Shown: piece by piece, positions 1-64,000 of the stretch
Layout: every line of letters starts with the position of its first letter
Numbering within the stretch: position 1 is the first letter of the stretch
NCBI RefSeq assembly: GCF_003813775.1
Contig: NZ_RPDH01000002.1
Location: 806,001 to 870,000 of the forward strand
DNA length: 64,000 bases
Direction of reading: 5' to 3'
DNA from: Chitinophaga lutea
Lineage (GTDB): Bacteria; Bacteroidota; Bacteroidia; Chitinophagales; Chitinophagaceae
The notes under the pieces: generated by a model
Seen by the model: only the letters and a program-made list of their open reading frames with translations
What the model was told of the DNA's origin: nothing
The model's database searches: none
Translations under genes and position numbers: made by a program

Positions 1-99
1 ACGCTCATTCATACCAGATACCAGATATGCCTTTCTCATGAACTTAAATGGGCCTAGTTTGCGGCCCGATTTAATTGTTAACACCCCAAACCGAGTTTT

Positions 100-1869
100 A
101 TGAAATCCATTTTTCTCGCCGTGGTGGCAGCGCTCTGCTGCTCATACGCCGGCGCACAGCAGATTCCGCAGGAAGAAGAGAATGCACAGGAAGTCCTGTA
201 TCAACGTGTAAAAAAATTGCAGACGCCGCAGCCGCAGGGCCCCGATGGCGATGAAGCCACCAATCGCCCGAAGGTAGGCGCATTGAAGAAAATCACAGCT
301 ACCCGCAGCATCCAGCCCGTGCAGCAACAGGTATTCACCGAAGCCGATGCGCCCGGTGTGGCCAAAATGATGCGTGCCGCCGTATGCGCGGCGCCCGTTG
401 TGGAAGCCGACCTGGAGCCCGTGTACAGCTCCGTGAAAGCGCATATGCCGCTGTACCTGCCGTATAAAAACAGCAGTACCGGCGTGTGGCAGGGCTTTTA
501 TTACAGCTGGGACAATGATAACGATGGCGCGAACGACGCGCACCGCGCCGTTGACTACGGCAAAACTTCGGTGGCGGCCGGAGAAGATCCCACTTTCGGC
601 GTGTATGCCATTGCGCCCGGCAAGGTGATCGACGTGAAATGGTCCGACGGCGGCGGCAACATCATAACGGTGGAGCACACGGCCCCCGACGGTTACAAGT
701 ACCGGAGCACCTACCTCCATCTTCGCAACGGCTACGATAACGACCGCGCCAAAGCAAAAGCCACCAGCGGCAAATACAAGGCGTTTGCCACCAACGGCAC
801 CACCAGCGCGCTTTGCTGGGGCACCAACAGCCAGAAGATCGCCGTGAAGGTGAACGACCTGGTGAAGGCCGGGCAGTTCCTGGCGTATGCCGGCAACACC
901 GGCTCCGGCGGCATCGGCGTGATCCTGAACGACGACGGCACCCTCAAAAACCCCGATACACGCTCATTCAACGTGCACCTGCATTTCGAAGTACGCGTGC
1001 AGGACACCAGAGCAGGGCACAGTGGCGAATGGGTGCGCATCGACCCTTACGGCTCGTACAATCATGCGGGCGTGGATTGCTACGATCTCGAAGCCACCAC
1101 CCCGTACGCAAGATTGTTTGCCCCCTTCTACCCCAGCTTCCATAACGTGCCGCTCGACCTCGTGAACAAATTCTGGGGTTACTACACCGGCATGGGCATG
1201 GCCCTGCAAACGGTGAGCGTAGACAGGAACGGCGGCACCCTGTACGCGGCCGGCTCTTTCCAGTGGGGCCTGCCCGGCGCCTGGTACGCCCGTTTTTACA
1301 TGACCGGCAGCACCTACCAGAGTTACTTCAACAGCTACGACCAGCAGGGCTACCGCCCCCGGCAGCTGTCCGTCACGAAAGACGCCGGCGGCAACCCGCG
1401 CTTCTCCGCCATCTGGGAAAAGAAACCCGCCGGCCAGAGCGCCGCATCGGTGCATAACCGCGACGACGCCAATTTCGACGCTCTCTGGAAAGACTATGTG
1501 GTCAACAAAAAATGGCATGTGCAGGAACACGTGGACTATACCGTGAACGGCAAGCGCTACCATGCCGCCGTGTTCGTGAACAAGCCGAACGACAACGGTT
1601 TTTACCTCTACTATGGCATGAAGGGAGCCGATTTCGACAAAAAGTTCGACGAACTGTACCCCAACTGGGAACTGCGCAGCATCAACGTCAACGGCAGCAC
1701 CGTAGGCGGCGTATGGCGCCCGAAAAAGAGCAATTATGCCGCCTATTACGGCATGACCTCCGCCGGGTACCAGAGCAAATTCAATCAGTTCAGCTCCGAA
1801 GGGCTGCGCCTCATCAAAGTACAGAACTACGATAATAATGGCCGTTTCAGCGCCATCTGGGCCAAATAA
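100..1869 (+). CDS. Exported M23-family metallopeptidase with C-terminal tandem repeats
   Basis: A 589-aa protein with a signal peptide (residues 1-20, cleavage after AGAQ). Residues about 140-305 form an M23/LytM zinc endopeptidase domain with the full ligand set: HxxxD at H148/D152 and the HLHFE motif at 293-297, plus a YLHL segment near 205. M23 enzymes cut peptide cross-links in peptidoglycan or other glycine-rich peptides. Residues about 350-589 hold several copies of a roughly 45-residue unit with pattern F..YYGM....Y...F, a hydrophobic stretch, then F.AIW; this resembles the bacterial tandem repeat BTRD1 family, usually seen on secreted hydrolases. No T9SS sorting domain is visible, so the periplasm is the likely site. 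A near-consensus promoter box TAGTTTGC lies at 55-62. The catalytic residues are intact; substrate is inferred. Confidence 0.85.
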   Translation: MKSIFLAVVAALCCSYAGAQQIPQEEENAQEVLYQRVKKLQTPQPQGPDGDEATNRPKVGALKKITATRSIQPVQQQVFTEADAPGVAKMMRAAVCAAPVVEADLEPVYSSVKAHMPLYLPYKNSSTGVWQGFYYSWDNDNDGANDAHRAVDYGKTSVAAGEDPTFGVYAIAPGKVIDVKWSDGGGNIITVEHTAPDGYKYRSTYLHLRNGYDNDRAKAKATSGKYKAFATNGTTSALCWGTNSQKIAVKVNDLVKAGQFLAYAGNTGSGGIGVILNDDGTLKNPDTRSFNVHLHFEVRVQDTRAGHSGEWVRIDPYGSYNHAGVDCYDLEATTPYARLFAPFYPSFHNVPLDLVNKFWGYYTGMGMALQTVSVDRNGGTLYAAGSFQWGLPGAWYARFYMTGSTYQSYFNSYDQQGYRPRQLSVTKDAGGNPRFSAIWEKKPAGQSAASVHNRDDANFDALWKDYVVNKKWHVQEHVDYTVNGKRYHAAVFVNKPNDNGFYLYYGMKGADFDKKFDELYPNWELRSINVNGSTVGGVWRPKKSNYAAYYGMTSAGYQSKFNQFSSEGLRLIKVQNYDNNGRFSAIWAK

Positions 1870-1935
1870 GCGCCCCTTACCCCCAAAAACTGCAGGGTGT
1901 CCGTCAAAACGGGCATCCTGCTTTATTTTTTACCG

Positions 1936-1943
1936 TATTTTTG
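1936..1943 (+). promoter_or_regulatory. -7 promoter box (TATTTTTG) of the dus gene
   Basis: TATTTTTG matches the Bacteroidota -7 consensus TAnnTTTG exactly. Only nine bases separate it from the ATG at 1953, so the transcript should begin at or next to the start codon. No clear TTG -33 element is seen. Confidence 0.55.
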
Positions 1944-1952
1944 CAGCCGCAA

Positions 1953-2990
1953 ATGGTAAAGATTGATCAGATAACGCTGCCGGATTTCCCGCTGCTGCTG
2001 GCGCCCATGGAAGATGTGAGCGACCCGCCGTTCCGTGTGGTATGTAAAGCCAACGGGGTCGACCTCGTGTACACCGAGTTCATTTCCAGCGAGGGCCTCA
2101 TCCGCGACGCCATCAAATGCCGCAAAAAGCTCGATATTTTCGACGAGGAAAGGCCCACCGGCATCCAGATATTCGGGGGCGACGAAGAACGCATGGCGAT
2201 GGCCGCGAAGATCGTGGACGTGACCCAGCCGGAGCTGCTCGACATCAATTTCGGCTGCCCCGTGAAAGGCATTGTAGCCAAAGGCGCCGGTTCCGGCGTG
2301 CTGAAAGACGTGCCCCTGATGGTGCGCCTCACGGAAGCCTGCGTCAAATCCACCCACCTGCCCGTAACGGTGAAAACCCGCCTGGGCTGGGACGATGCTA
2401 CCAAAAACATCGAAGAAGTGGCTGAACGCCTCCAGGACGTGGGCGTAAAAGCCCTTACCATCCACGGCCGCACCCGCTGCCAGATGTACAAGGGCGAGGC
2501 CGACTGGAGCCTGATCGCCAAAGTGAAGAACAATCCCCGCATCCATATCCCCATTTTCGGGAACGGCGATATCGACAGCCCGCAAAAAGCGCTCGAATAC
2601 AAAAACCGCTACGGCGTAGACGGTATCATGATCGGTCGCGCGGCCATCGGTTACCCCTGGATATTCCGGGAAATCCGCCATTTCCTGCAAACCGGCGAAG
2701 AACTGCCCGCGCCCACCGTGGCGGAACGGGTAGACGTGTGCCGCCGGCACCTCCACAAATCCCTGCAATGGAAAGGCCCCGTGGCCGGCATTTACGCCAT
2801 GCGCCGCCACTACCTCAGCTACCTGAAAGGGTTGCCGGGCATCAAAGAATTCCGTACGCGCCTGGTAACGCTCAATGAGCCCGAGGAAATCAATGCCGTG
2901 CTCGATGAGGTGTTACGGACGTATGAAGGATTTGAAATGGAAAAAACGCCTATCCAGCTGATAGACTATCACACCAATTGCCAGTTGTAA
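1953..2990 (+). CDS. dusB: tRNA-dihydrouridine synthase
   Basis: A 345-aa cytoplasmic flavoenzyme that reduces uridine to dihydrouridine in the tRNA D-loop using FMN and NAD(P)H. Visible family motifs: LLLAPMEDVSDPPFR near the N-terminus (FMN-binding strand of the TIM barrel), INFGCPVKGIVAKGAGS with the catalytic Cys, VKTRLGWDD, LTIHGRTR, FGNGDI and GIMIGRAAIGYPWIF (phosphate-binding loops), then the helical tRNA-binding C-terminus. Length is normal. A TTG at 1941 could extend the frame by four codons, but it lies inside the TATTTTTG promoter box, so ATG 1953 is chosen. It converges on the lipoprotein gene at 2997 with only six bases between stops. Confidence 0.92.
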   Translation: MVKIDQITLPDFPLLLAPMEDVSDPPFRVVCKANGVDLVYTEFISSEGLIRDAIKCRKKLDIFDEERPTGIQIFGGDEERMAMAAKIVDVTQPELLDINFGCPVKGIVAKGAGSGVLKDVPLMVRLTEACVKSTHLPVTVKTRLGWDDATKNIEEVAERLQDVGVKALTIHGRTRCQMYKGEADWSLIAKVKNNPRIHIPIFGNGDIDSPQKALEYKNRYGVDGIMIGRAAIGYPWIFREIRHFLQTGEELPAPTVAERVDVCRRHLHKSLQWKGPVAGIYAMRRHYLSYLKGLPGIKEFRTRLVTLNEPEEINAVLDEVLRTYEGFEMEKTPIQLIDYHTNCQL

Positions 2991-2996
2991 AACTCC

Positions 2997-3461
2997 TTAC
3001 TGGCAGGCCTGTTTTTTATAAGGGACCGGGTCGAATTTCAACGCCGCGTCACTCGGGGTGAAGATGGGATTTCCGTCGGCGTCCGCACTGTCTGCCAGCC
3101 CCTCGTACGCCTGGTCGCCCATCAGCTTGAACACCACGTTCCGCGTGCTTTTGGTGCCTTCGGAAGTATAACTGTAAGAAGCCCGCAGGATATTATCGGT
3201 CAGCCGGCCTTCCAGGATGCCGCTGCTCTGGTCTTTTTCGAAGAAATTATAATCCAGCACGCCGTTCACCTTCCTGTCGTCTACCAGTATCTGCAGCAGG
3301 AAGGTATCTTTCCCCACGGTTTTCATAAAACAGGATGCGCTGGTATTGGTGAGTTCGGGATTGGTAACGGCCGAATCCCTTTCTTTTTTGGAAGGGGCCG
3401 AATTGCAGGACAGCAATACGCCTGCTAATACACACGTGGATAGTAAGGCAGTTTTCATCAT
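2997..3461 (-). CDS. Small lipoprotein of unknown function
   Basis: 154 aa. The N-terminus is a lipoprotein signal (hydrophobic stretch ending LLSC, Cys at about residue 19), followed by a polar linker rich in Ser/Lys/Glu and a beta-rich domain. The pattern of a GxLEGRLTDNILRASYSYTSEG segment followed by a KLMGDQAYEG segment looks like a small family of periplasmic or outer-membrane lipoproteins that is common in Bacteroidota but has no assigned function. The residue after the Cys is Asn, which does not help decide inner versus outer membrane. Start could be either of two adjacent Met codons. It is divergent from the DinB-type gene. Confidence 0.75.
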   Translation of the reverse strand: MMKTALLSTCVLAGVLLSCNSAPSKKERDSAVTNPELTNTSASCFMKTVGKDTFLLQILVDDRKVNGVLDYNFFEKDQSSGILEGRLTDNILRASYSYTSEGTKSTRNVVFKLMGDQAYEGLADSADADGNPIFTPSDAALKFDPVPYKKQACQ

Positions 3462-3557
3462 GAACTAAATCTACTAAAAAAAATCTGAATGCTGCTGACA
3501 TAGGGCTGTCATACCCCGGGTGGAACTTTGATGCAACAAACCAAAAAACTTACCATC

Positions 3558-4055
3558 ATGGCTATCATTCCCACCCTGCTCAAAGAAATGGCGCAAGAAG
3601 CGCAAACCACCCGCAAAATGCTGGCGATCGTTCCGGCCGATCAATTCGACTGGCAACCGCACCCCAAAAGCATGACGCTGCGGGCGCTCACCGGCCATAT
3701 TGCCGAAATTCCTTCCTGGGTCAGCCTCGTATGCAATACGGCCGAACTGGATTTCGCCAAGGAACCCTACAAAGCCCCTGTGCTCAATACCACGGATGAT
3801 CTGATGGCGTTGTTCGAAAAATCATATGAAGAAGGCCGTTCCGAACTGGAAAAAGCGGACGAAGCCATCCTGGCCGACCATTGGGTGATGCGTTCCGGCG
3901 AAGAGATTTACAGCGACCAGCCCAAGTCCGAAGTGCTGCGCATGTGTTTCTGCCAGATCGTGCACCACCGCGCGCAGCTGGGCGTTTACCTGCGCCTGCT
4001 CAACATCCCCATCCCCGGCAGCTACGGGCCGAGCGCGGATGAAATGGGGAATTAA
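3558..4055 (+). CDS. DinB-superfamily protein
   Basis: 165 aa, four-helix DinB/YfiT-like fold. The expected metal-binding histidines are visible: one in LRALTGHIAEIPSW in the first half and two in CQIVHHRAQLGVYLR near the C-terminus. Members of this superfamily are often bacillithiol- or mycothiol-dependent transferases or have no known activity; Bacteroidota use various thiols, so the activity is left open. The frame is open to a TTG/ATG pair at 3528/3531, but a near-consensus promoter box (GAACTTTG) overlaps that site, so ATG 3558 is preferred; the conserved part begins there. A second DinB-type gene lies at 32758. Confidence 0.8.
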   Translation: MAIIPTLLKEMAQEAQTTRKMLAIVPADQFDWQPHPKSMTLRALTGHIAEIPSWVSLVCNTAELDFAKEPYKAPVLNTTDDLMALFEKSYEEGRSELEKADEAILADHWVMRSGEEIYSDQPKSEVLRMCFCQIVHHRAQLGVYLRLLNIPIPGSYGPSADEMGN

Positions 4056-4160
4056 GGATTGCCCGGGGTAGATAAATACTGCGGTTGCAGCGGCTGGCTG
4101 ATGTTGTAGAAAGATACGCCGTTGGTCAGCTGCGCAATCAGCAATCCCTGGCAGGAGAAT
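4052..4160 (-). pseudogene. Possible 3' remnant of a degraded gene
   Basis: Between the stop of the DUF3817 gene and the stop of the DinB-type gene, the minus strand has an open frame with a protein-like composition (about 35 residues, including CQGLLIAQLTNGVSFYNIS) that ends in TAA at 4054-4052. It has no start of its own and runs upstream only as an overlapping frame of the DUF3817 gene. It reads like the last residues of a repeat-type or beta-propeller-type protein. This could be chance; it is offered as a remnant only. Confidence 0.22.
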
Positions 4161-4448
4161 TTATTCCGGGCGGTGAATCCACCTGTTATTGATAAAAAAC
4201 GTGCCGAAAGGCAGGATGGAAGCCCCCAGGGCGATGGCCGTCTTTCTGATGCTCCAGTTCAGCGCGATCTTCACTTCTATCACGAGGATCACATACAGCA
4301 CAAACAGCACGCCATGCGCCATGCCCACCTGTTTGTTCAGCCACGGCTCGTCCGCGAAATACTTCATCGGCATGGCGATAAATAACAAAACAAGAAAGGA
4401 AATGCCTTCCAGCCAGGCAACGATCCGTAATCTTTTAGTTGCGTTCAT
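4161..4448 (-). CDS. DUF3817 family membrane protein
   Basis: 95 aa with three predicted membrane helices. The family signature is clear: RIVAWLEGISFLVLLFIAMP followed by MKYFADEP, then GMAHGVLFVLYV and a last helix ALGASILPFGTFFINNRW. DUF3817 proteins are small integral membrane proteins of unknown role; they are found alone or fused to transporters. It is preceded on its own strand by the ABC exporter gene start only in the opposite sense of coordinates (it lies downstream of that gene by about 90 bp), so co-transcription with the exporter is possible but not shown. Confidence 0.85.
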   Translation of the reverse strand: MNATKRLRIVAWLEGISFLVLLFIAMPMKYFADEPWLNKQVGMAHGVLFVLYVILVIEVKIALNWSIRKTAIALGASILPFGTFFINNRWIHRPE

Positions 4449-4540
4449 GCGGCAATACTACACCTCAAAAAAGAAACAGACAATGATCCTCGTCAGGAAA
4501 CCCCGGCTTCCCACCCCTCTTGCGGCGAGCAAAAGCAGTT

Positions 4541-6376
4541 TTAGCGGTAGCCCTGCGCCTGGAGATGGAACAGTTCAGCATAACGCCCTCCTTTTGCCAG
4601 CAGCTCCTCGTGGCTGCCGATCTCGATCAGCTGACCCTGCTCCAGCACCAGGATACGGTCGGCCATCCGCACCGTGGAAAACCGGTGCGATATCAGTACG
4701 GCGGATTTGCCTTTGGTGAGGTCCGCAAAACGGAGGAACACCTCGTATTCCGCCCGGGCGTCGAGCGCGGCGGTAGGTTCGTCGAGGATGAGCAACTGGG
4801 CGTTTTTCATGTACGCGCGGGCCAGGGCGATCTTCTGCCACTCGCCGCCAGAAAGCTCTATGCCGTTGTTGAAGCGGCGGCCGAGCATCTGGCCGTACCG
4901 GCCGGGCAATCGTTCCGTGAGCTCGTTGGCCATGCTCTTGTAGGCGGCGTTTTCGATCATCACCTGGTTGTTCAGTTCCTCGATATTGCCCACGGCGATG
5001 TTTTGCTGAAGCGTCATCTGGTAACGCTGGAAGTCCTGGAAAATAACGCCTACCTGTTTCCGCAGTTCCTTCAGGTTATACTCCCGCAGGTCGTGCCCGT
5101 CGAGCAGGATGCGGCCTTCCGTGGGGTCGTACAGCCTTGCCAGCAATTTCACCAGCGTGGTTTTCCCGGCCCCGTTCTCCCCTACCAGCGCCAGCTTTTC
5201 GCCGGCATGCAGCGTAAAATTCAGGTGGCGGTTGGCCCAGCGTTCCGAATGCAGGTAACGGAACCCGACGTTCTCGAACACAAAACCTTCGCGGATGGGA
5301 TTGGGAAACGGCCGGGCATTGGGCTGCTCGGTAATGCGCGGCGCAATTTCAAAAAACTCGAACAGGTCGCGCAGGTAAATGGCGCCTTGCGTCACGCTGG
5401 TAAAACGCATCAGCACCCCCTCCAGCAAACCGCGCAACTGGCGGAACGATCCGCCGAGAAACGCCAGGTCGCCGATGGTGAGCTGGCCTTTGACGGTTTG
5501 CAGGATGATGATGACGTACGCCGTGTAGTACCCCGCGCTGCCGATGATGGCGAACAGCACCGCCCAGATGTTGTAGCGGATCGAGAGCTGTTTTTTATCG
5601 TTGTAAAATTTGTCGGACAGTGTGCGGAAGCGCTGCACGAGATAATCGGACAGGTTGAAGATTTTCACCTCCTTCACCGATTCGTCGCTCGCGCCGAGGA
5701 AACGGATATAGTCGAGCTCCCGGCGGTCGGACGTCTGCCCCCAGGCCAGCGCATAGAAGCGGTCGTTGAAATGGGTTTCGGCAAGGAATGCGGGCAGCAC
5801 GGAGATCAGCAGCAACAAGATCAGCCAGGGGCTGAAGCTGACCAGCCCCGCGGCAAGAAACACCATGGTAATGACGTCCTGCACCTGTGAAAGCACCTGC
5901 GACAATAAAATGGTGCGGCCCATCGTCTGCTGACGGGCGCGCTCCAGCTTGTCGTAAAAGGTGGAATCCTCGAACTGGTCGAGGTCGAGCGTGGCGGCAT
6001 GCTGCATGATGCGCACGGAGGTATAGTTGGCCACCTGTTCGCCCAGCATGCCGTCGAGCAGCGAAATGGCCCGGCCCAGGGCGCCGCTGGCGATCACCAG
6101 CGCAAACTCCAGCGCCACCAGTTCCCAGAGGTACTGGTAACTCAGATCGCCCTTCAGCTGCGTCATCCGCACCACCTCGTCGATGATCAGCTTGCCCACA
6201 TACAGCAGGGCCAGCGGGATGGCGGATTGCAGGCCCCTCAAAACGATGTTGCTGATGGTCAGCGCCGGGCTCGTTTGCCATACCAGTTTAAAAAAAGCGG
6301 GCAGGTTACGCAGCGCCACCATCCTCTCCCGGAAACTTACATCGGGCTCTCCGGGTTTTCTGCCGGGTCTTTTCAT
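4541..6376 (-). CDS. ABC exporter, fused permease and ATPase
   Basis: 611-aa half-transporter of the MsbA/lipid-drug exporter type. Residues about 30-330 carry the six-helix type-1 exporter membrane domain; residues about 365-600 the nucleotide-binding domain with Walker A GENGAGKT (399-406), Q-loop VGVIFQDFQ, signature LSGGEWQ, Walker B LLILDEPTAALD and the switch His in LISHRF. It should work as a homodimer in the inner membrane, as no partner half is encoded nearby. The spacer between membrane helices contains no protease domain, so it is not a bacteriocin-processing type. A weak -7 box (GATATTTG on the minus strand, 6407-6400) lies 24 bp before the start. Substrate cannot be inferred. Confidence 0.9.
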   Translation of the reverse strand: MKRPGRKPGEPDVSFRERMVALRNLPAFFKLVWQTSPALTISNIVLRGLQSAIPLALLYVGKLIIDEVVRMTQLKGDLSYQYLWELVALEFALVIASGALGRAISLLDGMLGEQVANYTSVRIMQHAATLDLDQFEDSTFYDKLERARQQTMGRTILLSQVLSQVQDVITMVFLAAGLVSFSPWLILLLLISVLPAFLAETHFNDRFYALAWGQTSDRRELDYIRFLGASDESVKEVKIFNLSDYLVQRFRTLSDKFYNDKKQLSIRYNIWAVLFAIIGSAGYYTAYVIIILQTVKGQLTIGDLAFLGGSFRQLRGLLEGVLMRFTSVTQGAIYLRDLFEFFEIAPRITEQPNARPFPNPIREGFVFENVGFRYLHSERWANRHLNFTLHAGEKLALVGENGAGKTTLVKLLARLYDPTEGRILLDGHDLREYNLKELRKQVGVIFQDFQRYQMTLQQNIAVGNIEELNNQVMIENAAYKSMANELTERLPGRYGQMLGRRFNNGIELSGGEWQKIALARAYMKNAQLLILDEPTAALDARAEYEVFLRFADLTKGKSAVLISHRFSTVRMADRILVLEQGQLIEIGSHEELLAKGGRYAELFHLQAQGYR

Positions 6377-6699
6377 GTTGTGCGGGTTATATTTTCACGC
6401 AAATATCTGCTGACGGGTATCGAATACGGGATTAAATATACGACTTATGCCGCCGATGCCGCTTCTGCCGGACCGGCATACATTCATTCCGGGCATTTCG
6501 CACATCGACAGCTGAAAACGGGCGGACTTTCCATACGAAGCAACCGGGCCGCCGGCTTTTCATAAATGTTCATTTCCGGACACGTCCTTACATAAAACCG
6601 GACATTACAAGGCCACGAAACATTCATAACGAGCTGAATCACAAACGCTTTCAGGAATGGCATATTTTTGGGCGGCATCAACCCGTCAAAACCCTCCGC
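6377..6699. other. Divergent intergenic region
   Basis: 323 bp between the ABC exporter (minus) and the FtsX-type permease (plus). It holds a weak minus-strand -7 box at 6400-6407 and a consensus plus-strand -7 box at 6663-6670. No gene, repeat or hairpin of note was seen in the remainder. Confidence 0.6.
6663..6670 (+). promoter_or_regulatory. -7 promoter box (TATTTTTG) of the FtsX-type permease
   Basis: Exact match to TAnnTTTG, 29 bp before the ATG at 6700. No convincing TTG at the -33 position. Confidence 0.45.
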
Positions 6700-9096
6700 A
6701 TGCTTAAAAACTACTTCAGTATAGCCTGGCGCAACATCCGCAAAAACGGTTTGTATTCCGTCGTGAACATCACCGGCCTTTCCATCGGTATCGCCTTCAC
6801 CCTGCTGATCGCGGTTTATATCTGGAGTGAAACGAAAGTGAACGGCGGCCTTCGGGAGGCTGGCCAGCAGTACATCCTGCAAAGCAAATGGAAAGACGCC
6901 AGCCAGGGTTACAAAGAAGCCACCATGGGGCCATTGCCCAGGATGCTGAAAGAACAGTACCCCCACCTCGTGAAAAATTACTTCCGGATCGACGGGGTCA
7001 CCACGAATGTATCCAAAGGCGAAAAGAGCTTCCGGCAGGAGGTGGCCATCTGCGACACCACGCTGCTCGACATGTATGGCTTCAAACTGCTGCACGGCCA
7101 TCCCGCCACCGCTTTTTCCGCGCCGTTCTCCACGGTGGTCACGGCGGAATGCGCGCAGAAATATTTCGGCAAAACCGATGTCATCGGAGAATCCCTGACG
7201 GTGGAAAGCTTTTCGGGCACGCGGCAGGAATTCCAGATCACCGGCGTAATGGCGCCCACCGCCAAAAATACCGTCACCCATTGGGCCGATGCGCCGCAGC
7301 AACTGTTTATTCCCCTGGCCAACCAGCCTTATTTCAACAGGATGCCGCTCGATGACTGGAACAACCAGTATACGCTCGGCTTTATAGAGCTTCAGCCCGG
7401 CGTACAGCCGTCCGCGCTCGATAAACCCCTGCGGGACATCCTCCGGGCGCATGCATCGCCGGCGATCGTCAGCGCGCTGCAGCCGTACATGGTGGGACTG
7501 AAAGAATATTACCTTGTGTACAACAACGGCATGGTTAAAAAGATGCTGTACGCGCTTTCCCTCATTGCCCTCTTTATCCTGCTCATGGCGATGATCAACT
7601 TCGTGAACATGTCCATAAGCCGCTCCGCATCCCGCATGAAAGAAATCGGCATTCGTAAAGTGATGGGCGGGCTGAAGCGGCAGCTGATCATACAGTTCCT
7701 TACCGAATCCGTACTGCTGGTGTTTTTCGCCACAGTGCTCGCCTTAGCGATCTGTATACCGCTGGGTAGCTTCTTCGGCAGCATCGTCGGTTCCAAATTG
7801 CCGGCGGCCGGTACGCTTCCGCTCTACTTTTTTGTGCTGCCCTTTGTGCTCGCCGTCTTAACAGGCGTGATCGCGGGCCTTTACCCGGCGCTGGTGCTCA
7901 CGTCCCTGCGGTCGGTAGACTCCCTGAAAGGCAAACTCACCGGGGTCAAAGACCATGTTCTGCTACGGAAGTCGCTGGTGGCTTTCCAGTTCGGCACCGC
8001 CATCGTGGTGCTCGTGTCCGCCATCCTCGTATCCAAACAAACCGACCTGTTTTTCAGCGACCACCTGGGGTACGACAAGGATATGATCGTGGCCGCGCAG
8101 GTGCCGCGCGACTGGACGCCGCAGGGCGTACGGCGCATGGAAAATGTGCGCAACCAGCTCGCTGCTATGCCCGAAGTACAGTCCGTAACGCTCGCCTTTG
8201 AATTGCCCAACGGCAACAACTCCGGCAGCTTCTCCATGTACCGCGCCGGTACCGATTCCACTACCGCGGTGCCGAGCAAGATCCTGATGACGGATGAACG
8301 TTACGCGGCCACCTACGCCATCCCCATGGCGGCCGGGCGTTTCTTCGGGGAGAACGATTCGATGAAGACCGTGATCAACCGCACACAGGCGGCGGCGCTG
8401 GGCTGGAAAGATCCCGCCGAAGCCGTAGGCCGGCAGGTACGTGTGCCCGGCGATCCCTTCGTATACACCGTTTCCGGCGTAACCGAAGATTTCCATTTCA
8501 GTTCCATGCAGGAGGCCATTTCGCCCATCTCGTTCCTGCACGTGAAACGCACCTCCACCTACCGCTTCCTCGCCCTCAAAATGAAACCTGGCAATATCGG
8601 CCACACCATCGGCGCCATTGAAAAAAAATGGGCCGCCCTCATGCCGGGCGCGCCGTTTGAATATGTGTTCATCGATGATGCGCTGAAAAAACTCTATCGC
8701 ACGGAGCTGCAAATGAAAAAAGCTTTTTATACCGCTACGGGCATTTCACTGATCATCGTGCTGCTCGGCGTACTGGGGCTGATTTCGCTGAGCGTGCAGA
8801 AACGCACCCGTGAAATCGGTATCCGGAAAGTGCTGGGCGCTTCGGTACAGGGGATCATCGCCCTCTTTATGAAAGAGTTCGCCGTGGTGATGGTGGCCGC
8901 CGTGGTGAGCGCCTGCCCCGTGGCATACTGGTTCATGAACAACTGGCTGAACGGATATGTGTACCGCATCGGCATCACCGCCCAGCCGTTTATCATCACC
9001 ATCGGGCTGCTCGGTGCGTTAACGGCGTTGCTGATCGTTACGCAAACGGTCAAAACCGCACTGGCCAATCCCACCAAAAGCCTGCGGACGGATTGA
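6700..9096 (+). CDS. MacB/FtsX-type ABC transporter permease
   Basis: 798 aa. The layout is the doubled permease seen in many Bacteroidota: an N-terminal membrane helix (GLYSVVNITGLSIGIAFTLL) with a periplasmic MacB_PCD-like domain, a three-helix FtsX block around residues 280-430 with the motif RMKEIGIRKVMGG, a second helix and periplasmic domain, and a C-terminal FtsX block with TREIGIRKVLGASVQGI. Such proteins use an ATPase encoded elsewhere; none is adjacent here. MacB-type systems work by mechanotransmission, driving export of peptides or lipoproteins from the periplasm rather than transport through the membrane. A paralogue sits at 16936-19365. The gene is followed by a strong terminator at 9159. 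Confidence 0.88.
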   Translation: MLKNYFSIAWRNIRKNGLYSVVNITGLSIGIAFTLLIAVYIWSETKVNGGLREAGQQYILQSKWKDASQGYKEATMGPLPRMLKEQYPHLVKNYFRIDGVTTNVSKGEKSFRQEVAICDTTLLDMYGFKLLHGHPATAFSAPFSTVVTAECAQKYFGKTDVIGESLTVESFSGTRQEFQITGVMAPTAKNTVTHWADAPQQLFIPLANQPYFNRMPLDDWNNQYTLGFIELQPGVQPSALDKPLRDILRAHASPAIVSALQPYMVGLKEYYLVYNNGMVKKMLYALSLIALFILLMAMINFVNMSISRSASRMKEIGIRKVMGGLKRQLIIQFLTESVLLVFFATVLALAICIPLGSFFGSIVGSKLPAAGTLPLYFFVLPFVLAVLTGVIAGLYPALVLTSLRSVDSLKGKLTGVKDHVLLRKSLVAFQFGTAIVVLVSAILVSKQTDLFFSDHLGYDKDMIVAAQVPRDWTPQGVRRMENVRNQLAAMPEVQSVTLAFELPNGNNSGSFSMYRAGTDSTTAVPSKILMTDERYAATYAIPMAAGRFFGENDSMKTVINRTQAAALGWKDPAEAVGRQVRVPGDPFVYTVSGVTEDFHFSSMQEAISPISFLHVKRTSTYRFLALKMKPGNIGHTIGAIEKKWAALMPGAPFEYVFIDDALKKLYRTELQMKKAFYTATGISLIIVLLGVLGLISLSVQKRTREIGIRKVLGASVQGIIALFMKEFAVVMVAAVVSACPVAYWFMNNWLNGYVYRIGITAQPFIITIGLLGALTALLIVTQTVKTALANPTKSLRTD

Positions 9097-9158
9097 CACA
9101 AACGGATTCCATCCATCATATAAACAGCTACCTGTCTCCATCAGGTGCCCGAATGAAA

Positions 9159-9193
9159 AAGGGGGCTGTATCACATTTCGATACAACCCCCTT
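9159..9193. terminator. Bidirectional intrinsic terminator
   Basis: Stem AAGGGGGCTGTATC / GATACAACCCCCTT with one C-A mismatch and a seven-base loop, flanked by A and T runs. It separates the convergent permease and DeoR genes. The central GGCTGTATC is shared with the terminator at 38651. Confidence 0.8.
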
Positions 9194-9217
9194 GTTATTT
9201 GGAGACAATGCTTTTCC

Positions 9218-9982
9218 TTATTCCGCGATGATCACCTTCACCCCGCGCTCCGTCAGCATCCGCACGGTTTCGTGCGGCACCAGGTTGTCGGTGATGATAT
9301 AATCCACCTGCTCGAGGCTGCAGATGCGGCCGATGCCGCGGCGGTCGAACTTGGAGCTGTCGGCCATCACTACAACGGTTTGCGACAGGCCGATCATTTT
9401 CATGTTGAGGCTCGCTTCGGAGAGGTTCGTGATGGACAGCCCGAATTCCGGGTCGATGCCGTCTACCCCCACAAACAATACCCCGCAGGAAATATCGTCG
9501 AGCAGCCGCTCGGCGAACGAGCCCGCGGCGGCGGAAGAGCTCTGGTGGATCAGGCCGCCGATCTGGAGCACGTCTACATGCGGGCGGTTGCACAATTCCA
9601 GCGCCACTTTCAGCGCCGGCGTGATCACGGTGAGATGTTTGGCCGGATGCAGCGCACGGGCCAGCTCAAACACCGTGGTGCCCGAGCCGATAATGATCGA
9701 ATCGTTCTGGCCGATGAGGCTCAAAGCCGCCTTGGCGATCTTTTTCTTTTCCTCCGACTTGATGAATTCCTTTTCGTTGATGGGGCGCTCGATAGTATAG
9801 GGGTTCTGGGTGGAACCGCCGCCCTTGGTACGGTACAACAGCTTTTTTTCTTCCAGCAGCTTCAGGTCTTTCCGGATGGTCACCCCTGAAACCTGCAATG
9901 ATTCACTCAATTCCTGGATATCCACCCGGCCGTTCTCCTGCAGTTTCTGGAGGATCAGCTGGTGCCTGTCGGTAATATTCAT
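9218..9982 (-). CDS. DeoR/GlpR-family transcriptional regulator
   Basis: 254 aa. Residues 1-57 form the DeoR winged helix-turn-helix (RHQLILQKLQENGRVDIQEL, then VSGVTIRKDLKLLEEKKLL); residues about 75-230 form the sugar-phosphate isomerase-like sensor domain, with the conserved GSGTTVFELARAL, DGID and MADSSKF motifs that bind a phosphorylated sugar effector. It is transcribed away from the polyol operon that begins at 10232, the usual arrangement for a local repressor. A palindrome inside the operon's promoter (10160-10175) is the best candidate operator. The effector is probably a phosphorylated intermediate made by one of the two FGGY kinases; this is inference. Confidence 0.9.
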   Translation of the reverse strand: MNITDRHQLILQKLQENGRVDIQELSESLQVSGVTIRKDLKLLEEKKLLYRTKGGGSTQNPYTIERPINEKEFIKSEEKKKIAKAALSLIGQNDSIIIGSGTTVFELARALHPAKHLTVITPALKVALELCNRPHVDVLQIGGLIHQSSSAAAGSFAERLLDDISCGVLFVGVDGIDPEFGLSITNLSEASLNMKMIGLSQTVVVMADSSKFDRRGIGRICSLEQVDYIITDNLVPHETVRMLTERGVKVIIAE

Positions 9983-10019
9983 ATACGGACGATCTTCTTT
10001 TTGTTAAAATTCCTTTCAC

Positions 10020-10027
10020 CAAAATTA
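10020..10027 (-). promoter_or_regulatory. -7 promoter box of the DeoR gene
   Basis: Minus strand reads TAATTTTG, an exact TAnnTTTG match, 37 bp before the regulator's start codon. No TTG at the right spacing was found. Confidence 0.4.
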
Positions 10028-10154
10028 CACTTTTCTACCAAAAAACCCGGGCGACCTGTCTGGCTTAACCCGTTGTTAACCGGCATTCCCGTGCTTACAA
10101 AGGCGTTCGAATGGCTGTTTTGTTTGCTTTCACTCGGTTTATTTTATTTAAATT

Positions 10155-10184
10155 TTGTTAAATTAAGTTTAATTTCTACTTTGC
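10155..10184 (+). promoter_or_regulatory. Promoter of the polyol operon
   Basis: TTG at 10155-10157, then 19 bp, then TACTTTGC at 10177-10184: the -33/-7 spacing typical of Bacteroidota, with a -7 box one base shorter than TAnnTTTG. The AT-rich spacer carries a perfect palindrome described separately. The start codon of the permease is 48 bp downstream. Confidence 0.55.
10160..10175. promoter_or_regulatory. Candidate DeoR operator
   Basis: Perfect inverted repeat AAATTAA-GT-TTAATTT located between the -33 and -7 boxes. Its position would let a bound repressor block RNA polymerase. Assignment to the adjacent DeoR regulator is inference from context. Confidence 0.4.
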
Positions 10185-10231
10185 AGGAACAAGATTTCCA
10201 CGATCCATTTTCACCACACAACTGATACCAC

Positions 10232-11491
10232 ATGTCAACGTTTTATGAAAAAACAGGAATTCCTAAACAATTATTATGGGGGTATATCGGCATCATGATC
10301 TTCATGATGGGCGATGGTATCGAGCAGGGCTGGCTAAGCCCGTACCTGGTAGATCACGGCATGAGCGTGCAGCAAAGCGCCACCCTTTTTACCGTGTACG
10401 GCATCACCATCGCCATTTCCGCCTGGTTTTCGGGCGTACTGGCGGAAGGCTTCGGCGTCAAGCGTACCATGGCGGCGGGTTTGTTGCTCTATTGCCTGGG
10501 TACGGTCGGTTTTGTGGGCTTCGGCATGCCGGAGCTGAATTTCCCCGTGATGCTGCTCACCTATGCGCTCCGCGGTTTCGGCTATCCCCTGTTCGCCTAT
10601 TCTTTCCTCGTCTGGATCGCTTACAGCAGCCCGCAGAAACAGCTGGGCCGCGCGGTGGGCTGGTTCTGGTTCGTATTCACCGGCGGGTTGAACGTGCTTG
10701 GCGCTTATTATTCCAGCTGGGCCATCACTCAATTCGGCCATCTCAATACTTTATGGACCTCGTTGTTCTGGGCATTGCTCGGCGCTTTCTTCGCCCTCGT
10801 GCTCAACAGGAACAGCGCGCAGAAAACGGCGGCGGCACCGGGCAACCGCGCCCAGGAACTGATCAAGGGGCTTACCATCGTCAGGGAAGAACCGAAAGTA
10901 TTGCTGGGCGGCATCGTGCGCGTGATCAACACCACGGCGCAGTTCGCCTTCCCGGTGTTCCTTCCCATGTACATGGCGCGCCATGGTTTCGATACCACGC
11001 AGTGGCTCCAGATCTGGGGCACCATCTTCACGGCCAACATCATCTTTAACCTGATTTTCGGGTTCGTGGGCGACCGCCTCGGCTGGCGCAACACCATCAT
11101 GTGGTTCGGCGGCGCAGGCTGCGCGGCCACCACCCTGCTGTTCTATTATTCCCCGCAGATCTGGGAAGGCAGTTTCTGGATGGTAATGACGGCCGGCGTA
11201 CTCTGGGGCGCGTTCCTTGCAGGCTATGTGCCTTTAACGGCACTGGTGCCCTCGCTCGTACAAAAAGACAAAGGCGCCGCCATGGCTATCCTCAACCTGG
11301 GCGCCGGCCTGCCGGTGTTCGTGGGGCCCGCCATCGTGGGGCTTTTCATCGGCGTGGCGGGAGAAGAAGGCGTGATCTGGATACTGGCGGTGCTGTATGT
11401 GATCAGCGCCATCCTGGCCCGCTTCATCACCCTGCCGGACAATGCTAAAACGCTTCATCATCATACGATTAAAACAGAACAATACGCATGA
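10232..11491 (+). CDS. Polyol-permease-type MFS transporter
   Basis: 419 aa, twelve predicted membrane helices. The N-terminal segment GDGIEQGWLSPYLVDHGMS and the following YGITIAISAWFSGVLAEGFG and RGFGYPLFAYSFLVW stretches match what I know of the polyol permease subfamily (RbtT/DalT/CsbX type), which takes up ribitol, D-arabinitol and similar sugar alcohols by proton symport. It is the first gene of a six-gene operon and its stop overlaps the next start (ATGA at 11488). Expression is probably controlled by the divergent DeoR regulator. The substrate is not fixed by sequence; a sugar alcohol or short sugar acid is the likeliest. Confidence 0.85.
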   Translation: MSTFYEKTGIPKQLLWGYIGIMIFMMGDGIEQGWLSPYLVDHGMSVQQSATLFTVYGITIAISAWFSGVLAEGFGVKRTMAAGLLLYCLGTVGFVGFGMPELNFPVMLLTYALRGFGYPLFAYSFLVWIAYSSPQKQLGRAVGWFWFVFTGGLNVLGAYYSSWAITQFGHLNTLWTSLFWALLGAFFALVLNRNSAQKTAAAPGNRAQELIKGLTIVREEPKVLLGGIVRVINTTAQFAFPVFLPMYMARHGFDTTQWLQIWGTIFTANIIFNLIFGFVGDRLGWRNTIMWFGGAGCAATTLLFYYSPQIWEGSFWMVMTAGVLWGAFLAGYVPLTALVPSLVQKDKGAAMAILNLGAGLPVFVGPAIVGLFIGVAGEEGVIWILAVLYVISAILARFITLPDNAKTLHHHTIKTEQYA

Positions 11492-12495
11492 GAATTTTGA
11501 TCACAGCCCCGTATCACGATAAGGGCCTGAAAGAGATAGCACAACAGTTCGGAGATGTGGCGTACCGGTCGTGGAAACCCAACGGCCGCGCCTGGAACGA
11601 AGAAGAACTGCTGGCGCTGCTGGAGGAAACGAATGCGGACGCACTCATCACGGAACACGATCATGTCACCGAACGGGTGATCGCCGCCAACCCGCAACTG
11701 CAGTTCATCGGCGTATGCCGCGGCACACCGTCGAACGTGGCGGTACCGAAGGCCACCGAAATGGGCATTCCCGTATTTTTCACGCCGGCCCGCAACGCGC
11801 AGGCCGTGGCGGAAATGTTCATCTCCAACGTGATCATGCTGCTGCGCAACACCATCCCCGGCATCAACTGGCTGAAAGGCCGGCAGTGGCAGGAAGGGGC
11901 GCACGATTCGTACCTGCACTTCAAAGGCAACGAACTGGCGGGCAAAACCATCGGCATGGTGGGCTTCGGCGCCATCGGCCAGCTCATCGCCCGGATGGTG
12001 CGGGATTATCCCTGCAACATCCAGTTCTTTGATCCCTATGTGAAGGAACACGACCCGGCTTACCGCCAGCTGGGCATCGAAGAACTGTTCGCTACGAGCG
12101 ATATCGTGTCCATTCACCTGCCGGTGACCGCGGAAACCAAAGGCATGATCAACGCGAGTTTGTTGACAAAGATGAAAAAAGACGCCATTTTTGTAAATAC
12201 CGCCAGGGCGGCCGTTGTGAAACGGGAAGCCCTGCTGGATGTGCTGGAAAAAAACGCCATCCGCGGCGCCATACTCGATGTGTTCGACAACGAGCCGCCC
12301 GATGCGCTCGACTACCGCATCATCGATATGCCGCACGTGATCGCTACCCCGCACATTGCCGGCGCCACCTTCGAAGTGGAAGACCACCACGTGGAAATCC
12401 TCAACAGGGCGCTGCATCAGTGGTTCGGCAACGGCAATAAATCCATCGCGGAGCTTGCCAATAAAGAAATACGCTCAATTCACGTCAATGGCTAA
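11488..12495 (+). CDS. D-isomer-specific 2-hydroxyacid dehydrogenase
   Basis: 335 aa of the PGDH-like NAD-dependent family. The Rossmann motif GMVGFGAIGQ sits near residue 156, and the catalytic Arg, Glu and His are seen in NTARAAVV, DVFDNEPPD and ATPHIAGAT. The family interconverts 2-hydroxy and 2-keto acids (phosphoglycerate, glycerate, lactate and others). There is no ACT domain, so it is not a standard serine-biosynthesis SerA. Translation is coupled to the permease (4-nt overlap) and to the first kinase (8-nt overlap). It is the only oxidoreductase in the operon, so it probably carries out the redox step on the imported compound or its product. Confidence 0.87.
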   Translation: MRILITAPYHDKGLKEIAQQFGDVAYRSWKPNGRAWNEEELLALLEETNADALITEHDHVTERVIAANPQLQFIGVCRGTPSNVAVPKATEMGIPVFFTPARNAQAVAEMFISNVIMLLRNTIPGINWLKGRQWQEGAHDSYLHFKGNELAGKTIGMVGFGAIGQLIARMVRDYPCNIQFFDPYVKEHDPAYRQLGIEELFATSDIVSIHLPVTAETKGMINASLLTKMKKDAIFVNTARAAVVKREALLDVLEKNAIRGAILDVFDNEPPDALDYRIIDMPHVIATPHIAGATFEVEDHHVEILNRALHQWFGNGNKSIAELANKEIRSIHVNG

Positions 12496-13927
12496 CGATC
12501 ACGCATATATTATTGTAGATATCGGCACGGGGAACGTGCGCGTGGCCGCCGCCACACAAAAAGGCGAAGTGCTCGGCGTGGCGCGGGAAGACATCGTGTA
12601 TGTCAACGACGAACTGTATCCCGATGCACTGTACTTCGACCCGCAACAGCTCTGGCAGCAGGTATTGCGCCTCGCCGCACAGGTGATCCCCAAAGAGAAG
12701 ATAGTCAAAGCCATCACCGCCACCAGCCAGCGCGAAGGCATCGTGCTCCTGTCGGCTTCCGGGCAGCCGCTGATCGGCCTCCCCAACATCGACCACCGCG
12801 GCCGGGAATGGGAGCACATCATGGCCGATAAAAGCCGGGTGTACCAACTCACGGGCCGCTACCCCACCTCCCTGTTTTCCGCCATGAAACTGGTGGGCAT
12901 CCGGGAGCGGCGGCCGGACGTCTGGGCGCAAACCGCCTCCTTCCTCAGCATCAGCAACTGGATAGAATACCAGCTCGGCGGCGTCAGCCGGTACGAGCAT
13001 TCGCAGGCTTCCGAAACGCTGCTCTACGACGTGGCGCGGCAGCAATGGAGCCCCGAGCTCTGCCAGGTGTTCGGGCTGAGCGAATCCCTGCTCCCGCCTA
13101 TCGCCGCCTCTGCATCCATCCTGGGTAACATACTCCCGGAAGTAGCGGACGCGCTGCAACTGGATAAAACCGTACAGATCGTGGTGGGCGGCGGCGATAC
13201 GCAGCTGGCCATCAAAAGCACCCGGCCGGCGGTGGACGATATGGTGATCGTATCGGGCACCACCACACCCATCGTGAAACTAACGGGAACATATACACTC
13301 GATGAAGACGAAAGGACCTGGACGAGCCGCGACATCGAGAACGGCCGTTTTGTGTTCGAAGCCAACGCCGGCGTTACGGGCCTGAACTACCAGCGGCTGA
13401 AAGAAATTTTTTACCCGAACGAAGGTTACGATGTAATCGAGCAGGAACTGGCGGCCAATACGCACACTTTCTGCATGGCCTCCCTCGGTTCGCTGCTGGC
13501 GGATGAAGAAGTGTCGCTCACCCGCGGCGGTTTCATCTTCCCCACCCCGGTCAGCCACCTGCTTACCCGCGGTTCCTTCGTATGGGCCACCATTCTCGAC
13601 ATTGCCTGTTCCATTGTCCGCAACTACCGCATCCTCGCGGAAGTGGCCGGCCACGAGCCCGACTACATCTGGGGCTGCGGCGGCGGTTTGCAGAGCAGGG
13701 TGCTGCGCCAGCTCATCGCCAACCTCACCGGTAAAAAAGTGCAGATGCGGCATGAGTTCCAGCAATCGTCGGCCGTAGGCGGCGCGCTGCTCTGCAATGA
13801 AGCGCTGCAGCTGGACGTGGAAATGGAAGGGCGCACGGAAACGGTATACCCGCAGGACGAAGCGCATTATGCAACACTGTACGCGGAATGGGAAAAAACA
13901 AGGAACCATTTCAGGAACATGAATTGA
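12488..13927 (+). CDS. FGGY-family carbohydrate kinase (first of a tandem pair)
   Basis: 479 aa. The N-terminal FGGY/actin-like ATPase domain begins IVDIGTGNVRVAAA (phosphate 1 motif); TSQREGIVLL and NIDHRGREW are in the sugar-binding region; the C-terminal domain has the ATP-binding VVGGGDTQLAIKS, IVSGTTTPI and GCGGGLQSRVLRQLIANLTG stretches. FGGY kinases phosphorylate pentuloses, tetruloses, glycerol, gluconate or autoinducer-2; sequence alone does not decide which. The frame stays open well upstream (12356), but ATG 12488 begins exactly at the conserved strand and overlaps the dehydrogenase stop by 8 nt. The next gene starts one base after its stop. Confidence 0.88.
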   Translation: MANDHAYIIVDIGTGNVRVAAATQKGEVLGVAREDIVYVNDELYPDALYFDPQQLWQQVLRLAAQVIPKEKIVKAITATSQREGIVLLSASGQPLIGLPNIDHRGREWEHIMADKSRVYQLTGRYPTSLFSAMKLVGIRERRPDVWAQTASFLSISNWIEYQLGGVSRYEHSQASETLLYDVARQQWSPELCQVFGLSESLLPPIAASASILGNILPEVADALQLDKTVQIVVGGGDTQLAIKSTRPAVDDMVIVSGTTTPIVKLTGTYTLDEDERTWTSRDIENGRFVFEANAGVTGLNYQRLKEIFYPNEGYDVIEQELAANTHTFCMASLGSLLADEEVSLTRGGFIFPTPVSHLLTRGSFVWATILDIACSIVRNYRILAEVAGHEPDYIWGCGGGLQSRVLRQLIANLTGKKVQMRHEFQQSSAVGGALLCNEALQLDVEMEGRTETVYPQDEAHYATLYAEWEKTRNHFRNMN

Positions 13928-13928
13928 T

Positions 13929-15341
13929 ATGGATTATTTTATAGGCATAGATGTAGGCACACAGGGCGCGCGCGTGCTCCTGGCCGACGAAACGGGCCGG
14001 CCGGTGGCGGCATTCGAAGAACAGTTCCCGCTGCACCGCGAGGAACAGGATCCCGAGCACTGGTGGGCGGCCTGCCTGCGCTGCCTCGAACAATTGCCAA
14101 CCGGATATAACGTCAAAGCCATCGCCGTTACCTCCACCTCCGGCACCATCATTCCCCTGGGCCGCAACGGGCTGCCGCTGCACAACGCGATCATGTACAG
14201 CGACGGCAGGCAGGCCGAACAGGGCGCCCGCTGCCGGCAACTGGCGCTGGCGCATCACCCGGACGGCTATACGGGTTTCAACACCAGCAGCGGCCTCCCG
14301 AAAATGCTCTGGTTCATCGAACAGTACCCCCACAAAACGGAGCAGCTGTACAAGTTCATCCATGCCGCCGATTACATCACCGGCAAACTTTGCGGGCGGT
14401 TCGACCGCAGTGACTTTACCAATGTGTTAAAATCCGGTTACGATGTTGAAGGGCAACGCTGGCCGGAATATATTTGGGAAAAATTGCCGCTCCGCAGGGA
14501 GTGGCTCCAGGAGGCGGTGCCCTCCGGTACGCCGCTGGGCCCCGTTACCGCCCGCATCAAAGGGCTGCCGGATAATGTAATGGTGGTAGCCGGCATGACG
14601 GACGGCTGCGCCTCGCAGGTAGCCTCCGGCGCGGTGAACCCGGGCGACTGGAACACCACCATCGGCACCACCCTCGTTGTGAAGGGCGTTACCCTGGCTG
14701 CCGTGAAAGACCCGGAAGACCGGCTGTACAGCCACCGCCATCCCGAAGGATACTGGATGCCCGGCGGCGCCAGCAATACGGGAGCCGACTGGGTCACCAA
14801 ACTGTTCGCCGGCCGCATCGATGCGCTCAATGAAGCCGCGGCGCAACTTTGCCCTACTCCGTACCTGGTATACCCGCTCCTGCAGCGCGGCGAACGTTTC
14901 CCGTTCGTGGCGCCGCAGGCGGAAGGTTTCGCCACTCCCGGCCTCAGCGACGAAGAACATTTCACCGCCGCCATGGAAGGTGTGGCCTATATTGAAAAAC
15001 TGGCGTACGAGATGATCGAAAAGTTATCGGGCGAAAAAGTGAAGGCCGTATACACCGCCGGCGGAGCCAGCAACAGCAACGTATGGCTGCACATCCGCAG
15101 CAACGTGCTCAATCTGCCGCTGTATAAAATGCAGCAGGTGAGCGGCGCAGCCGGGGCGGCCATACTGGCGGCCTCTAAAACCCGCTACCGCTCCGTGATG
15201 GAAGCCGCGGCAGCCATGGCGCATACCGAAAGGATCGTGCGGCCGCAGGCCGGTATTACCGACCTGTATACCGCCACGTACCACCGGTTCAAACAGCAAC
15301 TCACAGAAAAAGGATATATCCCGGAACAGACATATGCTTAA
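13929..15341 (+). CDS. FGGY-family carbohydrate kinase (second of a tandem pair)
   Basis: 470 aa. It opens with FIGIDVGTQGARVLLAD, the FGGY phosphate motif, and carries AVTSTSGTIIPL, MYSDGRQAEQ, GMTDGCASQVASG, TTIGTTLV and the C-terminal YTAGGASNSNVWLHIRSNVL of xylulokinase-like members. It is clearly diverged from the preceding kinase, so the two probably act on different substrates or stereoisomers rather than being a recent duplication. It is followed by an 8-nt overlap with the histidine phosphatase gene. The precise substrate is unknown; a ketopentose or ketotetrose would be consistent with the polyol permease. Confidence 0.88.
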   Translation: MDYFIGIDVGTQGARVLLADETGRPVAAFEEQFPLHREEQDPEHWWAACLRCLEQLPTGYNVKAIAVTSTSGTIIPLGRNGLPLHNAIMYSDGRQAEQGARCRQLALAHHPDGYTGFNTSSGLPKMLWFIEQYPHKTEQLYKFIHAADYITGKLCGRFDRSDFTNVLKSGYDVEGQRWPEYIWEKLPLRREWLQEAVPSGTPLGPVTARIKGLPDNVMVVAGMTDGCASQVASGAVNPGDWNTTIGTTLVVKGVTLAAVKDPEDRLYSHRHPEGYWMPGGASNTGADWVTKLFAGRIDALNEAAAQLCPTPYLVYPLLQRGERFPFVAPQAEGFATPGLSDEEHFTAAMEGVAYIEKLAYEMIEKLSGEKVKAVYTAGGASNSNVWLHIRSNVLNLPLYKMQQVSGAAGAAILAASKTRYRSVMEAAAAMAHTERIVRPQAGITDLYTATYHRFKQQLTEKGYIPEQTYA

Positions 15342-15930
15342 TATATTTTTACTCCGCCACGGCCAGACGGCCTGGAACGCAGACAACAACCGCTACTGCG
15401 GCCGGTCAGACATATCGCTGACCGCCAGGGGCATCCAGCAGGCCGAAGCCGTGAAAGCGCAGCTGCGGCACATCACCTTCGATGGCGTGTACTCCTCCCC
15501 GTTAGAGCGGGCTTTCATGACGGCCAACATCGCTACGGGCGTACACGTGAAAAAAGACAACCGGCTCATCGAGGCGGATTTCGGGGAATGGGAACAAAAA
15601 ACAAAAGAAGAATTCATCGCCGAAGACCCTTCGCTCTGGCATAACTGGATGGCCGACCCCGCATCGCACCGCGCCGGCGGCACCGGTGAAACCGGCATGG
15701 AAATCGTGACCCGCGTAGACGACTTCTTTAACGAGCTCCGCCGCAAACATACGTCCGGCAACATCCTGGTGGCAGCCCACAACGGCGTCAACCGGTTGTA
15801 CCTGGCCTACAAGCTGGGCATGCCCCTGCGTAATTACCGCATGCTGGTGCAGGACAATGCGTCCATCACCATGTTCACCCTCGCGGCAGACGGCGCATTT
15901 ACCTTGGAACACCTGAACTCAAAATTCTGA
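15334..15930 (+). CDS. Histidine phosphatase (phosphoglycerate-mutase-like)
   Basis: 198 aa, cytoplasmic (no signal peptide). The catalytic motif LLRHGQTAWN is at residues 6-15 with the phospho-accepting His, and the second conserved His lies in VAAHNGVNRLYL. SDISLTARGIQQA and VYSSPLERAFMTA are family hallmarks. Branch members dephosphorylate small phosphorylated metabolites (alpha-ribazole phosphate, sugar phosphates) or act as phosphoglycerate mutases. Its position after two kinases suggests it works on an intermediate of the same pathway or limits sugar-phosphate accumulation. Start overlaps the kinase by 8 nt; its stop overlaps the next start (TGATG). Confidence 0.87.
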   Translation: MLNIFLLRHGQTAWNADNNRYCGRSDISLTARGIQQAEAVKAQLRHITFDGVYSSPLERAFMTANIATGVHVKKDNRLIEADFGEWEQKTKEEFIAEDPSLWHNWMADPASHRAGGTGETGMEIVTRVDDFFNELRRKHTSGNILVAAHNGVNRLYLAYKLGMPLRNYRMLVQDNASITMFTLAADGAFTLEHLNSKF

Positions 15931-16865
15931 TGATGCATAAAAAGATACTGGCCGCCAGCCTGGCCATTTGCAGCTTCCTGACCGCCGGCGCACAGTCCGG
16001 CCCCCTGCACGTGCTCGACATTAAAAACGCCGCCGCGCTAAGGGAGTTTTTCCATTACACCGGCAAAGACATTCCCTTCATCAGCGGCCACCGCGGCGGC
16101 ATCAACAAAGGGTTCCCGGAAAACAGCATCGAGGCGCTCGACAACACGCTCCGCCACACCCATGCCACTTTCGAGATCGACCCGCGCCTGACGAAAGACA
16201 GCGTCATCGTGCTCATGCACGACGCCACGCTCGACCGTACCACCACCGGCAAAGGTAAAGTAGGCGACTACACCCTGGCCGAACTGAAACAACTGAAGCT
16301 GAAGGATATCGACGGCAACGTCACCGAATACCGCATCCCCACGCTCGAAGAAATGATCCGCTGGGCGAAAGGCAAAACCGTGCTCATCCTCGATAAAAAA
16401 GACGTGCCCTTCCAGATGACGGCCGACATCATCCGGCGCAACAAAGCCGAAGGACATGTGATGGTGACCGTGCATTCCGCCAAAGAAGCGAAATGGTACC
16501 ACGAGCGGAACAGGGAAATCGTGTTCGAGGCGTTCGTCAAAACGCAGAAGGCCCTGGAAGAATATGAAGCGGAGAAAATCCCCTGGAGCCACATCATGGC
16601 TTATGTAGGGCCGGATAACAAACCCGAGCTGAAACCGCTTTACGAAAACCTGAACAAACGCGGCGTGATGTGCATGATTTCCACGGCGCCCACTTACGAC
16701 AAACTGCCGGATGCGGCGGAGCGTACAAAAGCGTACCGGTCCATTATCGAAAAAGGCGCCAGCCTCATCGAAGCCGACCGCTCCATCGAAGCAGCGGAAG
16801 CTATCAAACCCCTGCTGCCGAAAAGCAGCGCGAAGTCGAAATTCTTTAAGCTGGCAAAAAAATAA
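15930..16865 (+). CDS. Exported glycerophosphodiester phosphodiesterase-family protein
   Basis: 311 aa with a signal peptide (about residues 1-21, ending TAGAQ). The GDPD catalytic His/Glu are in SGHRGGINKGFPENS, the Ca2+-binding acidic pair in FEIDPRL, and the second catalytic His in VLMHDATLDRTTTGKG. The family hydrolyses glycerophosphodiesters to sn-glycerol-3-phosphate and an alcohol. It is the last gene of the polyol operon and the only exported one, so it may release the alcohol or phosphopolyol that the permease takes up. ATG codons at 15930 and 15933 are both possible; the first overlaps the phosphatase stop. The terminator at 16900 follows. Confidence 0.87.
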   Translation: MMHKKILAASLAICSFLTAGAQSGPLHVLDIKNAAALREFFHYTGKDIPFISGHRGGINKGFPENSIEALDNTLRHTHATFEIDPRLTKDSVIVLMHDATLDRTTTGKGKVGDYTLAELKQLKLKDIDGNVTEYRIPTLEEMIRWAKGKTVLILDKKDVPFQMTADIIRRNKAEGHVMVTVHSAKEAKWYHERNREIVFEAFVKTQKALEEYEAEKIPWSHIMAYVGPDNKPELKPLYENLNKRGVMCMISTAPTYDKLPDAAERTKAYRSIIEKGASLIEADRSIEAAEAIKPLLPKSSAKSKFFKLAKK

Positions 16866-16899
16866 TACCCTATACCTGTAATTGTCATATCGTCGTAAC

Positions 16900-16929
16900 A
16901 CGAAAGCCTCCGTCAATGGAGGCTTTCGT
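16900..16929. terminator. Intrinsic terminator of the polyol operon
   Basis: Perfect 12-bp stem ACGAAAGCCTCC / GGAGGCTTTCGT with a six-base loop, followed by ATTTT. It lies between convergent genes and may serve both. Confidence 0.85.
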
Positions 16930-16935
16930 ATTTTA

Positions 16936-19365
16936 TCAATCTGCTTTCAGGCTCTTTACCGGGTTTACCAGCGCGGCCTGCAAAGCCTTATAACCCACGG
17001 TGACCCAGCCGATGACCACAGAAAACACGATGGCCAGCACAAACACCATCCACCCGATCTGTATGTGGAACCGGAACCCGTCGAGCCAGCGGTTCATGAA
17101 GAAGTACGCCAGCGGTGCGGCGATCACGAACGCCACCGCGATCAGGATGGTGAACTCTCGGGAAAAGAGCAACACGATGCTTTGCACGGAAGCGCCTAGC
17201 ACCTTGCGGATGCCCACTTCTTTTGTTTTCTGCAAAGCCATGAACGATACCAGGCCATACAGGCCGAGGCAGGAAATAAAGATGGCCAGCGCCGCGAATA
17301 TCCTGAACAGCTGGCTCGTCAGCGCTTCGGAAGTATAATAATTCTCGATGCGTTTATCCATGTAGGTGAGATCGTACATGTACGTGGGATATACTTCGGC
17401 GAACACCTTTTCCACCTGCGCCAGCGCGGATTTCATTTCAGCGGGCTTCATGCGCAGCGCGATGTGCTCATAGGAGCGCCGGCGGGTGGAAATCGTGAGC
17501 GGGGCCGTTTCGTCGCGGAGCGACTGGTTGCTGTAATCCCTGACCACCCCTACAATCCGGCCATGCTCCCCATTCTCGTACCGGATCTCGCGGCCGAGTG
17601 CGTCAGCCGGTGCGGCGAGCCCCAGTTTTTTTACCAGCGTTTCATTTACGACCAGTTCATACAGCGTATCCGTCTGCAGATGTTTGCGGCCCGCCACCAG
17701 CCCGATGCGGAAGGTATTGTAATACCCGGTATCGGCATACTGCCGGGTCACCACAAATGATTCGTTTTCCGGCCGGTTGTCGAAGGCGAAGTTGCTCGTC
17801 CACATCCCGCCGCTGGACGGGCCGTCGAGGCACAAGCTCGTGGCCTCCACCCCATGTATCGCGCCCAGCCTGGTTTTAAGATGGCCATACCGCAACGCCA
17901 GTGCGCTGTCGCTCGGCAGGTTGATCAGCACGGCGGATTCTTTTTCAAAGCCCATCGGTTTTTCGCGGAAAAATTTCATCTGCTGCAGCACCACCAATGT
18001 ACAGATCACGAGCAGCTGGGCGATCACGAACTGGAATACGACCAGGGCCCGCCGCAGCGAAATGCCGGCAGTGGAGCGGACCGTGATCCTGTTTTTGAGC
18101 GCGGCCAGCGGATTAAATCCCGAAACCACCACCGCGGGATAAAAACCCGCCAGGAAAGTGACGGCCAAACCGGTGAGCAGTAAGAAGAGCATTAAGGACG
18201 GATGGAAAAATACCAGCTCCCTGCCGGTCAGCCGCGCCAGCCAGGGGCAACAGAGCGCAGCGAGCAGCAAAGCAAGGCACAGGGATAAAAAGGTGACCAC
18301 CGCGGTTTCGTACATGAACTGCATCCGCAACTGACCACGGTTGCTGCCCAACACCTTGCGCACACCGATTTCACGGGCGCGGCCGGACGACTGGGCGGTC
18401 GATAAATTGATGAAATTGATGCAGGCCACCAGTATCAGAAAACAACCGATCAGGGCCATCGACCACAACACCCTTTTCTCCAGCCGTGACGTGAACACCA
18501 GGCCGAAATCATCGTTGAGGTGGATGTCCGCCAGCGGCTGCAACCCCAGCACAGACACATTGCTGGTTTTCCGCTCGTCTTCTTTATAGTAGCGTTTTAC
18601 AAAACCCTTTAACTGCCGCTCGAATGCCGCGGCGTCCTGGTTTTTACCGAGCGCTACAAGGCAGTTGAGCCCGCTGTTCACACCGTCCCATACCTCTCTC
18701 CCCCCGGGCTGGATGCCGACGGCATGGCGCAGCGTCATGTAAGAAGCAGCAATGCGTATGGGATAGTCGGTATTACCGGGTAAGTCGTCGAATACCCCGG
18801 TCACTTTCAGCGGAATGCGGAACGAAAAGAGCTCGATAGTTTTCCCCATGGCGTTCTCCGGGCTCCCGAAATAAGCGATCGCCGTACTTTTATCCAGCAC
18901 AACCTGGTTCGGCAAGGCGAGGTCGTTCGCGTTGCCCTGCAGCCAGCGGAAATCCAGGATCCTGAAAACTTCCGGCTCCGACCACATCATGCCACGGGTT
19001 TCCATAAACCGCTTTTCAGACCCATTGCCCTGCGGCACATAAATCTGGCCCTTGCCGGTCGGCAACATCACACCGGCTGCCTCCAGTTGCGGATAGTCGC
19101 GGCGCAGCGCGTCCGGAAACGCAGGCGGCACGGCCGCCTTCCGCTCCTCCACCTGCCCGTTGCCGCGGGTGAGATAAGTAGTCGTAACCCGGTAAATACG
19201 GTCTTTCTTCGTATGATAGTCGTCGTAACTCAATTCATGCCGGATCACCACAAAAATCAGCAGGCCGGCGGCGATACCGATGGCCAGCCCCAGCATGTTG
19301 AGGAAGGTAAAAGACTTTTTCCTCCAGAGGGAACGGAAGGCGATTTTGAGATGGTTGTAGAACAT
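16936..19365 (-). CDS. MacB/FtsX-type ABC transporter permease
   Basis: 809 aa, same double architecture as the gene at 6700: N-terminal helix (FTFLNMLGLAIGIAAGLLIF), MacB_PCD-like periplasmic domain, FtsX block with RAREIGVRKVLGSNRG, second periplasmic domain, C-terminal FtsX block with KTKEVGIRKVLGASVQSIV. It is a paralogue by layout, and again has no ATPase neighbour. The likely role is mechanical transmission driving periplasmic export, in the inner membrane. Its end lies a few bases beyond the operon terminator at 16900, so it converges on the polyol operon. A consensus -7 box is found at 19407-19414. Confidence 0.88.
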   Translation of the reverse strand: MFYNHLKIAFRSLWRKKSFTFLNMLGLAIGIAAGLLIFVVIRHELSYDDYHTKKDRIYRVTTTYLTRGNGQVEERKAAVPPAFPDALRRDYPQLEAAGVMLPTGKGQIYVPQGNGSEKRFMETRGMMWSEPEVFRILDFRWLQGNANDLALPNQVVLDKSTAIAYFGSPENAMGKTIELFSFRIPLKVTGVFDDLPGNTDYPIRIAASYMTLRHAVGIQPGGREVWDGVNSGLNCLVALGKNQDAAAFERQLKGFVKRYYKEDERKTSNVSVLGLQPLADIHLNDDFGLVFTSRLEKRVLWSMALIGCFLILVACINFINLSTAQSSGRAREIGVRKVLGSNRGQLRMQFMYETAVVTFLSLCLALLLAALCCPWLARLTGRELVFFHPSLMLFLLLTGLAVTFLAGFYPAVVVSGFNPLAALKNRITVRSTAGISLRRALVVFQFVIAQLLVICTLVVLQQMKFFREKPMGFEKESAVLINLPSDSALALRYGHLKTRLGAIHGVEATSLCLDGPSSGGMWTSNFAFDNRPENESFVVTRQYADTGYYNTFRIGLVAGRKHLQTDTLYELVVNETLVKKLGLAAPADALGREIRYENGEHGRIVGVVRDYSNQSLRDETAPLTISTRRRSYEHIALRMKPAEMKSALAQVEKVFAEVYPTYMYDLTYMDKRIENYYTSEALTSQLFRIFAALAIFISCLGLYGLVSFMALQKTKEVGIRKVLGASVQSIVLLFSREFTILIAVAFVIAAPLAYFFMNRWLDGFRFHIQIGWMVFVLAIVFSVVIGWVTVGYKALQAALVNPVKSLKAD

Positions 19366-19406
19366 TTGGCGGATTTTAATGCAACGGCATACCGCAAAAA
19401 ACAGGT

Positions 19407-19414
19407 CAAAAATA
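19407..19414 (-). promoter_or_regulatory. -7 promoter box of the second FtsX-type permease
   Basis: Minus strand TATTTTTG, an exact TAnnTTTG match, 41 bp before the start codon. The nearest TTG upstream gives a 15-bp spacer, shorter than usual. Confidence 0.4.
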
Positions 19415-19566
19415 CAAGTGATTAATTTTCAATAAAATAACCGATCCGGGAAGACACCTGTTTGTCCGTTTACAACCAGCCTATGTCCGCTTTTGAACAA
19501 GACAAACTTTTTGCGGCACGGCAGCCGTTCTGAAAAAAAGCCCCTATATTCGGAAAAAATCACTCC

Positions 19567-19929
19567 ATGACACCTGTCATCATGATCTTCGTCGGCCTCA
19601 TCGCCCTGCTGCATTGTTACATCTTATGGCTGGAAATGTTTGCCTGGACCACCCGTGCGCCGAAGGTCTTCACGCAGATTCCGAAGGAATTATTCGGGCC
19701 CACCAAAGTACTGGCGGGCAACCAGGGGCTGTACAACGGTTTCCTCGCCGCGGGCCTCATCTGGAGTTTATTCATCCGTCAACCGGAATGGGCGGGGAAT
19801 GTGGCGATTTTTTTCCTGGCATGCGTAGCGATTGCGGGTATCTATGGCGCGGCCACCGCCAGCCGGAGAATATTTTTCGTACAGGCGCTGCCCGCACTGC
19901 TGACGTTGGCGTTAATCGCGTTGTTGTAA
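19567..19929 (+). CDS. DUF1304 family membrane protein
   Basis: 120 aa, four predicted membrane helices. The signature IALLHCYILWLEMFAWTT followed by FGPTKVLAGNQGLYNGFLAAGLIW is characteristic of DUF1304, a family of small inner-membrane proteins of unknown function. Length is normal for the family. It is convergent with the DUF5690 gene, and the two reading frames overlap by 18 bp at their 3' ends. Confidence 0.88.
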   Translation: MTPVIMIFVGLIALLHCYILWLEMFAWTTRAPKVFTQIPKELFGPTKVLAGNQGLYNGFLAAGLIWSLFIRQPEWAGNVAIFFLACVAIAGIYGAATASRRIFFVQALPALLTLALIALL

Positions 19930-21177
19930 TTTCTTCCGCCTGAAATATACCATCGCCGCCACCGTTCCTACAATGCCCACCACCCCGGCGATCATCACCA
20001 GCTGCATATAAAACGCCAGCCAGTTCACTTTCTCCGCCATCAGCCCCGCTCCCACCATCACGGCAATGCTGCCGAGATAGCCATAGGCGTCCGCGATGTA
20101 AATCAGGAAACCGGCGTTGCCGGAAAAACGGAAAGCGGCAATGAAGCGGTCGAACAGGATGCTGTTGAACGGGATGTACACCATGTACAGCCCCAGCCCT
20201 ACCAGCAGCATCCAGTTGTACATCGGCAGCTGGTGCTGGCGGAACAGCAACGTGGTCAGCAGGGCCATGCAGAAACCGGCCAGCATCATCCAGTGCGCCA
20301 GCATGAAGGCTTTAAAATTATCCCGCAGCCAGATCATCACGGCAATCAGCACGAGTATGATCAGCGAGATGGAAGTTTCCGTTTTGGCGAATACGCCGGG
20401 CATGAAGGTTTCCCCGGACGCGCGCCACATGTCGGCCATAAAACTGTCGCGTACCTCGCGTAAAACCGTCACCAGGATATAAATCACCGTGAGCATCACG
20501 ATACCCGGGAGAAAGCCCCGCAGCAGGGCTTTCCGGTCTTCTTCCGACATCGGCTGCCGTTCCATCCGCTGCAGCCTGTCTTCCGCATCCGGCGGCGGGA
20601 TCTTTTCCAGCAGCAGCACGAACAAAATCAGCGCGGGGGCGAAAATGGCGCCCACGGTGAAGGGCATCCAGTATTCGCTCACCTGCCAGGCGTTCATCAC
20701 CCATTGCGCCGTTGTTTTGGCGAGCCCGGACGCGAAAATGAAACTCACGGCCAGCGCGGCGCTGATGAGATCGGTGGTGCGCCGCCCTTCCACGTAAGAA
20801 AACACGATGCCCCAGATCAGCCCCAGCGGAAAACCGTTGAGCAGCAGGCACCAGAAATTATACGGCGGCGGCAGCAGGGCAAACAGCAGCCAGGCCATCC
20901 AGGCGATGCCCACCAGCATAAAGATCAGCCAGTGACGGCGCACGCGCGGCAAAGCGGCGATGAAGCGGATGCCGTAGAATTTGCTCGCCATGTAACCGAG
21001 TATCTGGGTCACCACCAGCACTACTTTATAATCGGCTCCCAGCAGCGTATGGCCGCTGAAAGGCGCCACGTTAAAAGCCTTGCGGTAAGCGAATATCGCG
21101 GTGTATGCCGAAAAGCCGGTGATGGCGGCCAGTATGGCCACCCATATTTCGCGCCTGGTAAAACGGACTGCTGCCAT
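19912..21177 (-). CDS. DUF5690-type multi-pass membrane protein
   Basis: 421 aa, about twelve predicted membrane helices with a central basic/acidic cytoplasmic loop near residues 200-225. It has a transporter-like, MFS-reminiscent shape. The N-terminal ITGFSAYTAIFAYRKAFNVA segment and the REVRDSFMADMW stretch fit the Bacteroidota family DUF5690, which I recall as function-unknown. No partner gene is adjacent. Family assignment is from memory of the motif, so moderate confidence; that it is a real membrane protein is clear. Confidence 0.75.
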   Translation of the reverse strand: MAAVRFTRREIWVAILAAITGFSAYTAIFAYRKAFNVAPFSGHTLLGADYKVVLVVTQILGYMASKFYGIRFIAALPRVRRHWLIFMLVGIAWMAWLLFALLPPPYNFWCLLLNGFPLGLIWGIVFSYVEGRRTTDLISAALAVSFIFASGLAKTTAQWVMNAWQVSEYWMPFTVGAIFAPALILFVLLLEKIPPPDAEDRLQRMERQPMSEEDRKALLRGFLPGIVMLTVIYILVTVLREVRDSFMADMWRASGETFMPGVFAKTETSISLIILVLIAVMIWLRDNFKAFMLAHWMMLAGFCMALLTTLLFRQHQLPMYNWMLLVGLGLYMVYIPFNSILFDRFIAAFRFSGNAGFLIYIADAYGYLGSIAVMVGAGLMAEKVNWLAFYMQLVMIAGVVGIVGTVAAMVYFRRKKLQQRD

Positions 21178-21218
21178 ATGTTACGGAAGATACATTGTTA
21201 ATCCGGTAATAAAAACAA

Positions 21219-21242
21219 GGCCGCCTGCTTTCACAGGCGGCC
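21219..21242 (-). terminator. Intrinsic terminator of the GHL10 gene
   Basis: Nine-bp perfect stem GGCCGCCTG / CAGGCGGCC with a six-base loop. On the minus strand it is followed by TTGTTTTT, so it ends transcription of the gene at 21273-23609. Confidence 0.8.
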
Positions 21243-21272
21243 CGTTCTATGTGTGAGCGGATGAATGAATGA

Positions 21273-23609
21273 TCAGTGTTTTATTTTGATCACCCTGAGT
21301 ATCTGACGTTTGGTGCCCTGGATGATCTCGATGTAATAGATGCCGCCCTCATACCCGTTGCCGATATACAGGGTGCTGTTCGGCGTAATGCCGCTGCGGC
21401 TTTCCACCAGCTGGCCGTTGCTGCCGTACACGTTGATGCTGATCGGCAGCGCGTCGGTACTTCTCATCAGCAGGGCGAACTGTGTGAACGTCGGGTTGGG
21501 CAGCGCGGTGACGGTGAGGCCGTCGCTGTGCGTCCATGGTTTGCTGCCCGGAACCAGTACGTTGGTGCTGGCCGTGCTCACATGCCCGGCACTGTCTGTG
21601 CCGGTCACCGTGATCGTGTAGACGCGGCCGTTACCCAGCGGCAAACGCTGCGCTCTCAGTTTCACCGTATGGCCATCCACCACCTCCCAATCAGGCGCGC
21701 CGTATACCGGTTCGTTGCTGGTAACGGTGATCACGCTCGTAACGGGGCTGCAATCGCTCACCGTGTAGTTCACGGTTACAGGCACCATCTTGTTGTTCGG
21801 GATGGCGATGAGCGACGGGCTGGTGCCCAGGCCGGCGATCTGCGGCGGCACGGTATCGCGCAGGTGAACGGCGAAGGTGCAGGTGTCTGACCGGCCACCC
21901 AGGTTGGTGGCGATGAGGCGCACCAGGTCGTTATGCGCTACCAGGGCCCCCGGCGCCGGCAGCTGGGTAATCGTGATGCCCGTGGTGTCGTTCACCAGGG
22001 CGAGCTGGCGGTAGTCCGGCAGGCTGGCGGTGCAATCCGCGTTCCCGTTCAGCTCCTGGGCACCCGGACAAATAATATCCGGGGCCAGGTTGGCGCTCAG
22101 GTTGGTGAGGCCGCTTTCGTTGTGGTAACGGTCGAGGGCCGTTACAGCATAGTAATAGGTCGTATTGGCAACGATGTTTTTATCGGTGAAGGAGGTTTCG
22201 CTGCCGGTGGTGATGGCGAGGATGTTATCCGCGGTGGTGGTGTCGATGTAGGGTGAGGTGGAGCGGTAAATCACGAACTGGCGGGCGCGGTTCATTTCAT
22301 CGGTACCGGCCGTGTTCGTCCAGCTCAGGAGTACGGAATCCGTTCCCTGAGCGGCATTCAGCGACACGGGGGCTGAAGGCGCCACGTTGTCGCGCCAGGG
22401 CATGGCGGGCTGCAGCGCCGGTTTGTTATAAAACACGAGGCGCAGCGAATCGCGGAAGCGGTTCTTGTTGTTGCGCAGGCTGGTGGTGTTGTAAATCGAC
22501 TGCCCGTAGATGTTCGGGTACAGGCTGTCGCGGTTCATCCTTACCTGCCGCGGTATCTGGGTGGAATCTTTTTTCCAGTTGTCGTTCGCATCGTCGAACA
22601 CCTTGTAACCGGCCATGCCGATGTAGATGTGCCTTCCGGCGGCCTGGTTGTTCCACCAGGGTACGATGGCCGCATAGTTGGCGCCGGGCTGGCCTATCCA
22701 CCAGTACACCTGCGGCATGATGTAATCCACCCAGCCTTCCTGCAGCCAGCGGCGCGTGTCGGCAAACAGCACGCTGTAGTGCTGAAGGCCGGTAGTGGGC
22801 GTGCCGATGTTGGGGTCGGTGCTGTTGCGGTAAATGCCGGAAGGCGATACCCCGAACTTCACCCAGGGTTTGATGGTGCGCACACTGTCGTACACCCGCT
22901 GAATGAGCAGGTTGACATTATCCCTCCGCCAGTCGGCCTTCACCGTAAACCCGCGGGGATAAGCGGCAAAGGTGGCATCGTCGTTATACGGCGTGGTGCC
23001 GGCCGGTGCCGAGGGCGGGTAAAAATAATCGTCGAAGTGAATGCCGTCCACATCATACCGTTTCACGATGTCTTCCACCACGCTCATGATATGGTCGCGC
23101 ACCTGCGGCAGTCCCGGGTCGAGCACCTGCAGGGTGCCCTGGGTCAGCAGCCATTCAGGGTGCTGTTTGGCGACGTGGCTGGCGGCGAAGTTGGGCAGGT
23201 TATTGGTGTTGCCCACAGCGCGGTAAGGGTTCAGCCAGGCATGGAACTCCATGCCCCGTTTATGGCATTCCTCGATGGCAAAAGCCATCGGGTCCCAGGG
23301 CGTGGAAGGCGGAACGCCCTGCGTGCCGGTAAGGTCGTTGCTCCAGGGCTCGATGCTGCTGGGGTACAGGGCGTCGCACTGGCTGCGCATCTGTACATAC
23401 AACACATTGATGCCGGTTGCTTTATGGTGATCGGCCAGGGCGATGAAGGCCGCCCTTTGCTGCGCCGGCGTCTGCGTTTTGTTCGGCCAGTCGATGCCGA
23501 AGTAGGAAGCGACCCACGCGCCGCGCAATTCCCTTTTGGGGGCTTTCTGGGCGTTGGAAACAATCGGTATAAGGCTGCAGAGCAGCAGGATACGTAGAAG
23601 TTTAGGCAT
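21273..23609 (-). CDS. T9SS-exported GHL10-family glycoside hydrolase-like protein
   Basis: 778 aa. Signal peptide (1-20), then a GHL10 (DUF187-type) TIM-barrel from about 25 to 380: LRGAWVASYFGIDWP at the first strand, NVLYVQMRSQCDALYPS, FHAWLNPYRA, and the acidic DGIHFDDYFYPP motif. About 395-495 is a fibronectin type III domain (SAPVSLNAAQ to TYYYAVTALD), then a beta-sandwich region, and the last roughly 80 residues are a T9SS type A sorting domain (ALPNPTFTQFALL to IYYIEIIQGTKRQILRVIK). It should be surface-attached or secreted through the outer membrane by T9SS. GHL10 proteins are thought to cut polysaccharide or peptidoglycan-related glycans; substrate unproven. Confidence 0.87.
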   Translation of the reverse strand: MPKLLRILLLCSLIPIVSNAQKAPKRELRGAWVASYFGIDWPNKTQTPAQQRAAFIALADHHKATGINVLYVQMRSQCDALYPSSIEPWSNDLTGTQGVPPSTPWDPMAFAIEECHKRGMEFHAWLNPYRAVGNTNNLPNFAASHVAKQHPEWLLTQGTLQVLDPGLPQVRDHIMSVVEDIVKRYDVDGIHFDDYFYPPSAPAGTTPYNDDATFAAYPRGFTVKADWRRDNVNLLIQRVYDSVRTIKPWVKFGVSPSGIYRNSTDPNIGTPTTGLQHYSVLFADTRRWLQEGWVDYIMPQVYWWIGQPGANYAAIVPWWNNQAAGRHIYIGMAGYKVFDDANDNWKKDSTQIPRQVRMNRDSLYPNIYGQSIYNTTSLRNNKNRFRDSLRLVFYNKPALQPAMPWRDNVAPSAPVSLNAAQGTDSVLLSWTNTAGTDEMNRARQFVIYRSTSPYIDTTTADNILAITTGSETSFTDKNIVANTTYYYAVTALDRYHNESGLTNLSANLAPDIICPGAQELNGNADCTASLPDYRQLALVNDTTGITITQLPAPGALVAHNDLVRLIATNLGGRSDTCTFAVHLRDTVPPQIAGLGTSPSLIAIPNNKMVPVTVNYTVSDCSPVTSVITVTSNEPVYGAPDWEVVDGHTVKLRAQRLPLGNGRVYTITVTGTDSAGHVSTASTNVLVPGSKPWTHSDGLTVTALPNPTFTQFALLMRSTDALPISINVYGSNGQLVESRSGITPNSTLYIGNGYEGGIYYIEIIQGTKRQILRVIKIKH

Positions 23610-23702
23610 TTTCCGGGGATTTTGGTTGATAATGGTTTTGTATATAATAAGAGCAACTGCCCCCCTTCAACCGTTATTCCCCCGGAAAAAATTTCCTGCC
23701 CT

Positions 23703-26042
23703 TTACCCGGCCGGTTTAAATGCCCCCTCGCGGGCGACCTTCAGCAGGATGTCCAGCATCTCCCGCGGCATGAAGGGTTTGTTCAGTACGTCATGAATGT
23801 TCATTTTAGCCAGCCGCACCCGCACATCGCTCATGATGTCGGCCGTAAAAATAATGATATGGGTATCGGGGTACTGCGCCATGATCGTTTCGGCCAGCGT
23901 ATACCCGTCTATTTCGGGCATATGAAGGTCGAGCAGCGCAACATCGTAATGGTTTTGCCGGAGCAGCGCCATGGCCTCATGGGCGTTCTGCGCACAGTCC
24001 GGCTGAATACCGAAATATTCCAGCTGCCCCTTCGCCACCACCACGTTGATGTAGTTATCTTCCACGAAGAGCATCTTCAGGCCGGCGAATTTTTTTTCAT
24101 ATCCGGCCAGGGTTGCATCCTTGCCCGGCACAGGCAGTCTTTTCTGTACCGGCAGGTTGAAGGTGATGTCGAAATAAAACTCCGAGCCTTCACCCGGTGT
24201 ACTTTTCAGGAAAATCTCACTGTTGTGCAGCCCCACCAGCCGTTTGGTAATGGCCAGGCCGAGGCCGGTGCCGGAATGTTTCCGCGTGGAGGCCGGCTGC
24301 ACCTGCCTGAAACTCTCGAACACCGTTTCGTGCAGCTCGCGGGGGATGCCGATGCCGGTATCTTTGACCGAAAAATGGATCACGGCCGTTTCCTTCCCGG
24401 CCGATACCGGCCGCAGGGAAATGACCACCTCTCCTTCGTTGGTATAGGTGATGGCATTGCTCACGAGGTTGTTCAACACCTGGCTCAGCCGCAACGCGTC
24501 GCCCAGCACGATCAGGGGTACGCCGGGGTCTATCTCGCTCACGAGGCGGATGTTCCTCGCCGCGGCCACCGGCCTGAACTGGTTGACGATGTCGCGCACC
24601 AGCTCTGATAAAAACACGGTGGTGGTTTCCAGTTTCATGTTGCCGCTTTCGGCCTTGTGCAGGTCGAGAATGTCGTTGATCAGCTCAAGGAGGTGATTGG
24701 CGGAAAAGGCGAGGTTGCGGATATATTCTTCCTGCTGCGGCGTATGATCGAGCTGGAGCAATGAAGTTGTGCCGATGATGCCGTTGAGCGGCGTTCTGAT
24801 CTCGTGGCTCATCACCGACAGGAATTCGGATTTCGCGTGCGACGCTTCCTCCGCCTTTTCCTTCGCCCGGATCAACGTGAGCTCGTTTTCTTTTTTCTCC
24901 GTAATGTCCATGATGGCGCCCCTCAGCACCACGTCGCCATTTTCCTTCTCGAACGGCACACCGATCACCTGTACCCACTTTCGTTCGTTGAGCACGTTGG
25001 TGGTGAACAGCTCCACCACGAACTCGGTTTTTTCGCGGGCCGATTCTTCGAGTATGGAAGCCACCCGCAACTGGTCGGCATCGCTGAGCATCAGCATGCT
25101 CAGGTCGAAGGTGGGCGTCTGGTCTTCCGGGACGCCGAAAATGGCATATGTCTGTTTGGTCCAGAATACTTCACCGGTATTGGGATTAAATTCCCAGCCG
25201 CCGGTCTTATTGAGCTCCTGGCTGATATCAAGCAATTGTTTGTTGAGGGTGAATGCTTCTTCCGTTTCCTTCAGCATCAGTTCATATTCCTTCCGGTCGG
25301 TAATATCCATCACCGCGCCGCGGAGCTTCACCACTTTATCGTCTTTCACCACGGGCACACCGATCACGCGGAGCCATTTTCCCTGCACGTGCCGTATTTC
25401 ACAATCGTAAGGCTCCGCCCGGCTGATGGCTCTTTCCGCGCAGCCAGCCAGGATGGCGGCATAGGCGGGCTCGCAAAAGGTAACCAAATGATCGTAGGTG
25501 GGCGTGAAGCCGGATGGGGTTTCGTTGACCATGATCAGGTACGTCTGCGGCGTCCAGTATACTTCCCCGGTCACCACGTTGTATTCCCAACCGCCGGTTT
25601 TACTGATGCCCTGGCTTTCGTCGAGCAGGTGGTTCAGGCGCTCGAGGCTAAGCGCCAATGCCTGCAGCTGCATCGTGTTCTGCCGTTCTTCCGTAATGTC
25701 CTGTATATACCCGATGACATGCTCCGGTTGCCCGGCGTCGTCCATCGTCACGCGTGCTTTCACCAGCATGTAACGGATCCCTATCTTCGGATGTTTGATC
25801 CGGAAACGTTGATCCGGCACGATGAAAGGAGGCCGGAGGCATTTTTCCATGACGTCCTTCACGGCGGCCTGATCTTCTTCCACCAGCATGTTGAACCAGC
25901 CCCAGCCTATGGAGTCGTCATAACTGTTGCCCGACATCCGTTCCCATTCTTTGTTGACATAAAGACAATTGCCGTCCAAATTGCCCAGAAAAGCTCCCAT
26001 CGGAGCCTGATCAAGCACTTCCCTGACATGCTGCTCATTCAT
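23703..26042 (-). CDS. Soluble PAS-containing hybrid histidine kinase
   Basis: 779 aa with no membrane segment. Three PAS/PAC units (about 5-120, 140-252, 265-385; the second and third are similar, each beginning GGWE(Y/F)N and ending RGA(V/I)MDIT) feed a HisKA helix pair with phospho-accepting His413 in MSHEIRTPLN, an HATPase_c domain with DTGIGI (561-566) and GTGLGL (591-596), and a C-terminal receiver domain with phospho-acceptor Asp705 in LLDLHMPE and Lys755. It probably senses a cytoplasmic signal. No cognate regulator or phosphotransfer protein is adjacent. The single-domain response regulator at 47511 is far away and not evidently linked. Confidence 0.9.
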   Translation of the reverse strand: MNEQHVREVLDQAPMGAFLGNLDGNCLYVNKEWERMSGNSYDDSIGWGWFNMLVEEDQAAVKDVMEKCLRPPFIVPDQRFRIKHPKIGIRYMLVKARVTMDDAGQPEHVIGYIQDITEERQNTMQLQALALSLERLNHLLDESQGISKTGGWEYNVVTGEVYWTPQTYLIMVNETPSGFTPTYDHLVTFCEPAYAAILAGCAERAISRAEPYDCEIRHVQGKWLRVIGVPVVKDDKVVKLRGAVMDITDRKEYELMLKETEEAFTLNKQLLDISQELNKTGGWEFNPNTGEVFWTKQTYAIFGVPEDQTPTFDLSMLMLSDADQLRVASILEESAREKTEFVVELFTTNVLNERKWVQVIGVPFEKENGDVVLRGAIMDITEKKENELTLIRAKEKAEEASHAKSEFLSVMSHEIRTPLNGIIGTTSLLQLDHTPQQEEYIRNLAFSANHLLELINDILDLHKAESGNMKLETTTVFLSELVRDIVNQFRPVAAARNIRLVSEIDPGVPLIVLGDALRLSQVLNNLVSNAITYTNEGEVVISLRPVSAGKETAVIHFSVKDTGIGIPRELHETVFESFRQVQPASTRKHSGTGLGLAITKRLVGLHNSEIFLKSTPGEGSEFYFDITFNLPVQKRLPVPGKDATLAGYEKKFAGLKMLFVEDNYINVVVAKGQLEYFGIQPDCAQNAHEAMALLRQNHYDVALLDLHMPEIDGYTLAETIMAQYPDTHIIIFTADIMSDVRVRLAKMNIHDVLNKPFMPREMLDILLKVAREGAFKPAG

Positions 26043-26281
26043 ACAGTTGTACGTTTCGTTACTGGAATGTTAATTTAATGCTATTACCTCCCCGGGCGTG
26101 TTCTTTACAAAACAGGCCCCGTCATGCTTACGGGATAAACAGGTGATACTGCTCGTTCATAAAATTCGGTTAACAGGGTTCGTTTCAAACCGATAGTAGC
26201 GAAGATGATGCGGAAAAGCTAGAATTTTTTTTTGTATTGGCCAAAACGATGACATATCATTAACCATTCAAAAATAAAAAA

Positions 26282-26299
26282 GGCCCCGTTTCCGGAGCC
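26282..26299 (-). terminator. Probable terminator of the DUF417 gene
   Basis: Stem GGCCCCG / CGGAGCC with one mismatch and loop TTTC, followed on the minus strand by a TTTTTATTTT run. Lies just downstream of the gene ending at 26322. Confidence 0.6.
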
Positions 26300-26321
26300 C
26301 TTTCGGTACGTGGTGATGCGA

Positions 26322-26876
26322 CTATTTTTTTTGCAGGTATTGCCTCGCCGAATCCGCGGCCACCACCACGGCGCCGCCCATCATCACCAGGTCTTTCAGC
26401 ACCATTCGCCCCGGCCCGGAGAGGTACGGAAAACCATGCTGCGCATCGCCGAGGGCCGGCACCCATGTTTCGGGCGTGGTGACCAGGAACGACAAAGTGC
26501 CGATAGCCATGATAAACGTCAGCACCCCGCCAGCCACGCCCAGCAAGGGATTCACGCCATTGAGCAGCAGCAGGAGGCCCATGCCCGTCAGCAGGGCGCC
26601 CAGGCCGTACGCGTACCCGTAGGTATTGTTCGTTTTGTGCCAGGCACGGTTTTCTGGCACCAGCTCGCCTTCTTTGTTCCTGTGTTGTTTGTATTCGTCC
26701 GGGTGATGGTAAAAGAAGCGCATGAACGGACTGTTGGATACAAAATGCGCGATGCCTTCCGCTTCATAAGGCGCCGCCTTCAGCGCGCCTATCCAGATGA
26801 GGATAACGGCAATCGCCATACGGAGAAATTTTACGCCGGCTTTGTCCAGCCGGCTGATGGCCTGTAACATTTTCAT
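26322..26876 (-). CDS. DUF417 (YkgB/RclC-like) inner-membrane protein
   Basis: 184 aa, four predicted membrane helices. FLRMAIAVILIWIGALKAAPYEAEGI followed by HFVSNSPFM and the C-terminal FPYLSGPGRMVLKDLVMMGG segment are typical of DUF417, the family of E. coli RclC, a membrane protein of the reactive-chlorine response. In E. coli the rcl genes are controlled by an AraC-type regulator; here an AraC-type gene also lies immediately upstream on the same strand, 69 bp away. The gene has its own consensus -7 box 4 nt before the ATG, so it can be transcribed separately. A role in oxidant or hypohalous acid resistance is an inference from the family. Confidence 0.82.
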   Translation of the reverse strand: MKMLQAISRLDKAGVKFLRMAIAVILIWIGALKAAPYEAEGIAHFVSNSPFMRFFYHHPDEYKQHRNKEGELVPENRAWHKTNNTYGYAYGLGALLTGMGLLLLLNGVNPLLGVAGGVLTFIMAIGTLSFLVTTPETWVPALGDAQHGFPYLSGPGRMVLKDLVMMGGAVVVAADSARQYLQKK

Positions 26877-26880
26877 GGAA

Positions 26881-26888
26881 CAAATTTA
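26881..26888 (-). promoter_or_regulatory. -7 promoter box directly before the DUF417 start
   Basis: Minus strand TAAATTTG, exact consensus, with only four bases (TTCC) before the ATG. The transcript is expected to be leaderless or nearly so. Confidence 0.5.
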
Positions 26889-26945
26889 CCCGCCCCGCCG
26901 CTGCGGGAGAATGGATAAACTTCGCCAATACCCGGACAAATATCG

Positions 26946-27806
26946 CTACGCCAGAATGACCACGCCCACCTGCTCCCGGAACTCTTTGGGCGATACGCCC
27001 GTGTGTTTTTTAAACAGGCGGCTGAAATAAAAAGGGTCCGAAAAACCGGTGTTGACGGCGATTTCCTTCACGCTGAGATGCGAGAAATGCAATGCCCGCT
27101 TCGCTTCCTGCACGATGCGCTCGGCGATGAGGGCCGACGGCGTTTTGAACAGGTATTTGCCGGTGAGGCGGGAAAGGGCTTTGACGGAGAGGTGGAGCGC
27201 CTCCGCATAATCCGCCGGCTTGTGCCACCGCGAGAAGTTGGACTCGATCAGGTGGTGGAGCTGCTGCAATTGCGGGGCGGCTTTTCCCGGCAGCCCCTCG
27301 CCTGCTTCGCCCGTCTGTTTGAGCTTGAGGCGCGTGGCGATGATCAGCAGGATTTTCAGGTGGGCGATCACCATATCGTTCCGCGCCACGTCCTGCGCAC
27401 GCTGCATGTCCTCCCGGAGCAAACGCAGGTAATTGTCCGCCGCCGCCGCGTTCTCCGGATCGAGCAGCACGAACGGTGGCGCATACACGTTATTGAACAG
27501 GACGCCGTTGCAGGCTACCTCGTGCCGGTGTTTTTCGATACAGTAAAAGTCGCTGTGGAAATATAATTGCCGGCCTTCGAAAGGCGCTTCGGATTGCAGT
27601 GCGTATTGCTGGAATGGCGTAAAAAAAAGCAATGCAGGGCCTTCAAATGTATATGCGGAAAGGTCTGTCGTACACTGGTAAACGCCCTCCGGCACACTGA
27701 TCAGCGTGTACATCGGTCTCCGTTCCCAGGATGTTTGATTGTTGATAGCCCTGCACTCCGCCAGCGGCTCCTCTCCGGGCCGGCGGTGAATGGTGTATGA
27801 TTGCAT
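26946..27806 (-). CDS. AraC-family transcriptional regulator
   Basis: 286 aa. N-terminal half is a cupin-like ligand-sensing domain (ALLFFTPFQQYALQSEAPFEG stretch near residue 55-75); the C-terminal hundred residues are the double helix-turn-helix, with LSVKALSRLTGKYLFKTPSALIAER and LSVKEIAVNTGFSDPFYFSRLFKKHTGVSPKEFRE. It is directly upstream of the DUF417 gene on the same strand and is likely its regulator. A consensus -7 box (TATCTTTG) ends five bases before its start codon. The effector is unknown; the E. coli RclR analogy would suggest oxidant sensing but the N-terminal domain does not obviously share its cysteines. Confidence 0.88.
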   Translation of the reverse strand: MQSYTIHRRPGEEPLAECRAINNQTSWERRPMYTLISVPEGVYQCTTDLSAYTFEGPALLFFTPFQQYALQSEAPFEGRQLYFHSDFYCIEKHRHEVACNGVLFNNVYAPPFVLLDPENAAAADNYLRLLREDMQRAQDVARNDMVIAHLKILLIIATRLKLKQTGEAGEGLPGKAAPQLQQLHHLIESNFSRWHKPADYAEALHLSVKALSRLTGKYLFKTPSALIAERIVQEAKRALHFSHLSVKEIAVNTGFSDPFYFSRLFKKHTGVSPKEFREQVGVVILA

Positions 27807-27811
27807 ATAAC

Positions 27812-27819
27812 CAAAGATA
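27812..27819 (-). promoter_or_regulatory. -7 promoter box directly before the AraC-type gene
   Basis: Minus strand TATCTTTG, exact TAnnTTTG match, five bases before the ATG; another probable leaderless transcript. Confidence 0.5.
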
Positions 27820-27988
27820 GCGTTTAACGGCTTATGTAGGGAGCCGGTTAGCGCCCGCCGTTTTTACGGCTGCCGTATTCCGTCGAACGTCATCACCTGC
27901 AAAATCCCTCCTGCCTGTAGTTTTATTGCTTTCAGGTTCCCTGACAGGTTATGATTCATGCAAGCGAGAAAATATCTTTCATTTTTAT

Positions 27989-28018
27989 TTGAAATTTCCG
28001 AAATTACAGATATCTTTG
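27989..28018 (+). promoter_or_regulatory. Promoter of the paired small membrane proteins
   Basis: TTG at 27989-27991, a 19-bp spacer, and TATCTTTG at 28011-28018: a full -33/-7 match. The ATG of the first gene is 21 bp further on. Confidence 0.7.
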
Positions 28019-28039
28019 TATCAGCAAAGCGATATTACC

Positions 28040-28390
28040 ATGAACACGCTGGCCTACATCATTTATCTCTGCCTCACTTACCTGATCACCGTACGGGTGG
28101 GTTTTCTCTTCTACCGCAACGGGCGGGTATTCATACTGGGGTTGCTGCACAACAATGTAAGCCTCACAGACGCCATCAACCGCATCCTGCTCACCGGTTA
28201 TTACCTGCTCAACCTGGGATATGCCGCGCTGATGATCAGCACCTGGGACACCATTACCAGCTGGACGGCGCTGCTGGAGAGCATCACCGCCATGACAGCG
28301 CGTATCATGCTGACGCTGGCCCTGATACATTGCTGTAATATGCTCGTTATCTGGTTCATCAGTAAAAAACACCCGGTTACTCACATATAA
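28040..28390 (+). CDS. Small integral membrane protein, first of a related pair
   Basis: 116 aa, three predicted membrane helices: residues 3-20 (NTLAYIIYLCLTYLITVRVG), about 50-70 (ILLTGYYLLNLGYAALMIS) and 87-108. I do not recognise a named family. It shares a plan with the next gene: an AYxIYL first helix, a (L/F)F(Y/K)N(G/S)(R/K)VF segment, and the motif GYYLLNLG/GFYLLNLG in the middle helix. The open frame continues upstream to 27926, but ATG 28040 is 21 bp after a full promoter and begins at the shared helix. The two genes are 11 bp apart and surely co-transcribed; perhaps the products form a complex. Confidence 0.75.
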   Translation: MNTLAYIIYLCLTYLITVRVGFLFYRNGRVFILGLLHNNVSLTDAINRILLTGYYLLNLGYAALMISTWDTITSWTALLESITAMTARIMLTLALIHCCNMLVIWFISKKHPVTHI

Positions 28391-28401
28391 ATTGATATAA
28401 C

Positions 28402-28797
28402 ATGATGCAACCCTCTTACAACTTCCTCGCCTATCTGATTTATTTGCCCGTTGTGATCGTATTGACATGGTTCGTAGCGCACACCCTGTTCAAAAACAGC
28501 AAGGTGTTTATGATGGATATCTTTTCCGGCAAAGCGGACATCGCCCTTGCCACCAATAAACTGTTCGAGACGGGGTTTTATCTGCTGAACCTCGGATGCG
28601 CCCTGTACATCATGCAGATCAGCTCCGAGATCGTGGAAACGCGCACCATGCTGGAAAAACTCAGCACCAAGATCGGCGGTTTCTGCGTATACCTCGGCGT
28701 GATGTTGTTTTTTAACCTGTATCTCTTTTTCAGGGGGCGACGGATCAGCAAAATGCGGGGACGGCTGGCCGAAGCTGTTGCACAGCTTAATCCCTGA
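28402..28797 (+). CDS. Small integral membrane protein, second of a related pair
   Basis: 131 aa with three predicted membrane helices (NFLAYLIYLPVVIVLTWFVA; FETGFYLLNLGCALYIMQIS; IGGFCVYLGVMLFFNLYLFF) and a basic cytoplasmic C-terminus (RGRRISKMRGR). It is similar to the preceding 116-aa protein in helix positions and in the FYLLNLG motif but has an extra C-terminal tail. Function unknown. Followed by a strong terminator at 28807, so the unit is a two-gene operon. Confidence 0.75.
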   Translation: MMQPSYNFLAYLIYLPVVIVLTWFVAHTLFKNSKVFMMDIFSGKADIALATNKLFETGFYLLNLGCALYIMQISSEIVETRTMLEKLSTKIGGFCVYLGVMLFFNLYLFFRGRRISKMRGRLAEAVAQLNP

Positions 28798-28806
28798 TTT
28801 TCGAAC

Positions 28807-28835
28807 ACTCCCCGGGCCACCGGGGAGTTTTTTTT
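28807..28835 (+). terminator. Intrinsic terminator
   Basis: Nine-bp stem ACTCCCCGG / CCGGGGAGT, four-base loop, then eight T. Ends the two-gene membrane-protein operon. Confidence 0.9.
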
Positions 28836-28935
28836 GGCCAGCCGGGTAATAAATTCCACAGCGATTTTCTTCTCTCCCATGGCTGTTCCGGCTGGCATGA
28901 TTCTTTCCCTCCATACCCCTACACCCAAACCGTAC

Positions 28936-30099
28936 ATGATGGAACCCGGATTTTATTCAAGAAGGCAGTTCCTGCAACAGCTGTCTGTGAACGCAGGTAT
29001 TACCATCATCGGCATGGAAGGCATCTCGATGTTTTCCACCCTTGAAATGGCGGAGGCCGCCGAACCCGCCGGTATCATTGAGTCCGCTCCGCAAGCGCTT
29101 GCCGCTGAAGTGCCCCGTAAACTCGGCATTGCGCTGGTGGGCCTCGGGCAGTATGCGGGCGGACAGCTGGCGCCGGCCCTGAAAGAAACGGAAGCCTGTT
29201 ACCTGGCCGGCATCGTAACCGGCTCGCCCAATAAAGCCCGGCAATGGAAACGGCAATACAACATCCCGGACGGCAATATTTACAACTACGATAATTTCGA
29301 TTCGATCAAAGACAATCCCGATATCGACATCGTGTACGTGGTGCTGCCCAACGCGCTACACGCCGAATATGTGGTGCGCGCCGCAAAGGCGGGCAAACAC
29401 GTGATCTGCGAAAAACCCATGGCCATCACCGTGGAAGAATGCGACCGGATGATCGCCGCCTGCAAGGAAGCCGGCAAGATGCTTTCCATTGGTTACCGCC
29501 TGCACTTTGAGCCGCATAACCTGCAGATGAAACAACTCGGCCAGAACAAGGTATATGGCGAGATCAAAAAAATCAAAGCCTATAACGGCATGGGTGATGC
29601 GCAGGGCTGGCGCCTCGATAAAAAACTCGCCGGCGGCGGCCCGCTGATGGACGTGGGCATCTATTGCGTGCAGGGCGTGCGTTATACCAGCGGCCGCGAG
29701 CCCATTGCCGTCACCGCCAAAGAAGGCCCCAAAACCGATCCGGTGAAATTTGCCAGCGTGGAACAGTCCCTCACCTGGCAGATGGAATTTGCCGACGGCA
29801 TGATCGCCGAATGCCGTACCTCCTACTCCGAAGAAATGAACCTGCTGCGGGCCGAGGCCGAAAGAGGCTGGTTTGAATTATCGCCCGCCTACCCCTATTC
29901 CGGCATCCGGGGCAAAACTTCCGATGGCCCGATGAAACTGCCGCAGGTGAACCAGCAGGCCCGCCAGATGGACGATTTCGCCATTGCCGTACGCTCCGAC
30001 CGCCCGACGCCCGTGCCCGGTGAAATGGGACGGCAGGACGTAAAAATCCTCCAGGCGATTTACAAGGCGATGGAAACAGGGCAAAGAGTGGAGATTTAA
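28936..30099 (+). CDS. Tat-exported Gfo/Idh/MocA-family oxidoreductase
   Basis: 387 aa. The N-terminus has a twin-arginine motif SRRQFLQQLSVNAG followed by a hydrophobic stretch, so a pre-folded cofactor-bound enzyme exported to the periplasm is expected, like glucose-fructose oxidoreductase. The Rossmann fold begins LGIALVGLGQYAGGQLAPAL; the family's EKPMAITVEECDRM motif and GGGPLMDVGIYCVQG sugar-binding segment are present. It should oxidise or reduce a sugar with tightly bound NADP. The frame extends upstream to 28834, but that part runs into the terminator at 28807-28835, so ATG 28936 (or 28939) is chosen. The stop is followed at once by the palindrome cluster at 30101. Confidence 0.87.
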   Translation: MMEPGFYSRRQFLQQLSVNAGITIIGMEGISMFSTLEMAEAAEPAGIIESAPQALAAEVPRKLGIALVGLGQYAGGQLAPALKETEACYLAGIVTGSPNKARQWKRQYNIPDGNIYNYDNFDSIKDNPDIDIVYVVLPNALHAEYVVRAAKAGKHVICEKPMAITVEECDRMIAACKEAGKMLSIGYRLHFEPHNLQMKQLGQNKVYGEIKKIKAYNGMGDAQGWRLDKKLAGGGPLMDVGIYCVQGVRYTSGREPIAVTAKEGPKTDPVKFASVEQSLTWQMEFADGMIAECRTSYSEEMNLLRAEAERGWFELSPAYPYSGIRGKTSDGPMKLPQVNQQARQMDDFAIAVRSDRPTPVPGEMGRQDVKILQAIYKAMETGQRVEI

Positions 30100-30100
30100 T

Positions 30101-30221
30101 GGTAGGTATAGTACCTGTAAGGTACCTTTAAAGTACGTATATAGTACCTATATAGTACCCCTTTATAGAGATACTATATAGGTACCTTATAGGTACTATA
30201 TACCTGCCATGAAGGTACCTT
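30101..30221. repeat. GTACCT palindrome cluster, large imperfect inverted repeat
   Basis: About 120 bp built from repeated AGTACCT / AGGTACT units joined by TATA steps. The two ends are complementary: the first 34 bases (30101-30134) pair with 30173-30208 with few mismatches, forming arms of about 35 bp around a centre that holds further AGTACC copies. The decamer AAGGTACCTT occurs at 30119 and again at 30212, outside the main arms. It starts one base after the oxidoreductase stop. It could be a structured 3' end, a multi-site protein-binding array or a small mobile repeat; it contains no spacers and is not a CRISPR. Confidence 0.8.
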
Positions 30222-30226
30222 CCCTC

Positions 30227-30257
30227 TTGGTGAAAAACGGATTTTCCCCTACATTCG
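30227..30257 (+). promoter_or_regulatory. Probable promoter of the 261-aa protein
   Basis: TTG at 30227-30229, 20-bp spacer, TACATTCG at 30250-30257 (seven of eight consensus bases). It lies just after the palindrome cluster and 42 bp before the start codon. Confidence 0.4.
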
Positions 30258-30299
30258 TTTCACTGAAACCCGATTGTTAACACCTAAACCAATACACCA

Positions 30300-31085
30300 A
30301 TGGCAATTTTTAACGGTATGCCGGAATTCTCCGGCAAGTTCGGCCCATTCTCGGCCTATAAACGAAAAGACTCCGACAAAACGATCATTCGCTCCAAAGG
30401 CGGCCCCTCCGCAGCCCAGGTAAAAGAGGGGCAAAGTTTCCAGCGCACCAGGGAGAACTACAGGGAATTCGCAGCCTGTACCACATTCACCGCTGCTCTC
30501 CGCCGTGCCACTTTTCCCATCAGGCACCTCGGCGATACCAAGTTCACCGGATCGCTTAACAGCCTCGGCAAAAAAATACAGGTGCTGGATGCAGAAGGCC
30601 TGCGCGGTGAAAGAAGCATTTTCCTGTCCAAGCACGCAGGGAAGATCACCGGCTTCAGCTTCAACACGGTGCATGCTTTCGACACAGTGGTTTGCAATCC
30701 TGTGGCCGTATCCGCCAACCGCAAAGAAGGACGGGCACAGGTTACCATTCCGCCGCTGCTCCCCGGCGTACAACTTCATCTTCCATGGGAGCAACAATTT
30801 TACCGCTTTGTGCTGTCGCTCGGAACAATGGGTGATGTCGTTTTTGAAAATGGGAAATACAGTGAGCCCGCTATGACGGACGTGCAGTTTTGTTTTACTG
30901 CATGGTATCATGTCACCGAGCCGATGCCGGAGACGATCATCGATGATCTCCGCATCCAGGGCGATATACCGGCATCAATGACCCTGCTGCTTTGCGTTGG
31001 CATAGAAATGGGCACCCCGGATCGTTTCAAGGAAATAACAACTGCCCGCGACGCGGGCACGGCCAAAATCCTGCTGGCATTTTAA
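30300..31085 (+). CDS. Hypothetical 261-aa protein
   Basis: No signal peptide or membrane helix. The N-terminal NGMPEFSGKFGPFSAYKRKD followed by a TIIRSKGGPS segment (Gly-rich, then a basic KRK and an I.R.KGGPS stretch) recalls the start of DUF6266-like proteins of Bacteroidota, whose role is unknown; the match is weak. The rest is beta-rich with few cysteines, and the region PPLLPGVQLHLPWEQQFYRFVLSLG looks folded. Codon use is like its neighbours. It is isolated: the palindrome cluster lies upstream and the divergent-looking TetR unit follows. Start ATG 30300 is preceded by AACCAATACACCA with no Shine-Dalgarno site. Confidence 0.65.
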   Translation: MAIFNGMPEFSGKFGPFSAYKRKDSDKTIIRSKGGPSAAQVKEGQSFQRTRENYREFAACTTFTAALRRATFPIRHLGDTKFTGSLNSLGKKIQVLDAEGLRGERSIFLSKHAGKITGFSFNTVHAFDTVVCNPVAVSANRKEGRAQVTIPPLLPGVQLHLPWEQQFYRFVLSLGTMGDVVFENGKYSEPAMTDVQFCFTAWYHVTEPMPETIIDDLRIQGDIPASMTLLLCVGIEMGTPDRFKEITTARDAGTAKILLAF

Positions 31086-31169
31086 GACGCCGCCGCCGGC
31101 CGGTTCATCACCTTCGTTTTCCTGCATATTATTTCCCGCAACCGGGAATCTTCGATGCAAAAAAATAAT

Positions 31170-31200
31170 TTTGACCGTTTGGTATAAATTACTAGTTTTG
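31170..31200 (+). promoter_or_regulatory. Promoter of the TetR gene with embedded operator
   Basis: TTG at 31171-31173, 19-bp spacer, TAGTTTTG at 31193-31200: an exact match. The sequence TTTGACCNNTTGGTATAAA occupies 31170-31188, so a repressor bound to the ACC-N4-GGT dyad would cover the spacer. The same sequence recurs at 31828, before the hydrolase. Confidence 0.65.
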
Positions 31201-31219
31201 TTCCATCAAACGAACAAAC

Positions 31220-31807
31220 ATGGCCGGAAGAAACCGAGAATTTGATGAAGACAAAGCCCTTGAAAGCGCTGCCGGCGTTTTCTGGATAAAAGGCTATGAA
31301 GGCGCTTCCACCGAAGACCTCCTCCAGGCCATGGCGCTCAACAAGGGCAGCATGTACAATGCCTTCGGCAATAAACGGGAACTGTTCCTGAAAGTGTTTC
31401 AGTTCGTCGCCGCACGCATCGTGCAGGATATCCAGGCCGTCTTCGGCAAACACCACAACCCGCTCAACGCCATTGAAGAGATTTTCTACGGCGTAGCCCG
31501 CAGCAAGGATCCCGAAGCCCGTAACAGGGGCTGCTTCTATTCCAACGTACTGACGGAAATGAGCGGCGTGGACGAAGAACTGGCCAAAATCGCCGCACAG
31601 CAATTCAGGGAAGTGGCGGCCATTTACGAAAAATACATCCGGCAAGGTACCAGCGACGGGTTCCTGCCCGCCTCCCTCGTGCCGGCAGACACGGCCCGGT
31701 ATCTCATCAACTGCTGGTGCGGCCTCCACATCACCCGGCGGATGTACACACGCAAAGACCTGGAAACAATCGTCACCATGCACTTAAAAATCTTCGAAAA
31801 AAGCTAA
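31220..31807 (+). CDS. TetR/AcrR-family transcriptional regulator
   Basis: 195 aa. Residues about 9-55 are the TetR helix-turn-helix (DEDKALESAAGVFWIKGYEG, then DLLQAMALNKGSMYNAFGNK); the remainder is the helical ligand-binding and dimerisation domain, with a Cys in RGCFYSNVL and another in INCWCGLH. It precedes an alpha/beta hydrolase gene, and the same dyad lies in front of both genes, which strongly suggests self-repression and repression of the hydrolase. Related TetR proteins of the NemR/AcuR type respond to electrophiles through cysteines; whether this one does is inference. Confidence 0.9.
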   Translation: MAGRNREFDEDKALESAAGVFWIKGYEGASTEDLLQAMALNKGSMYNAFGNKRELFLKVFQFVAARIVQDIQAVFGKHHNPLNAIEEIFYGVARSKDPEARNRGCFYSNVLTEMSGVDEELAKIAAQQFREVAAIYEKYIRQGTSDGFLPASLVPADTARYLINCWCGLHITRRMYTRKDLETIVTMHLKIFEKS

Positions 31808-31827
31808 CGGCTTTTTTTTGTACAATA

Positions 31828-31850
31828 TTTGACCAATTGGTATAAAATAC
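31828..31850 (+). promoter_or_regulatory. Second TetR operator copy, before the hydrolase
   Basis: TTTGACCNNTTGGTATAAA again, with the core ACCAATTGGT a perfect palindrome (31832-31841). A -7-like AATATTTG overlaps its left edge at 31824-31831. Confidence 0.6.
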
Positions 31851-31873
31851 AATCACTTAAAAAAACAAACATC

Positions 31874-32734
31874 ATGACCAGGTACAAAAAAGTAAAGATC
31901 GACGGGCTGGATATATTTTACCGCGAAGCCGGCTCCCCCGCCAAACCGGCCATCCTGCTGCTGCATGGCTTTCCCACTTCATCGCACATGTTCCGGAACC
32001 TCCTCACGAGCCTCGAGGATAAATATTACCTCATCGCGCCGGACTACCCGGGGTTCGGGCAAAGCAGCATGCCGTCGGTAGATGAGTTCGAATACAGTTT
32101 CGACAACCTCGCGGCTGTTGTGGAAAAATTCATCGATGCGGTGGGGCTCAAAAAATTCAGTCTTTACCTGATGGATTACGGCGCCCCGGTAGGCTTCCGC
32201 ATCGCGCAGCAGCACCCCGAACGGATACAGGCCCTGCTCATCCAGAATGGCAATGCTTACGAAGAAGGCCTGAAGGAATTCTGGGAGCCTATCCGGGCGT
32301 ACTGGAGAAATCCGGGCGACAAAGACGCCATCGAAGGCGTGTCGAAACTGCTGACCATCGAGGCTACGCAGTGGCAATACACACATGGCGTGCAGGATCC
32401 GGAACGGATCAGTCCCGATACCTGGACGCACGACCAGGCCCTGCTCGACCGCCCCGGCAATAAAGACATCCAGCTGCGGCTCTTCCTCTCCTACGGCACC
32501 AATCCTGCCCTGTATCCCGGCTGGCAGGCGTATTTCCGGGAGCACCAGCCGCCGGCGCTCATCACCTGGGGCGAGCACGACTACATCTTCCCCGCAGACG
32601 GCGCGTATCCTTACCAAAGGGATCTGAAAAACGTGGAATTCCACCTGCTCAACGCTGGGCACTTCGCGCTCGAAGACCATGGTGCAGACATCGCGCAACT
32701 GATCGATGGGTTTCTGTCGAAAAATATTCGATAA
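31874..32734 (+). CDS. Alpha/beta hydrolase with Asp nucleophile (epoxide hydrolase / dehalogenase-like)
   Basis: 286 aa, cytoplasmic. The oxyanion HGFP motif (LLLHGFPTSSHM) is near residue 30; the nucleophile elbow reads YLMDYGAPVG, giving Asp instead of Ser, as in epoxide hydrolases and haloalkane dehalogenases; the acid is probably in TWGEHDYIFP and the catalytic His in LNAGHFALEDHG. Such enzymes open epoxides or remove halides, fitting a detoxification unit controlled by the adjacent TetR repressor. The frame is open to 31829, which lies inside the operator; ATG 31874 begins the conserved part. Confidence 0.85.
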   Translation: MTRYKKVKIDGLDIFYREAGSPAKPAILLLHGFPTSSHMFRNLLTSLEDKYYLIAPDYPGFGQSSMPSVDEFEYSFDNLAAVVEKFIDAVGLKKFSLYLMDYGAPVGFRIAQQHPERIQALLIQNGNAYEEGLKEFWEPIRAYWRNPGDKDAIEGVSKLLTIEATQWQYTHGVQDPERISPDTWTHDQALLDRPGNKDIQLRLFLSYGTNPALYPGWQAYFREHQPPALITWGEHDYIFPADGAYPYQRDLKNVEFHLLNAGHFALEDHGADIAQLIDGFLSKNIR

Positions 32735-32757
32735 TTTCAGCAAAAATTAATGGCTTT

Positions 32758-33207
32758 ATGGCAACGAATCTTGTAAATGGTATTGCGGACCTGTTGAACA
32801 GGGACATCGAAAAGTTAAAGGAAGAAATCAACGCCTACGAAGATGAAACCAAACTCTGGCAGTTAAGCGGCACCGTCGCCAATTCGGCGGGCACGCTCTG
32901 CCTGCACCTCACCGGCTCGCTGAATCACTTCATCGGCGCGGTGCTCGGCAAAACGGGGTTTGTGCGCGACCGCGAAAGCGAGTTCAGCCTCAGGAACATC
33001 CCGAAAGCAAAAATGCTGGCCGACCTGGAGCAAACCAGGGTAACGGTGGCCACCACGCTGGCGGGTTTGCAGGATGCGGATCTGTTCGAAACATTCCCGG
33101 TAAAATTTCAGAGCAAAGACGTGCAGACGTTCTGGTTCCTGTCCCACATCCTCACGCATGTCAGTTATCACCTGGGGCAGGTGAACTATCACCGCAGAAT
33201 GAGTTAA
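32758..33207 (+). CDS. DinB-superfamily protein
   Basis: 149 aa. Four-helix DinB fold with candidate metal histidines in LCLHLTGSLNHFIG and in HILTHVSYHLGQVNYHRR. The GTLCLHLTG and SYHLGQVNYHRR stretches are typical of the DUF1572-like branch in Bacteroidota. It starts 23 bp after the hydrolase, so it may belong to the TetR-controlled unit; thiol-transferase-type DinB proteins would suit a detoxification role. Its 3' end overlaps the convergent P-loop gene by 4 bp. It is distinct from the DinB-type protein at 3558. Confidence 0.82.
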   Translation: MATNLVNGIADLLNRDIEKLKEEINAYEDETKLWQLSGTVANSAGTLCLHLTGSLNHFIGAVLGKTGFVRDRESEFSLRNIPKAKMLADLEQTRVTVATTLAGLQDADLFETFPVKFQSKDVQTFWFLSHILTHVSYHLGQVNYHRRMS

Positions 33208-33749
33208 CCAGGCAGCATCGATCGCAGGATGAACGCTACCCTTTCTTCCACGCTGGTTTCCGGCAGGTAACTGAGCCGGTAGCCCAGACTGCGGTACGTA
33301 CCGGCCATCATATCGAAGGTGGCCACTGCTTCTTCAAAAGATTGTTTCCGCTCCCTGTCGTTGCGGAAAATGTCCTCCCATGGCGGCGCGATGAATACCA
33401 GCGGATTGTACCGCAAGGTGTGATTCGCGGCCGCCATGTCCGGAGGTACCGTCAGCCCGCAGAGCTGCAAATAGCCCGTTATGTCGGGAATGCCCCGGTC
33501 GAAAAACACGGGAGCCTGGATGCCGAGGTGCGCGTCATAGTCCGTTACCGATTGCCGGAACATCCGGCGGGCAAAGGCGGACCGGTTGCCCCAGGGCAGC
33601 GCATCGCCACCGGCGGCCACCTGCTCCCGGATAACCGCTCTCCCTGTTTCCGGCACACAGGTATACCCCGAATGCCGCAGCGCGTCGATAATAACCGTCT
33701 TACCCATACCGGGGCCCCCGGTCAGGATGTAATAGTTTGTTTGCAACAT
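33204..33749 (-). CDS. AAA_28-type P-loop ATPase/kinase
   Basis: 181 aa with Walker A GGPGMGKT at residues 11-18. The pattern that follows (CVPETGRAVIREQVAAGGD, FFDRGIPDI, NPLVFIAPPW) is that of the AAA_28/NadR-like nucleoside-kinase family; FFDRGIPDI fits the Walker B/lid region. Members may phosphorylate small molecules, but most Bacteroidota examples are uncharacterised. No operon partner: the neighbour on one side is convergent and on the other divergent. Confidence 0.82.
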   Translation of the reverse strand: MLQTNYYILTGGPGMGKTVIIDALRHSGYTCVPETGRAVIREQVAAGGDALPWGNRSAFARRMFRQSVTDYDAHLGIQAPVFFDRGIPDITGYLQLCGLTVPPDMAAANHTLRYNPLVFIAPPWEDIFRNDRERKQSFEEAVATFDMMAGTYRSLGYRLSYLPETSVEERVAFILRSMLPG

Positions 33750-33872
33750 GTGAAATGGATTGGATGCAGTATGCCCGTCAAATTCGAACGGGTTGCAATA
33801 AATCTGTGGAAAAACGTTTGTGAAGCAGTGTAAAGATAGGAAATTCCGCTGATATGAATTGTGACCGGTGGT

Positions 33873-33902
33873 TTGAATTTCTCCGGCCGAACGCCTAATT
33901 TG
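33873..33902 (+). promoter_or_regulatory. Promoter of the exported beta-helix protein
   Basis: TTG at 33873-33875, 20-bp spacer, TAATTTG at 33896-33902 (one base short of TAnnTTTG). The ATG is 22 bp downstream. Confidence 0.45.
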
Positions 33903-33924
33903 GCGATCTTACCATCACCACGTT

Positions 33925-35460
33925 ATGAAAAGGAATTCAGTACTCCTGGCCGCCCTGCTGCTTGCAGCCGGCGCGCAGGCACAGGCTCCGTTGCCGCAAA
34001 GCGAATGGGTGCGCACAGGCGCCCGCAATAAACTTGTCTACAAAACACTCGAACGCGGCGACCGCATCATGGATTTTTCCTATGCCGGTTATGGCGGCGG
34101 CGGCGTCAGCCTTCCTTCCCCTCCCGTTAAAATCACACTCAGCCCTGTTGCCGGCGACAATACCGATGCCATCCAGCGCGCCATTGACGAAATTTCCGCC
34201 CTGCCGCCGGTAAACGGTTTCAGGGGAGCATTGCTGCTCAAACCGGGCACCTACGCGCTCGAGCGCGCCATCACCATCCGGACCGGCGGTGTGGTGCTGC
34301 GCGGCAGCGGTTCCGGCGAAAACGGCACCATACTGCAGCTGACGGGCAAACCGCATGCCTGCATCCTGGCAGGCGGCGCCGTACGCAGCTCAGGGACCGG
34401 CACACCGGCGAAAATCGCAGATGCCTATGTGGCTGCCGGAACTTTCACTTTTCAGGTAGAGTCGGCCACCGGCCTTGCTCCCGGCGACACCATCGTTATT
34501 TCCAAGCCGGTGACGCCGGCCTGGATAAAGTTGATGGATATGGCGGCACTGACGCGCGACGGTAAAAAACAGACCTGGATGACAGGCGTGATTCCCGTTA
34601 CGCGCGCCATCAAAAAAATCGACGGCAACCGGATCACCGTCGACCTTCCCCTTACCGACAACTATGACGCGCACTACCTGCGCCCTCCCGGCGTGGAAGT
34701 ACAGAAAGTCAGCAACAGCGGCATCATCGCCAACGTAGGCATCGAACATTTCCGCATTACCTGCGCATCACAAAGTGTGACCATCAACGAAGGGCACCAC
34801 AAGGCTTTTTCGATGCGGGGGCTGACGGACGGATGGGCTTCGGACATCGCCGTATTCAATACCGTCAACAGCATCAGCGTGTCTGACGCATCGCGCGTAA
34901 CGATCGATCAGGTAAGCATCATGCACGAAGTGCCGACCATCGGCGCGGCGAAGCCGGCGGACTTTAACGGCAGCGGTTCGCAGCTCCTCTTCAACCGCTG
35001 TACCATACAGGGCGATAATGTCTTTTTCTTTGCGACCGGTGCGAAAGTATCCGGCCCCGTGGTATTACTCCACTGCACCTTTCGCGGCAACGGCTGGATT
35101 CAGCCGCATCAGCGCTGGGCTACCGGCGTGCTGGTCGATAATTGCCATGTGCCCGACGGCGGTATCGATTTTATGAACCGCGGCATCATGGGCTCGGGGC
35201 ACGGCTGGTCGGTCGGGTTTGCCGTGGCCTGGAACTGCAAAGCCAGATCATACCTCAACCAGATGCCGCCAGGTGCGGCCAACTGGGTGATCGGCTGCGA
35301 AGGGGAAAAAGCCCGCAGGGCCGTACCGTTCGATACGATCCCTTATGTAAAAGAAGGTATTTATGATGCCCACGGCACGCCGGTTACGCCGGGCAGCCTC
35401 TACCTGGCGCAGCTCTCGGAGCGGCTGGGGAAGCAGGCTTTAAAGAATATCGGCTATTAA
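33925..35460 (+). CDS. Exported pectate-lyase-like beta-helix protein
   Basis: 511 aa with a signal peptide (1-19). After a FSYAGYGGGGVSLP segment it reads as a right-handed beta-helix of the pectate lyase 3 superfamily: DAIQRAIDEIS, GFRGALLLKPGTYALE, GGVVLRGSGSGENGTILQ, then coils ending with the characteristic HQRWATGVLVDN and GSGHGWSVGFAVAWNC. It parallels the N-terminal 500 residues of the protein at 38769-41552, clearly a paralogue. It has no T9SS sorting domain, so it is probably periplasmic or released. Family members cleave or bind pectic or other uronic-acid polymers; catalytic residues cannot be confirmed by eye. Confidence 0.85.
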   Translation: MKRNSVLLAALLLAAGAQAQAPLPQSEWVRTGARNKLVYKTLERGDRIMDFSYAGYGGGGVSLPSPPVKITLSPVAGDNTDAIQRAIDEISALPPVNGFRGALLLKPGTYALERAITIRTGGVVLRGSGSGENGTILQLTGKPHACILAGGAVRSSGTGTPAKIADAYVAAGTFTFQVESATGLAPGDTIVISKPVTPAWIKLMDMAALTRDGKKQTWMTGVIPVTRAIKKIDGNRITVDLPLTDNYDAHYLRPPGVEVQKVSNSGIIANVGIEHFRITCASQSVTINEGHHKAFSMRGLTDGWASDIAVFNTVNSISVSDASRVTIDQVSIMHEVPTIGAAKPADFNGSGSQLLFNRCTIQGDNVFFFATGAKVSGPVVLLHCTFRGNGWIQPHQRWATGVLVDNCHVPDGGIDFMNRGIMGSGHGWSVGFAVAWNCKARSYLNQMPPGAANWVIGCEGEKARRAVPFDTIPYVKEGIYDAHGTPVTPGSLYLAQLSERLGKQALKNIGY

Positions 35461-35461
35461 T

Positions 35462-35492
35462 AAAAAAGGGGTGACTGCATCACCCCTTTTTT
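35462..35492. terminator. Bidirectional intrinsic terminator
   Basis: Perfect 13-bp stem AAAAAAGGGGTGA / TCACCCCTTTTTT with a five-base loop, between convergent genes. Confidence 0.9.
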
Positions 35493-35503
35493 GTACCTGT
35501 TCC

Positions 35504-37774
35504 TTAAAACAGGTTCCACCATGGCTTCCATTCCTTCAGCTTCTCCGCCGCCATGGGGTGTGCGGGATATTTGCGGATGATCAGTTTCAGTTGCTGCATC
35601 GCCTCTTTCAGCCGGCCCTCCTGCTTATAGGCATGCGCCAGCAGGTAACAGTAACCGGCGATGGATTCGTTCCAGATCCAGTTATTGCGGGTGGCGATGT
35701 GCATGCTTTTGGACAGGCGCTCAACGGCGGTCGGATAATCGCCGCGCTCCATCGCCACATCGCCCATATAACCGTGGAGGAAATGAAAATCATAATCCAC
35801 GCTCGCAGGGTTGCGCTCGGTGAACTGCTCGCATTGCAGCAGGTCGTCCCAGGTTTTCTGCAGATGCCCCAGCGCACGGTTGGCTTTCGCGCGGAAGAAA
35901 TAGGTTTTGACATAATCTTCTATATCGAGCGGGCCGGGCTCGCCGATAGAGAGGCGGCTGGTGGCGCTGCCGGCGCAGTGCTCGTATTGCCCGTTCTGGA
36001 AATAGAGCTGCATCAGGTTGAAATAGGCATTGGCGTCGTCCGGGAATTCTTCGAGGTGTTTTTCCATCATGCCGATGCGCGCCGCCAGGTCGTCGGTTTC
36101 GCCTTTCATCAGGCCGCGTGATGTTTTGATGCTGTTCACCACGGCCGTTACGCGTTCGCGCTCATCGTCCGGCAGCTGTTCGATGGCTGCTTCCATACCG
36201 CTGTCGTACACCTCCATAAAACGCTCGTACCAATGCAGCGCCCGCTGATGGTCGTGCAGGTTGCCGCCGCAGATGTAGATCAGGCGGTTGTAGATGCTGG
36301 CGGCCTGGTACGGGTCGAGCCCGTCGCCGAATTTTTCCAGCACTTCGCCCAGGTCGGTCACTGCGGGCTCAAACTGCCCTGCCTCGCAATGCGCCATGGC
36401 CCTGGCGTTGAGCTGTTCCCAGAACGGCACCAGGTTGTATCCGGTGGTATATATGTCGATGGCCGCATCATACGCGCCGAGGTCGTGCAGGGTCAGCCCG
36501 TAGTTCATGCAGCACATGGAAAAATGCAGCATGTGATGGGCGGTGCCGTTACCGCCGTTTTCGAACCAATAGGCCTTGTATTGCGCGATGGCTTTGGCGT
36601 ACAGGAATTTATTCAGCACCAGGTGCTGTTCCCTGGCGGCGGGAGAAGCCGTTTCCCATTCGGAAGAAACAGCGGCAGACAGGTACCAGTCGTACGGGAA
36701 ATAATATTCCGAATCCGGCCAGTTGTCCGGGAAGGCGCCTTCCAGTTTGTATTTGGCATAACACCAGCGCGCAATCGCCATGGGATGAGGGTTGTCGGTG
36801 GCGATGGCTTTTTCGAGGTAAGGCATGGCTTCTGCAAACTGCTGTACTTCGAAAAAAGTCTTGCCGGTATATTGCGCGAAATATTTTTCTTCCGGGAATT
36901 GCTGCATCATTTTTTTGCCGAGCGAAATCTGTTCCAGCACCACATCTTCCTCCTCCACGTCGAACATCACGGAAGGCACGCCGGCGGTGGCTTTACAATA
37001 CATGACGGCCACATCCGGATTGTCCGGATGGGCGGCATAGGCTTCTTTCACCTGTTGCAGGAGGCTGCCGAAGGCGTCGTCCACCTGGCCCAGCACTACC
37101 GGCAGCACGTCCATCAGCTGTTCCGCCAACTCATAGGCGCCCATTTCGAGGGCAAGCGCGGCGGCCGTAATGTATTCACGTTTATAGGGCGAATGGCGGA
37201 ATGCTTCGCGGTAGCTGTCGAGCGCGGCTTCGGGCTCGGCGAGGTGCTGCTGTTGAATTTCACCGATATTGTACCACATGCCGGCAGCTATTTCGTTGCG
37301 TTGTGCCGGTTCATCGGGAAAGGTCTGACCCGCCATGTCGATGATGGTGCGGAGATCGGCGATGGCCGCATCGTGCAGCCCGTCGCGCAGGTAAGCGGTG
37401 CTGCGCCATTGCATGTAACGCAGCCGGGAAACGTCGTCGCCGCTTTCGAGGAGCCGCTCGAGATCGGCCATTACGGCGTCTTCGCGGCCGGTGATATATT
37501 GGCTGCAGGCCCCGGTGTAGGCGCGGTATTCCAGCGCCTCGCGGTGCCCGCTGTTGGCGGCCAGCGCCTCGCTGAACCCTTCGTAGGCCTTGTTGATGAG
37601 CTCGGCGGCCTGTTCTTCGCTGTCTGGACGCAGGGAGCATTCAAATAAACTTCTTGCTTTCAGGTACAGGGCATCGGCGTCGGCCGGGTGAGTTTCCAGG
37701 TAGGTCTCGGCAGCACGGAGGGCGGCTTCGTAGGCGCCCTGCTCCAGTAAACTTTCAATATCCTTGATGGTCAT
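35504..37774 (-). CDS. Large tetratricopeptide-repeat protein
   Basis: 756 aa, cytoplasmic, no signal peptide. Most of the length is degenerate TPR pairs, for example EQGAYEAALRAAETYLETHP (residues 11-30), AVMADLERLLESGDD, AALDSYREAFRHSP, YDAAIDIYTTGYNLVP, FEPAVTDLGEVLEKFG and GRLKEAMQQLKLIIRKYPAH near the C-terminus. TPR proteins are scaffolds for protein-protein contacts; no enzymatic domain is seen. It is transcribed divergently from the heme-oxygenase-fold-like gene, and their promoters lie within 40 bp of each other, so the two may be co-regulated. Confidence 0.82.
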   Translation of the reverse strand: MTIKDIESLLEQGAYEAALRAAETYLETHPADADALYLKARSLFECSLRPDSEEQAAELINKAYEGFSEALAANSGHREALEYRAYTGACSQYITGREDAVMADLERLLESGDDVSRLRYMQWRSTAYLRDGLHDAAIADLRTIIDMAGQTFPDEPAQRNEIAAGMWYNIGEIQQQHLAEPEAALDSYREAFRHSPYKREYITAAALALEMGAYELAEQLMDVLPVVLGQVDDAFGSLLQQVKEAYAAHPDNPDVAVMYCKATAGVPSVMFDVEEEDVVLEQISLGKKMMQQFPEEKYFAQYTGKTFFEVQQFAEAMPYLEKAIATDNPHPMAIARWCYAKYKLEGAFPDNWPDSEYYFPYDWYLSAAVSSEWETASPAAREQHLVLNKFLYAKAIAQYKAYWFENGGNGTAHHMLHFSMCCMNYGLTLHDLGAYDAAIDIYTTGYNLVPFWEQLNARAMAHCEAGQFEPAVTDLGEVLEKFGDGLDPYQAASIYNRLIYICGGNLHDHQRALHWYERFMEVYDSGMEAAIEQLPDDERERVTAVVNSIKTSRGLMKGETDDLAARIGMMEKHLEEFPDDANAYFNLMQLYFQNGQYEHCAGSATSRLSIGEPGPLDIEDYVKTYFFRAKANRALGHLQKTWDDLLQCEQFTERNPASVDYDFHFLHGYMGDVAMERGDYPTAVERLSKSMHIATRNNWIWNESIAGYCYLLAHAYKQEGRLKEAMQQLKLIIRKYPAHPMAAEKLKEWKPWWNLF

Positions 37775-37805
37775 GTCGGGTTCGATAACATTAACGGTTA
37801 CACTT

Positions 37806-37835
37806 CAAATTTAATCACTTTGCACCACCCGGCAA
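37806..37835 (-). promoter_or_regulatory. Promoter of the TPR gene
   Basis: Minus strand TTG (37835-37833), 19-bp spacer, TAAATTTG (37813-37806): an exact match, 31 bp before the start codon. Confidence 0.65.
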
Positions 37836-37836
37836 C

Positions 37837-37844
37837 TAAATTTG
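37837..37844 (+). promoter_or_regulatory. -7 promoter box of the heme-oxygenase-fold-like gene
   Basis: TAAATTTG exact match on the plus strand, next to the -33 box of the divergent TPR promoter. The leader to ATG 37935 would be about 85 nt. Confidence 0.45.
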
Positions 37845-37934
37845 CGTGTTCAGCAGCCGTTGCAGGCATTTCAGCGGCAAACGGGCAGAAAAAGACGGCC
37901 GCGGCATATAGTATTGCAGGCTAATCCTGAAAAT

Positions 37935-38651
37935 ATGCAACAGATTATCCAGACACTCGAAATGCGCAAGGAACAGCTGCGCCGTTCCGCCCTGTGCGCT
38001 ATGATCGCCGACAACTCCCTGCCCCCCGAATCACGCCTGAGCTTTACCCCTGTGATGCTGTTTTTTGTAATGGGTTTCAAAGACATCCTCCACACCCTCC
38101 AGGATGAAAAAAGCACCGACCCCATGCAGCAAAGCGTTAACATCCATTGTGAAGAAGATTCCTTTCACTGGCAATGGTACCTCAAAGACCTCGAGCGCCT
38201 CAGCCACGGTAAAAATTTCCTGAACCTCCCGCGGGCAAAAGCGTTCGAACTGGTATGGACGGACGAATACCGCCCCGTGCGCAACGTGGTGTATGAAAGC
38301 ATCCATCTCGCACGGCTTTACTTCACGCCGTTTTATAAACTGGTGATGATCGAGGCGCTGGAAGCCACTTTCGAATGTTTTAACGAACCGGTGTTCCAGC
38401 TGGTGCACGACATGGGCAAAGCCGACGAGCTGGAATATTTCGGACAGCTGCACGCCCATTCGGAGGCCAATCACGCCATGGAAAAAACCAGCGAGGACCA
38501 CGAAAGCGCGGCTTACAACAACTATCACCCCAGCGAGCACGAATCACGCACGGCGGTGCATATCATCCACCGCGTGTTCGATGCTTTCGAGAAGGTGTTC
38601 GACTGCTGGCAGCAGGCTGCCGTGCAACAAAACAACAAAATACCGGCATAA
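37935..38651 (+). CDS. Heme-oxygenase-fold-like protein, possible di-iron enzyme
   Basis: 238 aa, all-helical, no signal peptide. LSFTPVMLFFVMGFKDIL, CEEDSFHWQWYLKDLERL, NVVYESIHLARLYFTPFYKLVMIEALEA and ELEYFGQLHAHSEANHAMEK place His/Glu/Asp residues at helical spacings, as in TenA/PqqC-type heme-oxygenase-like proteins and their non-heme di-iron branch. A named subfamily cannot be given. Possible reactions include oxidation of an amine, fatty acid or small metabolite. The frame is open from 37842 but ATG 37935 is the first Met and fits the fold. The neighbour is a divergent TPR protein. A strong terminator overlaps its stop. Confidence 0.65.
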   Translation: MQQIIQTLEMRKEQLRRSALCAMIADNSLPPESRLSFTPVMLFFVMGFKDILHTLQDEKSTDPMQQSVNIHCEEDSFHWQWYLKDLERLSHGKNFLNLPRAKAFELVWTDEYRPVRNVVYESIHLARLYFTPFYKLVMIEALEATFECFNEPVFQLVHDMGKADELEYFGQLHAHSEANHAMEKTSEDHESAAYNNYHPSEHESRTAVHIIHRVFDAFEKVFDCWQQAAVQQNNKIPA

Positions 38652-38687
38652 AAAGAGGCTGTATCAAAATCTGATACAGCCTCTTTT
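38651..38687. terminator. Bidirectional intrinsic terminator
   Basis: Perfect 16-bp stem AAAAGAGGCTGTATCA / TGATACAGCCTCTTTT with loop AAATC, then further T. Between convergent genes; its first base is the last base of the upstream stop codon. Confidence 0.92.
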
Positions 38688-38768
38688 TTTCAGGCTGCCC
38701 GACGGAGTCAATTATCCGTTCATGCAGCTCCCGGGGCCGGTATTTGTTTTTGAGACGCCCTTTTCGTT

Positions 38769-41552
38769 TTAAAGTTTCAGGATACCCCTCACCGTTTTGT
38801 CCGTTCCATCCGTGACGTGCAGGAGATACAGATCGTGCCGCAACGCCGAGAGGTTCAGTGAAACGTAGGTATCCGCCTGCCCCTGCGGGATAATGGCGTA
38901 GGCCACCTGGTTGCCCGCCCGGTCGAATACCCGGAAGGTATAGGTCGCCTCCTTTTTGCTTTGCAGCTGCACCGTTAACGGGCCGCGCGTGGGATTGGGA
39001 TATACTTTGATATCGATGGGATCTTTGATGACGCCCGGGCCCAGCACAAGGATGCTCTGATCCGCAGAAGCCGTATCATAGTTTTCATTTCCTGCCTGCG
39101 TGGCGCGCACCATCACCAGCCCTTCTTCGGTGAGTTTGATCTGGTTGTCCGTAATGATCCCGCCGCCGGACACGACCGAATACGTGACTGGCCATCCTGT
39201 GGATGCGGTAGCGCTCAGGGTCGCCGTTTGATGTTTCAGCCGCGGCGCGATCACGGGGAAAGTCACCGTTTGCGCGGCTTTGCTGACGTGAATGGTAATC
39301 TCCGCGGTAGCGGGAAAATACTGTTCGTTGCCAGCCTGCGAAGCGCGCACCACTACATCTCCCGCACCGCTGAACACGAGCGTGGAATCCACGAATGCGG
39401 CCGGCCCGCTGATCACTTCCATGGTAACGGGCAAACCCGCGTTGCTGCCGGCCAGCAGTTCAAAAGGCTCGTCGCCGTAAGTAATGGGCGGCACTTCGTT
39501 GAAGGTGATGCTTTGCAAACGCCGCTCCCACAGTTCCCATTCGGAAAACTGCGTGCCGGAATGCCCGTTGTTGGCGGTGATTTGCAGGCGGTAATACTGG
39601 AATGCCGTGGTATTGGTATCGAGCGGGAACGAGCGCGTGAGCCGCCGGCTGTCGAAAGCCTGGTTCAGCTGGCTGTCGAGCACCGCCCAGGTGCTGCCGT
39701 CGTTAGAGCCGAGCAGTTTCCAGTTTTTGGGATCGCGCTCCGGCACATCGTTTCCGGAGGTGATGGTGTACCGGCTGAGGATAGCCTTGCGGGGCGCTAT
39801 ATACTCCACCCAGAGCGCCTTGCGGCCGCTGGCGTAATATTTTGTGGTGATGAGGTTATCGATCAGGCTCGTGAAATTTTCAGACGGTTTGGCGGTGTTG
39901 GGATACTGCCCGTTGATGATGCCGCCGTTATCGGTGATATCGAAGGAATTCAGCGTATCGGTATCGAAATAAGGCACCTTCGGTTCCGCTGCGATACGGC
40001 GCGTTTGCGCCAGCAGGCTGTCCCAGATGCGCCCGGCGCGCTGTTCCGGCGTGGTGATGTTATTCACCGCCGCTTCGCCGAGCCGTTCCTGCAGCTGCGC
40101 CAGGTAAAGGCTGCGCGGGAGCACATGCGCGCCCCAGCTCTCCCAGTACCCTGCCCCGTTCCGGGCTTTGCCCACCGCGCCGATGCCCCAGTTGAGGCCG
40201 CCGATGGGGCTTTCCACCTTCACATCGCTCGTATAGGAATACACGTTCCAGAACATCGTTTGCACGCCCGCCCAGCCATGGCCGCTGCCGGAAGCGCCGC
40301 GGTTCTGCACGCGGATCTGCCCGCCGTACACGTTGTCGTACAGCTGGCCGGTAGACCAGCGGTGGTGAGGCCCGATGTCCGCGCGGGTATTGTCCGACAA
40401 ACAATCGAGGAACACGTTGGGACCGGGCACTTTGGAACCGCTCACAAGATCGTGGCGGCCGCCCCAGGTTTTACAGCGCTGGTAGAGGTTGCTGGTGGAA
40501 TTGCCTTCGAGGTTGAAGGAATATTTCCGGCCGCCGGTGGTTTGCGATTTCGGATCGATCATCGCGCAATCCTGCACGGTGATGAAGCGGCTCTGCCCGG
40601 AAATGCTCGCGGCGCCGTAACCGAAGTACTTGGCGATCACATCGCGCATCCAGCAGTTTTCGGCGCGGGTGAATACCACGGCAATCCAGCCATGGCTCTC
40701 GTCGTCGTTGTTGAGAAAATACGATTCGATGCGCAGGTTCTCCACGCCGCTTTCCTGTATGCGGCCGGTTATGTTGGATTTGAACACCTCGCCGCCGCCG
40801 AAGGCCGTTTCGATAGGGTCTACAACCGGGATGTCGATGGTGATGCTGTTGCCGCTGACCGCCACTACTTCGCGCTCGTAGGTAGTTTTGTAACCGCTGG
40901 CCGTCCAGCCGTACTGGCGCATTTGCAGCGTATCGATCCAGAGATCGTTGGGCGTTTTCTGCACCACGATTTTGTTACCGGGCTGGAAGGTGTGACCGGC
41001 AGCCACGGCGAACGTTTTGGCGCCGGTGCCTACAAACGGGGTGGTGATGCGCACTTTGCTGCCCGCCACTTCACCGTAACCGCTACCGGTGCCCTGTACG
41101 TACAGGAAGTTGTGATTCGTTTTCTGTGTGGCGATGAGCACGGTGCCTTCGCGGCCATTGCCTTCACCGCGTAACACCACGCCGTTGGCGCGGATGCGCA
41201 GCTGCCCGTCTACCGGGTACACGCCTGCTTTCAGCAGCAGGGCGCCGCGGAAACCGCTGGCATCGGGCGGAAGGGCGCTCACCCGGTCGATGGCCGCCTG
41301 GATGTGGGCCTGGTTGTTGCCTTCAACGGGCGCAATGCTGTCCACCACCGGAATGAAGGGCAGCGACACACCGCCGCCGCGGTAACCGGCGTTGGAGAAA
41401 TCGGGCACCTGGTTGTCTGCATTGGTCTGGCCCTGGTTGGCGTATTTCAGATACACCAGCTGCCCGTTCTGGACAGACACCATCTGGGCACGGGCATGAA
41501 ATACGAACAGGCATAAGAGTGCCAGTAGAAAGGGGGTAGATTTAGCTTTCAT
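38769..41552 (-). CDS. T9SS-exported pectate-lyase-like multidomain protein
   Basis: 927 aa. Signal peptide (1-22); beta-helix domain about 40-500 with GYRGGGVSLP, GFRGALLLKAGVYPVDGQ, NGVVLRGEGNGREGT, PHHRWSTGQLYDN and GSGHGWAGVQTMFWNVY, the same landmarks as the protein at 33925. About 575-690 resembles an F5/8-type discoidin domain (LWVEYIAPRKAILSRYTITSGN to YYRLQITANNGHSGTQFSEWELWERR), a likely carbohydrate-binding module. Two related beta-sandwich repeats follow (ITFNEVPPITYGDEPFELLA; VVRASQAGNEQYFPATAEITIHVSKAAQTVTF), and the last 80 residues are a T9SS type A sorting domain (KVYPNPTRGPLTVQ). It should be displayed on the cell surface. Confidence 0.87.
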   Translation of the reverse strand: MKAKSTPFLLALLCLFVFHARAQMVSVQNGQLVYLKYANQGQTNADNQVPDFSNAGYRGGGVSLPFIPVVDSIAPVEGNNQAHIQAAIDRVSALPPDASGFRGALLLKAGVYPVDGQLRIRANGVVLRGEGNGREGTVLIATQKTNHNFLYVQGTGSGYGEVAGSKVRITTPFVGTGAKTFAVAAGHTFQPGNKIVVQKTPNDLWIDTLQMRQYGWTASGYKTTYEREVVAVSGNSITIDIPVVDPIETAFGGGEVFKSNITGRIQESGVENLRIESYFLNNDDESHGWIAVVFTRAENCWMRDVIAKYFGYGAASISGQSRFITVQDCAMIDPKSQTTGGRKYSFNLEGNSTSNLYQRCKTWGGRHDLVSGSKVPGPNVFLDCLSDNTRADIGPHHRWSTGQLYDNVYGGQIRVQNRGASGSGHGWAGVQTMFWNVYSYTSDVKVESPIGGLNWGIGAVGKARNGAGYWESWGAHVLPRSLYLAQLQERLGEAAVNNITTPEQRAGRIWDSLLAQTRRIAAEPKVPYFDTDTLNSFDITDNGGIINGQYPNTAKPSENFTSLIDNLITTKYYASGRKALWVEYIAPRKAILSRYTITSGNDVPERDPKNWKLLGSNDGSTWAVLDSQLNQAFDSRRLTRSFPLDTNTTAFQYYRLQITANNGHSGTQFSEWELWERRLQSITFNEVPPITYGDEPFELLAGSNAGLPVTMEVISGPAAFVDSTLVFSGAGDVVVRASQAGNEQYFPATAEITIHVSKAAQTVTFPVIAPRLKHQTATLSATASTGWPVTYSVVSGGGIITDNQIKLTEEGLVMVRATQAGNENYDTASADQSILVLGPGVIKDPIDIKVYPNPTRGPLTVQLQSKKEATYTFRVFDRAGNQVAYAIIPQGQADTYVSLNLSALRHDLYLLHVTDGTDKTVRGILKL

Positions 41553-41639
41553 AAGTGGAATTTTGTTCTACCTAATTAACCACCTTTTCCCCACATTTCG
41601 TTATAGCAAATTACCTTTCTGTAATCCGATTTTCGCTTC

Positions 41640-43934
41640 TTACCATGCGTACGCACCCGTATCACCGATGGTGGTGACCTTGACTGGCAGCGGCTGCCCG
41701 TTGGCGCGGATGTACTCAAACGTACCGTCTTTTTTGCACAGCAGCGGCCAGCTGAATGTGAAGGTGCCGGCGTACCGGTTGATGGAAGCCGGCACGATAT
41801 CGTCGTACTCACAGGGCACCGCCAGCCGGCCGTCTGCCAGCGCCATGCCGAAGCGGCGGTTCTGGCTGACGATGAAACCTTGCCCGGCCTCATCAAACAG
41901 CACGTTGTCATACACCGGCTCCAGCAGCACCCGGCCGCGCAGGTCGGCCACGCCGAGACGCACTTCGCCTTCGGCATTGTTGCGCCGCAGCAGCAGGTAG
42001 CGGCCGCGCTGGTAGTCGATGTCGTAAGCGGATCCGCTGTAGTCGTATTGCAGGGGAACGATCAGTTTGCCGGTGCTGTCGGCAACGCCATATTTGTCCC
42101 CTTTGCCGAGCAGGCACAGGCCGTGCTGCAGGTCCACCGCAAAATCGTATTCCAGCGGAAGCAGCACCTTGCCGCCCGCGCCGATCATGCCGGCTTTGTG
42201 GTTTTTTGTCACCAGCGCGGCGCCGCCGTCGAATCCCCCGATGTAACCGTACACCGGGGTGATGGCGGACCGGGTGCGGAGGTCGTACAGGTAGTTGCCT
42301 TCCGTTTGGCCGATTTGCAGCGTATGGGCGTCCACGATAATGACGGACGCCGTATCCGGCAGGGAGAAAATGTTTTTGGTGAAAATGTTCATCACAGCGC
42401 GCTGATCGCCTTTACCTAGCAGCAGGAGCGAATCGCTGATCACCCGCATATCGTCGTAGGCAACCGGCAGCACCACGGCCCCGGCGGTATCGATGATGCC
42501 GTAGCGGATATCGTCGTCCGATTCTTTCGACACCCGCAGCAGGGCGGTATTGGCCGGCCCCCTGCTGATGGAATGGTATTCCGCCGGTGTGACGCGCCGG
42601 CCGGCCCCATTAAACAGCCCGTATAATGAGCCTTTGCGTACCACCACAAGGCGGGCGCCGTCGTTGCCGGCGAGGCCGGTGAATTCTTCGTCGAACTGCG
42701 GCGGCACGATCTCCCGGCCGTCCGGATCCAGCAACCCGTTCCAGCCGTCTTTCACCACTTTCAGGCAGCTTTTCAGCCAGTCGCTGCCATAAAACACTTC
42801 GTTCACTTCCTCGTATGCGGGCGGCACCACGCGGCCCGTGGCGGCGTAATAAACGCCATACCGGCCGTTTTTCCGGAACGCGGCCGCCCCGGCATCGCGG
42901 AGGATTCGCAGGTCGGTGCAGCCCTGCGGCAACTGGCTTTTACCGGTTGCGCTCAGGAGTACATCGAGGCCGTCCTTCTGGGTGCGGAACAGGCTGTCGA
43001 ACACCGTCGTAAAAAACTCCGTATACGTTGGCTGGATGAGAATGCGGCCGGTTGTATCCGCCAGGCCCCAGCGGCCGTTCCGCTGAATGCTCACATAACC
43101 GGTAACGGCGGCGAAATCCGGGTCGGGGCTGGCAATATCTTCGTACACGGGCGGCAGCACTTCCACGCCCGCCCCATTGATCATGCCCATGCCCTTTTGA
43201 TCACCGCGGTACACCATCATGCCGTTACCCAGCACTTCGCCGGCCGGGTATTCCTTGCCGGTGCCGAGATGCAGCACTACGTTTTTTTTATTGCGCGTGA
43301 AGGCGGTCACCCATTCGTCGCTGCGCATGCGGTAATGATCATGGTCGTACACGAACGGCGCCAGTTGTTGCCGGTTAAAACCGATCACGCCCCATTTGCC
43401 GTTCTTCTTCGCCAGCACGTAATCCCCTTTACGGCCGCAGCCGCCGCAGTAGTCGAATCCTTCGTACTCCGCGGGTATCGCAAATTGTTCGGACTCCGAA
43501 TCATAGATGCCCCAGCGGCCGTTCTGTTTCACGTCGAAATACCGGCCGTCGAGATACCCCGCTTCCTGGAAGCTGAGCGGCAGGAGGAGTTTGCCGGTAG
43601 AGTCGGCCCAGCTTTGCCGGCCGTCTTTCGAGACTTTCCAGATGTCGCCCCACTGGATATCGATCGTGTCGTATTCCGCCTGCAGCAGCCATTCGCCGCG
43701 GCGGCCCGTGATACCATAGCGGGCTCCTTTCTGCACCAGCTGTTTACCGGCGTTGTTACCGGTGAGCGGGGTGGCCGCATCAAATGCCTTATTCCCCAGC
43801 GTATCCATGTACCAGCTTTGCGCGCCCTGCGTAATGCGGGCGTAACCGTTCACAAATACGGTCCCGCTGTTGTCCTGCTGTGCAGCGACGGTCATGGGTA
43901 TCAACAAAAAAGAAAAGAGAGAAAATCGTTTCAT
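41640..43934 (-). CDS. Exported WG-repeat protein (second in operon)
   Basis: 764 aa, signal peptide (MKRFSLFSFLLIPMTVAAQQ). The rest is a long run of WG-type repeats with the pattern G(K/R)WG(V/I/L)...G..(L/V)(L/I)P..YD: for example NGRWGIYDSESEQFAIPAEY, NGKWGVIGFNRQQLAPFVYD and NGRWGLADTTGRILIQPTYT. The repeats form beta-hairpin arrays (KWG/WG repeat, beta-propeller-like solenoids), usually surface or periplasmic binding surfaces. The start ATG overlaps the stop of the upstream paralogue by 4 nt, so both are translated from one message. No enzymatic domain is visible. Confidence 0.83.
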   Translation of the reverse strand: MKRFSLFSFLLIPMTVAAQQDNSGTVFVNGYARITQGAQSWYMDTLGNKAFDAATPLTGNNAGKQLVQKGARYGITGRRGEWLLQAEYDTIDIQWGDIWKVSKDGRQSWADSTGKLLLPLSFQEAGYLDGRYFDVKQNGRWGIYDSESEQFAIPAEYEGFDYCGGCGRKGDYVLAKKNGKWGVIGFNRQQLAPFVYDHDHYRMRSDEWVTAFTRNKKNVVLHLGTGKEYPAGEVLGNGMMVYRGDQKGMGMINGAGVEVLPPVYEDIASPDPDFAAVTGYVSIQRNGRWGLADTTGRILIQPTYTEFFTTVFDSLFRTQKDGLDVLLSATGKSQLPQGCTDLRILRDAGAAAFRKNGRYGVYYAATGRVVPPAYEEVNEVFYGSDWLKSCLKVVKDGWNGLLDPDGREIVPPQFDEEFTGLAGNDGARLVVVRKGSLYGLFNGAGRRVTPAEYHSISRGPANTALLRVSKESDDDIRYGIIDTAGAVVLPVAYDDMRVISDSLLLLGKGDQRAVMNIFTKNIFSLPDTASVIIVDAHTLQIGQTEGNYLYDLRTRSAITPVYGYIGGFDGGAALVTKNHKAGMIGAGGKVLLPLEYDFAVDLQHGLCLLGKGDKYGVADSTGKLIVPLQYDYSGSAYDIDYQRGRYLLLRRNNAEGEVRLGVADLRGRVLLEPVYDNVLFDEAGQGFIVSQNRRFGMALADGRLAVPCEYDDIVPASINRYAGTFTFSWPLLCKKDGTFEYIRANGQPLPVKVTTIGDTGAYAW

Positions 43935-46156
43935 CGTTCCAGCATTTTTTGAGCGGTAACCGGCAGCAGTTGCCCGTTTTCGTTAAAGTAGCGCACGGTG
44001 TTGCCCTGCTTCACCATGACCGGCCAGCCTTTGGCATCATAGCCGTAATTCAGTTCAAGATCGTCGTATTCGGCGGGGATAAGTATTTTTCCTGTACGCG
44101 TGGCGAGGCCCTTTTTGGCGCCTTTCACCAGCATAAGCCCATTGATGGAAAGATTCGGGGCGATGTATGCATACACCGGCTGCAGCACGATGCGGCCGGT
44201 ACTGTCTGCGAGGCCGGTCAGTTTTTCTTTCACGATCAGGAAATAACCCGGGCTGCTTTCCGTGATGCGGTCGTATTCCACCGGCAGCAACAGTTGGCCG
44301 CGACGGTCCATCAGGCCGGTTTTATCGTCGAGGGTTACTATTTTGTATGGCTTGGGCGGGGAGCCGGCATGCCGCACATCGTCCCACTGTACCGGGATGA
44401 TTTCTTTTCCCGTGCTGTCGATAAACCCGATTTTTCTGCCTTTGTAGGCAACGGCCAGGCCATTGTAAAACGGGCTTACGTCCGTGTATCCTTCGAAGCG
44501 CACTTCCTGCCCGTCGCGGGTGATGAACAGGTTCGTTTCCCGGTAATCGCCGGCTTTCATGAGGCCGGCGTAAAAAAACGACGAATCGCCGATGTTGTTC
44601 TTCGCTTTGTTGTATTCCCAGTTTTTCAGATCATACAGCACTTTACCGTCCAGATCGGTCAGGCGCGTGCCGTTTTCGCCGGCTTCCACGATGCGATCGG
44701 GCGCCACCATGTAATAGTACCGGCGGTAGGCGGGTGGACGGATGATTTTCCCGTCCGCCGCCGCGATGGTGGTGGTGTCGCCGTTCTTCAGTTCCAGCAG
44801 GCCGTTGGATTCCCAGCGCAGGCTTTCATAGCGCACGGGCACGATGGTTTCGCCATCGAGGCCGATCAGGCCGTTGCGATCGCCGTTGATAGCGCGTACC
44901 ATGGCGGAAGCGGCCGGCCGCGCCGCATCCGTGGCGTAATAGGTGAATCCCCTGTTGGCGTCGGTGGCCGGTATCAGCTCATCGTACAGCGCCGGGATCA
45001 ACTCCTTCCCTTCCTGGCTGAACAGCGCGGTTTTACCGCCCTTTTGGGCGAACACATACGCGCGGCCGTTGAGCGTTTCCACTCCCACCGCGGTGTAATT
45101 CAGCGGCAGCAAAGGTTTCCCGTTCCAGGCCAGGAGACCGTACTTCCCCTGTTTTGTCACCACGTACGCGCGGAAGGTGTCTTTCAGTATGACTTTCTCA
45201 GCATAGTTGAGTATTTCGCGGCCGAGGGCGTCGGTAGTTTTTATCCCGTCGTATTCCAGGGGAACGATCTCGCGGCCGCTCTTATCCGTTACACCATACC
45301 TGCCGTTGAGCGACACCACTGCCTGACCGTTGGTGAACCGGCCGATGTCGGTATATTTTGCAGGGATCGACAGTTCGCCCGCCGGGCCGAGGAGGCCGGT
45401 TTTGCCGCCCAGTTTGGCGCGCACCACGCTGTCGTCGTAAGCATACACGAGGGATTCATACACCTGTTTACCGAGCGCATTGCCCTGCAAATCCATCATG
45501 CCCGCCTTGCCGTTCCCTTCATAAATGACGGTGCCCGGGTAGGCGGCGAAGATCATATCGTACCTGGCAGGGACAATGAGGTGGCCGTTTTGGTGGAGCA
45601 GGCCTTTCCGTTCGCCCTGTTCGATGTAGAACACCTCGGGGCTTACGTAACTCCGGGAGAGGCGGCCGGGTGAAGGATGCACGCTCCCGTCCGCCAGGCT
45701 TATCCAGCCGTACTGGCTGCCGCGTTTAAATGCCACGGCGCCGGCGCTGAGCGCGGTGATCTCGTCATATACCGGTTTTGCCCGCACCTGTCCGGTGCTG
45801 TCGGCAACGCCGGTTTTGCCGTTCTTTTTCAGGATCAGAAAGTGAAAGTCGTAGTCCTCGTCCACTTCATCGTATTCAAACGGGAGCATCACTTTACCGC
45901 CGGCATCGATGGCGCCGGCGAAGCCTGCTTTGCGCGCGATGTTGCCGCCGTTGCGGAGGCGGCTGAGCGGTTTATCCACCACGATGTTGCCTGAGCTGTG
46001 CAGGAATATTTTCCGGCCCTGGAGTACTGCGGGGGCAAACGCCCCGTCGAAGCGGCCGGCGGATTCGAGGGTTAATGAGGCCTGCTGCGCGTGGGTTTCC
46101 CGGAACGGGAGGATTAACAGGGCGCATACGGGCAGGTATAAACGAAAAAACTGCAT
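43931..46156 (-). CDS. Exported WG-repeat protein (first in operon)
   Basis: 741 aa, signal peptide (about 1-23, ending ETHA). Contains a similar chain of WG repeats, such as GKTGVADSTGQVRAKPVYD, NGRYGVTDKSGREIVPLEYD, QGKYGLLAWNGKPLLPLNYT and RKIGFIDSTGKEIIPVQWDD. Paralogous to the next gene and translationally coupled to it. The promoter is unusual: a TAAATTTG box (46168-46161 on the minus strand) ends four bases before the ATG, and it lies in the loop of a perfect 10-bp inverted repeat (46151-46180). The mRNA is probably leaderless. Function unknown; envelope role inferred from the signal peptide. Confidence 0.83.
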   Translation of the reverse strand: MQFFRLYLPVCALLILPFRETHAQQASLTLESAGRFDGAFAPAVLQGRKIFLHSSGNIVVDKPLSRLRNGGNIARKAGFAGAIDAGGKVMLPFEYDEVDEDYDFHFLILKKNGKTGVADSTGQVRAKPVYDEITALSAGAVAFKRGSQYGWISLADGSVHPSPGRLSRSYVSPEVFYIEQGERKGLLHQNGHLIVPARYDMIFAAYPGTVIYEGNGKAGMMDLQGNALGKQVYESLVYAYDDSVVRAKLGGKTGLLGPAGELSIPAKYTDIGRFTNGQAVVSLNGRYGVTDKSGREIVPLEYDGIKTTDALGREILNYAEKVILKDTFRAYVVTKQGKYGLLAWNGKPLLPLNYTAVGVETLNGRAYVFAQKGGKTALFSQEGKELIPALYDELIPATDANRGFTYYATDAARPAASAMVRAINGDRNGLIGLDGETIVPVRYESLRWESNGLLELKNGDTTTIAAADGKIIRPPAYRRYYYMVAPDRIVEAGENGTRLTDLDGKVLYDLKNWEYNKAKNNIGDSSFFYAGLMKAGDYRETNLFITRDGQEVRFEGYTDVSPFYNGLAVAYKGRKIGFIDSTGKEIIPVQWDDVRHAGSPPKPYKIVTLDDKTGLMDRRGQLLLPVEYDRITESSPGYFLIVKEKLTGLADSTGRIVLQPVYAYIAPNLSINGLMLVKGAKKGLATRTGKILIPAEYDDLELNYGYDAKGWPVMVKQGNTVRYFNENGQLLPVTAQKMLER

Positions 46157-46180
46157 AGTGCAAATTTAAGCACTATGCAG
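46151..46180 (-). promoter_or_regulatory. Inverted repeat enclosing the promoter and start codon of the WG operon
   Basis: CTGCATAGTG at 46151-46160 and its exact reverse complement CACTATGCAG at 46171-46180, with 10 bases between. The between-part contains the -7 box TAAATTTG (46161-46168 on the minus strand), and the start ATG lies in the left arm. It may be the operator for a dimeric regulator, or an mRNA or DNA hairpin. Confidence 0.6.
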
Positions 46181-46199
46181 CAATTATAAACACGGCCGT

Positions 46200-46481
46200 T
46201 TAATATCTGAAGTTCCGGTTGTTCGTGAACGGCTTTTCAGAACGCTCCTTTGCGATGGCTACGCTAAGCGCCCTCCCGTCAATGATTTTACCGTTCAGTT
46301 CGTCGATGGCTGCTTTGCCTTCGGTGTCGCTGGACATTTCAACGAATGCGAACCCGCGTGATGCGCCGGTATATCGATCGATAATTACTTTGCATGAAGT
46401 CACTGCTCCGAAAGGTGCAAACAGGGTCTGCAGATCTTCGTCTTTCATATAATTCATGAGGTTAGATACATAAATGTTCAT
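46200..46481 (-). CDS. RRM-domain RNA-binding protein
   Basis: 93 aa. One RNA-recognition motif: RNP2-like MNIYVSNL at the N-terminus and RNP1-like SRGFAFVEMS in the middle, with the KAAIDELNGKIIDGRALSVAIA strand and helix. The last residues (EKPFTNNRNFRY) are a short basic tail. Such small RRM proteins are common in cyanobacteria and Bacteroidota, and several are induced by cold. The start was placed at the Met that begins the RRM, leaving 25 bp to the desaturase gene upstream on the same strand, so they may share a message. It probably binds single-stranded RNA. Confidence 0.87.
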   Translation of the reverse strand: MNIYVSNLMNYMKDEDLQTLFAPFGAVTSCKVIIDRYTGASRGFAFVEMSSDTEGKAAIDELNGKIIDGRALSVAIAKERSEKPFTNNRNFRY

Positions 46482-46506
46482 CTTGTATGATTTAAGTGTG
46501 AGAAAA

Positions 46507-47247
46507 CTAATTGGCCTGCGCAACCCGCGGGATCCTGACGATCCGCAGCCAGCTCAGGAATTTGATGGCATAATACACCGGGTCTATTTCGTATTTCCGG
46601 ATACCGAAATTCGGGGACGAGGGGTGTTTATGGTGATTGTTATGATACGACTCGCCCAGCATGAGCACGTCGGTGCACAACAGGTTAACGGAAGTATTTT
46701 TCAGCCGGAAATTCACGTAACCGTATTTGTGCGCGAACCAGTTGATGATGGCCCCGTGCACTGCGCCCATGGCGATAACGATGGGCAGGAGAATCCACAG
46801 GTACCATGCCGACGCGAAAAACACGAACAGCAGTGCGTAGGCTGCCACCCAGAGGAGGCGGCTGTAGCCGGAGCTGGCAAACCGGTCGAACGACCGCCAG
46901 TCGGGCAGGTTTTTGGTGAATTTTTCCTCCACGGCCATCTTGTTATGGAATATGCTGCGATAGAAGAGGCTGGTGCGCCACATCATCGCAAATACGTTTT
47001 TTGAGTAAGAAGGAGAATGCGGATCCAGCTCGGTATCTGTATAAGCATGGTGCATGCGGTGCATGATCGCGTAGGCGCGCGGGCTCATATAAGAAGAGCC
47101 CTGTGTGATGTATGCCACTATATAGAAAAATCTTTCCCAGAAACGGTTCATTTCAAAAGCCCCGTGAGAAGCATATCTGTGTTGCAGAAAGGTTTGAGAA
47201 AATAAAGACAGATACCATAAGGCAATAAAAAAAATGATGATAAACAT
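46507..47247 (-). CDS. Fatty-acid (acyl-CoA) desaturase
   Basis: 246 aa membrane enzyme with the three histidine boxes: HRYASH, HRMHHAYTD and HNNHHKHP, which bind a di-iron centre, and hydrophobic segments near residues 2-20 and in the middle (ALLFVFFASAWYLWILLPIVIAMG). It introduces a cis double bond in acyl chains (delta-9-type), using O2 and an electron carrier. Length fits bacterial members. The frame is open upstream to 47412, but ATG 47247 begins a normal desaturase N-terminus. An RRM RNA-binding gene follows 25 bp away and a DEAD-box helicase is nearby; all three classes are cold-responsive in other bacteria. Confidence 0.87.
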   Translation of the reverse strand: MFIIIFFIALWYLSLFSQTFLQHRYASHGAFEMNRFWERFFYIVAYITQGSSYMSPRAYAIMHRMHHAYTDTELDPHSPSYSKNVFAMMWRTSLFYRSIFHNKMAVEEKFTKNLPDWRSFDRFASSGYSRLLWVAAYALLFVFFASAWYLWILLPIVIAMGAVHGAIINWFAHKYGYVNFRLKNTSVNLLCTDVLMLGESYHNNHHKHPSSPNFGIRKYEIDPVYYAIKFLSWLRIVRIPRVAQAN

Positions 47248-47510
47248 GTGCAAGTGATCAGGTGAAAAATCGAAACGGGTAATAAATCGGCAAAGGGGAG
47301 ACCAGATTGTAGAACCGGAAGAGGTGCCGTGGCAGCAACTAACAGCAGAATAAAGTAGTATCGACTTCTTATTACACTGGAAAGGTACGCTTTTCCATGT
47401 TAAGAAAATCACAAATAGGCGTTTTCTCCCTTACGGCTGTTGGCTGGTTACGGGAAATTTTTTAACTTTAAAACCCCGGTTTTCTAATCAAAATTCAAAT
47501 CATATCTGCC

Positions 47511-47921
47511 ATGAAACCCAGAGTTATACTCATTATTGATGACGATAACGACGACAGGGAGTTTCTGAAAGAAGCCATCTCCGAGTATGACCGGCATATC
47601 ATCTTTCAGGAATTTAAAAACGGCGCGGAAGCCGTTGCCGCCCTGGAGAATCAGGCTACAGCAATACCCGATGTCATTTTTCTCGATCTGAACATGCCCC
47701 TGATGAACGGCAGGCAGTGCCTGCAGTGCCTTCGCGACATGCAGCACCTCAGCGGCACCCCCGTCGTGATCTACACCACCTCCCTCCACCCCGGCCCTTC
47801 CGGGGAGCTGGCCGGCCCCGGGAACGTGCATTTCCTGAGCAAACCCAGCCGTATGGCCGAGCTCCGCAATTCCGTCAGGAATATCCTGAACCAGAACTGG
47901 CACCTGATCGATCAATTATAA
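47511..47921 (+). CDS. Single-domain response regulator
   Basis: 136 aa, a stand-alone receiver domain. The acidic cluster IIDDDNDDREFLKE, the phospho-acceptor Asp in VIFLDLNMPLMNGR, the switch Thr in VVIYTTSLH and the Lys in HFLSKPSRM are all present. No output domain, so it acts through protein contacts or as a phosphate sink. No kinase is next to it; the hybrid kinase at 23703 is not linked. It is 71 bp upstream of the helicase gene on the same strand, and could be co-transcribed. Confidence 0.88.
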   Translation: MKPRVILIIDDDNDDREFLKEAISEYDRHIIFQEFKNGAEAVAALENQATAIPDVIFLDLNMPLMNGRQCLQCLRDMQHLSGTPVVIYTTSLHPGPSGELAGPGNVHFLSKPSRMAELRNSVRNILNQNWHLIDQL

Positions 47922-47992
47922 TAAGGGCAGACATTCTGACCTAAAACCGTTATCTTTACACATTACCTATATTAAAAAAAAGTATATTTACC

Positions 47993-49285
47993 TTGTATTT
48001 TGATGAATTTGATTTCGACGACGATCTGCTGGATGGTATAGACGCAATGGGGTATACTACCGCCACCCCGGTTCAGGAACAGGTGATCCCCATCATTTTA
48101 TCCGGCAGGGATTTGATAGCATCCGCACAAACGGGCACAGGCAAAACAGCCGCTTTTTTGCTGCCCACGATGCAGAACCTGCTCACCCATACCCACGACG
48201 CACACCAGATCAACTCCATGATAATTGTGCCCACCCGCGAGCTTGCCGTGCAGATTGCACAAACGCTCGAAGGGATGAGCTATTTTACCAATATCAGCTC
48301 CATTGCCGTTTACGGCGGGGGCGACGGCGCGTCTTTCGCCGTGGAGAAAAAAGCCCTCTCGACAGGGGCGGACATTGTGATTTGCACTCCCGGCCGCATG
48401 ATCGCCCATCTCAACATGGGTTATGTGAAGCTCCAGGGGCTCAAATACCTGGTGCTGGATGAGGCCGACCGGATGCTCGACATGGGTTTTCATGACGATA
48501 TTGAAAAGATCATTTCGTTCCTGCCCAAAGAGCGGCAAACCCTCCTGTTCTCGGCTACCATGCCGGACAAGATGCGTAAACTCGCCATGAAGATCCTGAA
48601 AGATCCCGCGCAGGTCAACATCGCCATTTCCAAACCGCCTGAGAAAATCAAGCAGGAAGCGTTTGTGGTGAATGAAGACCAGAAGGTGCCGCTGGTGAAA
48701 CACATCCTCAGCAGCCGTAAAACGGAAAGCGTGATCGTGTTCTGCTCCCGCAAACAAAGTGTGAAGCAGCTCACCGCCGTGCTGAAACGCGCCAAATTCT
48801 CCGTGGAGGAAATCCATTCCGACCTGGAGCAGGACAAACGAGAGCAGGCGCTGCTCGACTTCCGCAACCACAAACTGAACGTGCTGGTGGCCACAGACAT
48901 TCTGAGCCGCGGCATCGACATAGAAGACATTGACCTGGTGATCAACTTCGACGTACCCAACGACGGGGAAGATTACGTACACCGCATCGGGCGTACCGCC
49001 AGGGCCGCTTCAGACGGCACGGCCTACACCTTCATCGCTCCCAAGGAGCAGCACCGCTTCGCCCGTATCGAGCAGCTGCTGGGCCATGAAGTGACCAAAG
49101 CGCCCGTACCCGAAGAACTGGGGCCTGCCCCCGCATACCAGCCCAAAACCCGCAAAGGCGGAGGAGGCGGTGGCGGTGGCCAGCACGGCGGAGGTGGCGG
49201 CAAACGCCACAAACCCGGCGGCGGTAAAAAAAGAAATCATCACCCGGAAAGAACGAACCGCCCGGAACGAAAAAACAAGCCGTAA
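47993..49285 (+). CDS. DEAD-box RNA helicase (RhlE/CsdA type)
   Basis: 430 aa. All helicase motifs are visible: Q motif (ATPVQEQVIP), I ASAQTGTGKT, Ia PTRELAVQ, Ib TPGRM, II DEAD, III SAT, IV VIVFCSRK, V TDILSRGID, VI HRIGRTAR. The C-terminal tail is glycine-rich then basic (PGGGKKRNHHPERTNRPERK), typical of RNA-binding extensions. It unwinds structured RNA and helps ribosome assembly or RNA decay, often at low temperature. The start is uncertain: the frame opens with TTG at 47993, which matches the homologous N-terminus DEFDFDDDLLDG; the first in-frame ATG is 48047. The terminator hairpin overlaps its last codons. Confidence 0.9.
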   Translation: MYFDEFDFDDDLLDGIDAMGYTTATPVQEQVIPIILSGRDLIASAQTGTGKTAAFLLPTMQNLLTHTHDAHQINSMIIVPTRELAVQIAQTLEGMSYFTNISSIAVYGGGDGASFAVEKKALSTGADIVICTPGRMIAHLNMGYVKLQGLKYLVLDEADRMLDMGFHDDIEKIISFLPKERQTLLFSATMPDKMRKLAMKILKDPAQVNIAISKPPEKIKQEAFVVNEDQKVPLVKHILSSRKTESVIVFCSRKQSVKQLTAVLKRAKFSVEEIHSDLEQDKREQALLDFRNHKLNVLVATDILSRGIDIEDIDLVINFDVPNDGEDYVHRIGRTARAASDGTAYTFIAPKEQHRFARIEQLLGHEVTKAPVPEELGPAPAYQPKTRKGGGGGGGGQHGGGGGKRHKPGGGKKRNHHPERTNRPERKNKP

Positions 49286-49307
49286 GCATTGCTTACGGCT
49301 TGTTTTT
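49271..49307. terminator. Bidirectional terminator overlapping the helicase stop codon
   Basis: Stem AAAAACAAGCCGTAAGC / GCTTACGGCTTGTTTTT with loop ATT. The TAA stop of the helicase (49283-49285) is inside the left arm. It also sits downstream of the minus-strand SusC/D operon and has T runs on both strands. Confidence 0.9.
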
Positions 49308-49329
49308 TTATGTATGCCGCTTGTGCGGC

Positions 49330-50940
49330 TTATTGATATTTCATCTTCACGATCCGGTTCGCCGAGCGGAAATCGAACTGTGTGAAACTGCCCACCATCA
49401 GCGCGGCTTTCTGGCCTACCATGGGTATCACCTGTTCCACAAAACCGTTGGTGATGCCCCCATTGGAGTTGTAAGACTTATGCACGGCGCCTTCCGCCGT
49501 CAATACCACGAAGTTGTTGCGGCTCACGCCGGCAAACTTGCGGAAAATACCTGCCACCAGGAGCTCTCCGCCCGGCAGCCGGTTGATTTTCAGGGCATAC
49601 CCGTCGGCGCCATCCCCTACATTAAAAGTGGGATCGATCGCGCCGTTGGCTTCCAGCCGCACCAGGCCGATCGCCTTTGCGCCGTTAAAGCGGGTAAACC
49701 GGCCTGCGCAGATGATCTTGCCGTCCGGCTGCACCAGCATGTCAAAAATCACCAGGTCCGCGCCCGAGCCGGGATTAAAGGATTGATCCAGCGTACCGTC
49801 CGGGTTGAGGCGGGCGATATGCGGCGCCGGCTGGCCGCCATAGGTGGTGAAGTTACCCGCGATCAGCAACTTGTCGTCCGGCAACAGTACGGCACTGCTG
49901 ATGGGCGCATTGACAGTCACTTTGCCCTGGTGATTGGCCAGGTCGTAGTGGTACGACGAGTCCAGTTCCCCGTCCGGATGCAGGCGGGCAATCTGGAACA
50001 CCGCCGTGGAGTCGAGATGCATCGAATCGGTTTTCAGTTCAACCGTCTGCAGTTTGTAGTTCGGCTTCACGTAGAACTTGAAATCGCCCACGACCATTAT
50101 TTTTCCGTCTTTCTGTAAAAATATCTCGCGAACGCCACCCCTGAAACCGCCTGCCAGGGCAGACGTGGCTACCGTGGCGCCGGAAGGCCGGAGTACAGAC
50201 ACGTTGTCCACTCCCCCGTTGGTGTTCACCTTGGCGATGCAGTGCACGTTCGTCACCTGGTCGTAGCCGGAGAAGCTGCCGCCTATCAGGTACTTTTTTT
50301 CGTCGGGCAGATAAACCATCGGCCGGATGTACCCGCCGGTGGGCCCGAGATTCTCCCCGTAAGTATAGGTACGGTCCAGCGTACCGTCTGCATTGATGCG
50401 CGCAAGGCGGTTCACGCCGCCTTTGATTGCGGAGTTGTCGTATTCGGTGAAGCTGCCGGCGATCATGTACTTGTCTCCCGGCACGGGCATCACGTTCAGG
50501 ATTTGCCCATTGGCTCCCCTGAAACCGGGGTACACCGTATCCATCTGCAAGGGGCCGAGCACCGGGAAAAAGGGCCCGTAATAGAATTCCTGCCCTACCT
50601 GTGCGGACACCGCGCCGGTGCTGCCCAGTTCCGGTATACGCACTTTCACCGTGCTGTCGGTTACAGACACGATGGTGCCTGCCGTGCCGCCGAACTGAAT
50701 AACCAGCCTGTCTTTCACCGCCAGGAAACCTTTTCCCTTGATGGTAATTTCATCGTTGGCGAAACCTTTCCCCGGCGTGAGCGCGCGTTCTTCTGCAAAG
50801 CTGATGGCAGGCAGTACGGGCTCCCCGTAGGGGCTTCCGCCGTCGCTGTTCACCGATTCCTTCTGGCAGGCGGCCAGCAGCGCCACAGCGGCGATGCTTC
50901 CTATAAAACCTTTGTGGATCGTTCTTCTCATCATTTGCAT
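49330..50940 (-). CDS. DUF5008-type lipoprotein with IPT and delta-60 repeats
   Basis: 536 aa, last gene of the SusC/D operon. Lipoprotein signal ending LAAC (Cys about 25). Residues about 45-120 are an IPT/TIG-like beta-sandwich (RALTPGKGFANDEITIKGKGF to STVKVRIPEL). From about 150 on, repeats of the delta-60 type with the signature (V/I)ARL(N/H)PDG.LD.(S/T)(F/Y)....G....(V/I)......(Q/P)DGK(I/L) occur, for example DGTLDQSFNPGSGADLVIFD and EANGAIDPTFNVGDGADGYAL. The order IPT then delta-60 fits DUF5008, which is associated with SusC/D loci. Outer-membrane, surface-facing binding protein by inference; it overlaps the fasciclin gene by 1 nt. Confidence 0.8.
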   Translation of the reverse strand: MQMMRRTIHKGFIGSIAAVALLAACQKESVNSDGGSPYGEPVLPAISFAEERALTPGKGFANDEITIKGKGFLAVKDRLVIQFGGTAGTIVSVTDSTVKVRIPELGSTGAVSAQVGQEFYYGPFFPVLGPLQMDTVYPGFRGANGQILNVMPVPGDKYMIAGSFTEYDNSAIKGGVNRLARINADGTLDRTYTYGENLGPTGGYIRPMVYLPDEKKYLIGGSFSGYDQVTNVHCIAKVNTNGGVDNVSVLRPSGATVATSALAGGFRGGVREIFLQKDGKIMVVGDFKFYVKPNYKLQTVELKTDSMHLDSTAVFQIARLHPDGELDSSYHYDLANHQGKVTVNAPISSAVLLPDDKLLIAGNFTTYGGQPAPHIARLNPDGTLDQSFNPGSGADLVIFDMLVQPDGKIICAGRFTRFNGAKAIGLVRLEANGAIDPTFNVGDGADGYALKINRLPGGELLVAGIFRKFAGVSRNNFVVLTAEGAVHKSYNSNGGITNGFVEQVIPMVGQKAALMVGSFTQFDFRSANRIVKMKYQ

Positions 50941-51641
50941 TAGTCTTTAGAATTTAAGTAATCGAGGGCGATGCGCAGGAAATCGTCTGTCCGGAAACCG
51001 AAATTGTGCTGTATGCTCAACACATGCACCACGCCGTTTTTCGGCTGTATGTCGGATGATACGACGCGTACCCTGGGGTTGTTGCGGAAGTTGGTGGGGT
51101 CGAAGGTAATATCCGTCACATACAGGATACGCGGCCCCACGGCCTCCACTCCATTGTAGGTGGTGTATTCCAGCCCGATGTTGAGGATATACCCGTCGAG
51201 CATCACGTAGTTGATGCCGGGGAAAGCGTTGATGTTATTGTAGCTCACGCGGGGGAAAGTACCCGCGGTATGTTTGCCCTTCATGACGTACATGCCGAGA
51301 AACTTGCGCCATACTTCCTGCCCGATATCGGATATTTTCACGGAATCTTTCCCGGCAATGAAGCGGTTTAAATTCACCAGGTTCATGGCGTCGCGGATCA
51401 CGTCGTCCGAAGGCGCGAAAAAGGTGATCGTGTCCTTGGTCATCATGTCTTTCATCCCCGCCAGGTCTACGATCGCCTTGATGGTATCGAAGTACATGGT
51501 TTTTTCGGTGAGGTAATCATAGATGGTGCCGTTATAGATGGGGTTGGCCTTCCCCCCGTCCACGTAATAATCCTTTTTGCAGGACTGTGAGAACAGTACC
51601 AGGCAGCAAAGCGCCAGCGGCCATTGAAATATTTTCTTCAT
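50940..51641 (-). CDS. Fasciclin-domain lipoprotein
   Basis: 233 aa. Lipoprotein signal with FSQSCKKD (Cys 20). Residues about 40-230 form a fasciclin (FAS1) domain: TIYDYLTEKTMYFDTIKAIVD at the start, TITFFAPSDDVIRDAMN as the first conserved FAS1 strand-helix, and GVVHVLSIQHNFGFRTDDFLRIAL near the end. FAS1 modules mediate adhesion. Position after SusD and 1-nt overlap with the DUF5008 gene put it in the operon. It lacks the two carbohydrate-binding modules of the fasciclin protein at 57571, so the two are not simple duplicates. Confidence 0.87.
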   Translation of the reverse strand: MKKIFQWPLALCCLVLFSQSCKKDYYVDGGKANPIYNGTIYDYLTEKTMYFDTIKAIVDLAGMKDMMTKDTITFFAPSDDVIRDAMNLVNLNRFIAGKDSVKISDIGQEVWRKFLGMYVMKGKHTAGTFPRVSYNNINAFPGINYVMLDGYILNIGLEYTTYNGVEAVGPRILYVTDITFDPTNFRNNPRVRVVSSDIQPKNGVVHVLSIQHNFGFRTDDFLRIALDYLNSKD

Positions 51642-51661
51642 ACAATCAGTTTTTTAAAAGT

Positions 51662-53164
51662 CTATTGAACCCAATAGGCCGTTTGAACAAGGAGCGGGTT
51701 GGTGCGCATGGCGGATGCCGGTATGGGCCACGTCCAGGCGCGGCGCTCAAACTGGTCGGGGCTCAGGTAATTATCGCATTCGCCCATTTCCATCACGCGG
51801 CCCGTTCTTACGAGGTCTGTCCACCGCTGTCCTTCTCCCATCAGTTCTTTCGTGCGTTCGCGGAAGATGGCGTCTTTCAGTTCGTCGCCACCGGCGCCGG
51901 TATATTCTTCCGTTTCGGCGCGGCGTCTGATCTCGTTCAGCAGGTCGATGGCCTCCGCATCGTGACCGCCCAGTTCAGCCAGTGCCTCCGCACGGAGCAG
52001 CAGCACGCCGGCGTACCGGATGTAGATCATGTTGAAGTCGAACGACCGGTTGGCCGGGTCCGGAATATCTGAATATTTGAGGAACATGGACGACTGCGGG
52101 TTGATGGTGGAGTACGGATCGTCGAACCAGAGCATAAACCGTGCGTCCTGTTTGCCGGGCGGGTAGAGATAATCGATGAACTGGCGTTTGATGGTCACTT
52201 CGCTGGCGAGGCCGCCGAAGAGCGTGGTGCTCGTAGCCAGGATAGGCTGATGGAGCACCCACTGCGCCATAAAGGCGCCGTTGGAGTTGCCGTAGTTGGC
52301 GTCCATGCTGATTTCCCAAACACCTTCATCCGAGCGGCCCTTGAAAATTTCCTTGAAGGCCTCGCGTGTGTAAGGCAGGAGGCGGTACATCCCCAGGTCC
52401 ATCACTGCCTTGCACGACTCGGCGCATTTCTGCCACCATTCCGCGGCGCGGGGTTTGTCGAAGCCCGCTTTCCAGGCGTACATATTGGCCATCAGGCCGA
52501 AAGCAGCGCCCTTAGTGGCCTTTACGGCTTTGTTGGTGGGGTCGCTGTAACCATCTGGCAAATCCCTCGCCGCCAGCTGGAGGTCGGCGATGGCCGTGTC
52601 CAGCACCTGCAGCATGTTGGTACGTGCTTTCAGCTTTGAGTCGTACGGGTCCAGCTGCAGGGGCACATCGCCATAATGCGTAACGAGCAGGTAATAGCTG
52701 AACGCGCGGATAAAGCGGGCCTCGCCGAGCAGGCTCGCCCTGTAAGCCGTGCTCATCGTGTTATCCTGGATGGCCGGGATCTTGTCGAGGCAAAGGTTCG
52801 CCATCGCAACAGCCTGGTAAAAGGCAGCCCAGCTTTCGCGCAGCGCATGCGTGTTATCCGATGCGGACAAATCCGAGCTTTGCAGGAGATTCCTGGACAG
52901 TGCCTCGAAATTCCTCTTCAGCCAGAAGTTCCAGTTGCCCGGCCTGAAGTCGTTGTTGGTGTAGATAGAAGCGTTGCCCAGGCGGCCTCTCAAGATGCTG
53001 TACCCGGTGTTGACCCCGGCTTCCGCATCCGCCGCATTTTTCCAGAAATCCGCCCCCGTAAATTTGTCGGTAGGCTCCAGTTCCAGGAACTTTTTACAGG
53101 CGGACAGCCCGGAGGCCGCTGCCAGCACCATACACACCAGTATTATTCTGCAATAGTGTTTCAT
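51662..53164 (-). CDS. SusD/RagB-family lipoprotein (second pair)
   Basis: 500 aa. Lipoprotein signal (GLSACKKF, Cys 23). Family landmarks: LELEPTDKFTGADFWKN, the TPR-like helices LRESWAAFYQAVAMANLCLDKIP and RASLLGEARFIRAFSYYLLVTHYGDVPL, then KGAAFGLMANMYAWKAGF, and the C-terminal LLRAEALAELGGHDAEAIDLLNEIRRRA and RTKELMGEGQRWTDLVRTGR. SusD proteins cap the SusC channel and bind the substrate on the cell surface. Located 62 bp downstream of its SusC. The pair is different in sequence from the pair at 59211/60722, so the ligands may differ. Confidence 0.92.
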   Translation of the reverse strand: MKHYCRIILVCMVLAAASGLSACKKFLELEPTDKFTGADFWKNAADAEAGVNTGYSILRGRLGNASIYTNNDFRPGNWNFWLKRNFEALSRNLLQSSDLSASDNTHALRESWAAFYQAVAMANLCLDKIPAIQDNTMSTAYRASLLGEARFIRAFSYYLLVTHYGDVPLQLDPYDSKLKARTNMLQVLDTAIADLQLAARDLPDGYSDPTNKAVKATKGAAFGLMANMYAWKAGFDKPRAAEWWQKCAESCKAVMDLGMYRLLPYTREAFKEIFKGRSDEGVWEISMDANYGNSNGAFMAQWVLHQPILATSTTLFGGLASEVTIKRQFIDYLYPPGKQDARFMLWFDDPYSTINPQSSMFLKYSDIPDPANRSFDFNMIYIRYAGVLLLRAEALAELGGHDAEAIDLLNEIRRRAETEEYTGAGGDELKDAIFRERTKELMGEGQRWTDLVRTGRVMEMGECDNYLSPDQFERRAWTWPIPASAMRTNPLLVQTAYWVQ

Positions 53165-53226
53165 CTGTCAAAATTTTGATGATCGGCGGCACCGGCTCAT
53201 CGGGCGCCGCTGATATTCGTGTTAAT

Positions 53227-56200
53227 TTAGAACTCCGCGTTAAAGCCGATGGTGAAGCTCCTCGCCGCCGGGTAACCGTTGATATCGTCGCGGCCGAGCT
53301 GGCTCACGGTTTCAGGGTTAGGCCCGGAATATTTCGAGATGATGGCCAGGTTGTACAGCGTGGTGTACACCCTGAGCGTACGTATTTTGGCCCTTCTCAT
53401 GAAGTCGAAATCCCTGAACTGGTAATTGAGCGTTACCTGGTTGATCTTGAAATACGAACCGTCTTCCATGAACATGGTCTGATCCAGCCTGAAGGGCTGT
53501 ATCTGGCCGTTGCGGTAGAAGTAGTACACGTTGGGATACTTTGCACCTGCGTCTCCCTCTCCTTTCCAGTAATTGAGCTGGTCGAGGTCATAGATGTTCA
53601 CCGAACCGCCGATACCGCCATCGTAGATGATATTGTTCGGCTGGGTGAGGCGCATCAGGCGGCCGGCCACTGCATTGTTCAGGATATCGCGCTTCCAGGT
53701 GAAGGAACAGAAAACGTTCAGCGAAAAATTCTTATAGCTGACGGTGTTGGAGATACCACCGGTGGCACGCGGCTCGGGGTTGCCGACGATCATGTTGTCT
53801 TCCTCATCGTCGAGCATGTAGTCTCCGTTCACGTCTTTCCAGATGGGGTCGCCTGCCAGGAAATATGACGGTGTGTTGCCTTTGCCGGTTTTATACCGGA
53901 TACCGCGGATCGGATCTACCGGCACATCTCCGTTTCTGTCATAAAAGCCCTGCGTGTAATACAGGTAGTTGGAGATCGGGTTGCGGCCTACTTTCCGCGC
54001 CAGGTCCTGGTAATAAGGAGCACCGTCGTTATAGCGCATCGATTTCAGGCCACCGGGCAGTTCCGTCAGCACGCCGCGGGCGATCGCGCCATTGGCGGAG
54101 ATCATCCACTGGAAGCCCGCAGGTTTCTTGGAAGCGATGGGCCGCACCGTAACGGACAATTCATGGCCGTAATTGACGATGGCGCCACCGTTCATCTGTA
54201 TCCTGTTATAACCCGTAACGTCCGTGAGCGGCACTTCCATAACGAGGTTATACGAGCGTTTGTAGTAGGTATCGTAATTGAAGCTGAAGCGGCCTTTAAA
54301 GAGGCTCACATCCAAACCCACATCGTACTGGCGTGATTTTTCGGATTCCAGGAACGGGTTCGGCATCAGCCCGAATTCGGGGCCGATAGCGGTCTGGTTA
54401 TTGTAATCCGCGAATACCTGGTAGATGCCGAGGGCGTTCACCTGGTTGGCCACCGGGCGGCTGTTGATACCGTAGCTGCCGCGTATGGACCCGTAATCGA
54501 GGAAATTGAGATCCTGGAACAGCGGTTCTTTGTTGAAGTTCCACCTTACGCCCAGCGCGGGGTTCACCGAATAGCGGCTGGCCAGCCCGGAACTGGAGTT
54601 ACCGTCTGCGCGGTACGAGAGGTCCAGCACATACTTCGTTCTGAAGTTGTAGGAGATGAAACCGGCGTAAGACATGGCGTGATACGTACGGCTGACCGGC
54701 GTGCCATTGGTGTTGATGTTGCCGGCGTCATTCCAGGGGTTACCCGGGTAAAAACGCGGAGAGTACCCGCGGGGGCCCCAGTAAAAATCGCTCGGCCCGT
54801 TGCGCATTTCGCGGATGTGCTGTTCATTTTCCATGATATTGGCCTCCGTGAACGCGCTCACCAGGATGTTGTGCCCTGCCTCGGAATCGTCCGGGCGCGT
54901 GCTGAAATTATAGGCCAGGCCGTTACGCGTATTGAGCTCTCCCCTGCGGCCCACGAAGCCGTATGAAAGCGTCTGGTTATTGTTGGAGAACCCGCGGTTA
55001 AACCGGTCGCGGGTATCGGTGTAATAGTCGTACGAAGTGGTTGACGTGAGGCGCAGCCCGCGGAGCACTTCATAATCCACGCTCAGGAAGCTGCGGATGT
55101 TCACGGTGTTGTTATCATCCACATTCTCGAGGTAAGCCCTCAGTTCCGGGAACTCGAGGAAGTGCGAAGGGCCGGGCAGCAGTGAAGAGGTAAAGGCGTT
55201 GCCCGCGCCGTTGCCGGTAAGGCCGCCGCCGTTGCCGCGCTTCTTCTGGCCATAGCCGCCAAAGAGCTGGCCGCTTACGCGGAGCCGCGTATTCGGCTGC
55301 ATGTTCAGCTGGAGGTTGAGGCTGTATTTGTTGAAGCCGGTGTTTTTGATCACACCCTGGTTCATCTGGTAGGCGAGGTTCGCCTTGTAGTTCATCTTGG
55401 AATTACCGCCGGTGATCTGGAGGTTGTTATTCGTGTTGAGGGTGGTCTGGTAAAAAAGCCCCTGCCAGTCGGTGCTGTTATTGAAAAACCCGTTAAGACT
55501 GTCTGACAGGAAGATGGCCCCATCCATATCATCCCTGGCCTTGCGTTCGCTCCGGTTGTAGTCCATGATGGCCTTGATACGGTAGTCTCTCTCCTTATTG
55601 CCGCCCCATACGCTGCGCAGCGCAGGTGGTACGTTCACGAACAGGGAGTTGTTGGTGCTGATGATGGGCACGGCGGAATTACCACGTTTGGTGGTGATCA
55701 CGATCACCCCGTTGGCGCCGCGGGAACCGTACAGCGAAGCCGCCTGCGCGTCCTTGTAGATTTCGATGGACTCCACGTCTTCCGGCGGGATGAGCGACAG
55801 CGGGCCTGTTGCGGCGCCGGGCTGCAGCATCGACTGGTCTACGCCGCCGTCATATTCCACCGGCACGTTGTCTATCACCAGCAGCGGGTTGGAACTGGCC
55901 AGGAAGGCCTGGTCGCCGCTGCCCGAAATGTTCAGCTGGGAAATGCCGCGGATGGAAATGGTGCCGCCAAAACCGGGCGCGCCGGTGTTGACCTGGATGT
56001 TCATGCCCGCCACCTTGCCCTGGAGCAGCTGCTCCAGGTTAGGCACCGGCACGTTCTGTATGTCTTTTCCGCTGATGGAGCTGGAGGCCCCGGTCATCGT
56101 TTCTTTAGAACGTTTCTGGTAACCCACCACCACCTGTTCTTTGAGGCCCGTTTCCGCCGGCACCAGTACGATGCGCAGCGGCGCGCTGCCCGCCTTTACC

Positions 56201-56466
56201 GTTTTATCCTGGTACCCGATGAACCGGAACAGCAGGGATTTTCCTTCTTCGATGGTAAGGGTGAAATTGCCGTTTTGGTCCGTCACCGCAATCCCTTTCC
56301 TGGCGGCGACATCCATGATGCTCACCCCCGGTATGCCGGCGCCGGACGTACCGCCTTCGGTCACCTTGCCCGTTACCGTTATTTTTTGCTGGGCATACGC
56401 CTCGCCGCCGGCCAGAAGCGCCAGCACAAGACAGAGCCGTATGATGCCAGTGTATAATTTATGCAT
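53227..56466 (-). CDS. SusC/RagA-family TonB-dependent outer-membrane transporter (second pair)
   Basis: 1079 aa. Signal peptide (MHKLYTGIIRLCLVLALLAGGEAYA), then a CarboxypepD_reg-like beta-sandwich (KITVTGKVTEGG to IGYQDKTVKAG), the TonB plug (KEQVVVGYQKRSKETMTG; VPNLEQLLQGKVAGMNIQ; GGTISIRGISQLNISG; LLVIDNVPVEYD; VESIEIYKDAQAASLYGSRG, ANGVIVITTKRG), and a long beta-barrel ending in NPETVSQLGRDDINGYPAAR and an aromatic-terminated last strand (TIGFNAEF). It imports an oligomer across the outer membrane with TonB energy. ATG 56466 is chosen because the earlier Met lies 12 residues before a clear signal peptide. Confidence 0.92.
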   Translation of the reverse strand: MHKLYTGIIRLCLVLALLAGGEAYAQQKITVTGKVTEGGTSGAGIPGVSIMDVAARKGIAVTDQNGNFTLTIEEGKSLLFRFIGYQDKTVKAGSAPLRIVLVPAETGLKEQVVVGYQKRSKETMTGASSSISGKDIQNVPVPNLEQLLQGKVAGMNIQVNTGAPGFGGTISIRGISQLNISGSGDQAFLASSNPLLVIDNVPVEYDGGVDQSMLQPGAATGPLSLIPPEDVESIEIYKDAQAASLYGSRGANGVIVITTKRGNSAVPIISTNNSLFVNVPPALRSVWGGNKERDYRIKAIMDYNRSERKARDDMDGAIFLSDSLNGFFNNSTDWQGLFYQTTLNTNNNLQITGGNSKMNYKANLAYQMNQGVIKNTGFNKYSLNLQLNMQPNTRLRVSGQLFGGYGQKKRGNGGGLTGNGAGNAFTSSLLPGPSHFLEFPELRAYLENVDDNNTVNIRSFLSVDYEVLRGLRLTSTTSYDYYTDTRDRFNRGFSNNNQTLSYGFVGRRGELNTRNGLAYNFSTRPDDSEAGHNILVSAFTEANIMENEQHIREMRNGPSDFYWGPRGYSPRFYPGNPWNDAGNINTNGTPVSRTYHAMSYAGFISYNFRTKYVLDLSYRADGNSSSGLASRYSVNPALGVRWNFNKEPLFQDLNFLDYGSIRGSYGINSRPVANQVNALGIYQVFADYNNQTAIGPEFGLMPNPFLESEKSRQYDVGLDVSLFKGRFSFNYDTYYKRSYNLVMEVPLTDVTGYNRIQMNGGAIVNYGHELSVTVRPIASKKPAGFQWMISANGAIARGVLTELPGGLKSMRYNDGAPYYQDLARKVGRNPISNYLYYTQGFYDRNGDVPVDPIRGIRYKTGKGNTPSYFLAGDPIWKDVNGDYMLDDEEDNMIVGNPEPRATGGISNTVSYKNFSLNVFCSFTWKRDILNNAVAGRLMRLTQPNNIIYDGGIGGSVNIYDLDQLNYWKGEGDAGAKYPNVYYFYRNGQIQPFRLDQTMFMEDGSYFKINQVTLNYQFRDFDFMRRAKIRTLRVYTTLYNLAIISKYSGPNPETVSQLGRDDINGYPAARSFTIGFNAEF

Positions 56467-56491
56467 GATTTGCTGGTTTAAAAGTTGAGCA

Positions 56492-57562
56492 TTAATCGTC
56501 ACTGAATTTGGGATTGATCCGGTAACGGAATATCACCGTCCATTCCCCGGGCTCATGAATACTGAGTTTCAGGCCGATCGTCCCTATCCTGCGGGAACCG
56601 AAAGACACCCTGGTAAAGCGGAAATTATATTCCGCTTCCTCGTCGCCGGGAAATACCTCAGAGAGAATGGGAAACGGGTTGGTGATATCGTAGGTCACCG
56701 ACATGCTGTCTTTCGGGATGCGGCCGTTAAAGCCGAATTTCACGTTGCGGTCGGCCATTTTGCTGTAATAGAACAGGCTGTCCCAGCGCTGGTAGTTAAA
56801 GACCGTGAGGGGGATGCCGATGCTGTCTTTGTCCACGAATTTGAAGGTGATCGTGTTGGCTGCGTTCCCCGTTTTCACGAAGTATACCTGCACGTTTTCC
56901 GCTTTGATTTCGCGTTGCTGCGCGTCCACATGGCCGGTAAGGGTGGTGGGGCGGATGATGCCGCCGGAATTATCCGGTTTCCGCAAACCGGTGATGTCGT
57001 CGAACTCGTAAGGGTCGTAGGGCCTGGGCCGGCGGAGATCGATCGTCAGACCGGTAAACAGGCGTTCTCCGGCGCCGTTCTTCACTTTCACGTCGAAATA
57101 ATATTTGCCGTACCGCACTTTGTTCGAATCCACCGGCCAAACCACCAGCTGGCCGTTCTGGCTGTTCATGTCCACGATGGGCCGGCGCACCGTGATGCGC
57201 TTCGCTTCGATTTCGGCGATGGATTTTTCCGTACCGGTGTAATAGTCTTTCCACTGCCGGGTATCCACCAATTCCTGCAATACAGGGGCAGGTACTTTTC
57301 CTTCCACCCGGGGAGACATCAGCGTGAACTCCAGCGGTTGCGTGGAGTAGTCGGCGTTGAAGACATTGATAAACATATTCGTGCGACCCAGGTTGGACAC
57401 AAAAACATCTTTCTTGAAGTTCATGTCTTTGCTCAGGTAGTCGGTTTCCACCGGCAGGGTGTCTTTATAACAGCCGGCCAGCGCAACCGCCAGCAAGCCT
57501 GCCGCGCAGGCCATCCGCTTCGTGCGCCGGGGTGTTTTTATATATTGGATAACTGGTTGCAT
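56492..57562 (-). CDS. DUF5007-type lipoprotein
   Basis: 356 aa. Lipoprotein signal ending AVALAGCYKD (Cys about 31). The following MNFKKDVFVSNLGRTNMFIN and a beta-sandwich rich in R(I/V)TVRRP and PRPYDPYEFDDITGLRK segments are consistent with DUF5007, a family I recall from Bacteroidota SusC/D loci; no enzymatic motif is visible. It starts 8 bp after the CBM-containing fasciclin gene and ends 25 bp before the second SusC, so it is between the two halves of the operon. Outer-membrane, probably surface-exposed, ligand-binding role inferred from context. Confidence 0.72.
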   Translation of the reverse strand: MQPVIQYIKTPRRTKRMACAAGLLAVALAGCYKDTLPVETDYLSKDMNFKKDVFVSNLGRTNMFINVFNADYSTQPLEFTLMSPRVEGKVPAPVLQELVDTRQWKDYYTGTEKSIAEIEAKRITVRRPIVDMNSQNGQLVVWPVDSNKVRYGKYYFDVKVKNGAGERLFTGLTIDLRRPRPYDPYEFDDITGLRKPDNSGGIIRPTTLTGHVDAQQREIKAENVQVYFVKTGNAANTITFKFVDKDSIGIPLTVFNYQRWDSLFYYSKMADRNVKFGFNGRIPKDSMSVTYDITNPFPILSEVFPGDEEAEYNFRFTRVSFGSRRIGTIGLKLSIHEPGEWTVIFRYRINPKFSDD

Positions 57563-57570
57563 GGTTGAAT

Positions 57571-59202
57571 TTATTTAGCGACGAAAGTCAGTTTGGCAAT
57601 GTTGAAACCGGCCGCGTCCATGAATACTTTGAGATCGTGCGTGCCGGCGGTGAGGGTCACGTCTTTTTTGATGAGGTCCGTATACGTGCCATAGGCGCCG
57701 GTTCTCGGCACCGTGAGCACGCCCGTCACGTTCGCGCCGTCTATTTCGGCGTGCACCTTGCCGGTCGTATTCGGTGAGCTGACGCGGAAAACGATGTCGT
57801 ATTTGCCTGTTTTCTGCACGTTCACCGTGTACAGTGTCCATTCTCCCGCAGCGGTATAACCCAGGTTAAACCCTTTTTCCGGAGACGGCGCCTGTTCCAC
57901 GTCCGGGCCTTCGAAGGCGCGCATCATCTGTTTGGCATTGCCCCTGTTCTGTGCGTCCACGTCTTTGTAGCCGATGCCTTCGCCGCCCCAGTCGAATTCC
58001 GCAATGGGCACCACGCCGGGGATGTTCAGCGGCAGTGCGTTGAAGGGTTTCCGGAACTTGGGCACAAAACCCAGGCGCGCCATATTAAAGCCCGCCGCGT
58101 CCACAAAGAAGGTGGCTACATGCTCTCCTTCGGTCAGGAAAACGTCCGCGCCCTGTATGGTCACCCAATCCTGGTAGCCGGTACCTTTCGGTATGTTCAG
58201 CAAGCCGGTCACGTTTTTGCCGTCTACTTCGAGGTGAAAAATGCAGTTGGAGTTGGGCGTAGCTACGCGTCCGTAAGAGCGGTACAGGCCGCTATGCTCC
58301 ACCTTCACGGTATAATTCAGCCATTCGCCGGGGAAAGTAAACCCAACGTTATAGGGCCCTTCCGTACAGTTGTCCATGTCCACGCCTTCTTCGAAGCGGT
58401 ATTTGCCGTTGCCGCGGTTGGCCGGCTCAAAATCGTGGTAGGCCACACCTTCGCCCCCTTTGTCGAAATAGGCGATGTCGATGCTACCTGCTCCCGGCAC
58501 CAGAAAGGGATTGCCGAAGAACGGCATCATCTGCGCCGGATATGCCTGCGGGAGGAAAGAGGTAAATCCGAAAACATGTTTGGGCGTGAGCATGTGCACC
58601 ATGCCGTTGGTGGTTTTCAGGTTGGTGGATTCCGTGGTGGTGGACACCCAGAATTTGGTGAGGCGCGAATTATTCTTGTCGCTGAACTCGATGATCATGG
58701 AGCTGCCGTTTTGGATACCGGCCGCCGCCGTGCCCACCGCCTTTCCGCTCATTTCATAGCCATAGGGCGTCATCAGCGTCACCCCGTCTCCGAACCGCAG
58801 CGAATCGAGGTTGTAAATCCCTTCCACGAGGTAGCGGTGCAGCAGCGTATCCCATACGCCGGTGCTCACACTGTCTACCGTCCAGTTGGGCAGCTCGCCG
58901 CGCTTCTTGCGCGTAAAGTTGAGATTCTCCATGGCGGAGTTGATGCTGAAATCCTGCGGCGCAAAAAAGGTATACCGGCCGCTCTTGAGTTTTTCAGCAA
59001 CACCGGTTTTATCGAGCAGGTGCAACAGCGTATCGTACAATCCGCTTTTATTGGCTTGCCTGATAAAATCGTAGGAGCTCATATTCACTTCCTGCACCGG
59101 GGCCATATCCCGGTAGGGATTGTCTTTCTGACAACCGGCGGCAGCCGCACTACAGATGAGCGCTGCCAATATATGCCTGGTGGAAAATAGTCTTTTCGTC
59201 AT
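57571..59202 (-). CDS. Fasciclin lipoprotein with two CBM6-like modules
   Basis: 543 aa. Lipoprotein signal (SAAAAGCQKD, Cys about 24). A FAS1 domain about 40-215 (SSYDFIRQANKSGLYDTLLHLL; GRYTFFAPQDFSINSAM; NGMVHMLTPKHVFGFTSF) is followed by two homologous modules of about 135 residues (about 250-385 and 400-543), each with (E/G)GEG(V/I)(A/G)Y.D...(N)RGN, an aromatic-rich GEWLNYTV or GEWTLYTV strand, and a DAAGFN(M/I)A(R/K)L.FV end, a pattern known from family 6-type carbohydrate-binding modules. Fusion of FAS1 and CBMs suggests a surface glycan-binding adhesin. It is the third gene of the operon. Confidence 0.83.
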   Translation of the reverse strand: MTKRLFSTRHILAALICSAAAAGCQKDNPYRDMAPVQEVNMSSYDFIRQANKSGLYDTLLHLLDKTGVAEKLKSGRYTFFAPQDFSINSAMENLNFTRKKRGELPNWTVDSVSTGVWDTLLHRYLVEGIYNLDSLRFGDGVTLMTPYGYEMSGKAVGTAAAGIQNGSSMIIEFSDKNNSRLTKFWVSTTTESTNLKTTNGMVHMLTPKHVFGFTSFLPQAYPAQMMPFFGNPFLVPGAGSIDIAYFDKGGEGVAYHDFEPANRGNGKYRFEEGVDMDNCTEGPYNVGFTFPGEWLNYTVKVEHSGLYRSYGRVATPNSNCIFHLEVDGKNVTGLLNIPKGTGYQDWVTIQGADVFLTEGEHVATFFVDAAGFNMARLGFVPKFRKPFNALPLNIPGVVPIAEFDWGGEGIGYKDVDAQNRGNAKQMMRAFEGPDVEQAPSPEKGFNLGYTAAGEWTLYTVNVQKTGKYDIVFRVSSPNTTGKVHAEIDGANVTGVLTVPRTGAYGTYTDLIKKDVTLTAGTHDLKVFMDAAGFNIAKLTFVAK

Positions 59203-59210
59203 GATACAGG

Positions 59211-60707
59211 TTATTTCCAGAATGAATAATTCGTGAGTTGCGGATTGAGGCTGAGGGCCGATTTCGACAGGGGCCAGTAAGCGGCGCCATTGTCCACATC
59301 GGCCTGCGTCAGGTTGGAATAGGCGGGCACCTTGCCGAAGCTGACCAGGTCGTACCAGCGCCAGCCCTCTCCGATCAGCTCACGGCGCCGTTCTTCGAGG
59401 ATGAGATCGAGCAGCTCTTCTCCCTTTACCTGGTCGGTAACGGACGCAACATACCGCCGGTTGCGCAGCACGTTCAGCTCCGTACGCGCGTCCGCCTCCT
59501 TGTTAAGCCGTGCGTTGCACTCGGCACGCAGCAGTGTCAGCTCTTCATAACGGAAGATGACGATGGCCGAATTAAACAGGCGGAGCGTGGGATTCCTTAC
59601 AGCCGCATCCAGCATGCGCAGCTTGTAGAACATGGGCTGCATGCTGGACATGTCGGTGAAGAAGAGCGAGATCCGCACGTCCGAAGGATTGCTGTAAATA
59701 TTGAGGATGCTGTCTTTCGTCACATAGATTTCGGCTTCGTTTTTCGGCACATCGGGATAGCGGAGCGTCCAGTTTTCCAGCTGGCCGGTAGTGGAGATCT
59801 CCGCATGGTCGAGGTTGAAGTCGACCTGGAAAATATTCCAGTTCACACGGCCGCGGAAGGTGGCGTTCCCGGTGCTGCTCAGTACGAGATAGTTGTTGTC
59901 CGGCACGTACTCATACAGCGTCCTGGTTTTGTTGTTCATCACGAAGTCGATGTACTGCAACGCGGTGGCATAGTCTTTCTTCCAGGCGGCAATGTGGGCC
60001 AGCAGCGTATAGCAGGCGCCACGCGTGGCGAGAATGCTTTTCCAGTGCGAAAGGCCCTGGCCGCGGTAGTTGCCTTGCTGTTCGGGATCCTTGCCATCGT
60101 AGTTCCAGGGCAGGTCTTTGGCCGCCAGGAGCGCTTCCGCCGTGGCAAAGTCGAGCACCTTTTTCCAGTCCTCGCGCGCTTTGGCGGTGAAGTCGCCGTT
60201 AACGGCGTCGGTCACCAGCGGCACGTCGCCCCAGATACGGACCATGTAGAAATATGTAAAGGCCCGTAAAAAACGCACCTGCGCCACATCCAGTTTCATT
60301 TCCGAGCGGGGATACCGGTCGTCGAGCTCGGGAATGCCGGGCAGTTTGGCCAACGCCAGGTTACATTGCGCGATGACGGCATAGAACCTTCGCCAGTCGC
60401 GCCAAACGTCCATCGTCTGGTAGTTGGAGGTAAGCTCCGCGGAACGGAGCGCCTTGAGGTCGCCCCGTTTGGTGGCCGTAAAATCGCCCGCGCGCATTTC
60501 CCCGTACACCCAATAGGCGTTTTCGTTCGCCAGCGCCGCACGCAGCAGGCCATAAGCGGCAAAACTGCCGGCCCAGGCGTCGGTCCTCGTCTTCCACATG
60601 TTTTCTTCCGTCACGGCACGGGTGGAATCCACGTCGAGCATCTTTTTACAGGAGAGCCATCCGGTTGCCAACAGGCACATCAGGCTGCCCATCCATATAT
60701 GTCGCAT
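59211..60707 (-). CDS. SusD/RagB-family lipoprotein (first pair)
   Basis: 498 aa. Lipoprotein signal (ATGWLSCKKM, Cys 20). SusD landmarks: LDVDSTRAVTEENMWKTRTDAWAG, DWRRFYAVIAQCNLALAKLPG, VAQVRFLRAFTYFYMVRIWGDVPLVTDAV, ATRGACYTLLAHIAAWKKDYATAL, and the C-terminal EERRRELIGEGWRWYDLVSFGKVP. It is 14 bp downstream of its SusC and 8 bp upstream of the fasciclin-CBM gene. It should form the lid of the SusC channel at the cell surface. Sequence is quite different from the SusD at 51662. Confidence 0.92.
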   Translation of the reverse strand: MRHIWMGSLMCLLATGWLSCKKMLDVDSTRAVTEENMWKTRTDAWAGSFAAYGLLRAALANENAYWVYGEMRAGDFTATKRGDLKALRSAELTSNYQTMDVWRDWRRFYAVIAQCNLALAKLPGIPELDDRYPRSEMKLDVAQVRFLRAFTYFYMVRIWGDVPLVTDAVNGDFTAKAREDWKKVLDFATAEALLAAKDLPWNYDGKDPEQQGNYRGQGLSHWKSILATRGACYTLLAHIAAWKKDYATALQYIDFVMNNKTRTLYEYVPDNNYLVLSSTGNATFRGRVNWNIFQVDFNLDHAEISTTGQLENWTLRYPDVPKNEAEIYVTKDSILNIYSNPSDVRISLFFTDMSSMQPMFYKLRMLDAAVRNPTLRLFNSAIVIFRYEELTLLRAECNARLNKEADARTELNVLRNRRYVASVTDQVKGEELLDLILEERRRELIGEGWRWYDLVSFGKVPAYSNLTQADVDNGAAYWPLSKSALSLNPQLTNYSFWK

Positions 60708-60721
60708 AAAGTCGGTTTTAA

Positions 60722-63706
60722 TTATTTGAACAGTAAATTGAAGCCCAGGGTAAAGCTCTTCGGCTGCGCCCAGTTATACATGCCCTGGTCATACCCGAAG
60801 TAGTCGAATGCTTCCGGATCGCCGCCGCTGTAGTCGGTCAGGGTAAACAGGTTATTACCGGTCACGAATACACGTAATTGCCGAAGCCCGTTCCTCTCCA
60901 TCCAGGGACCGGCGAAATTATAAGTCAATGAGAGCGAGCGCAGTTTTACATACGAGGCCTTTTCAAGGAACAGCGTTTGTTCTACCTGGTAAGCCCTAAC
61001 GGGGCTCCATGGATTGTAGCGGGGCATTGCCTCGAGGTCACCGTCCGGCCGGGTCCAGTAGGTAAATTCCTTGGCGCCGTCGATTTCGTCCACCCCTTCG
61101 TTGTTGGCGAAATCAAACCGGTCCGCCAGCGCCTTGTTGAGCAGTTTCCTGCCGAAGGCGTAGCTGAACAACATGTTCAGTTCCAGCTTGCCGTAACGGA
61201 GCGTGTTGCCCCAACCGCCCTGTACGGCCGGATTGTGGGTGCCGGTGATCACGCGGTCGTTGTCGTTGATATCGTTGTCGCCATTCACATCGCGCCATTT
61301 GGGGTCGCCGGCTTTCATCGGCAGGCCCTGATAGGTCATGCCGGCGGGCACTTCACTGTCTGTCTGGTATATGCCGTCGTTGATAAGCAGCCAGTATTTA
61401 TCGACCGGTTTACCCACCACAAAACGGCGGTTGCCGAGCCTTACGTCCGTTTTTCCGTCGGGCAGGCGCAGCAGTTTCGTTTTATTGGCGGAAGCACTCA
61501 GCATGGTCGTCCAGCTGAATTTTTTACCGTTGAGGATATTGGCCTCTATGCCCAGTTCGCCGCCATAGTTGGCGATGTCCATCCCGTTCTTCCAAATGCC
61601 CGAGTACCCGCTTTCCGCTACGGCCGGCATTTTGATGAGCAGCTGCTTGTCCTGCCGGGTATACACGTCCAGCGAAACCTGCAGGCGATCGTTCAACAGT
61701 CCTATGTCGAGGCCGCCGTTCAGCTGGTCGGTATACGCCCAGCCGATACCTTCAGAAATGTAACCCAGTTCATAAGCGGCGTTGAGCACGGGAAAGGCGT
61801 CGTAGGTAGGCATGTTCGGAGAGCCTTCCCAACCGGCTTCCACATTGTATACCGGCCCTCCTTTATAATAGTCGTCCTGGAACATCTTGCCCACGCGGCC
61901 TGCGCTGGCGCGGAGCCGGAGGTTGCTGAAAACACGGCTGTCTTTCATGAAATCTTCGCCCGATATTTTCCAGGCAGCGGCCAGGGTCGGGAACAGTTTC
62001 CAGCGTTCGGCCTCGCTGACGTTGGAAGAACCGTCCTGCCGGAGATAGAGCTCAAAGAAATATTTGCCGGCGAGGCTGTAGTCGATGTCCGCATAGAAAG
62101 AAGCGAGATTGTTTTTCACACGGTCACGGTAATTGGCCGTGAGCCGCAGGTTATGCGAAGCGCCCGGTTTGTTGTCGTTATTGCCCGGCTGGTAGATCTG
62201 GATATAGTCGCTTTTACCTTTGTAGGCGCGGCCGTAGTTGTACTTCCACATATCCCACTGGTTATTTTGCCCGAGCGTTACGGAGAGCTGATGGCCTTTT
62301 GCCTGCAGCGGGGTTATTTCCACGGAATTGTCGAAAACCAGCCGCCGGTGCAGCCCGTCGTAGTTGGACACGAAGTTGTTGCCGTCGCTCACGGTGGTGG
62401 GAATGAACAGGTCGCGGTAATTCTGCCCGTGGTCGATGCCGAAGCGGGAGTTTATTTTCACGTACCGGCCAACGGTGTATTGCAGGGTGTTCAATACCCT
62501 GATGCTGGCGTTCCTGTTTTTGTCGATGCCTTTTTCGAGGTACCGGAAATACTGGTCTACGCCGGCTTTGTTGGATGACGGCGGTTTTTCGAGGTTGAAG
62601 ATATAATCTTCGTCGCCCATCCTGTCGCGAATGGTCTGCGCCCTGTCGCGGTTGGCCACGGCAGCGCTGATGAATGTGCTCCAGAGCAGGTTGCGCATCG
62701 GCATCACGTTAATGCCGAAGTTGACGTTGTAACGGCGGAGCCCGGTTTTTTCGGCTACGCCCTGTTCCGAAGCCTGGCCCACGCTGAAACGGAAACTGGC
62801 GAGCCTGTTCCCGCCGCTTACGGCAGCCTGCAGGCCGGTGTTCCAGCCGTTGCGGTAGTATGATTCATCCCAGTCTGCCCGGCCATAATAGGTCGAGTTG
62901 GTGGAATCTGCGAGATAAGACGGGAAGCTGCGGTATTGCTCGCGGGAGGCGTATCGGTCGTAGAAGGGCAGGCGAAAATCGCGCTCCCATCTGCCGTTGA
63001 TAACGTTCACGGCCGGTTTCAGGGACATGCCGGCGTAGCCGTTTACTTCCACCTGCAGCTCACCGCTGCGGGGGCCGCGGGTGACGATATTGATCACGCC
63101 GTTGGAAGCGAGGGGCCCGTATTTGGCGGCGGCGCCGAAGTCTTTGAGTACTTCAATACGCTGGATGTCGTTTACATTCAGGAAAACCAGGGGATCGATT
63201 TCGGTGCCCATGCGGTTGAAATCGAAGCGCTGTACGTCGTAGGCAAAGGAGTGATCGGTGATGAGCGGCATGCCGTCTACCATATAAACCGGCTGTGCGC
63301 CGAAGAGGTCGCCGTTTTTGAGCAGCAGGCCCGACGCTCCTCTGACGAAGGCGGCGCTGCGTTTACCCGGTTCGTTGGTGGGGATGCGGACATCCACGCC
63401 CGTGGCCCTTCCGAGGAGCATCTGGTTAACACTTGTGTAGGGAAGTTTTCTCACTTCATCCATATGTACGCGGCTAACTGCGCCGCCTGTACGTAGTAGG
63501 AGCTCGCTATGCGGGATATACCCGATCGTGTCCCTCGCCTGCACAGCTATGCCGCGCAATCGCTGATCCGCTTCGCTGTTGCCGGCGGAAGCGGTGGAAT
63601 CTGATTTTTTATATAGCTTTTGTTGCGCCGTAGCGCCTGCTCCCAGCATCAAGAGGCCCAGTAATAACGTGGCGCCTTTACCTGAACTTGGGTAGAAATA
63701 TGTCAT
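60722..63706 (-). CDS. SusC/RagA-family TonB-dependent transporter lacking the N-terminal regulatory domain (first pair)
   Basis: 994 aa from ATG 63706. Signal peptide (FYPSSGKGATLLLGLLMLG to GATAQQ), then a short linker, and the TonB plug starts early (VHMDEVRKLPYTSVNQMLLG; GVDVRIPTNEPGKRSAAFVRG; PVYMVDGMPLI; IQRIEVLKDFGAAAKYGP; NGVINIVTRGPRSG). The usual CarboxypepD_reg-like beta-sandwich of SusC proteins (about 80 residues) is not seen; only about 60 residues of linker lie between signal and plug. The barrel ends with an aromatic last strand (SFTLGFNLLFK). Part of the eight-gene operon; it should pair with the SusD at 59211. An alternative Met at 63757 would prepend a basic, less convincing N-terminus. 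Confidence 0.9.
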   Translation of the reverse strand: MTYFYPSSGKGATLLLGLLMLGAGATAQQKLYKKSDSTASAGNSEADQRLRGIAVQARDTIGYIPHSELLLRTGGAVSRVHMDEVRKLPYTSVNQMLLGRATGVDVRIPTNEPGKRSAAFVRGASGLLLKNGDLFGAQPVYMVDGMPLITDHSFAYDVQRFDFNRMGTEIDPLVFLNVNDIQRIEVLKDFGAAAKYGPLASNGVINIVTRGPRSGELQVEVNGYAGMSLKPAVNVINGRWERDFRLPFYDRYASREQYRSFPSYLADSTNSTYYGRADWDESYYRNGWNTGLQAAVSGGNRLASFRFSVGQASEQGVAEKTGLRRYNVNFGINVMPMRNLLWSTFISAAVANRDRAQTIRDRMGDEDYIFNLEKPPSSNKAGVDQYFRYLEKGIDKNRNASIRVLNTLQYTVGRYVKINSRFGIDHGQNYRDLFIPTTVSDGNNFVSNYDGLHRRLVFDNSVEITPLQAKGHQLSVTLGQNNQWDMWKYNYGRAYKGKSDYIQIYQPGNNDNKPGASHNLRLTANYRDRVKNNLASFYADIDYSLAGKYFFELYLRQDGSSNVSEAERWKLFPTLAAAWKISGEDFMKDSRVFSNLRLRASAGRVGKMFQDDYYKGGPVYNVEAGWEGSPNMPTYDAFPVLNAAYELGYISEGIGWAYTDQLNGGLDIGLLNDRLQVSLDVYTRQDKQLLIKMPAVAESGYSGIWKNGMDIANYGGELGIEANILNGKKFSWTTMLSASANKTKLLRLPDGKTDVRLGNRRFVVGKPVDKYWLLINDGIYQTDSEVPAGMTYQGLPMKAGDPKWRDVNGDNDINDNDRVITGTHNPAVQGGWGNTLRYGKLELNMLFSYAFGRKLLNKALADRFDFANNEGVDEIDGAKEFTYWTRPDGDLEAMPRYNPWSPVRAYQVEQTLFLEKASYVKLRSLSLTYNFAGPWMERNGLRQLRVFVTGNNLFTLTDYSGGDPEAFDYFGYDQGMYNWAQPKSFTLGFNLLFK

Positions 63707-64000
63707 AAGACGGAATTTTCGTGTAAAAGAACTCTTCATCCGCTGTGGCGGACGCACAGCGAATCATGCCGGTGCATGTATTATTCACACTGCATCAGCA
63801 GCATTAATGAAAATGACTGTCAAAAAGTAAAAACGATGGAGATTAAACGTTTCTTCCACACATGGCTCCCTGCATTGCTGCCATTTAATTTCACGATTGG
63901 GATTGACAGTAAAAGCGCATTAGACGGATACTGTTTGGTTGTTAGGCTGTTTTTGTTTCGATCATCTAGTTTACGTGGTTAATTTTTTCAATCAAATAAC
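63707..64000. other. Region upstream of the first SusC gene
   Basis: About 294 bp with no supported gene. A perfect 7-bp hairpin CGCTGTG / CACAGCG (63741-63761) lies 35 bp before the SusC start, in its leader. A -7-like box on the minus strand (TACTTTTTG, one base longer than consensus, 63829-63821) may be the promoter. No anti-sigma/ECF gene is visible before the window ends. Confidence 0.4.

Follow-up and report, generated by a model that had tools for sequence, protein, structure and literature searches.

We find that an eight-gene operon of Chitinophaga lutea is probably a divergent, enzyme-less copy of the transport core that Bacteroides thetaiotaomicron appears to use for arabinogalactan, and that it would capture a galactan-rich glycan or glycoprotein, cut by enzymes encoded elsewhere, and import it in a TonB-dependent manner. 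We place the probability of this reading at about 60%. The operon lies in a stretch of 64,000 nucleotides (contig NZ_RPDH01000002.1, positions 806,001 to 870,000), hereafter called the window, to which all coordinates refer unless another contig or locus is named. A role in uptake is well supported, and the substrate, judged by analogy, would most likely be type II arabinogalactan, an arabinogalactan-protein or a similar galactan-rich glycoconjugate. The operon is a homologue of the arabinogalactan PUL transport core and thereby varies an import core already known; it is not a new kind of system. Because this copy has neither local enzymes nor an HTCS, it is not itself classed as an arabinogalactan PUL.

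The operon consists of eight closely packed open reading frames on the minus strand between 63757 (or 63706) and 49330, in the transcription order SusC1, SusD1, fasciclin with two CBM6 modules, DUF5007, SusC2, SusD2, fasciclin and TIG/DUF5122 propeller. With the longest frames, the intergenic gaps are 14, 8, 8, -11, 62, 20 and -1 bp. More specifically, susC1 (60722..63757) encodes a SusC/RagA TonB-linked outer-membrane channel (TIGR04056 476 bits, Plug) and starts either at GTG 63757 or at ATG 63706, the latter being the start chosen originally. The second channel gene, susC2 (53227..56502), matches TIGR04056 at 612 bits as well as Plug, TonB_dep_Rec_b-barrel and an N-terminal CarbopepD_reg_2; depending on whether it starts at GTG 56502 or ATG 56466, its frame overlaps the DUF5007 frame by 11 bp or begins 25 bp from it. 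No N-terminal CarboxypepD_reg was detected in the window SusC1, and at E 0.01 none of the 28 SusC1 proteins scanned matches this domain, whereas the window SusC2 does. Each channel gene is followed by a gene for a SusD lipoprotein, susD1 (59211..60707) and susD2 (51662..53164; SusD_RagB 103 bits), such that adjacent susC and susD genes are present twice, with TIGR04056 and SusD_RagB above cut-off.

All six non-channel proteins start with a hydrophobic stretch ending in C-[KQY]-K. Such a start fits lipoproteins, probably located at the surface, and the six are probably surface-exposed lipoproteins. The first fasciclin lipoprotein (57571..59202; Fasciclin 24.7 bits, cut-off 22) carries two C-terminal CBM6 stretches (CBM_6 107 bits), glycan-binding modules that the original prediction had missed. 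Beyond residue 240, the two repeated segments share 44.5% identity in an alignment of 146 columns. Their nearest solved CBM6 relatives include modules from a cellulase, from an endo-1,3-beta-glucanase and from further enzymes that cut polysaccharides. The DUF5007 lipoprotein (56492..57562; DUF5007 103 bits) is a putative surface glycan-binding protein, perhaps SusE-like, for which comparison with solved structures returned a single chance-level match (E 0.07). The second fasciclin lipoprotein (50940..51641; Fasciclin 26.7 bits) contains no detected CBM, and the last gene (49330..50940) encodes a lipoprotein combining TIG (32 bits) with a DUF5122/delta-60 propeller (DUF5122 165 bits, TIGR02608 112 bits). 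A plan of SusC, SusD, fasciclin and DUF5007/DUF5008 had been predicted to occur twice. The first three positions are indeed doubled, but the fourth is not: the last gene matches DUF5008 at 19.3 bits only, below the cut-off of 25.4, and its product has no BLAST match to the DUF5007 protein (E 0.01). Matches to catalytic Pfam families are absent from all eight proteins (E 0.01), in agreement with the predicted absence of a hydrolase from the operon.

Downstream of the last gene lies a symmetric intrinsic terminator (49270..49308), common to the operon and the DEAD-box helicase gene that converges on it; the helicase stop codon (49283-49285) sits in an arm of the hairpin. RNA folding resolves the terminator as an 18-pair hairpin between A and T runs, at -28.9 kcal/mol (z -6.21; 0 of 200 shuffles equally stable). 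The general scan did not list this hairpin, an omission probably explained by the continuation of its stem into the T tract. The minus-strand operon and its shared terminator are real. An internal promoter separating the two halves, a possibility considered at the outset, receives no support from the operon scan, which counted 11 promoter-like sites against 8.3 ± 3.4 in shuffles; the strongest of these on the minus strand (53171-53142) lies at and within the susD2 start. The sequence TANNTTTG, which we take to be the Bacteroidota -7 motif, is absent from the minus strand of the operon and from the region upstream of susC1 up to 64000, so that the search did not locate a promoter for the operon itself either. 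Rfam gave no match in 46000-64000.

To place the operon among its relatives, we use 62 other loci chosen by DUF5007 alone: 27 from Chitinophaga, Pedobacter, Mucilaginibacter and Sphingobacterium, 32 further full-length matches and 3 from a phylum-wide draw. These are not 62 independent cases, since they include near-copies (L022/L023; L029/L030; L012/L061; L087-L089). Three loci with a weak partial DUF5007 (L092-L094) were set aside before the count, and further DUF5007 matches outside it comprise three weak or contig-end matches from the family search, one from the phylum-wide draw and seventeen partial ones. The exact order C1-D1-F1-DUF5007-C2-D2-F2-propeller, on one strand, is found in 60 of the 62. 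These conserved blocks contain 420 gaps, which have a median of 13 bp and measure 100 bp or less in 99.3% of cases. The two exceptions are L031, where the contig end cuts the block, and L033, which has the same order in broken frames. In the latter (Chitinophaga sp. E66), a window-type block is split into many frames by sequencing errors or decay. This gene order is far above chance expectation, and the block is real and non-random. DUF5007 itself is patchy: 24 of the 195 genomes examined in the family have it, and so do 5 of 395 in the phylum-wide draw (both counts include this genome); no Bacteroides was identified among the DUF5007-positive genomes of that draw, and none came from the contig profile scan.

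The linkage of the fasciclin genes to SusC/D, proposed from the window copy, holds in all 60 complete loci. The same loci bear on the proposal that the operon serves adhesion rather than nutrition, the fasciclin lipoproteins attaching to plant or fungal surfaces with the channels as passengers. Fasciclin is described as an adhesion domain in plant FLAs (PMC8424115) and in bacteria (PMC2668756, PMC10199937), and the operon is without enzymes. Yet both TonB-dependent SusC channels are kept in 60 of 60 complete loci, and glycoside hydrolases lie downstream of the block in several relatives, which makes an adhesion-only function, raised in the original prediction, highly improbable.

This genome contains three complete eight-gene blocks, the window block on contig C2 and two on C1, block A (G000 C1:14.6-29.6 kb; L005) and block B (C1:726-747 kb; L007, L140). 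Like blocks A and B, the window block has all eight genes in the same order, with same-position proteins 29-49% identical across the three; at the propeller position, A and B score above the DUF5008 cut-off (56 and 66 bits). Block A is accompanied by one phosphodiesterase and then AraC-type regulators, and block B by a phosphodiesterase, an M60 peptidase and two more DUF4983 genes, with GH38-, GH120-like and GH92 genes upstream. In the window block, none of these phosphodiesterase, M60 and additional DUF4983 genes is present. Searches for solved-structure relatives of the block B proteins returned none for the fasciclin (E 0.1) and none for the phosphodiesterase (E 0.001).

Within the window copy, SusC1 and SusC2 are 26% identical and SusD1 and SusD2 29%, confirming that the pairs are not close copies of each other. 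From block to block in this genome, SusC and SusD proteins at the same position share 35-49% identity, compared with 23-29% between unit 1 and unit 2; the second fasciclin is 34-37% identical to its counterparts in A and B. In the SusD tree, from which L031, L032 and L033 were omitted and rows below 33% identity or outside 440-620 aa skipped, SusD1 and SusD2 of 59 loci (3 from this genome) fall on opposite sides with SH-aLRT 98 and 99. Furthermore, SusD1 and SusD2 distances correlate at 0.92, with a shuffled maximum of 0.15 (n=1000). By these comparisons the doubling is ancient, units 1 and 2 having split before the sampled loci, and the two SusCD pairs have been inherited together as one unit. 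The 23-29% identity and the separation of the units before the sampled loci rule out a recent tandem duplication, and the modular doubling originally preferred to it was right in age. Three loci (L092, L093, L094) consist of a single SusC-SusD-fasciclin-DUF5007 unit, with a partial and weak DUF5007 match and no C2-D2-F2-propeller after it; they share with the window the first four positions in order. These single-unit loci suggest that the eight-gene block formed by the joining of two single units. L092 and L094 represent a possible ancestral form, and in each the start of a nearby gene looks LacI-like by eye.

The two SusD proteins connect the operon to B. thetaiotaomicron. The solved structure 3hdx scores 280-604 bits against 59 SusD1 proteins and 65-163 against 59 SusD2 proteins, and 3iv0 scores 196-466 bits against SusD2 and 69-138 against SusD1. 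In the window, SusD1 is 38% identical to 3hdx and SusD2 scores 203 bits with 3iv0. These structures carry the B. thetaiotaomicron VPI-5482 accessions NP_809182.1 and NP_809186.1, respectively, whose numbers differ by four, like the spacing of SusD1 and SusD2, and on their scores both window SusD proteins are judged orthologous to this pair. We infer that NP_809182 and NP_809186 belong to the PUL BT0262-0290, the BT numbers being deduced from two other number pairs. A table row in PMC10434189 lists BT0269-75 as SusD, hypothetical, DUF5007, SusD and DUF5124, and PMC3243724, PMC6874557 and PMC5061871 describe BT0262-90 as an arabinogalactan PUL with the HTCS BT0267 and bt0268 as an arabinogalactan-responsive susC. 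The window operon thus resembles B. thetaiotaomicron PUL5 (BT0262-BT0290) over a core from BT0268 to about BT0275, with orthologues of both SusDs, the four-gene spacing and a DUF5007 gene between the SusDs, the intervening genes of PUL5 being known from their listed names only. Unlike that PUL, the window copy has no adjacent HTCS, phosphodiesterase, M60 peptidase or glycoside hydrolase; its fasciclin is fused to two CBM6 modules and it falls in a deep separate clade.

The two loci most closely related to the B. thetaiotaomicron pair carry hydrolase genes downstream of the block, at distances of 4 to 30 kb. In Mucilaginibacter (L015) these are three GH35, an alpha-L-arabinofuranosidase (GH51 type) and GH43; in Sphingobacterium (L020) they are GH35, GH2 and a GH43 with a match to exo-beta-1,3-galactanases. 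At 17-30 kb from the block, the L020 GH43 and GH2 genes may be regulated separately from it, a point against the arabinogalactan reading. The operon had been put forward as the best candidate for a poorly described system, an idea against which a close homologous CAZyme locus would speak. This description stands only in part, since its SusDs match solved proteins that presumably belong to BT0262-0290 and relatives in Mucilaginibacter and Sphingobacterium have galactose- and arabinose-type hydrolases downstream. In the literature searched, whose coverage leaves out most subscription papers, no fasciclin or DUF5007 proteins are described inside SusCD loci beyond the PMC10434189 table row. Like the levan BT1762-1763 utilisome and RagAB, the operon encodes the SusD fold; unlike them, it places two dissimilar pairs in a single operon together with lipoproteins of the fasciclin, DUF5007 and propeller types.

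The conserved blocks separate into two classes. A phosphodiesterase/alkaline-phosphatase-type gene directly follows the block in 44 of the 60 exact blocks, while 15 are without it and have the window's own proteins as best match (window-type); L085 is a sixteenth block, without an assigned class and with masked downstream sequence. Fourteen of the 15 window-type blocks were placed in the tree, all of them in the window clade (15 rows; SusD1 support 97, SusD2 support 99), which in this sample contains only Chitinophagaceae. Pfam CBM_6 is present in 23 of 59 first fasciclin proteins scanned. By class, the first fasciclin protein matches the window's CBM6 in 16 of 16 window-type blocks tested (window included) and 8 of 46 phosphodiesterase-type blocks, and also in L085.

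This distribution raises the possibility, which we consider clearly less likely than arabinogalactan-type import, that in the Chitinophagaceae clade the same import machine has been re-aimed by CBM6 at another polymer, such as a hemicellulose, a beta-glucan or a wall glycan of microbes, and is unconnected with arabinogalactan. The 16 of 16 count, the cellulase and endo-1,3-beta-glucanase modules among the nearest solved relatives, the deep separate clade and the absence of galactan enzymes nearby are all in its favor. However, fusions to CBM6 are also present in L085 and in 8 loci of the phosphodiesterase type, so that on their own they do not mark a new substrate, and all eight positions of the import core are retained.

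Flanks were examined for 6 of the 17 other window-type and 14 of the 44 phosphodiesterase-type loci. In the latter, with domains checked on representatives, an M60 peptidase lies downstream in 9 of 14 and an HTCS upstream in 4 of 14; M60-like enzymes are described as glycoprotein-degrading peptidases in PMC3267712. We assembled 20 references, comprising enzymes, the peptidase and the regulator, from related loci. Some derive from flanks that were also scored (L099, L102, L106, L107, L108; L011 for the HTCS), so that the phosphodiesterase-type scores are partly circular and the window-type scores are not. The 20 references have zero matches in window 1-49300 and in the upstream flank (L004), and a single match, GH92 in L129, in the 12 flanks of the six window-type loci. 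No glycoside hydrolase was found among the 16 flanking proteins scanned with Pfam (nine of L004 and seven of window 33925-49285), and no HTCS beside the window block (the nine L004 proteins scanned; the HTCS reference unmatched in window 1-49300 and L004). A single glycosidase-like gene came to light in the window (Pfam, 19912-33749); it encodes a GHL10 (glycosyl hydrolase-like 10) protein at 21273-23609, outside the operon at a distance of 26 kb with other genes between, from where it may act in trans. This protein has a weak T9SS tail match and lies beside a PAS-histidine kinase-receiver (23703-26042) and an AraC regulator (26946-27806). Near related blocks, the glycoside hydrolase types vary (GH29, GH95, GH38, GH92, GH20), and the block is therefore not tied to one glycan.

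These flanks also hold a divergent ECF-like sigma gene with DUF6596 (L004:2775-3965, approximately window 64774-65964), starting about 1 kb upstream of susC1. Of the 17 other window-type loci, 6 have a homologue, compared with 0 of 41 other loci examined (L072 left out). Because the whole neighbourhood is common to this genome, L131 and L134, the three whose wider flanks were compared, a regulatory link to the ECF sigma is unproven. Farther upstream, L004:4477-8850 encodes a 1457-aa chain fusing an AcrB-type efflux pump with an outer-membrane efflux (OEP) domain. On the helicase side, window 38769-46156 contains two adjacent long WG-repeat proteins (764 and 741 aa) beside a T9SS-sorted protein that has an F5/8 type C match below cut-off.

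Two further readings are touched by these neighbourhoods. The operon could be a relict, that is a decaying PUL whose enzymes and regulator have been lost: the enzymes, peptidase and HTCS of related loci were not found nearby, the flanks are common to few relatives only and the window-type L033 is frame-broken. Against such decay, all eight frames are open in the window block, as they are in 15 of the 17 further loci of its type (L031 being cut by the contig end and L033 broken), and the window proteins are up to 82% identical to their C. alhagiae counterparts, which leaves a relict very improbable. RagAB-type import of peptides or glycopeptides from glycoproteins, with sugars secondary, is also quite unlikely, as the M60 reference is unmatched near the window copy, the B. 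thetaiotaomicron counterpart responds to arabinogalactan according to the papers cited above, and CBM6 modules are present.

Taken together, the CBM6 modules on a surface-type lipoprotein, the two SusC-SusD pairs and the M60 peptidases in related flanks support the original prediction that a glycan or glycoconjugate cut elsewhere would be bound at the surface and taken up. For arabinogalactan-type import, we propose that the four accessory lipoproteins (fasciclin-2xCBM6, DUF5007, fasciclin and TIG-propeller) would bind the polymer at the surface, that the two unlike SusCD pairs would import different kinds of oligomers or glycopeptides, and that the cutting would be done by enzymes encoded elsewhere in the genome. 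Because the window block falls in a separate clade, its substrate may have drifted. A bolder and unlikely version is that the block forms an obligate dual-transporter machine for glycoproteins such as arabinogalactan-proteins, taking glycan oligomers through one channel and glycopeptides through the other, with the Chitinophagaceae form acting as a free-standing, CBM6-guided scavenger fed by other loci or organisms.

These results tie the DUF5007, DUF5008/DUF5122 and bacterial fasciclin lipoproteins, all from uncharacterised families, to a single conserved import block. In B. thetaiotaomicron, the counterpart of this block presumably has a known trigger. Two questions thereby become testable: why two channels and four surface lipoproteins would be used for one substrate class, and why Chitinophaga retain the block without its usual accessory genes.
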